From: Tannerella sp.
GTDB lineage: Bacteria; Bacteroidota; Bacteroidia; Bacteroidales; Tannerellaceae
NCBI GenBank assembly: GCA_031260575.1
Contig: JAIRJR010000341.1
Span: forward strand, 1-34,645
Direction: 5' to 3'
DNA length: 34,645 bases
Part shown: positions 1 to 34,645 of the stretch, in pieces
Layout: every line of letters begins with the position of its first letter
How positions within the stretch are numbered: the first letter of the stretch is position 1
Notes under the pieces: model-generated
Told to the model about the DNA's origin: nothing
What the model saw: only the letters and a program-made list of their open reading frames with translations
The model's database searches: none
Made by a program: the position numbers and the translations under genes

Positions 1-2
1 TC

Positions 3-1289
3 GGCGGTTACAGTCTTTTGACCGAATCGGACGGAGCGAGTTATGGGATGGGGATGGTGAACCTCACCGACTGGAAAGATCGGAAAAAATCGGCTTTGGA
101 AATGATGGACGACTTCAAAGGCAGGGTGGGACATATCAAGGACGCCCAAATTGAATTTTTCTTCCCGCCGGCAGTTCCCGGATTTGGTAATGCCAGTGGC
201 TTTGAAGTCCGCTTATTGGATTTAGCCGGAGGGTCGATAGAAGATTTGGGCGAGGTGTCCGAAACATTCCTCAATGCGTTGAACAATCATCCGCAACTGC
301 AAAACGTCAGTACGGGTTTTAACCTTAACTTCCCGCGTTATTTGCTTCATGCCGACCTGCAAAAAGCGGCGCAATTGGGCGTTAATGTTGACGAAGCAAT
401 GGAAGCGATGCAATCGTACATCGGCAGTTATTATGCCACCAGCTTTATCCTCTTCGGGCATAAATACAGGGTGATGCTTCAGGCTGCGCCGGAGTTTCGG
501 GCTAACCCGGAGGATATTTTCCGCTTTTACGCCAAGAATAAAGACGACGAAATGGTGCCATTCTCGAATTTCATGACGGCAGAAAAGAGTTACGGTCCCG
601 AACAAATAACCCGATATAACATGTACACTTCGGCGATGCTGAACGGCGAAGCGGCGCCGGGCGTCAGTTCCGGACAGGCGATTGCCGCCATTGAAGAGGT
701 AGCCAAACGCACGCTTCCAAAAGGCTATGGCATCGAATGGTCGGGAATATCACGTGAAGAACAGGCGCAGGGCAATCAGGCGATATGGATTTTTGTGATT
801 TGCCTGTTGTTTGTTTACCTATTGTTGAGCGCCCAATACGAGAGCTGGCTATTGCCCATTCCTGTGGTTTTGTCGCTTCCGGCAGGTGTTTTCGGTACAT
901 TTATATTTCTGAAACTGTTAGGGCTGGAAAATAATATTTATGCGCAAGTCGCATTGATTATGCTCATCGGATTGCTCGGCAAAAATGCCATCCTTATTAT
1001 CGAAATGGCAAACCAATTCAGGCGTGAGAAAGGCATGTCGATCATGGAAGCCGCCATCAAAGGCGCCATGGTTCGTCTTCGCCCGATTCTGATGACCTCG
1101 TTTGCCTTTATCTTCGGGTTGATTCCCCTGATGATAGCCACCGGTGCAGGCGCTCTCGGCAACCGTACCATCGGTACGGCAGCAGCAGGAGGTATGTTAA
1201 TTGGTACATTGGCAGGGATTTTTCTGGTGCCGGGGTTGTATATTATCTTTGAAATGATCGGTTCGAAATTTAAAACATCAAAGTCATGA
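3..1289 (+). CDS. RND (HAE1/AcrB-type) multidrug efflux transporter, C-terminal part; 5' end is outside the window
   Basis: The frame is open upstream of the listed TTG start to the window edge (GGYSLLTESDG...). The protein contains RND transmembrane motifs (SAQYESWLLPIPVVLSLPAGVFG, LIGLLGKNAILIIE, RLRPILMTSFAFIFGLIPL). Confidence 0.93.
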   Translation, partial: GGYSLLTESDGASYGMGMVNLTDWKDRKKSALEMMDDFKGRVGHIKDAQIEFFFPPAVPGFGNASGFEVRLLDLAGGSIEDLGEVSETFLNALNNHPQLQNVSTGFNLNFPRYLLHADLQKAAQLGVNVDEAMEAMQSYIGSYYATSFILFGHKYRVMLQAAPEFRANPEDIFRFYAKNKDDEMVPFSNFMTAEKSYGPEQITRYNMYTSAMLNGEAAPGVSSGQAIAAIEEVAKRTLPKGYGIEWSGISREEQAQGNQAIWIFVICLLFVYLLLSAQYESWLLPIPVVLSLPAGVFGTFIFLKLLGLENNIYAQVALIMLIGLLGKNAILIIEMANQFRREKGMSIMEAAIKGAMVRLRPILMTSFAFIFGLIPLMIATGAGALGNRTIGTAAAGGMLIGTLAGIFLVPGLYIIFEMIGSKFKTSKS

Positions 1290-2695
1290 AAACCAAAATA
1301 ATCGTAAAAATCTTATTAATCATACAAATCATCGTTCAGACAGGATGTGCTTCGCAAAAAATTACCCAAACCGAACAAATCTATCTTCCTGATAATTATA
1401 TTGTTGCATCTGACTCAACAACAATAGCCGCTATCCGGTGGATGGACTTTTTCTCCGATACCCATCTTCAGGAATATATCCGTACTGCTTTAAACAACAA
1501 CTATTCCTATACCGTAGCGCTGGAGCGTGTCAATCAGGCGCGTTTGGTCTTACTGCAAAGCAAAATGGCTTACCTGCCTCAATTGGATGCAGGCGTTTCG
1601 GCCGGAATACAGCGTTTTGGCGAGTATCACATGGATGGCATCGGAAACCGCGAATCATCAACACCCATCCCCGACCCCTACCGCGATTTCAATCTGGGTT
1701 TGCGGTTCGGATGGGAACTGAATGTGGCGGGGAAACTGAAACATCAGAAAAGAGCAGCGTTGGCAAGGTATATGGCAAGTGAAGAAGCGTTGAATTATAC
1801 CCGTTCGTTATTGGTATGCGAAGTTGCAACCATCTACTATGAGTTAATCGGTCTTGACAAACGTCAAACCATTTACAGCCGGTATATTGAATCGCTGAAC
1901 GCCTCCTTGTCATTATCCCGTGAATTGGTGGCGGAAGGTTTTGAGACCTCGCTTGCCGCCGAACAGTTCGAAACAAAGATCTTATCACTCCAAAGCATTA
2001 TCTTATGGGAAAAACATGAGATATCGGTTAAGGAACGTGCACTTGCCGTATTGTTAGGCGGTCTGCCGATTGAATTTGTACGGATGGATTTTGAACAAGC
2101 CAATGTACTGAATTATCCGGTACAAACAGGTCTTCCGGCACAAATCATCCGGTATCGGCCGGATATCCGCGAAGCGGAACTGCAATTGCAGGCTTCAAAA
2201 TTGGATGTTGCTGTTGCGCACGCCGCCTTTTTCCCGTCAATAGTCATTGGCGGAGGCGGTGAATTTAATAGTTTCGAGTTATCGAAATGGTTCAAAACGC
2301 CGGCTTCATTTGTTTATGATATTGCAGCCGGATTAACGGCGCCAATATTCCGGCAACGTGAAATCCGCACCCTCTGGGAAAATGCAAAAAGCGAACAACG
2401 GATAGCCCTCAAAAACTACCATCAACAGGTTATCTCCGCATACGCCGAAGTATTGGACGTGCTTTCGGAAATTAAAACAACAGAAAGCATGCAACAACTT
2501 AAATATAAGGAAGTAGCCATCTATCACCGTTCGCAGGAAAGCGCTACGGAACTGTTCAAACTCGACTTTGCCGGATATTTGGAAGTGCTTTCGGTTATGG
2601 AAAAAAGCCTCGAAGCAGAACTGGAATATGCACATATATCCACCTCACATGCTATAACGCACATTCTTTTGTATCGTTCGTTGGGAGGTGGGTGA
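1286..2695 (+). CDS. Outer membrane efflux lipoprotein, TolC/OprM (NodT) family
   Basis: Lipobox-like N-terminus (IIVQTGCASQ), OEP-type repeats (RPDIREAELQLQASKLDVAVAHAAFFPSI), and a 4-bp overlap with the RND gene. Confidence 0.92.
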   Translation: MKTKIIVKILLIIQIIVQTGCASQKITQTEQIYLPDNYIVASDSTTIAAIRWMDFFSDTHLQEYIRTALNNNYSYTVALERVNQARLVLLQSKMAYLPQLDAGVSAGIQRFGEYHMDGIGNRESSTPIPDPYRDFNLGLRFGWELNVAGKLKHQKRAALARYMASEEALNYTRSLLVCEVATIYYELIGLDKRQTIYSRYIESLNASLSLSRELVAEGFETSLAAEQFETKILSLQSIILWEKHEISVKERALAVLLGGLPIEFVRMDFEQANVLNYPVQTGLPAQIIRYRPDIREAELQLQASKLDVAVAHAAFFPSIVIGGGGEFNSFELSKWFKTPASFVYDIAAGLTAPIFRQREIRTLWENAKSEQRIALKNYHQQVISAYAEVLDVLSEIKTTESMQQLKYKEVAIYHRSQESATELFKLDFAGYLEVLSVMEKSLEAELEYAHISTSHAITHILLYRSLGGG

Positions 2696-2806
2696 AATAT
2701 CACCGTCGTAATCGGATAGAATGCCATGTTTATAAAAAACGAGGAAACTTTTTAACAATTAAGAATTAATAATTACGAGGGAGGCGAAACGGAGAAACAG
2801 GAGACG

Positions 2807-2835
2807 TTGAATATCCTGAATTATTCCTATCTTTG
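2807..2835 (+). promoter_or_regulatory. Putative Bacteroidota promoter (-33 TTG, -7 TATCTTTG) upstream of the PBP4-type gene
   Basis: TTG at 2807-2809 and TATCTTTG at 2828-2835, which matches the TAnnTTTG consensus; 18-nt spacing. Confidence 0.4.
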
Positions 2836-2985
2836 CGTTTGTTTATAGACAGCATAAGTGAAAAGATATGGTATTATATTCTTCAGGCACAGCAATTCAC
2901 TTTAGGTAGCAAAGGAGTTGGTGGAATTTTATAACGACAAACTTAGTTCGACGCAATAAAAGACTTTTTCATTGAAAGAAAAATA

Positions 2986-4464
2986 ATGAATAACAAATTA
3001 CCAACCGGCTTTTTCGGTCGCGCAGCCATAGTTCTGTGCTTTTTTGTATGTTATGTTCATACCATTGCGCAAGTGCCGCAACCTCTCCGTCTTTTTCTAC
3101 AAAAACCTGCTTTGCAGGGTGCCTCCGTATCTTTTATGGTCAAGGAAGTTGGTAGTGGGGATGTTCTTTATTGTTATGATACAGAACGGGAAATGACGCC
3201 GGCATCTGTAATGAAAACCGTTACCACAGCCACTGCACTCGAACTGTTAGGCGAAGATTTTTGTTTTGAAACATCGATTTTATACGACGGAGAGATTCGG
3301 GAAGGCATCCTCAACGGAAATCTTTATATTTACGGCAGTGGCGATCCGACCCTTAATTCATCCGAATTGGAAACAGTAAAGGACAGTATTTTGGTTTTAT
3401 GGACTTTGGCTATCCAAGAAGCCGGTATTCAACGAATTGCCGGACGGGTTATTGCCGATGAAAGTATCTTCGATACCGAAGGCGTTTCCATGAAATGGAT
3501 GAGGGAAGATTTGGGGAGCGGCTATGGACAAGGCAGTTATGGTCTCAATTTTTTCGACAATCAATATACGCTTTATTTGAGAACGGGAGCATCCGGCACT
3601 CAACCCGTCTTGTTAGGAACCGAACCGGCCATGCCCAATCTGACCTTTTATAACTACCTGAAAATTTCGCCCATTCCGTCAGATAGTACCTATATTGTCG
3701 GTTCGCCTTTTTCGAACGAACGATACCTCTATGGCGTGATGCGAACCAACCAAAACCGGGCAAGCATGAGAGGAGATATACCCGACCCTGCTCTTTCTTT
3801 GGCCAAATACTTTTCTGATTATCTTATAAATAACGGCATTGGCGTGGACATTGCGCCTTCGTGTCATCGTATCTTAACGCAATTGGGCGAATGGAAGAAT
3901 ACCTCACGCCATAAACTGCTCACAACGTATTCACCTCCGTTAAAAGAAATCGTTCGAATTACCAATTTTGTAAGTCATAATATGTATGCCGACGCCCTAC
4001 TAAAAACACTTGGTTTACAGTTTCAATCGAATCACCCGGAAGTGGCTTCATCTTTCGAGAAAGGTTCCATTATCATCAAAGATTATTGGAAAAAGAAGGG
4101 TTTGAATACAACCTCGCTTAGGATATTTGACGGTAGCGGACTGGCAATTACAAATAAGGTAACCGTCGAATTTCTGTGCGACATGTATATTTATATGGCT
4201 ACACAATCTAATATGTCCGGCTGCTTTATCGGATCTTTGCCGCAACCCGGCTTAGACGGAACGGTTCGAAACTTTCTCAGAGGCTCTTCCTTACAGGGAA
4301 AAACCCGTCTGAAAAGCGGCAGTATGAGCTGGGTACAGTGTTTTGGAGGGTATATCACAAAAGACGGAAAACAGTATGCTGTCGCCCTTTTGATAAATAA
4401 CTTCTCTGGCCGTTCAAATCTTTTAAGAGGCAACATTGAAGCGTTACTTCTATCGCTTTTTTAA
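2986..4464 (+). CDS. dacB: D-alanyl-D-alanine carboxypeptidase/endopeptidase, PBP4 (peptidase S13) family
   Basis: SxxK (ASVMKT), SxN (VSHNMYAD) and KSG (LKSGS) active-site motifs in S13 arrangement; hydrophobic signal-like N-terminus. Confidence 0.9.
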   Translation: MNNKLPTGFFGRAAIVLCFFVCYVHTIAQVPQPLRLFLQKPALQGASVSFMVKEVGSGDVLYCYDTEREMTPASVMKTVTTATALELLGEDFCFETSILYDGEIREGILNGNLYIYGSGDPTLNSSELETVKDSILVLWTLAIQEAGIQRIAGRVIADESIFDTEGVSMKWMREDLGSGYGQGSYGLNFFDNQYTLYLRTGASGTQPVLLGTEPAMPNLTFYNYLKISPIPSDSTYIVGSPFSNERYLYGVMRTNQNRASMRGDIPDPALSLAKYFSDYLINNGIGVDIAPSCHRILTQLGEWKNTSRHKLLTTYSPPLKEIVRITNFVSHNMYADALLKTLGLQFQSNHPEVASSFEKGSIIIKDYWKKKGLNTTSLRIFDGSGLAITNKVTVEFLCDMYIYMATQSNMSGCFIGSLPQPGLDGTVRNFLRGSSLQGKTRLKSGSMSWVQCFGGYITKDGKQYAVALLINNFSGRSNLLRGNIEALLLSLF

Positions 4465-4544
4465 AAAACCGGATAAAAAAAACATATTTTCCCTATTATT
4501 GTCAACAAAATCACTACTTTTGTCGACTTATTTGAATCGGAAGT

Positions 4545-5672
4545 ATGGAAGTAGAGATTAAAGAGGCGACGACTAAGAAGGAACTGAGGAAGTTTGTGAA
4601 GTTCAACATTGGGTTGTATAAGGATTGTCCTTATCATGTTCCGGGATTGATTGATGAAGAGCTGATGACCTTGTCGAAGGATAAAAATCCGGCTTTCGAA
4701 ATAGCGGAAGCGATTTATTTTCTGGCCTATAAAGGCGAAAAGGTTGTGGGTAGGATTGCCGGTATTATCAATCACAGGAATAATGAAACTTATCACAAGA
4801 AAAACGTCCGATTTGGATTTGTCGATTTTATTGATGATGTTGAAGTGGTTGATAAACTGTTTTACGCCGTCGAACACTGGGCGAAAGAAAAAGGGATGGA
4901 GGTGATACACGGGCCATTGGGCTTCACCGACCTCGACCATGAAGGGATGTTGATAGAAGGTTTCGACCAGATGGGTACAATGGCGGCTCTATATAATTAC
5001 GACTACTACCCAAAGCATCTTGTACGGATGGGATACGAAAAAGACCTTGATTGGAAGGAATTTAAAATTTTCATTCCCAAAGAAATACCCGAAAAGCATA
5101 TGCGTATCGGAGAGATCGTTAAGAAAAAATACGGACTGACAATTCTCAAATTCAAAAAGAGAAAAGATATTTGGCCGTATGCACAAAATATCTTTGATAC
5201 ATTAAACAAAGCCTATGCTCATCTCTATGGGTTTACCAAGCTGACCCCCAAACAGATCGACTACTATGTGAAAATGTATATTCCGATACTCAGATTAGAT
5301 ATGATCACACTGATATTAAGAGAATCTGATGACGCTGTCGTTGGTTTTGGCATCGCATTACCCAATCTTTCGCAGGCGCTTCGGAAAGCAAAAGGACGAT
5401 TCTTCCCGTTTGGTTTTATTCCACTCTTGAAGGCGCTGAATACAAAGACTAAAGTAGTTGATCTTTATTTGATCGGCGTCCTTCCCGAATATCAGAATAA
5501 AGGTGTGAACGCATTGTTATTTACGGACTTGATTCCTGTATTTAATAAATTAGGAGTTGTTTATGCAGAAAGTAATCCCGAACTCGAAACAAACAATGCC
5601 GTTCAGGCTCAATGGGATTATTTCAAGATCGAGCATCACAAAACAAGAAGGGCTTTTAGCAAACAATTATAA
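4545..5672 (+). CDS. GNAT-like N-acetyltransferase family protein
   Basis: 375-aa ORF with GNAT-like C-terminal segment (LIGVLPEYQNKGVNALLFTDLIPVFNKLGVVYAESNPELETN). Confidence 0.6.
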   Translation: MEVEIKEATTKKELRKFVKFNIGLYKDCPYHVPGLIDEELMTLSKDKNPAFEIAEAIYFLAYKGEKVVGRIAGIINHRNNETYHKKNVRFGFVDFIDDVEVVDKLFYAVEHWAKEKGMEVIHGPLGFTDLDHEGMLIEGFDQMGTMAALYNYDYYPKHLVRMGYEKDLDWKEFKIFIPKEIPEKHMRIGEIVKKKYGLTILKFKKRKDIWPYAQNIFDTLNKAYAHLYGFTKLTPKQIDYYVKMYIPILRLDMITLILRESDDAVVGFGIALPNLSQALRKAKGRFFPFGFIPLLKALNTKTKVVDLYLIGVLPEYQNKGVNALLFTDLIPVFNKLGVVYAESNPELETNNAVQAQWDYFKIEHHKTRRAFSKQL

Positions 5673-5731
5673 ACAGCAAGTATGAAGCGAAATATCTTTC
5701 GCCCTTATCTGACAAATATTTGTAAACATCT

Positions 5732-7612
5732 ATGAACGAATTTAATTCATCTTTTCAAGTTCAGACAGCTTATGTCGACGACGATGTCATTACACTGGAA
5801 TGGAAAGAACATATTCGCTTGCGTCCCGGAATGTATATCGGGAAATTGGGCGACGGAACATCGGCAGATGATGGCATCTATGTGTTACTCAAGGAAGTAT
5901 TAGACAATTCCATTGATGAATATATGATGGGGTACGGAAAAAGCATTTCGGTTTCCATCCGGGACGGAGAGGTGACCGTTCGTGATTATGGACGCGGAGT
6001 GCCTCTGAATAAGGTAGTTGACGTTTCGAGCCGGATGAATACAGGCGCTAAATACGATAGCAAAGCATTCAAAAAATCAGTCGGGTTGAATGGCGTTGGT
6101 ATCAAGGCGGCCAATGCGTTGAGCCGTTATTTCAGGATCGCCAGTTTCCGAGAAAAAGAATCGAAAGAGGTCGAATATGAACGGGCTGACATTGTACGTC
6201 AAACCGAAATTGTCGAAACGTCGGAGAAAAATGGCACTTTGGTGTCTTTCATTCCTGATAATGAGATTTTCATAAACTATGCTTATCAGGATGAATATGT
6301 TGAAAACTTGTTGAAAAATTATGTATTTTTAAACACCGGACTGACAATCAATTATAACGGAAAACCATTCCATTCGAAAAACGGTTTAGCCGACTTATTG
6401 AATGAACGTATGACAACCGAACCATTATACCCCGTTATTCACCTGAAAGGAGATGATATTGAGGTTGTTATTACTCACGGAAATCAATATGGCGAAGAAT
6501 ATTATTCGTTTGTCAACGGTCAATATACCACGCAGGGAGGTACACATCTTTCGGCTTTTCGGGAGTCGGTATCCCGTGTAATCAAAGAATATTTTAACAA
6601 GGGCTTTGAATACTCCGATATCCGTTCGGGGATTGTAGGCGCTATCAGTATCAAGGTAGTCGAACCGGTATTTGAAAGCCAGACAAAAACAAAGTTAGGG
6701 TCGAAAGACATTGCCCCCGACGGACCTTCCATTTCAAAATTTATCGGCGATTTCATCAAAAAAGAATTAGATAATTACCTTCATATTAACTCGTCTACCT
6801 CAGATGTTTTACTCCGTAAGATCATGGAATCGGAGAAAGAACGCAAAGCGATTGCCGGAATAACCAAATTAGCCCGCGAGCGTGCGAAAAAAGCCAATCT
6901 GCATAATAAAAAACTGCGTGATTGCCGCATACACCTCAACGATGCTAAAGGCGACGACAGAGAAAACGCGAGTATCTTTATCACTGAGGGCGATTCGGCG
7001 AGTGGTTCAATCACCAAAAGCCGCGATCCGAATTTGCAGGCTGTATTTAGCCTTCGCGGCAAACCGCTGAATTGTTTCGGATTAACCAAAAAGGTGGTTT
7101 ATGAAAACGAAGAATTCAACCTCTTGCAGGCTGCACTGAATATCGAAGATGGCCTTGAAGGGTTAAGATACAATAAGGTCATTATTGCAACCGACGCCGA
7201 TGTCGACGGCATGCATATTCGCCTGTTACTTATCACTTTCTTCCTTCAGTTTTTTCCCGACTTAATCAAGCGCAACCATGTTTTTATCCTGCAAACGCCT
7301 CTCTTCCGCGTGCGTAACAAGCAGAAAACCATTTATTGCTACAGCGAGGAAGAACGTCAGAAGGCGATCAAGGAGTTAGGTAAGAATCCGGAAATTACGC
7401 GCTTCAAAGGGTTGGGAGAGATTTCGCCCGATGAGTTCAAACACTTTATTAGTGGAGATATTCGATTAGACCCTGTCTCCATTAAGAAAGAAGATTTGAT
7501 AAAAGAGATGCTGGAGTTTTACATGGGCAAAAACACAATGGACAGACAAAATTTCATTATCCGGAATCTTGTTGTAGAAGAAGACTTTGAAAATGCAGAC
7601 CTCGCATCGTGA
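5732..7612 (+). CDS. parE: DNA topoisomerase IV subunit B (type IIA ATPase subunit)
   Basis: GHKL ATPase motifs ([33 protein letters not shown]) and TOPRIM motifs ([42 protein letters not shown]). Confidence 0.92.
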
Positions 7613-7628
7613 TAATGATTAGTTGTTC

Positions 7629-8117
7629 ATGGAAATAAAACGAGCCATATTCCCCGGTACATTCGATCCGTTTACAATCGGCCATCAATCGTTGGTAAAC
7701 CGTGCGTTGAAATTGGTAGACGAACTGATCATCTCTATTGGGGTAAATCAAAATAAGCCGGGATTTTTCCCTTTGGAAAAACGAAAAGAAGCCATCACCG
7801 ATCTTTATCGGGATAATCCACAGGTGAAGGTGATGACGTATGACTCTCCGACCGTTGATTTTGCCGAATCGGTAGGCGCCCGGTTTATCTTACGCGGCAT
7901 CCGTACCGTCAACGATTTCGAATACGAAAAAACAATTGCAGATGTAAACAGAACCATCTCTGGCATTGAGACGTTTATTCTTTTCACGGAACCAGAACAT
8001 ACGCATATCAGTTCAAGCGTTGTGCGTGAATTGTTAAAATTCAATAAAGACATTTCCCATTTTGTCCCCAAAGAGTCAATTCTTTATCATACAATAAATA
8101 AGACAGATGAATCATAA
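7629..8117 (+). CDS. coaD: Phosphopantetheine adenylyltransferase
   Basis: Nucleotidyltransferase motif [17 protein letters not shown] and the [13 protein letters not shown] motif. The ATG at 7629 is preferred over the upstream TTG at 7623. Confidence 0.95.
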
Positions 8118-9705
8118 ATTTCAATCCGTATTGATCGTGATGCTACTGATCAGTGTCAGCTTGTTTGCCCAACAAAGGATGCCGATCAATGATAACCTGC
8201 AAAAACTTTTACAGGCAGCTTATTTTATTTCAAACGGTTATGTCGAACCCACCGACGAAAAGAAAATTGTTGAGGATGCGATCAGGGGGATGCTCGAAAA
8301 ATTAGATCCCCACTCCGACTATTCCGACCCAACAGAAACAAAAGAACTGACAGAGCCGCTCGAAAGCAATTTTGATGGGATTGGCATTCAGTTTAATATG
8401 CTCAACGACACCTTATATGTGGTACAGGTTATTTCAGGCGGGCCTTCTGAAAAAGTAGGTTTATTGGCAGGCGACCGGATTATAATGGTTGAAGATTCGA
8501 CGATCGCGGGAGTGGGTATGCGAAATACCGACATCCAAAAGCGTCTGCGAGGCGCTAAAGGGACGGAAGTACGCATCAAAGTGAAAAGAGGCGGAATCAG
8601 CGAATTGCTTGAATTTAATATTACGCGGGATCGAATTCCGCTTTACAGTTTGGATGCAGCATATATGCTTGATCAAACCACGGGTTTTCTCCGGTTCAAC
8701 CGTTTTGCTTTATCCACTGTCAACGAATTTAGAGAGGCGATTGACACACTCAAAAAACAGGGCATGGAGAACCTGATTCTCGACCTGCAAAGCAACGGAG
8801 GCGGCTATCTCCACATAGCCAACGAGTTGGCTGATGACTTCTTGGAAAAAGGGCAATTGATCGTCTATACACAAGGAAACAGGTCGCCAAGAGAGAATGT
8901 ACATGCAACCGAGAAGGGCAGTTTCGAAAAAGGAAGGTTAGTGATTATGGTTGACGAAACATCGGCATCAGCAAGCGAGATTCTTTCGGGGGCTGTGCAG
9001 GATTGGGACAGGGGTGTTATCCTGGGACGCCGCACATTTGGCAAAGGGCTTGTACAGCGGCCTATCCCTTTGCCCGATGGCTCGATGATACGTTTGACCA
9101 TTGCCCGCTACTACACCCCAAGCGGGCGATTCATTCAAAAACCCTATACCAGCGGAGAAGGGCGGGAATACAGCCGCGACTTGATAGATCGTTATAACCG
9201 CGGCGAATTTATGAGCGCCGACAGCATTCATTTTCCGGATTCTTTGAAACATAGTACATTGGTTTCCAAGCGGACGGTTTATGGTGGCGGCGGAATTATG
9301 CCCGATGTATTTATTCCAATCGATACTTCCTATACGGATTATCATCGCCGCATATCCAATTTAGGGCTGATCGTCCGTATAGTAATGAATTATATTGACA
9401 GCAACCGGACGAAGTTAACGAAAGAATATCCGAATATCGGACAGTTCAAAGCAAATTTCAACTTATCTGAAGAATTGCTACAACAACTTGTGACATTGGC
9501 AACAGAAGAAAAAATAGAATATAACGAAGAACAATATATCAAAGCGAAACCCCTGATAACACTTCATTTAAAGGCGCTTATCGCTCGTGATTTATTTAAT
9601 ATGAACGAATATTTCCAGGTGATCAACGATGATAATCAAAGCTTGAAAGAAGCCCTGCGAATCATTAACGACCCGGACGAATATAATAGGATTTTAAGAA
9701 ATTGA
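8107..9705 (+). CDS. S41-family C-terminal processing peptidase with PDZ domain
   Basis: PDZ region ([26 protein letters not shown]), S41 catalytic region ([36 protein letters not shown]), N-terminal signal peptide. Confidence 0.93.
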
Positions 9706-11504
9706 AAACATTTGAAGAATTGGGAATTGCTTCTTCGATATTGAAAGCAATTCTGGAGCTGGGCTATGAATCGCCCATGCCGGTACAGGAGGAAGTGATT
9801 CCTATGCTACTGGGAGATAATAACGATGTAATTGCCCTGGCAAAGACGGGAACCGGAAAAACGGCGGCTTATGGCTTACCCGTCTTGCAAAAGATTGATT
9901 TAGAACAACATTTGCCTCAAGCGTTGATTCTATGCCCCACACGCGAACTTTGCTTGCAAATTGCCGGCGATCTGAACGACTATTCCAAGTATATCGATGG
10001 ATTGAAGGTATTACCCGTATATGGCGGCTCAAGCATTGAAAGCCAGATTAAAACGTTGAAGAAGGGGGTGCATGTCGTGGTAGCCACTCCCGGACGGTTG
10101 CTCGACCTGATGAATCGCAAAACCGTCAACTTAGAACAGGTCAGGAATGTAGTCTTGGACGAAGCCGATGAGATGCTCGATATGGGTTTTACCGACAGTA
10201 TCAATGCTGTTTTGGCAGAAGTGCCTCCGTCGCGAAATATGTTGCTGTTCTCGGCAACCATGCCGAAGGAGATTGAGCGGATTACGAAGCAATACATGCA
10301 CCATCCGAAAGAAATTGTCATCGGACGAAAAAACGAAGGAGCGGAGAATATCCGCCATATTTATTATTTGGTACAAGCAAGCGACAAGTACCTTGCATTG
10401 AAACGAATCGTGGATTATTATCCGAGTATATACGGGATTATCTTCTGCCGTACCCGGAAAGAAACACAAGAGATCGCCGACAAACTGATTCAGGACGGAT
10501 ACAATGCCGACTCCTTACACGGAGAATTAAGCCAGGCGCAACGCGATGCCGTGATGCAAAAGTTCAGGATCAAGAACCTGCAATTGCTGATTGCAACCGA
10601 TGTTGCAGCACGGGGTTTGGATGTCGACGACCTGACACATATCATTCATTACGGCTTGCCCGATGAAATTGAATTGTATACCCACCGGAGCGGACGTACA
10701 GGCCGCGTAGGGAAAACAGGTATTTCGATCGCGATCTGTCATGTCAAAGAAAAACGTAAAATACGGGAAATCAGCTCCTTTATCAACAAAACATTCGAAA
10801 AGGGACAATTCCCTTCTGGTCATGCCATTTGCGAAAAACAACTGTTCAGCCTGATCGACCGGTTGGAAAAGGTCAAAGTGAACGAAGACGAAATCGCCAC
10901 ATTGATGCCTCCTGTTTTTCGGAAATTAGAATGGTTGGAGAAGGAAGATATCATCAAACGACTGATTTCGTTGGAGTTTAACCGTATGCTGGATTACTAC
11001 CGCGATGCCGACGAGATTGCAATCGTCGATGACTCGCCAAGCCGGCGCGAAAACACTGCGAAACAAGGCAAGCGCAACATATCGCATCAAGCGGAAAAAG
11101 GCTATGAACGGCTCTTTATCAATTTCGGTAAGGCTGATGGCATGTCGCCCGGGCAACTGATTGAGTTGATCAATCTTTGTGTGCCTGGAAAGGTACAAAT
11201 CGGCAGGATAGACTTGCGCGATGCCTTTTCATTTTTCGAAGTAGACGACAAAGAAGCCCGGCGCGTCATCCAACAAATGAACAGTTACGAAATTGAAGGT
11301 CGTGTCATTTCGGTTGAACCTGCACAAGGACAGGCACACGGACTACAAAAGCGCGCGAACAAGGCAGATCGACCGGCTGCTTTCCACCGCTCAGCAGAAT
11401 CTGCAAAATCACAGGATACGCGTGCACGCAAAAATACAAACAGCGACAAACCCTGGCGGCAAAATTCCTTCGGACGCTTCAAGCGTAAGAATGGGAAGCG
11501 ATAA
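9702..11504 (+). CDS. DEAD-box ATP-dependent RNA helicase with DbpA-type RNA-binding C-terminus
   Basis: AKTGTGKT, PTREL, DEAD (VLDEADEML), SAT and HRSGRTGR motifs, plus a DbpA-like C-terminal domain (YERLFINFGKADGMSPGQLIELI...GRIDLRDAFSFFEVD). Basic low-complexity tail. TTG start overlaps the upstream stop. Confidence 0.93.
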   Translation: MKTFEELGIASSILKAILELGYESPMPVQEEVIPMLLGDNNDVIALAKTGTGKTAAYGLPVLQKIDLEQHLPQALILCPTRELCLQIAGDLNDYSKYIDGLKVLPVYGGSSIESQIKTLKKGVHVVVATPGRLLDLMNRKTVNLEQVRNVVLDEADEMLDMGFTDSINAVLAEVPPSRNMLLFSATMPKEIERITKQYMHHPKEIVIGRKNEGAENIRHIYYLVQASDKYLALKRIVDYYPSIYGIIFCRTRKETQEIADKLIQDGYNADSLHGELSQAQRDAVMQKFRIKNLQLLIATDVAARGLDVDDLTHIIHYGLPDEIELYTHRSGRTGRVGKTGISIAICHVKEKRKIREISSFINKTFEKGQFPSGHAICEKQLFSLIDRLEKVKVNEDEIATLMPPVFRKLEWLEKEDIIKRLISLEFNRMLDYYRDADEIAIVDDSPSRRENTAKQGKRNISHQAEKGYERLFINFGKADGMSPGQLIELINLCVPGKVQIGRIDLRDAFSFFEVDDKEARRVIQQMNSYEIEGRVISVEPAQGQAHGLQKRANKADRPAAFHRSAESAKSQDTRARKNTNSDKPWRQNSFGRFKRKNGKR

Positions 11505-11540
11505 AGAGCAAATGGCATGGGCAATAAATAAATGGTTTTT

Positions 11541-11570
11541 TTGTATTGCTTTCGATTTTCGCTATCTTTG
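11541..11570 (+). promoter_or_regulatory. Putative Bacteroidota promoter (-33 TTG, -7 TATCTTTG) for metG
   Basis: TTTTTTTTG ending 11543, and TATCTTTGC at 11563-11571; spacing 19 nt; metG ATG at 11595. Confidence 0.55.
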
Positions 11571-11594
11571 CAGTCTTGATTCAGATTTCATAAT

Positions 11595-13637
11595 ATGAAA
11601 ATAAAACAATTTAAGCGGACACTGATAACCACCGCATTGCCTTATGCCAACGGGCCGGTTCATATCGGACATTTGGCGGGTGTATATATTCCTGCAGATA
11701 TTTATGCGCGCTACCTCCGGTTGAAAGGCGAAGATGTGTTACTGATCGGAGGCTCCGACGAACATGGAGTGCCGATAACATTGAGGGCCAAACAGGAAGG
11801 CGTGACGCCGCAGGCTATTGTTGACCGCTTCCATCATATAATCAAAAAATCGTTCGAAGACTTCGGTATTTCGTTCGACATCTATTCGCGAACCACCACC
11901 GCGACGCACTACCGGGTTGCTTCCGAAATCTTCAGGACATTATACGACAACGGCACTTTTATCGAAAAAACCAACGAGCAGTATTACGATGAAGAAGCGC
12001 GCCAGTTTTTGGCCGACCGTTATATCGTAGGTACTTGTCCGCATTGCCAAAACGAAAAAGCCTACGGCGACCAGTGCGAGTCGTGCGGAACATCCTTAAG
12101 CCCGACCGACCTGATCGCCCCAAAATCTGTGATCAGTGGTAGCATCCCCGTCATGCGCGAAACGAAACACTGGTATCTGCCGTTAGACCGCTTCGAGCCT
12201 TTCCTGCGCGAGTGGATCCTGAAAGGCCATACCGAATGGAAACCCAATGTGTACGGTCAGTGCAAAAGTTGGTTGGATATGGGATTGCAACCCCGCGCCG
12301 TGAGCCGCGATTTGGACTGGGGCATTCCCGTGCCGATTGATGGAGCCGATGGCAAAGTCCTCTATGTCTGGTTTGATGCACCGATAGGTTATATATCCAA
12401 TACGAAAGAATTATTACCCGACAGCTGGGAAACATGGTGGAAAGACCCTGAAACAAAGATATTGCATTTTATCGGGAAAGACAATATCGTATTCCATTGC
12501 ATCGTCTTTCCGGTCGTACTGAAAGCCGAAGGGACCTACAACCTTCCCGAAAATGTGCCTGCCAATGAATTTCTGAACTTAGAAGGCGATAAGATTTCCA
12601 CATCGCGCAACTGGGCTGTATGGCTTCATGAATACCTCGAAGAATTTCCGGGGAAACAAGACGTCCTGCGTTATGCCTTGACTGCAAATGCACCGGAAAC
12701 AAAGGATAACGACTTTACATGGAAAGATTTCCAGGCGCGAAATAACAACGAGTTGGTTGCAATTTTGGGCAACTTTGTCAACCGTGCATTCGTCCTGACC
12801 CATAAATACGCAGGAAACAAAGTCCCTGCATGCGGTCAATTGACGGATTACGACAGCCAAACCCTTCAGGATGTTAAAAACGTAAAAGCAAATTTGGAAC
12901 ACCTCTTGGATACGTATCATTTTCGTGAAGCCCAAAAGGAAGCCATGAATCTGGCGCGTATCGGAAATAAGTACCTTGCTGACACAGAACCCTGGAAAGT
13001 GGCAAATACGGATTTGGAGCGTGTCTATACCATATTATATATAGCGCTTCAGATTACAGCCAACCTGTCGATTGCTTTCCGGCCATTTTTGCCTTTAAGC
13101 ATGAAGAAGTTAAACACCATGCTCAATATTAATGATTTGGAATGGACCCGCTTAGGTGATGCCGGTTTAATGGTTGCAGGGCATGCTTTAGGTACATCTG
13201 AATTGCTTTTTGAAAAAATCGACGACGAAACCATCGAAAAACAAATACAGAAACTAATGGACACCAAAAAAGAGAACGAAGAATCCGGCTATCAAGCCAA
13301 ACCGGTACGCGAAACCATAACATACGATGATTTCGCCAAATTAGATATTCGCACAGGAGTCGTTACTGCGTGTACGAAAGTCCCCAAAGCCGATAAACTG
13401 TTACAACTGACTATTGATGACAGTCTTGGCGGACGCACCATCGTATCCGGCATTGCCCAACATTATGCTCCTGAAGAATTGGTCGGTAAACAAATCTGCT
13501 TTATTGCAAATCTGGCACCCCGCCAACTGCGGGGCATCACTTCGGAAGGCATGATCCTGTCAGCCGAAGATGCCGGCGGTCAATTGGTCGTAGTCGTTCC
13601 GGAACAAACCGTCAAACCCGGTAGCGAAGTGAAATGA
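11595..13637 (+). CDS. metG: Methionyl-tRNA synthetase with C-terminal tRNA-binding domain
   Basis: HIGH-like motif ([13 protein letters not shown]), zinc-knuckle region ([21 protein letters not shown]), KISTSR (KMSKS equivalent), C-terminal EMAP/Trbp111-like domain ([23 protein letters not shown]). Confidence 0.97.
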
Positions 13638-14770
13638 ATATTCAAATGGTCGACCTGCATGGTCAATATCAACGGTTGGAAAACGAAATTGATGCCGCCA
13701 TAAAGGAAGTTATCAACAGTACTTCATTTATCAACGGCCCGCAAGTCAATACATTTTGCTCCCGCCTTGCAGCGTATTTGAATATCCCACATGTTATCCC
13801 ATGTGGAAACGGCACCGATGCAATCCGCTTGGCTTTGCAGGCGCTTCAAGTGAAGCCCGGCAACGAGATTATTCTCCCCGCATTTATGTATATCGCTGCG
13901 GCTGAAATGGTTGCCGCAATGAGTTTAATCCCCGTCTTAGTCGATGTCGACCCCGAAACTTTCAATATCAACACCGATCTGCTCGAGAAAGCCATAACAC
14001 GACAAACCAAAGCGATAATTGTTGTGCATCTTTTCGGACAAACCTGCAACATGGAAGCAGTAATGAAGATTGCAGAAAAATATAAACTCAGTATTATCGA
14101 AGACAATGCACAATCGTTGGGCGCAGACTATACCTTTTCCGATGGTTCGACAAAGAAGGCAGGAACCATCGGGCTAATTGGAACCACATCGTTTTTCCCC
14201 ACCAAGCCACTTGGTTGTTATGGCGATGGGGGAGCGCTTATGACCTCGAACAGTGAATTAGCCGGGCGCATCCGGTTGTTGGCCAATCACGGACAATCGA
14301 AAAAATACCACCATCAGGTAGTCGGTTGCAATTCGCGCTTAGATACGATTCAAGCCGCCATTTTGAATGTCAAACTCAACTATATGGACGAATTTACACG
14401 TGCAAGACAAAAAGTCGCCCAATATTACGACCAAATCTTGAGACCTTTAAGTAAAATTCAAATTCCGATAAAATCAGCATTCTCCACGCATATCTATCAC
14501 CAATATACCCTCTGTGTCAAAAATGATCTGCGCAATTCGCTACAAGCTTACCTTAAAGAAAAAGGGATCCCTTCGACCGTTTATTATCCCCTTGCAGTGC
14601 ATGAACAGGAAGGGTATAAATGGGTGGCGCGTCTTTCGGGGAGCGTAAGTATTTCAAGCCGACTTTGCAAAGAAGTACTCTCTCTTCCGGTTCATTCCGG
14701 GATGACCGACGAAATGATAAGGTTTGTTACAGAAAACATTGTCCAATTCTTTCGAAATAATCAGGAATGA
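13634..14770 (+). CDS. DegT/DnrJ/EryC1/StrS family PLP-dependent sugar aminotransferase, WbpE/WlbC-like
   Basis: Motifs [49 protein letters not shown] and [12 protein letters not shown] closely resemble WbpE-type UDP-3-keto sugar aminotransferases. Confidence 0.88.
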
Positions 14771-15792
14771 ATAATCAGAACATCCGTTTCGCTGTCGTCG
14801 GCTGCGGCCATATCGGTAAGCGCCACATTGAGATGATTGTACGCGAGCAGGGCGCCGAGTTAGCCGCTTTATGTGACGTTTTACCAAAAGCAACGTTGTC
14901 GCTTGAAGCCTGCGATGCGCCTTTTTTTCACAATATCAACGATTTACTCCAAAGCGACATCCCTTTCGATGTGGTAAACATTTGTACTCCCAATGGATTA
15001 CATGCCGGAATGTCGATTCGCGCAATCGAATCGGGACATCATGTTGTCATCGAAAAACCCATGTCGCTAACCGTAGCCGATGCCGAGAAAATCATCCATG
15101 CCTCCATCAAACATCGCAAACAAGTCTTTTGTGTGATGCAAAACCGTTATTCCCCTCCTTCGGTTTGGATCAAGGAAATGGTTGATTCCGGCAGATTGGG
15201 GAAAATATATTTGGTGCAATTGAGTTGCTACTGGAATCGCGACGAACGATATTATCAACCGGATTCGTGGCACGGAAAGGCAGAATCCGACGGAGGAACA
15301 TTGTTTACCCAGTTTTCGCATTTTATTGATCTCCTGTATTGGGTCTTCGGCGATATCTGCGATATCCAAGCCCGTTTTGCCGATTTCAACCATGCCGGAC
15401 TGACTGATTTTGAAGATTCGGGCATGGTGAATTTCAAATTTGTGAACGGTGGGATGGGTAGTTTGTGCTATTCTACTTCGGTATGGGACAGAAACCTGGA
15501 AAGCAGCATGCTCGTTGTTGCCGAAAATGGAAGCGTAAAAATCGGCGGACAGTATATGAACGAAGTATTAGCGTGTCATGTAAAGAATTACGAGATGCCG
15601 GAATTAGCGCCAACCCAACCCGGTAACGACTACGGCGCCTATAAAGGCTCAGCCCAAAACCACCATTATGTAATCCGCAACGTTGTCGATGTACTCCAAA
15701 CAAACTCTTCCGGGCAAATCACCACTAATGTGATGGAAGGCATGAAAGTTGTTGATATCATCCAACGCATCTATGCCCTAAAAAGAAATTAG
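14767..15792 (+). CDS. Gfo/Idh/MocA family oxidoreductase, WlbA/WbpB-like
   Basis: N-terminal Rossmann motif (FAVVGCGHIGKRHIE), EKPMSLTVADAE, QNRYSPP and an H-x3-D motif (HFIDLLYWVFG). Confidence 0.88.
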   Translation: MNNQNIRFAVVGCGHIGKRHIEMIVREQGAELAALCDVLPKATLSLEACDAPFFHNINDLLQSDIPFDVVNICTPNGLHAGMSIRAIESGHHVVIEKPMSLTVADAEKIIHASIKHRKQVFCVMQNRYSPPSVWIKEMVDSGRLGKIYLVQLSCYWNRDERYYQPDSWHGKAESDGGTLFTQFSHFIDLLYWVFGDICDIQARFADFNHAGLTDFEDSGMVNFKFVNGGMGSLCYSTSVWDRNLESSMLVVAENGSVKIGGQYMNEVLACHVKNYEMPELAPTQPGNDYGAYKGSAQNHHYVIRNVVDVLQTNSSGQITTNVMEGMKVVDIIQRIYALKRN

Positions 15793-15843
15793 TCTCCGCA
15801 ATTTTTGAGTGGAATTGTTAATTTTTATAAAATATTCGACTTT

Positions 15844-15876
15844 TTGTGCAGCATTATAAAAAAAACATTACTTTTG
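15844..15876 (+). promoter_or_regulatory. Putative Bacteroidota promoter for the ATP synthase operon
   Basis: TTTTTGTG around 15841-15848 and TACTTTTG at 15869-15876 (TAnnTTTG consensus). Spacing of 22 nt is slightly long. Confidence 0.4.
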
Positions 15877-15909
15877 TCCGGCATTTTGAAAATGCGATGC
15901 ATCTTTTAA

Positions 15910-17460
<1,551 letters not shown>

Positions 17461-17491
17461 GCGTAATTCGCTTGAAGTACAATAATATCAG

Positions 17492-17725
17492 ATGAACTTA
17501 GAAATCATTTCCCCCGAAAAAACAGTTTATTCCGGCGTATCCGAATCGGTTATGCTGCCCGGAATAAATGGATTATTTACGATTCTGGATCGTCATGCGC
17601 CGATAATCTCCGTATTAACAAAAGGTGTCGTGACGTATAGTGTGAATGGCGAAAAAGCAGAAGTGATGATTAGCGGAGGATTTGTTGAAGCTATCCAAAA
17701 TAATGTATCTGTTTGTATTGAATAA
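17492..17725 (+). CDS. atpC: F-type ATP synthase subunit epsilon (short form)
   Basis: 77-aa protein with the epsilon N-terminal beta-sandwich pattern (MNLEIISPEKTVYSGVSESVMLPGINGLFTILDRHAPIIS), located directly after atpD. Confidence 0.92.
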   Translation: MNLEIISPEKTVYSGVSESVMLPGINGLFTILDRHAPIISVLTKGVVTYSVNGEKAEVMISGGFVEAIQNNVSVCIE

Positions 17726-17729
17726 TTAT

Positions 17730-18155
17730 ATGTTGTCGACCAAAAACAGTTATCTCTTTTTTTTAGTTGTGTTGTGTTCAGCACTCACTATCTTGTCGAT
17801 CACTTATGGAGATATGATTTTCGATGAATTACTTCCGATAAAAGGTATTGTGGCGGCAATCGGCATGTTTACCATTCTCGAAATGCTTTCGGTATGGTTT
17901 CTCGAAAGTAGAAGCAGGAAACAGAATCCGCGACAATCGGTCAACATTTTGCTTGGATTGAAAGTGGGCAAAATGCTTTTGGCATTACTTTTCATACTGA
18001 TCTATGCATTAGCCGGTCAAGTGGAAATCAGACGATTTACGGTTGCTTTTCTCGTTCTTTATTTAATCTATTTATTTTCCAATACAACATATTTATCACT
18101 GAGAGAAAAAGGGTTAAAGTCTGCAAGTAAAACCAAACAAGTAACAATAGAATGA
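17730..18155 (+). CDS. Small multi-span membrane protein inside the atp operon (position of an AtpI/I-like subunit)
   Basis: About 141-aa hydrophobic protein from the ATG at 17730; overlaps atpB by 4 bp. The upstream TTG start at 17682 would overlap atpC and is less likely. Confidence 0.65.
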   Translation: MLSTKNSYLFFLVVLCSALTILSITYGDMIFDELLPIKGIVAAIGMFTILEMLSVWFLESRSRKQNPRQSVNILLGLKVGKMLLALLFILIYALAGQVEIRRFTVAFLVLYLIYLFSNTTYLSLREKGLKSASKTKQVTIE

Positions 18156-19303
18156 ATGCTGTATTAAGATATACCATCTTCGTGCTTTTCTTTTTCGCCG
18201 GGAGACTCATCTTCCCTGCGGAATGTATTTCGATGCATGCTCAAAATCAACAAACAATAACTCTCACCCCTGATCATACATCATTATCCCATGTTGCAGA
18301 GGATCCAAAAGCGGATTTTGACGTCACCGAGCTTATATTAGAGCATTTGTCGGATACTTACGAATGGCATATTGTCACCATTGGACATACTCATGTTTCC
18401 ATACCGTTGCCTGTCATCGTAAGAAAAAGCACCGGTCAATGGCTTCTCTTTTCTTCAGCCCGCTTTGAACATGGACACGCAGAATATCAAGGTTTTTATA
18501 TCTCTGAGCATGGGGATTTCAAGGGTAAAATTGTTGAAAAGAATTCCTCCGGCGCTGAAGTTCGCCCATGGGATTTGTCTCTGACCAAAAATGCCTTATC
18601 CTTACTGATAAGCAGCATACTACTGATATTTATGATCCTATCGTGCGCAAGTTGGTACAAGAAACGGCAAGACAAGCCGGATGAGATCTCTCCGAAGGGA
18701 TTTGTCGCATTAATTGAAATGGTCATAACAAGTATCATCGATAGTGTCATTAAACCATGTGTCGGTAAAAACTATAAACGGTATGTGCCGTATCTTCTGA
18801 CCGTTTTCTTTTTTATCTTTTTAAACAACTTGTTAGGTTTAATTCCCCTTTTCCCCGGAGGAGCCAATGTCACGGGCAATATTGCAGTGACTTGTATATT
18901 AGCCATTTTCTCTTTCGTAATCGTGAATATCTTTGGCACCAAAGAATATTGGAGAGAAATATTCTGGCCTGAAGTGCCTTTATGGCTGAAAGCGCCCATA
19001 CCGATTATGCCGGCAATCGAGTTGGTCGGTATTTTTACAAAACCATTTGCATTGATGATTCGTCTATTTGCGAACATTTTAGCCGGCCATTCCATTGTCT
19101 TGGGGTTGACCTGTATGATATTCCTAACCGTAAGCTTAGGAACAGCATTAAATGCAGGAATGAGTTTCTTGGCTGTGGTCATGGCTATTTTCATCAGTTT
19201 TATTGAATTATTGGTAGCCTTTATTCAAGCGTATGTTTTTACGTTGCTTTCAGCCGTCTTTATCGGTTTATCGCAGATAGAACCACATCATGCGAAACAT
19301 TAA
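18152..19303 (+). CDS. atpB: F-type ATP synthase subunit a (long N-terminal extension)
   Basis: Subunit a motifs (PYLLTVFFFIFLNNLLGLIPLFPGGANVTGNIAVT, KPFALMIRLFANILAGHSIVLGL, FIQAYVFTLLSAVFIGL). Confidence 0.95.
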   Translation: MNAVLRYTIFVLFFFAGRLIFPAECISMHAQNQQTITLTPDHTSLSHVAEDPKADFDVTELILEHLSDTYEWHIVTIGHTHVSIPLPVIVRKSTGQWLLFSSARFEHGHAEYQGFYISEHGDFKGKIVEKNSSGAEVRPWDLSLTKNALSLLISSILLIFMILSCASWYKKRQDKPDEISPKGFVALIEMVITSIIDSVIKPCVGKNYKRYVPYLLTVFFFIFLNNLLGLIPLFPGGANVTGNIAVTCILAIFSFVIVNIFGTKEYWREIFWPEVPLWLKAPIPIMPAIELVGIFTKPFALMIRLFANILAGHSIVLGLTCMIFLTVSLGTALNAGMSFLAVVMAIFISFIELLVAFIQAYVFTLLSAVFIGLSQIEPHHAKH

Positions 19304-19355
19304 AAAATATAAAAATAAAGATTCAAAACTATTAAATAAAAATTTAAAAAATTAA

Positions 19356-19616
<261 letters not shown>

Positions 19617-19626
19617 ACGACAAGTT

Positions 19627-20118
19627 ATGTTGTTAACACCCGATCCCGGCCTTATTTTTTGGATGCTGATCTCTTTCGGAGTCGTATTCTTTGTTCTTGC
19701 CAAATTCGGTTTCCCTATCATCGTGAAAATGGTGGATGAACGAAAAGTCTTTATCGACAATTCGTTGGAATCTGCCAAAGCCGCTAATATACGTCTGGCG
19801 GGGATTCAGGAAGAAGGCGCACGGATATTAAAACAAACGCACGACGAAGAACTTCGTATACTGAAAGAGGTTCAGGAGACAAAAAGTAGAATTATCGGAG
19901 AAGCAAAAGAACAAGCAGCTGTTGAAGCCAAGAAAATGATTGCAGAGGCAAAATTGGCAATTCAAAAAGAAAAGGAATTGGCAATTCGCGATATACGCAA
20001 TCAAATTGCCAACTTATCAATTGATATTGCCGAAAAAGTACTGCGCAAGAGCTTGGATAATCCTCAGGCCCAACGTGAATTGGTACAAAGATTGATCGAA
20101 GAAGCGCAAATGAATTAA
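19627..20118 (+). CDS. atpF: F-type ATP synthase subunit b
   Basis: Single N-terminal membrane helix (PDPGLIFWMLISFGVVFFVLAKFGFP) followed by a charged coiled coil; operon position. Confidence 0.95.
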   Translation: MLLTPDPGLIFWMLISFGVVFFVLAKFGFPIIVKMVDERKVFIDNSLESAKAANIRLAGIQEEGARILKQTHDEELRILKEVQETKSRIIGEAKEQAAVEAKKMIAEAKLAIQKEKELAIRDIRNQIANLSIDIAEKVLRKSLDNPQAQRELVQRLIEEAQMN

Positions 20119-20122
20119 TCGA

Positions 20123-20659
20123 ATGGATGCAGGAATTATTTCGCACCGGTACGCAAAGGCTATTTATCAATTTGCTGCTGAACGTAAGGAAGAGAGTCTG
20201 TTGCGGGAAGAACTGAAATTCTTATCGGAACAGTTTCTCTCTTGTCCATCGTTGCAAAAAGCCTTGGACGATCCGACCATCCCGATGACTGTGAAAATCG
20301 ATCTATTGACTACAGCCGCAGGAAGAGAAATCAGTGAAACTTGCAAAAAGGTTCTTCACCTGATCGTTAAAAACAAACGGGTGCATTACCTACAATCTGT
20401 TGCATTGAGGTACGACAAAGTCTACAGGAAAGCCAAGGATTTGGTAATCATGAAATTGGTAACTACTGAGCCGGCAAGTAGTGAGATGAAAAATAAACTT
20501 GTGGATTTAGTCAAGAAAAAAAACGAACAAGTCGAGTTTAATGCGAAAACCGATGCTGATATTATCGGCGGATTTATTCTTGAAATAGATGACCTTCGGT
20601 TGGATGCCTGCGTAAAAAATTTATTAAATCAACTGCGGCTTGAATTAATTCATCCTTAA
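20123..20659 (+). CDS. atpH: F-type ATP synthase subunit delta
   Basis: N-terminal ISHRYAKAIYQFAAE motif and C-terminal IIGGFILEIDDLRLDACVKNLLNQLR motif; operon position. Confidence 0.95.
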   Translation: MDAGIISHRYAKAIYQFAAERKEESLLREELKFLSEQFLSCPSLQKALDDPTIPMTVKIDLLTTAAGREISETCKKVLHLIVKNKRVHYLQSVALRYDKVYRKAKDLVIMKLVTTEPASSEMKNKLVDLVKKKNEQVEFNAKTDADIIGGFILEIDDLRLDACVKNLLNQLRLELIHP

Positions 20660-20675
20660 AAAATAATAAAAATTT

Positions 20676-22262
20676 ATGTCTGATATAAAAGCAAGTGAGA
20701 TTTCACAAATATTGAAAATGCAATTGGAAGGCATTGATTCCCATGTGAAATTCGAAGAAGTAGGTACGGTGCTTCAGGTAAGCGACGGCGTAGCCCGTAT
20801 CTTCGGCCTGAACAACGCCGAATCCGGCGAACTTCTTCAATTTGACAATGGAGAAATGGCTGTTGTAATGAACCTTGAAGAAGACAATGTTGGCGCCGTT
20901 TTACTGGGGCATACCGATTTTGTCAAAGAAGGCGATACCGTCAAACGAACCCGACGGATTGCTTCAATCCCCACCGGCGAAGGCCTCTTGGGACGTGTAG
21001 TCAATCCACTCGGACAACCCATTGACGGAAAAGGCCCTATCTTTGGCGATTTATTGGAAATGCCTTTGGAACGTAAAGCGCCCGGAGTCATATTCCGCCA
21101 ACCGGTTAATGAGCCTTTACAGACCGGAATTATCGCTATTGATGCGATGATCCCTATCGGGCGCGGTCAACGGGAATTGATTATCGGCGACCGTCAAACA
21201 GGCAAAACAGCAATCGGCATTGATACGATCATCAACCAACGAAAAAATTTCTTAGCAGGCAAACCTGTCTATTGTATTTATGTCGCAATCGGACAAAAAG
21301 GTTCGACGGTTGCCAATATCGTGAATACTTTAAAAGAAAAAGGAGCGCTCGAATATACCATTATCATTTCCGCTTCGGCATCCGACCCTGCGGCATTGCG
21401 TTTCTATGCTCCCTATGCAGGGGCGGCAATCGGAGAATTCTTCCGTGATACGGGACGGGCTGCCTTGGTTATCTACGACGACCTTTCCAAACAAGCCGTC
21501 TCTTACCGCGAGGTATCGCTTATTCTTCGCCGCCCATCAGGACGCGAAGCCTATCCCGGAGATATTTTCTATCTGCACTCGCGCTTATTGGAGCGGGCTG
21601 CCAAAATCATCAATAACGATGAAGTAGCTGCACAAATGAATGATGTCCCCGAAAATCTGAAGCCATTTCTCAAAGGTGGAGGCTCATTGACTGCTTTACC
21701 CATTATTGAGACTCAAGCCGGCGACGTTTCGGCATATATCCCGACGAACGTTATTTCGATTACCGACGGACAGATCTTCCTCGAAACCGGTTTGTTTAAT
21801 GCAGGTATACGTCCGGCTATCAATGTCGGTATTTCTGTTTCGCGTGTAGGAGGTAACGCCCAAATTAAAGCCATGAAAAAAATTGCCGGTACACTTAAAA
21901 TCGATCAGGCTCAATACCGCGAATTGGAGGCATTTACTAAATTTGGCAGCGATTTGGATGCCATCACCCGAATGACGTTGGATAAGGGAAGGAAAAATGC
22001 TGCTCTATTGATTCAACCACAGTATAATCCATTGCCCGTCGAGTACGAAATCGCTTTGATTTATGCAGGGACAAAGGGCTTGTTATATGATATTCCGGTT
22101 GAAAAAGTCAATGATTTTGCGAAAGAATATCTGGAACGGTTGGAATTGAAATACAGGAGTCAAGTGCTTGACGTTCTTCAGAAAGGCATACTCAATGAAG
22201 AAGTTGAAAAGTTGCTTACACAAACAGCAACAGATTTGATAGGCGATTTCAAAAAGCAGTGA
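20676..22262 (+). CDS. atpA: F-type ATP synthase subunit alpha
   Basis: [61 protein letters not shown]. Confidence 0.98.
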
Positions 22263-22299
22263 ATATAAAAGGTTTTAGGTGTAAAGTTAAAGGAAAGAA

Positions 22300-23181
22300 A
22301 TGTCGTCATTAAAAGAAATAAAAGGACGTATTGCCTCGGTAAAATCGACAAAGAAAATTACCTCGGCGATGAAGATGGTTGCATCTTCCAAACTTCATAA
22401 AGCACATTCTTTGGTCGAACGGTTTTTGCCCTATGAACGCCGGGTCACGAATATCTTAAATGATTTCTTAGCCGGGTATAGCGAGGATAACAGCATTTCG
22501 TCTGTTTTTGCAGAGGTCAGGGCAATCAAACGCGTAGCTATTGTTGCCCTTTCTTCCAACTCCAGTCTGTGCGGCGCTTTCAATTCCAACATCATACGCA
22601 TTGTAAACGACCGGATCAGGAAATACCGTGAGCAGAATTATGAAATAGTAGTCTATCCGGTTGGAAAAAAAATCGAGTCTTTTATCAACAAATTGACTGT
22701 TCCCGTCGAAACAAAAGGAAGTTATATATCATTAATGGATAAACCCAACTTTGAAGGCGCTAAACAAATTGCCGATGCCTTAATGAAAGATTTTCTTACC
22801 AAACAAATCGATCGGGTTGATTTAGTTTACAACCATTTCAAAAGTACAGGTGTTCAAGTCCCAACCGATGAATTGTTTTTGCCTGTCAAACTGACAAAAC
22901 CCGAAAATTTCAGGGCAATTCCAATAGACTACTTAGTCGAACCGGACCGTAAAACCATTGTAGAATCACTGATTCCCACTTCATTACGAACGAAAATTTA
23001 TGCTATACTTTTGGATTCGTCGGCAGCAGAACATGCAGCCCGAACCGTTGCCATGCAAATTGCCACCGACAATGCCGATGAGATTCTGAGTGATTTGACC
23101 ATTCAATTCAATAAACAACGCCAGCAAGCCATTACCAGCGAAATTTTAGATATTATCGGCGGATCGGAAGCCCTTAAATAA
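22300..23181 (+). CDS. atpG: F-type ATP synthase subunit gamma
   Basis: N-terminus SSLKEIKGRIASVKSTKKITSAMKMVASSKL and C-terminal NKQRQQAITSEILDIIGGSEAL. Confidence 0.97.
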   Translation: MSSLKEIKGRIASVKSTKKITSAMKMVASSKLHKAHSLVERFLPYERRVTNILNDFLAGYSEDNSISSVFAEVRAIKRVAIVALSSNSSLCGAFNSNIIRIVNDRIRKYREQNYEIVVYPVGKKIESFINKLTVPVETKGSYISLMDKPNFEGAKQIADALMKDFLTKQIDRVDLVYNHFKSTGVQVPTDELFLPVKLTKPENFRAIPIDYLVEPDRKTIVESLIPTSLRTKIYAILLDSSAAEHAARTVAMQIATDNADEILSDLTIQFNKQRQQAITSEILDIIGGSEALK

Positions 23182-23190
23182 AAAAATGTA

Positions 23191-23238
23191 AAAAAACAAC
23201 TCCCCTTCGTTTCCTAACGAAGGGGAGTTGTTTTTTTT
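23191..23238 (+). terminator. Strong Rho-independent terminator after atpG, with A-rich 5' flank (potentially bidirectional)
   Basis: Perfect long stem aaaaaacaactccccttcgtt / aacgaaggggagttgtttttt with loop TCCT, followed by a T-tract, directly after the atpG stop. Confidence 0.95.
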
Positions 23239-23272
23239 ATTCATACAATTTTCATTATTCCCTATCGTTAGA

Positions 23273-23303
23273 TTGGTAAAGTCGCTGTAAATTTGTATAT
23301 TTG
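23273..23303 (+). promoter_or_regulatory. Putative Bacteroidota promoter (-33 TTG, -7 TATATTTG) for the flippase/leg locus
   Basis: TTGG at 23273 and TATATTTG at 23296-23303 (TAnnTTTG); spacing about 20 nt; located just after the atpG terminator. Confidence 0.55.
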
Positions 23304-23315
23304 CAAGCTTTTTAA

Positions 23316-23349
23316 GTCATCCCTGATGGGACTGACGGGATATTTTTTT
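23316..23349 (+). promoter_or_regulatory. Candidate leader attenuator: hairpin plus alternative stem next to a T7 tract upstream of the flippase
   Basis: gtcatccc-TGAT-ggga(c)tgac stem (23316-23336, one bulge), mutually exclusive with atccc(23319-23323)/gggat(23337-23341), followed by A and TTTTTTT (23343-23349). Confidence 0.35.
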
Positions 23350-23376
23350 GTATAAAACGTTACAGGTAATTTAAGA

Positions 23377-24864
23377 ATGGGAGTCATCATCCGTCAAAGC
23401 ATTAAAGGAACCATTGTCAATTACATCGGCTCATTTATCGGATTTCTGACCACCATGTTCGTATTGACCCGATTTCTTCAACCGGAAGAAATCGGGTTGA
23501 CACGTGTCATTTATGAAGCCGCTGTACTCATTGCGGGTTTCGCCCAATTGGGCATAACCGGAACAGCTTTTCGTTTTTTCCCTTATTTTCAATCTGATAA
23601 AAACAATCACAATGGTTTTTTCTTTTATTTAGTCTTGTTGCCAACCATCGGTATTATACTTTTTATCCCGTTATATGTTTTATTAAAAGAGCCTATCTCT
23701 GCTTTTTTCAGTATCAATGCCTTACTTTTCGATCATTATTATTATTGGATCATATTCCTGATTATTTTTATTGCATTTTGGACCGCATTCGAGATTTATT
23801 CAAACTTGTTGATGCGTATTGTCATGCCCAAATTTATACGCGAAATCGCCGTGCGGATTTTGTTATTAGCAGTCTATCTTTTATTTGCATTTAAATTTCT
23901 GAATCTTGACGGACTTGTCGGCGGCTTTATTGCCGTGTATGGCATCGCGATGGTCCTTACATTTACGTATATTTCCCGAATTAGCCCGGTATCATTGAAA
24001 CACGACTTTTCTTTTATCGACAAGCCTTTGGGGAAAAAAATCAGAAACTATACTTTGTTCCTGGTTTTATCTTCATTAAGTGGAAGTATCTTGAATCAAT
24101 TGGATGTCTTTATGTTGGGTTCTCATTTGGGCTTTAGCTATGTAGGTGTCTTTACAATCGCTTTTTTTATGGGAAATGTAGTGGAAATACCCTCTCGTTC
24201 GATTTCGTCCATTTCCTCGCCTATTGCTGCAAAAGCGCTAAAAGAAGGAGATATGCACACTGCCAATCAATTATATAAAAAAGTCTCCCTTCATCAATTT
24301 TTAGCAGGAAGTATCATATTCCTCCTTGTTTGGATTAATATTGATAATATCTTTTCCATTATTCCCAATGGTGACGTGTTTAGCGCAGGAAAATGGGTGG
24401 TTTTTTTTATTGCATTAGCCAAACTTTTGAATGTGACATTGAATTTTGGCGGAATTCTTATTTCTTATTCCAAATATTATTACTGGACACTTTTCTTTCT
24501 GGTATTTATTACCATTACCGGCATTGTATCCAATCTAATATTAATACCCAAATATGGGATTACAGGCGCTGCAATAGCCACATTCATAACCTATATGTTA
24601 CTTTCAGGCGTACAACAATGGATCGTTTTGGCTAAAATAAAAGGAAATCCATTTTCAATGAGTTTGTTAAAATGTTTCCTTCTGATAATCCTATTATTCG
24701 GTATCAATTATTTCCTTCCGGTCTGGTCTCCCAACCCTTTTATTGACGGATTCTATCGTTCCTTGATCATCGGTACACTCACTCTGATTTCTCTATATAA
24801 ATTGAAAATCTCGGATGAGATTTCTTTAATCATTGACAAAGTTTTAAAAAGGGATCGGATTTAA
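23377..24864 (+). CDS. Polysaccharide/oligosaccharide flippase, Wzx-like (MATE/MVF-fold membrane protein)
   Basis: About 495-aa multi-span membrane protein; N-terminus GTIVNYIGSFIGFLTTMFVLTRFLQPEEIGLTR typical of polysaccharide biosynthesis flippases. Confidence 0.88.
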   Translation: MGVIIRQSIKGTIVNYIGSFIGFLTTMFVLTRFLQPEEIGLTRVIYEAAVLIAGFAQLGITGTAFRFFPYFQSDKNNHNGFFFYLVLLPTIGIILFIPLYVLLKEPISAFFSINALLFDHYYYWIIFLIIFIAFWTAFEIYSNLLMRIVMPKFIREIAVRILLLAVYLLFAFKFLNLDGLVGGFIAVYGIAMVLTFTYISRISPVSLKHDFSFIDKPLGKKIRNYTLFLVLSSLSGSILNQLDVFMLGSHLGFSYVGVFTIAFFMGNVVEIPSRSISSISSPIAAKALKEGDMHTANQLYKKVSLHQFLAGSIIFLLVWINIDNIFSIIPNGDVFSAGKWVVFFIALAKLLNVTLNFGGILISYSKYYYWTLFFLVFITITGIVSNLILIPKYGITGAAIATFITYMLLSGVQQWIVLAKIKGNPFSMSLLKCFLLIILLFGINYFLPVWSPNPFIDGFYRSLIIGTLTLISLYKLKISDEISLIIDKVLKRDRI

Positions 24865-24883
24865 ACTTATCATAATTAGAATA

Positions 24884-25867
24884 ATGAATATAAAACAAGT
24901 ATTAGTTACCGGAGCTGATGGCTTTATTGGTTCGCACCTAACAGAGATGTTATTGGCAAAAGGATATAAAGTCAAAGCACTGTCCCATTATAATTCATTT
25001 AACCACTGGGGATGGTTAGAAGAGATAAATCATGCTGACTTGGAGGTTATTACAGGCGATGTGCGTGATCCTCATTTTTGTAAATACATCACAAAAGATG
25101 TGGATACGGTCTTCCACCTTGCCGCACTCATAGCCATTCCTTATTCTTATTTTGCTCCCGACAGTTATGTAGACACAAACATCAAAGGAACGCTCAATAT
25201 ATGTCAGGCAGCCAAGGAAAATGACATCAAGCGAGTTTTGGTGACATCCACTTCGGAGGTTTACGGAACAGCAAAATATGTACCTATCGATGAAAACCAC
25301 CCTAAACAACCTCAATCGCCTTATTCGGCGTCAAAGATTGGGGCTGATGCCATGGGGATGAGTTTCTATCATGCTTTTGGATTACCGGTTACAGTTGTAC
25401 GACCATTTAATACATACGGCCCCAGGCAATCAGCGCGAGCGATCATACCAACCATTATAACCCAAATCGCAAATGGAGTAAAAGAAATCAAATTAGGGGA
25501 TTTAAGACCTTCCCGGGATTTTAATTATGTAAAAGATATTTGTAAAGGATTCATTGAAATATCAGAAAGTGACTTAACAATCGGGAGGGAGGTGAATGTT
25601 TGCAGTAACCACGAAATCACGATGCATTCTGTTTTTGAATTAATTGCCAAATTAATGCATGCTGAAGTAATATTTATTGAAGACAGTCGGCGACTAAGGC
25701 CTGAGAATTCGGAGGTATTCCGGTTATGGGGTGATAATTCCATAATAAAATCATTAGTCGGGTATTTGCCCGCTTATAGTTTAGAAGAAGGTTTGAAAGA
25801 AACAATTGAATGGTTTTCGGACAAAACCAATTTGAAAAAATATAAATCCTACATCTATAATGTATAA
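24884..25867 (+). CDS. legB: NAD-dependent sugar-nucleotide 4,6-dehydratase, LegB type
   Basis: SDR motifs (VLVTGADGFIGSHLTEMLL, TSTSEVYGTAKYVPIDE, YSASKIGAD, RPFNTYGPRQSARAIIPTII); LegB-like N-terminus (ALSHYNSFNHWGWL); neighbourhood. Confidence 0.87.
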   Translation: MNIKQVLVTGADGFIGSHLTEMLLAKGYKVKALSHYNSFNHWGWLEEINHADLEVITGDVRDPHFCKYITKDVDTVFHLAALIAIPYSYFAPDSYVDTNIKGTLNICQAAKENDIKRVLVTSTSEVYGTAKYVPIDENHPKQPQSPYSASKIGADAMGMSFYHAFGLPVTVVRPFNTYGPRQSARAIIPTIITQIANGVKEIKLGDLRPSRDFNYVKDICKGFIEISESDLTIGREVNVCSNHEITMHSVFELIAKLMHAEVIFIEDSRRLRPENSEVFRLWGDNSIIKSLVGYLPAYSLEEGLKETIEWFSDKTNLKKYKSYIYNV

Positions 25868-27014
25868 GGATATTATTCAATTCATACAAAACCTCTATGG
25901 CACGAAGGATATGATACCGCTTCATGCTCCATTCTTTATGGGAAATGAAAAAAAATTTCTGGATGAATGTATGGATAGTACTTATGTTTCGGGAGTAGGG
26001 AAATTTGTCGACCGTTTCGAGGCAATGATGGAAGATTATACAGGATGTAAAAAAGCGGTAGCGTGCGTCAATGGAACCAATGCACTCCATCTGTCGTTAT
26101 TATTATCCGGGGTTGAGCGGAATGATGAAGTGATCACTCAGCCATTGACTTTTATAGCTACATGCAATGCCATCATTTATGCAGGCGCTCATCCGGTCTT
26201 TATTGATGTTGATAAAGATACGATGGGATTATCGCCGGTAGCAGTAGACGAATGGTTAAGCCAAAATACGTATATAGAAAATCTTACTTGCTATAACAAA
26301 AAAACAGGAAGAAGAGTTAAAGTCTGCCTGCCCATGCATACATTCGGGCATCCGGTTCATTTAGACGGATTGATGGCTGTTTGCGATAAATATTACCTTG
26401 AATTGGTTGAAGATGCAGCCGAAAGTTTGGGTAGTTTTTATAAAGGGAAGCATACCGGAACATTTGGGAAAATCGGAATAATCAGTTTTAACGGCAATAA
26501 GACAATCACAACCGGGGGAGGCGGAATGATGTTATTTAATGATGAAAAATTGGCAAAACGTGCAAAACATCTGACTACACAAGCAAAATTGCCTCATCGC
26601 TGGGATTTTATACATGATGAGATCGGATACAATTATCGTTTGCCGAATATCAATGCAGCCTTAGGATGTGCCCAAATGGAATATTTAGACAAAATACTGG
26701 CTCAGAAAAGAGAAATTGCGATGGCATACAAAAAATACTTTCAAGCGAAAAAAGACATCGTCTATGTAGACGAACCCGATAATTGTCAATCGAATTTTTG
26801 GTTGAATACAATCCTTTTTAGCGGAAGGGAAGGTCGCGATCTGTTTTTGAAATACAGCAATGATCATCACGTCATGACTCGTCCAGCTTGGACCTTAATG
26901 AACCGGCTTCCAATGTTCGCTTTGGCGCAATGTGGAAGTCTGGATAATGCGATTTCGATCGAAGGCAGAATTGTCAATTTACCAAGTAGTGCAAATAGGT
27001 ACAATGAAACATAA
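25860..27014 (+). CDS. legC: DegT/DnrJ-family aminotransferase, LegC type
   Basis: FVDRFEAMMEDYTGCKKAVACVNGTNALHLSLLL, EDAAESLGSFYKGKHTGTFGKIGIISFNGNKTITTGGGGM; follows legB with an 8-bp overlap. Confidence 0.87.
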   Translation: MYKDIIQFIQNLYGTKDMIPLHAPFFMGNEKKFLDECMDSTYVSGVGKFVDRFEAMMEDYTGCKKAVACVNGTNALHLSLLLSGVERNDEVITQPLTFIATCNAIIYAGAHPVFIDVDKDTMGLSPVAVDEWLSQNTYIENLTCYNKKTGRRVKVCLPMHTFGHPVHLDGLMAVCDKYYLELVEDAAESLGSFYKGKHTGTFGKIGIISFNGNKTITTGGGGMMLFNDEKLAKRAKHLTTQAKLPHRWDFIHDEIGYNYRLPNINAALGCAQMEYLDKILAQKREIAMAYKKYFQAKKDIVYVDEPDNCQSNFWLNTILFSGREGRDLFLKYSNDHHVMTRPAWTLMNRLPMFALAQCGSLDNAISIEGRIVNLPSSANRYNET

Positions 27015-27618
27015 CAAGCTTATTCTTATTGGCGGGGGCGGTCATTGTAAGTCGGTCATAGATGTGGCTGAGAGTGCGGGATGGACGATTCTCGGTGTAT
27101 TAGATAGGGCTGAAAATGTAGGGGAAAAAGTCCTGAACTACAACATAATCGGTATTGATGAACAAATTCCCGAATTTGTTCATCAAGCTTTATTCTTGGT
27201 TACTGTCGGTCAAATAAAAGATGCCGGAACCCGTAAAAGAATACATGAGCAAATCATTGCCGCAGGTGGTGAATTGGCTAATGTAATCGCTTCCGATGCA
27301 CACGTCTCAAAATTTGCTGATCTTGAAAAAGGAACTGTTGTTATGCACAAAGCTGTTATCAACGCAAATACGAAGATCGGCATGGGTTGTATAATTAACA
27401 CAATGGCTAATATTGAACACGATACGATTATCGGAAATTACTGTCACATATCTACCGGCGCTATGGTCAATGGCAATTGTTTGATAGGAAATGAAACGTT
27501 TATCGGTAGCGGTGCGATTCTCCATCATGGCATTACCCTTGCTAATCATTGCATTGTAACAGCAGGCGCCATTGTTCGGAAGAGTATATCGAAAAGTGGT
27601 GTAAATATCGGCAATTAA
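27004..27618 (+). CDS. NeuD/PglD/LegH-like sugar O/N-acyltransferase (left-handed beta-helix)
   Basis: N-terminus KLILIGGGGHCKSVIDV and hexapeptide repeats (IGMGCIINTMANIEHDTIIGNYCHISTGAMVNGNCLIGNETFIGSGAILHHGITL). The start at 27004 is preferred over 26932. Confidence 0.85.
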   Translation: MKHNKLILIGGGGHCKSVIDVAESAGWTILGVLDRAENVGEKVLNYNIIGIDEQIPEFVHQALFLVTVGQIKDAGTRKRIHEQIIAAGGELANVIASDAHVSKFADLEKGTVVMHKAVINANTKIGMGCIINTMANIEHDTIIGNYCHISTGAMVNGNCLIGNETFIGSGAILHHGITLANHCIVTAGAIVRKSISKSGVNIGN

Positions 27619-27632
27619 TTATAAATCATATC

Positions 27633-28637
27633 ATGCACCCGACAATCATCATTGCTGAAGCAGGCGTCAACCATAATGGTTCTATGGAATTAGCTAAAAA
27701 GCTCATTGACGTTGCTGCTACGGCCAAAGCTGATTATGTGAAGTTTCAGACTTTTCAGACCGGAATGGTTGTAACCAAATCAGCCCAAAAGGCAGATTAT
27801 CAGCAGATAAATACCTATAACGATACTTCTCAATATGAGATGCTTAAAAAATTACAACTGACAACAGCTCAACATTTCGAACTGATCAAATATTGTAACA
27901 CTTGCGGTATTAAATTCTTATCTACCGCCTTTGATTTGGATAGCATAGATTTTCTTGCAAGCCTTCATCTCGGTTTATGGAAAATACCTTCCGGTGAAAT
28001 TACGAATTACCCCTATTTGAAACGAATTGCAAGAGAAAAACAACCGGTAATTCTTTCTACAGGTATGAGCACAATGGAAGAAATAATGGGGGCAGTGAAT
28101 ATTTTAGTAGAATACGGAACAGACAAACAGCAGATTACGCTTTTACATTGCAACACACAATATCCAACACCGATGCAGGATGTGAATCTACGCGCCATGG
28201 ATACAATCGCCAAAGAAACAGGTCTCAAAATAGGTTATTCCGACCATACTTTGGGTATTGAAGTCCCTATTGCGGCAGCAGCGCTTGGTGCGATGGTGAT
28301 TGAAAAACATTTTACATTGGATCGAAATCTGGAAGGTCCTGATCACAAAGCTTCGATCGAACCCGACGAATTGAAAGCCATGATCGCCGCGATCCGCAAC
28401 GTAGAAAAAGCGCTCGGTTCTTACGAAAAAACAGTTACCTTATCTGAAAAAGAAAATATCCCCATCGCTCGAAAGAGTATTGTCGCTTCAAAATGTATCG
28501 CCAAAGGCGAAACGTTTTCTGAATATAATCTTACGGTCAAACGACCCGGCAACGGTATATCTCCTATGAAATGGAATGATTTACTGGGTAGATGTGCAGT
28601 GCGTGATTTTGAAGAAGATGAATTGATTGTGTTATGA
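27633..28637 (+). CDS. legI: N-acetylneuraminate/legionaminate synthase family (NeuB/LegI) with C-terminal SAF domain
   Basis: IIIAEAGVNHNGSMELAKKLIDVAATAKADYVKFQTF, WKIPSGEITNYPYLKRIA, GYSDHTLGIEVPIAAAALGAMVIEKHFTLDRNLEGPDHKASIEPDEL. ATG at 27633 preferred. Confidence 0.9.
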   Translation: MHPTIIIAEAGVNHNGSMELAKKLIDVAATAKADYVKFQTFQTGMVVTKSAQKADYQQINTYNDTSQYEMLKKLQLTTAQHFELIKYCNTCGIKFLSTAFDLDSIDFLASLHLGLWKIPSGEITNYPYLKRIAREKQPVILSTGMSTMEEIMGAVNILVEYGTDKQQITLLHCNTQYPTPMQDVNLRAMDTIAKETGLKIGYSDHTLGIEVPIAAAALGAMVIEKHFTLDRNLEGPDHKASIEPDELKAMIAAIRNVEKALGSYEKTVTLSEKENIPIARKSIVASKCIAKGETFSEYNLTVKRPGNGISPMKWNDLLGRCAVRDFEEDELIVL

Positions 28638-29797
28638 GAAAAATTTGTGTCATAACAGGTAGCCGGGCTGAATATGGCTTAATGAGTCGTTTGATGCGAT
28701 TCATTCAAGATGATGGTGATTTTCAATTACAGATTATTGCCACGAATATGCATTTGGCGGTTGAATATGGCGAAACTTATAAGGAAATAGAAGCCGATGG
28801 ATTTGTTGTTGATAAGAAAATTCCGATATTGTCTTCGTCCGACTCTGCTCATGCTACGGTAAAATCGGTCGGAAAGGGAATTATCGGTTTTGCCGATGCT
28901 TATGAGGAGTTACAACCGGATTCGATTATGGTGCTCGGCGACAGATATGAGATATTAGCAGCCGTCTCAGCGGCAATGTTTTATAAAATACCCATCGTCC
29001 ATCTCCATGGAGGAGAAATTACAGAAGGCGCCTACGACGATGCCATCCGTCATGCCATTACCAAAATGTCACACTTACATTTTACCTCCACAGCGGAATA
29101 TCGTCAGCGAGTGATTCAAATGGGTGAACGCCCGGATACTGTTTACCATGTGGGTTCTTTGGGATGTGATAATATCAGGCATATCCCACTTATCGAGAAA
29201 GAAGAATTGGAAACATCATTAAACTTTGCGTTGGATAGAAACACTATCTTCGTCACATTTCATCCGGTAACCATGGAAACAAACACAGCTGAATCTCAAT
29301 TTAAAGAGTTACTGTCGGCCATTGATCAAATAAAATACTTACGAATTATTTTTACAATGCCTAATTCGGATACCGACAGTCGAATTATCATGAATCTAAT
29401 TAAGGAATATGTTTCCCAAAATGCTGAAAAAGCGGTCTGGTTTGCTTCTTTGGGAATGAGACGTTATCTGTCAGTGTTGCAATATATTGGGGCAGTGGTT
29501 GGAAATTCTTCCAGCGGCATAATCGAAGTCCCAAGTTTTCACATTCCTACATTAAATATTGGAGACAGGCAAAAAGGTCGCATTACAGCGGCGAGTGTGG
29601 TACATGGTAAGCCTGAAAGAGCGGATATTGAAGAAAAACTGACAACCATCATTCAACCCGGCTTTACCGAATCATTAAAAAACATTCAGAATCCTTATGA
29701 AAAGCCAAATACGGCAAAAGAAATCATACGTATTCTCAAGGAAAAAGAACTAAAGCCAAATAAAAAATTTTACAATCTGCAGGGATGGAGCAGTTAA
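28634..29797 (+). CDS. legG: Hydrolysing UDP-sugar 2-epimerase (NeuC/LegG family)
   Basis: ICVITGSRAEYGLMSRLMRFI, VLGDRYEILAAVSAA, HLHGGEITEGAYDDAIRHAITKMSHLHF, GNSSSGIIEVPSF. Confidence 0.9.
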   Translation: MRKICVITGSRAEYGLMSRLMRFIQDDGDFQLQIIATNMHLAVEYGETYKEIEADGFVVDKKIPILSSSDSAHATVKSVGKGIIGFADAYEELQPDSIMVLGDRYEILAAVSAAMFYKIPIVHLHGGEITEGAYDDAIRHAITKMSHLHFTSTAEYRQRVIQMGERPDTVYHVGSLGCDNIRHIPLIEKEELETSLNFALDRNTIFVTFHPVTMETNTAESQFKELLSAIDQIKYLRIIFTMPNSDTDSRIIMNLIKEYVSQNAEKAVWFASLGMRRYLSVLQYIGAVVGNSSSGIIEVPSFHIPTLNIGDRQKGRITAASVVHGKPERADIEEKLTTIIQPGFTESLKNIQNPYEKPNTAKEIIRILKEKELKPNKKFYNLQGWSS

Positions 29798-30822
29798 AAA
29801 AATATGTAATTGAAAGAAATGCAACAATCATAGAAGCCATTGTGCGACTTGATAAACTTTCGAACGATGTACTGACTTTGTTTGTTCTTGATAGAGAACA
29901 GATGGTGGGCACATTGACAGATGGAGACATTCGACGAGCCTTAATTCGTAATATCCCGTTAGATGCATGCGTGGATCTGGTGATGAACAAATCGTTTAAA
30001 TATGTTTTTCCCAAAGAAAAGGACATAAAAAAAATTCGCGAAATAAAGGCAAGTGGAGTTCAATTATTGCCATGTTTGGGAGAAAATGGAGAGTTATTAA
30101 ACATATATAATCTGAAAACGAGAAAATCCATTTTGCCGATAGATGCGGTACTGATGGCCGGAGGCAAAGGAGTACGCTTACGTCCGTTGACCGTGAATGT
30201 ACCAAAACCTCTTTTACCTGTTGGAAACAAAACAATTATTGATTATAATGTTGACAACCTGATATGTCATGGCATTGATAATATCCATATTATTACTAAC
30301 TATTTGGCTGAACAGATTGATAGACATTTTGCTGATAAAAGGAATGGAATACAGGTTGACTGTGTGCGTGAAAAAGAATATTTAGGAACCATCGCATCCG
30401 TCAAATGTATCCAAAACATCAAAAATGATGATGTTTTGGTTATGAACTCCGACTTGTTTACCAATATTGATTTTGAAGATTTTTATGGTCATTTTTTGGA
30501 AAAAGAAGCCGATATGTCAGCGGCGGCAATTCCTTATTCCATCAATGTTCCTTATGGTATTTTTGAATTAAAAGAAGGGTATATCAAAGGAGTCAAAGAG
30601 AAACCCACTTTTAATTATTATGCCAATGCAGGTATTTATCTCATCAAAAAAAGTTTGCTTGATTTAATACCGGATGACACGTTTTTTAACGCAACCGATT
30701 TTATGGAATTGCTTATATCACACGAGAAAACAGTGGTTCATTATCCATTGGTGGGATATTGGATTGATATTGGGAAACCTGCTGATTATCAAAAAGCACA
30801 GGAATTAGCTAAGCATTTATAA
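29785..30822 (+). CDS. ptmE: Sugar-phosphate nucleotidyltransferase with N-terminal CBS domains (PtmE-type, GlcN-1-P guanylyltransferase)
   Basis: N-terminal CBS-like segment (LTDGDIRRALIRNIPLDACVDLVMNK) fused to an NTP-transferase domain (DAVLMAGGKGVRLRPLTVNVPKPLLPVGNKTIIDYNV); inside the leg gene set. Confidence 0.83.
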   Translation: MEQLKKYVIERNATIIEAIVRLDKLSNDVLTLFVLDREQMVGTLTDGDIRRALIRNIPLDACVDLVMNKSFKYVFPKEKDIKKIREIKASGVQLLPCLGENGELLNIYNLKTRKSILPIDAVLMAGGKGVRLRPLTVNVPKPLLPVGNKTIIDYNVDNLICHGIDNIHIITNYLAEQIDRHFADKRNGIQVDCVREKEYLGTIASVKCIQNIKNDDVLVMNSDLFTNIDFEDFYGHFLEKEADMSAAAIPYSINVPYGIFELKEGYIKGVKEKPTFNYYANAGIYLIKKSLLDLIPDDTFFNATDFMELLISHEKTVVHYPLVGYWIDIGKPADYQKAQELAKHL

Positions 30823-30839
30823 AAACTTGATGAAAAGAT

Positions 30840-31556
30840 ATGTATAACAATCAGAAGATATTGGCAATTATCCCTGCAAGAGGGGGTAGTAAAGGATTGC
30901 CGGGTAAAAACATCAAACCATTATTGGGAAAACCGCTTATTGGATGGACTATTGAGCAAGCTAAAGCAAGTAAATATATTACAGAAATATTTGTTTCAAC
31001 CGATAGCCGAGAGATCGCCGATGTTGCGGAATCATTCGGAGTTTCTATTCCCGAGTTGCGTCCCTCAGAATTAGCTATTGATACTGCAACTTCATCAAGT
31101 TTTGTGGTTTATACTCTTGAAAAACTACGCAAAGAAGGTAAAAATTTCAATTACATCTTACTGCTTGAACCCACATCACCTCTGAGAAAGAATGAAGACA
31201 TTGACTCGGCAATCGAACTTGCCTTGTCCAATCCTGAAAAGAATAGTGTGGTAAGTCTCGGTGAAGTGCATATGGAACATCCCATGATTGTCAAAAAACT
31301 TGATAAAAAGGGGAATATCATTCCATATCTTGAGCAAAGCTTTGTTTTGACACAAAGACAAGAAGCAGATAAAGCATACTTCCCGTATGGAGTGGTCTAT
31401 CTTGTTAAAACAAATTATTTTATGGAAACAAAAAAGTTTTATGACGAACACTCTTTACCCTACTTTATTGAACGTTGGCAAGGTTATGAAGTAGATGACA
31501 TTTACGACTTCTTATGCATTGAAGCAATATTAAAATATCAAACATCAAAAAAATGA
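30840..31556 (+). CDS. legF: CMP-nonulosonate (CMP-Neu5Ac/CMP-legionaminate) cytidylyltransferase
   Basis: ILAIIPARGGSKGLPGKNIKPLLGKPLIGWTIEQA, EPTSPLR, and neighbourhood. Confidence 0.9.
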   Translation: MYNNQKILAIIPARGGSKGLPGKNIKPLLGKPLIGWTIEQAKASKYITEIFVSTDSREIADVAESFGVSIPELRPSELAIDTATSSSFVVYTLEKLRKEGKNFNYILLLEPTSPLRKNEDIDSAIELALSNPEKNSVVSLGEVHMEHPMIVKKLDKKGNIIPYLEQSFVLTQRQEADKAYFPYGVVYLVKTNYFMETKKFYDEHSLPYFIERWQGYEVDDIYDFLCIEAILKYQTSKK

Positions 31557-32557
31557 ATCGTATGAAATTTGTAGTGATTGGATTAGGCTCTATGGGGAAG
31601 CGGCGCATCAGATGCCTGTTAGCCCTTGGACATAAAAAGGAAGATATTTATGGATTTGATCTTCGCGATGACAGGAAACAAGAGGTTCGTAGTTTATATG
31701 GTGTCGAAATAATTGATGATATCAATTTAGTTGATTTTTCGGACATTAATGCTGTGATTGTATCATTGCCGCCGGATAAACATGCTATCGGTGTAAAAAT
31801 TGCAATTGATCATGACAAACCTGTTTTTATTGAAGCAAGCGTTATTTTGGACGATGTATTAGATATTCAAAGTTATAATAACAATAAAGTTTTTATCGCT
31901 CCTTCATGTACAATGACTTACCACCCCATGATCAAAGATATAAAAAACATCATTCAAAGCGGTAAGTACGGTAAGGTTTGCAATTTCTCATATCATAGCG
32001 GACAATATCTGCCCGATTGGCATCCTTGGGAAAAAGTCACAGATTTTTATGTGGGACAGCGAATTACAGGAGGAGCAAGGGAAATCGTTCCTTTTGAATT
32101 TACATGGATAGTCAATCTGTTGGGTTTCCCAAAAGAGGTAAAAGGATATTACCGAAAAACCATCGATTTTGGATGCGATATTGAAGATAGTTATTGCTGT
32201 ACCATAAATTATGGCGACATCGTGGGGACAATGATTGTAGACGTGGCAGCGCGATATGCAGTACGCAATTTGATAATCAATTTGGAAGAAGCGCAAATCC
32301 AATGGCGTTGGGATAAAAAACAAATTGAATTATATGAATCGCAAACCGGCCGGTGGATCATGATTAACCAACCGACATTTAGCAGTGTTGGCGGTTATAA
32401 TGAAAACATTGGAGAAAAAATGTATATTGATGAGATGAACGCTTTCATTATGGGAATTAACGATCCTTCTATCTATCCAAATTCCATTGAGAAAGATATA
32501 AAAGTATTGCAACTATTGAAAGCGATCGAAGACTCTGATGGGGGATTTGAACGATAA
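31553..32557 (+). CDS. Gfo/Idh/MocA family oxidoreductase
   Basis: Rossmann N-terminus KFVVIGLGSMGKRRIRCLLALGH, VSLPPDKHAIGVKIAIDHDKPVFIEASV; overlaps the legF stop by 4 bp. Confidence 0.8.
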   Translation: MNRMKFVVIGLGSMGKRRIRCLLALGHKKEDIYGFDLRDDRKQEVRSLYGVEIIDDINLVDFSDINAVIVSLPPDKHAIGVKIAIDHDKPVFIEASVILDDVLDIQSYNNNKVFIAPSCTMTYHPMIKDIKNIIQSGKYGKVCNFSYHSGQYLPDWHPWEKVTDFYVGQRITGGAREIVPFEFTWIVNLLGFPKEVKGYYRKTIDFGCDIEDSYCCTINYGDIVGTMIVDVAARYAVRNLIINLEEAQIQWRWDKKQIELYESQTGRWIMINQPTFSSVGGYNENIGEKMYIDEMNAFIMGINDPSIYPNSIEKDIKVLQLLKAIEDSDGGFER

Positions 32558-32596
32558 AATAATCAGCTAAACGATTGATATTGTAAGAATAAAGGA

Positions 32597-33913
32597 ATGA
32601 ATATGGGTAAATCACAAGAATTGTATATACAGGCGAAAAAGATTATTCCCGGCGGAACGCAACTATTAAGCAAACGGCCTGAACAATTTTTGCCGGATTA
32701 TTGGCCGGCATATTATCAAAAAGCCAAAGGTTGTAAGGTTTGGGATTTGGATGGCAGGGAATATGTTGACGCAAGTTATATGGGTATTGGCGCTAATATT
32801 ATTGGTTATGCGGATGATGACATCGACAATGCTGTAAAGAAAGTTATTGATGCAGCCAATATGACTACCTTAAATCCTCCTGAGGAGGTGGATTTAGCTA
32901 AACTGCTGATCAACCTTCATCCCTGGGCGGAGATGGTACGCTTTACACGCAGTGGAGGCGAAGCGATGATGGTAGCAATACGAATTGCCAGGGCTGCAAC
33001 CGGTAAAGATATTGTACTTTTCTGTGGTTATCATGGCTGGCATGACTGGTATATTGCGGCAAATCTTTCCAATGATTCGGCTTTGGATGGGCAATTGCTT
33101 CCGGGGTTGAAACCGGCCGGAGTGCCCAGGCATTTAGCAGACACCTCATTCCCATTTGGTTTTAACGATAAGAAACAATTCCAACAATTGACTACCAAGT
33201 ACAAAAATCAAATTGCCGCAGTCGTCATGGAACCTATCCGCAATATTGACCCGGAAGAAGGTTTTTGGGAATGTATTCAATCTGAAACTGCAAAACATGG
33301 GATCGCATTAATTATTGATGAAATAACTGCCGGTTGGCGACTCAATCTGGGCGGCGCACATTTGGTGTACGGAATCAAACCTGATATAGCCGTTTTTGCC
33401 AAAGGGATGAGTAATGGCTACCCAATGGCAGCTGTCATAGGAAAGAAAAATTTTATGGATGCCGCTCAGGATTCATTTATCAGTAGTACATACTGGACAG
33501 AGCGTATCGGGCCCACAGCAGCTCTATCGACAGTACAAAAAATGAAACTTCTTAATGTTCAGGATCATTTGATTAAAATGGGTAAACTGATTCAAGACGG
33601 ATGGAATGAATCTGCAAAAAAAACAGGGCTTAGCATCCGCATCGGCTCTATTTATCCGTTAAGTCATTTTGAATTTCTGCATGAACAACCACTGGCGCTT
33701 AAAACGCTCTTCACACAAGAAATGTTGGATCGGGGGTTTTTGGCGACTACTTCTTTTTATTGCAGCTATGCTCATACTGAAGAGGTTATTAAGCAATATC
33801 TTAATGCCGTAGAAGAAACATTTCTTATCCTTAAACAATCCATTGATCAAGGTAATACCAGCCATTTGTTGCGAGGCGCTGTTTGTCAAAGCGGATTCAA
33901 GAGGTTGAATTAA
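32597..33913 (+). CDS. Class III PLP-dependent aminotransferase (glutamate-1-semialdehyde aminomutase-like)
   Basis: IIPGGTQLLSKRPEQFLP, FTRSGGEAMMVAIRIARAATGK, YHGWHDW, LIIDEITAGWRLNLGG, PDIAVFAKGMSNGYPMAAVIG (candidate PLP lysine in FAKGMSNGYP). Confidence 0.88.
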   Translation: MNMGKSQELYIQAKKIIPGGTQLLSKRPEQFLPDYWPAYYQKAKGCKVWDLDGREYVDASYMGIGANIIGYADDDIDNAVKKVIDAANMTTLNPPEEVDLAKLLINLHPWAEMVRFTRSGGEAMMVAIRIARAATGKDIVLFCGYHGWHDWYIAANLSNDSALDGQLLPGLKPAGVPRHLADTSFPFGFNDKKQFQQLTTKYKNQIAAVVMEPIRNIDPEEGFWECIQSETAKHGIALIIDEITAGWRLNLGGAHLVYGIKPDIAVFAKGMSNGYPMAAVIGKKNFMDAAQDSFISSTYWTERIGPTAALSTVQKMKLLNVQDHLIKMGKLIQDGWNESAKKTGLSIRIGSIYPLSHFEFLHEQPLALKTLFTQEMLDRGFLATTSFYCSYAHTEEVIKQYLNAVEETFLILKQSIDQGNTSHLLRGAVCQSGFKRLN

Positions 33914-33928
33914 GTTCCGACTACCATT

Positions 33929-34645
33929 ATGAAGCAAATTATTCGTTTTTTTCTTAAACTCGCCTATACATTATATGGGCTAATAAAGATATTAGCCGGT
34001 ACAAAGTTTCGGGCAAAAAAGAAGATACTGAATGCCAACTCGGAACCATATTATATTTTAGGAAATGGCCCATCGTTAAAAAATGATATAAGTAGGTTCG
34101 ATTTGAATTTGAAATCTGACAATTTGATGGTTGTCAATGATTTCGCAATTACAGAACTGTACACTGAACTTAAACCTGAATTTTATATTTTAGCAGACCC
34201 GGCTTACTATGTTGAAAACTTAAAGCCAAATCTACAAATCATTGCACAAAACTTATTTGTAGCTTTGCATGAAAAAACAAATTGGCCTTTATCCATTTTT
34301 GTCCCCTACGAAGGGCTTAAAAAGATTCAAGAAAAACTCAAAGAAAATGAGCATATCACTGTTTTGGGATATAATAAAGTGAATACCTGGAAAGGATTCA
34401 AATGGTTTGATCGTTGGATGTATCATAAACAATGGGCAATTATTAGCGGCCTTAATGTCATCATGGTAGCATTATCTCTATCTATTTCAATGGGTATTAA
34501 AAAAATATATTTATTGGGCGTAGATCATGACTGGTTTAAAAATTTGGTGGTCGGTGATGACAATTTACTGTATATTTTAGATACTCATTTTTATGATGAT
34601 GACAATTTAAAACCTGTTCCCCTTTCAATTGAGCGAAATAATCAA
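33929..34645 (+). CDS. Truncated (3' end outside window) GT42-like/DUF115-like protein, candidate nonulosonate glycosyltransferase
   Basis: I translated this by hand because it is not in the ORF track: 239 open codons from the ATG at 33929 to the window end. Contains YILGNGPSLKNDISRFDL and AIISGLNVIMVALSLSISMGIKKIYLLGVDHDWF, resembling the GNGPSL and SGxxMxxxAIALGYKEIYLxGID motifs of CstII-type sialyltransferases and DUF115 proteins. Confidence 0.6.
   Translation, partial: MKQIIRFFLKLAYTLYGLIKILAGTKFRAKKKILNANSEPYYILGNGPSLKNDISRFDLNLKSDNLMVVNDFAITELYTELKPEFYILADPAYYVENLKPNLQIIAQNLFVALHEKTNWPLSIFVPYEGLKKIQEKLKENEHITVLGYNKVNTWKGFKWFDRWMYHKQWAIISGLNVIMVALSLSISMGIKKIYLLGVDHDWFKNLVVGDDNLLYILDTHFYDDDNLKPVPLSIERNNQ

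Follow-up and report, generated by a model that had tools for sequence, protein, structure and literature searches.

Known nonulosonate transferases and related enzymes

In some Bacteroidota, the surface glycans are capped by nonulosonates. In the literature searched, the reported transferases of legionaminic (Leg) and pseudaminic (Pse) acid are flagellin enzymes of the Maf/FlmG type and the GtfS pair of Tannerella. Maf is a three-domain flagellin enzyme of 632 aa, which works with CMP-pseudaminate/legionaminate (PMC11339370, PMC9298399), with Maf4 presented there as a putative legionaminyl transferase (PMC9298399). The central domain of Maf, PF01973, is said to resemble Cst-II in structure (PMC11339370). 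The enzymes of families GT29 and GT42 are inverting and use a histidine base, His188 being the general base of CstII (PMC4202792, PMC8433944). In T. forsythia, the gene of the nonulosonate transferase comes after wzx and, next to it, the pse or leg genes (PMC6120980, PMC6388019), and the general O-glycosylation locus of Bacteroides begins with metG and wzx (PMC12871550).

Structure of the locus

The window, i.e., the whole stretch of DNA analysed here (34,645 bp), is an entire contig of Tannerella sp. It ends within a gene of the PF01973 (formerly DUF115) family, whose product is, on computational evidence, very probably a nonulosonate transferase of an uncharacterised DUF115 type. The following features were distinguished in the terminal part of the window:

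23191..23236, no strand: strong terminator-like hairpin, bidirectional, between the atp genes and the wzx-leg-DUF115 run (from a consensus scan only)
23377..24864, +: Wzx-type flippase (PF01943)
24884..25867, +: LegB 4,6-dehydratase (TIGR04180, above the cut-off)
25860..27014, +: LegC aminotransferase (TIGR04181)
26932..27618, +: NeuD/LegH-type acetyltransferase (TIGR03570)
27549..28637, +: NeuB/LegI nonulosonate synthase (TIGR03569, PF03102)
28634..29797, +: NeuC/LegG sugar-nucleotide 2-epimerase (TIGR03568)
29785..30822, +: PtmE-type sugar-1-P nucleotidyltransferase (named by pathway analogy)
30840..31556, +: CMP-nonulosonate synthetase (CTP_transf_3; profile match)
31553..32557, +: GFO/IDH/MocA oxidoreductase (profile match)
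32597..33913, +: class-III (glutamate-1-semialdehyde-type) aminotransferase, probable nonulosonate modification (also in the L026 locus)
33929..34645, +: edge-truncated PF01973 (DUF115) gene, predicted CMP-nonulosonate (legionaminate) transferase, with the N-terminal 239 of some 290 residues encoded

All genes from wzx through the DUF115 gene lie on one strand, and the terminator-like hairpin precedes them, after the atp genes. The CMP-legionaminic-acid pathway is complete upstream of the DUF115 gene, from LegB and LegC through NeuD/LegH, NeuB/LegI, NeuC/LegG and the PtmE-type enzyme to the CMP-sugar synthetase, in agreement with a preliminary description that had placed the gene directly after a leg pathway. 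Judged from these upstream genes alone, the donor sugar of the window copy is probably legionaminic acid rather than another nonulosonate. A close relative of the class-III aminotransferase (E = 2e-147) lies inside a CMP-synthetase/NeuB locus of another species of the genus (L026), a recurrence that suggests an extra amino modification of the nonulosonate.

Farther upstream (11595-23181), the wzx-leg run is preceded by metG (11595-13637), by two sugar-type genes encoding a DegT aminotransferase and a GFO/IDH oxidoreductase, and by the ATP synthase cluster; metG is thus separated from wzx by the sugar-type genes and this cluster. A MetG gene also occurs in the flanks of 9 loci of the family described below. 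In Bacteroides propionicigenes, the DUF115 gene is followed by those of the CMP synthetase, NeuB and an HAD phosphatase; beyond the latter, on the opposite strand, lie glycosyltransferase-like genes, a flippase-like gene and MetG (these last genes being named by sequence, with scans covering part of them).

The DUF115 frame begins with an ATG located 15 bases past the stop codon of the aminotransferase gene, on the same strand, and encodes 239 aa without a stop codon up to the last base of the contig. Since the window is the entire contig, the truncation is attributable to the assembly edge. In a single-sequence search of 199 related genomes, homologs of about 279-320 aa aligned across most of the window protein (best E = 2e-44), and these alignments, together with the PF01973 match, show that it is no chance open reading frame. 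The frame noticed in the preliminary description is thus real, and the two stretches singled out there, YILGNGPSL near the N-terminus (residues 42-50) and WAIISGLNVIMVALSLSISMGIKKIYLLGVDHDWF (residues 169-203), are both present. From the sizes of the full-length homologs, about 50 C-terminal residues are missing from the window copy, including the conserved N-x-T-x-x-S-x-I-D-A-F block of the family. A profile of this tail gave 0 matches in the rest of the same assembly, a weak negative, as the search was run without a positive control.

Family assignment and conserved residues

The window protein matched Pfam PF01973 (MptE-like) with E = 7.6e-10 and 39.3 bits (cut-off 34.6) over residues 30-202, corresponding to profile positions 15-168 of 171, and no NCBIfam model named it. 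The same domain was detected in 17 of 18 and 72 of 73 aligned family members, often weakly, many of the 73 scoring below the cut-off (scan at E <= 0.1). Homologs were found in 19 of the 199 related genomes by single-sequence search, and a profile search added only a few distant PF01973 proteins to this set. A genome-contig collection yielded 390 relatives, the best 80 of which belong to Bacteroidota and a few FCB-group neighbours; this search was built on the narrower alignment A2, as the conservation in alignment A1 was too low for a pattern. When the window protein was the only query, no relatives were found in the genome and viral collections and no meaningful match was obtained in the PDB; a search of phage records for relatives also gave none.

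Four segments of the protein were distinguished:

33929..34003, +: N-terminal helix (residues 2-24), hydrophobic and basic; membrane association predicted (AlphaFold2 secondary structure, hydrophobicity, charge)
34049..34078, +: YYILGNGPSL motif, N46-G47-P48 near-invariant; putative donor-binding region by analogy with CstII
34517..34537, +: G197-V-D-H-D-W-F block following the core strand (alignments and predicted secondary structure)
34586..34597, +: H220-F-Y-D motif, H220 invariant (73/73 and 18/18); candidate general base

In the 18- and 73-sequence alignments, H220, F221, N70 and G197 are invariant, and N46-G47-P48, N149, N176, W202, N212 and Y222 have exceptions in at most two sequences. 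H200 is variable, with Ser and Asn in the close relatives L020 and L024. A hydrophobic, basic helix covers the first approximately 25 residues throughout the family. The window copy is divergent (branch length 1.16, top identity 35%, nearest by path L024 and L020), and the PRPH block of most members is replaced in it by ISGL. It may therefore use another donor or acceptor. In the family tree, leg-linked copies occur in more than one place and much of the deep branching is poorly supported, so the tree was used for no donor assignment.

The preliminary description had likened the protein to both GT42 and DUF115 sialyltransferases. The DUF115 part stands, through the PF01973 match, and the GT42 part does not. 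Membership in GT42 as a true CstII-type sialyltransferase is suggested by the GNGPSL and GYKxIYLxGxD stretches common to CstI and CstII (PF06002; 1ro7, 2p2v), by the A1 profile, which retrieved CstI from the PDB at E = 0.0013, and by hhalign, which paired the family with CstII (1ro7) at 92% probability from GNGPSL to the GID region. The deeper A5 profile gave no PDB match, and the A1-CstI match is for this reason treated as weak. PF06002 was matched neither by the window protein (to E = 10) nor by the 73 members (E <= 0.1), so that GT42 membership is unsupported at the family-profile level; over the 199 relatives, the PF06002 profile gave 0 matches, an uninformative result, as the control was equally silent. 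The position of CstII Tyr156, which together with Tyr162 we take to be catalytic, is occupied by Asp or Trp in the family. H220, which lies downstream of the GxD block, may be the counterpart of CstII His188, an equivalence that the MAFFT alignment did not make clear. The sequence relation to CstI/CstII is remote, and a true GT42 enzyme is highly unlikely.

More distant single-domain PF01973 proteins from the same taxonomic order were observed in apparent polysaccharide loci L143 and L141 (G174, G185), one of them adjoining a gene for a CMP-sugar-synthetase-like protein; they may represent a separate branch of PF01973 transferases.

Predicted fold and remote relatives

AlphaFold2 models were obtained for a full-length homolog from locus L044 (pLDDT 95.1, pTM 0.92) and for the window fragment (pLDDT 84.2, pTM 0.79). 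In Foldseek searches of the PDB, Maf from Magnetospirillum ranked first for both. The homolog matched Maf (5mu5) at E = 9.7e-6, human ST8SiaIII (5bo9) at 2.2e-4, the archaeal 6-hydroxymethylpterin diphosphokinase MptE of M. jannaschii (HPPK; 8sd5) at 4e-4, about level with ST8SiaIII, and the ST3Gal-type 2wml at 0.01, and the fragment matched Maf at 1.2e-4 and ST8SiaIII at 5.3e-4. CstII did not appear by name among the 50 best PDB folds of either model, the nearest solved folds being Maf and the GT29 enzyme ST8SiaIII, followed by MptE. The TM-scores of the fold matches are 0.4-0.5, so the match is of superfamily level only. The GT29 enzymes ST8SiaIII and ST3Gal1 are the second-best structural matches, with no detected sequence similarity to the family.

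The closeness to Maf, which has the same Pfam domain and is the best structural match, raises the reading of a Maf-like enzyme that would glycosylate Ser/Thr residues of a cytoplasmic protein, flagellin for example, directly with the nonulosonate. Maf has three domains, whereas the family consists of one domain of about 290 aa with a membrane-type N-terminal helix and lacks the N- and C-terminal domains of Maf. No flagellin was found in a search of 61 genomes (the window's own genome and 60 relatives), which disfavours a Maf-type protein substrate, and the hydrophobic, basic helix and the upstream flippase suggest a lipid-linked acceptor instead. We regard a Maf-like protein glycosyltransferase as quite improbable here.

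The Pfam name suggests a second reading, that of a 6-hydroxymethylpterin diphosphokinase making a folate/pterin precursor. The only curated family match is indeed 'MptE-like', and MptE has a related fold and stands among the top folds. This reading is disfavoured by a canonical bacterial HPPK encoded elsewhere in the genome (PF01288, E = 4.3e-35); moreover, the neighbours and fusion partners of the family are CMP-nonulosonate genes, not pterin genes, and Maf glycosyltransferases carry the same Pfam domain. A pterin kinase is very improbable. The best reading of the family is a DUF115 nonulosonate transferase forming an uncharacterised subfamily, with GT42 membership unsupported; none of its members is characterised in the literature searched.

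Phage and mimivirus proteins annotated as MptE-like/DUF115 have the same fold (BFVD, E down to 1e-9), which suggests that viral PF01973 glycosyltransferases exist.

Association with NeuB and CMP-sugar synthetase genes

Strong NeuB matches were found in 18 of the 19 genomes with the family and in 33 of the 180 without it (Fisher 2.6e-11; 199 related genomes, kinship ignored), the exception (G039) carrying the family gene only as a fragment on a 4.4-kb contig. NeuB shares the contig with 15 of 18 family copies, at a distance of at most 7.5 kb. As a control in NeuB-carrying genomes, 3 of 39 flippases, drawn from the top-scoring flippase matches alone, were located within 10 kb of NeuB (Fisher 2.4e-8).

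Of 96 family loci, picked by sequence similarity and not by neighbours, 70 contained NeuB, which lay at most three genes from the family gene in 63; a CTP_transf_3 CMP synthetase was present in 68 loci, and 65 had both (organism kinship is ignored in these counts and a few loci are the same place twice). Among the 21 genomes whose loci have no nearby NeuB, a strong NeuB is encoded elsewhere in 17 and a partial one at the end of a contig in one; the remaining three yielded no convincing NeuB. The linked pathways vary from full leg clusters and pse-like clusters to NeuB and CMP synthetase alone; since they differ, the constant link is the CMP-activated nonulosonate itself. A leg cluster precedes, among others, the G044 copy in L024.

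In four Bacteroidota loci (L072, L075, L077 and L091), the family domain and a second domain are encoded in one frame of 540-552 aa. The second domain is CTP_transf_3 by Pfam in the two that were scanned (9e-26 and 1e-24; L072 and L077), and the NeuB gene is next after the fusion genes. In the unfused loci L071 and L112, the last 4 bases of the family gene are shared with a separate gene for this synthetase.

A remaining alternative is that the product takes part in nonulosonate glycan assembly without being the donor-using transferase, as an accessory or inactive paralogue, for instance, and that this transferase is encoded past the contig edge. The locus is truncated and the window copy divergent, and T. 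forsythia has, at the equivalent position behind wzx and its pse/leg genes, a differently built transferase (GtfS/TFUB4_00887; PMC6120980, PMC6388019) of 442-445 aa with DXD, D/E-D/E-G and HP motifs (PMC6388019), a description that sets it apart from the family. However, the family gene lies directly beside NeuB and the CMP synthetase in many loci and is fused to the synthetase in four, and the catalytic-type residues, which do not vary within the family, are largely retained by the window copy. This alternative is thus unlikely. The NeuB association, the gene fusions and the locus context make it very probable, computationally, that the gene product is the CMP-nonulosonate-consuming transferase, the role proposed for it at the outset: the first reading recognised a real gene, probably guessed its role correctly and assigned the wrong CAZy family.

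Proposed function and significance

We propose that this transferase, a stand-alone PF01973-type glycosyltransferase, would take the CMP-legionaminic-acid derivative made by the upstream genes and, on the cytoplasmic side of the inner membrane, pass the nonulosonate on to an acceptor. The CMP-sugar would be bound by the GNGPS loop and N70 and, by analogy with GT29/GT42, His220 may deprotonate the acceptor hydroxyl, with a presumably inverting and metal-independent transfer. The N-terminal helix could keep the enzyme on the membrane, and its hydrophobic, basic character fits an enzyme that is associated with the membrane and acts on a lipid-linked acceptor. The acceptor would be a lipid-linked outer glycan (a protein O-glycan or similar), later exported by the Wzx flippase; we give a lipid-linked acceptor about an even chance.

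Context, fusions and a sialyltransferase-like predicted fold mark the family, widespread in Bacteroidota and now labelled as a pterin (folate) kinase, as a putative nonulosonate transferase. We lean towards a broader view, in which it would be a phylum-wide family of CMP-nonulosonate transferases, a new CAZy-type glycosyltransferase distinct from GT42, GT29, Maf and GtfS, serving legionaminic, pseudaminic and Kdn/sialic-type sugars, sometimes fused to the CMP-donor synthetase and hidden by the pterin-kinase annotation. The family, with 390 relatives in one genome collection, offers a concrete candidate transferase in gut and environmental species, and the synthetase-transferase fusions could serve enzymatic glycan synthesis. 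Its database name steers readers to folate metabolism; a 2025 paper reads an MptE-like gene of Campylobacter coli, which may or may not be a Maf gene, as folate-related (PMC12102941).

A GT2 gene is located immediately upstream of the family gene in 29 of the 96 loci. In L045, L052, L063, L065, L067, L069 and L087 (Flavobacteria and relatives), the family gene has a family-2 glycosyltransferase gene beside it or a few genes away, in otherwise housekeeping surroundings with no nearby NeuB. L066, also with no nearby NeuB, carries, immediately ahead of the DUF115 gene, one gene for an HMGL-like aldolase and one for a CTP_transf_3-HAD fusion (L066:7312-9995), and a pair resembling it, judged by the protein starts, occurs in L061 (L061:15274-17565); these pairs possibly reflect a different route of ulosonic-acid synthesis using a non-NeuB aldolase.
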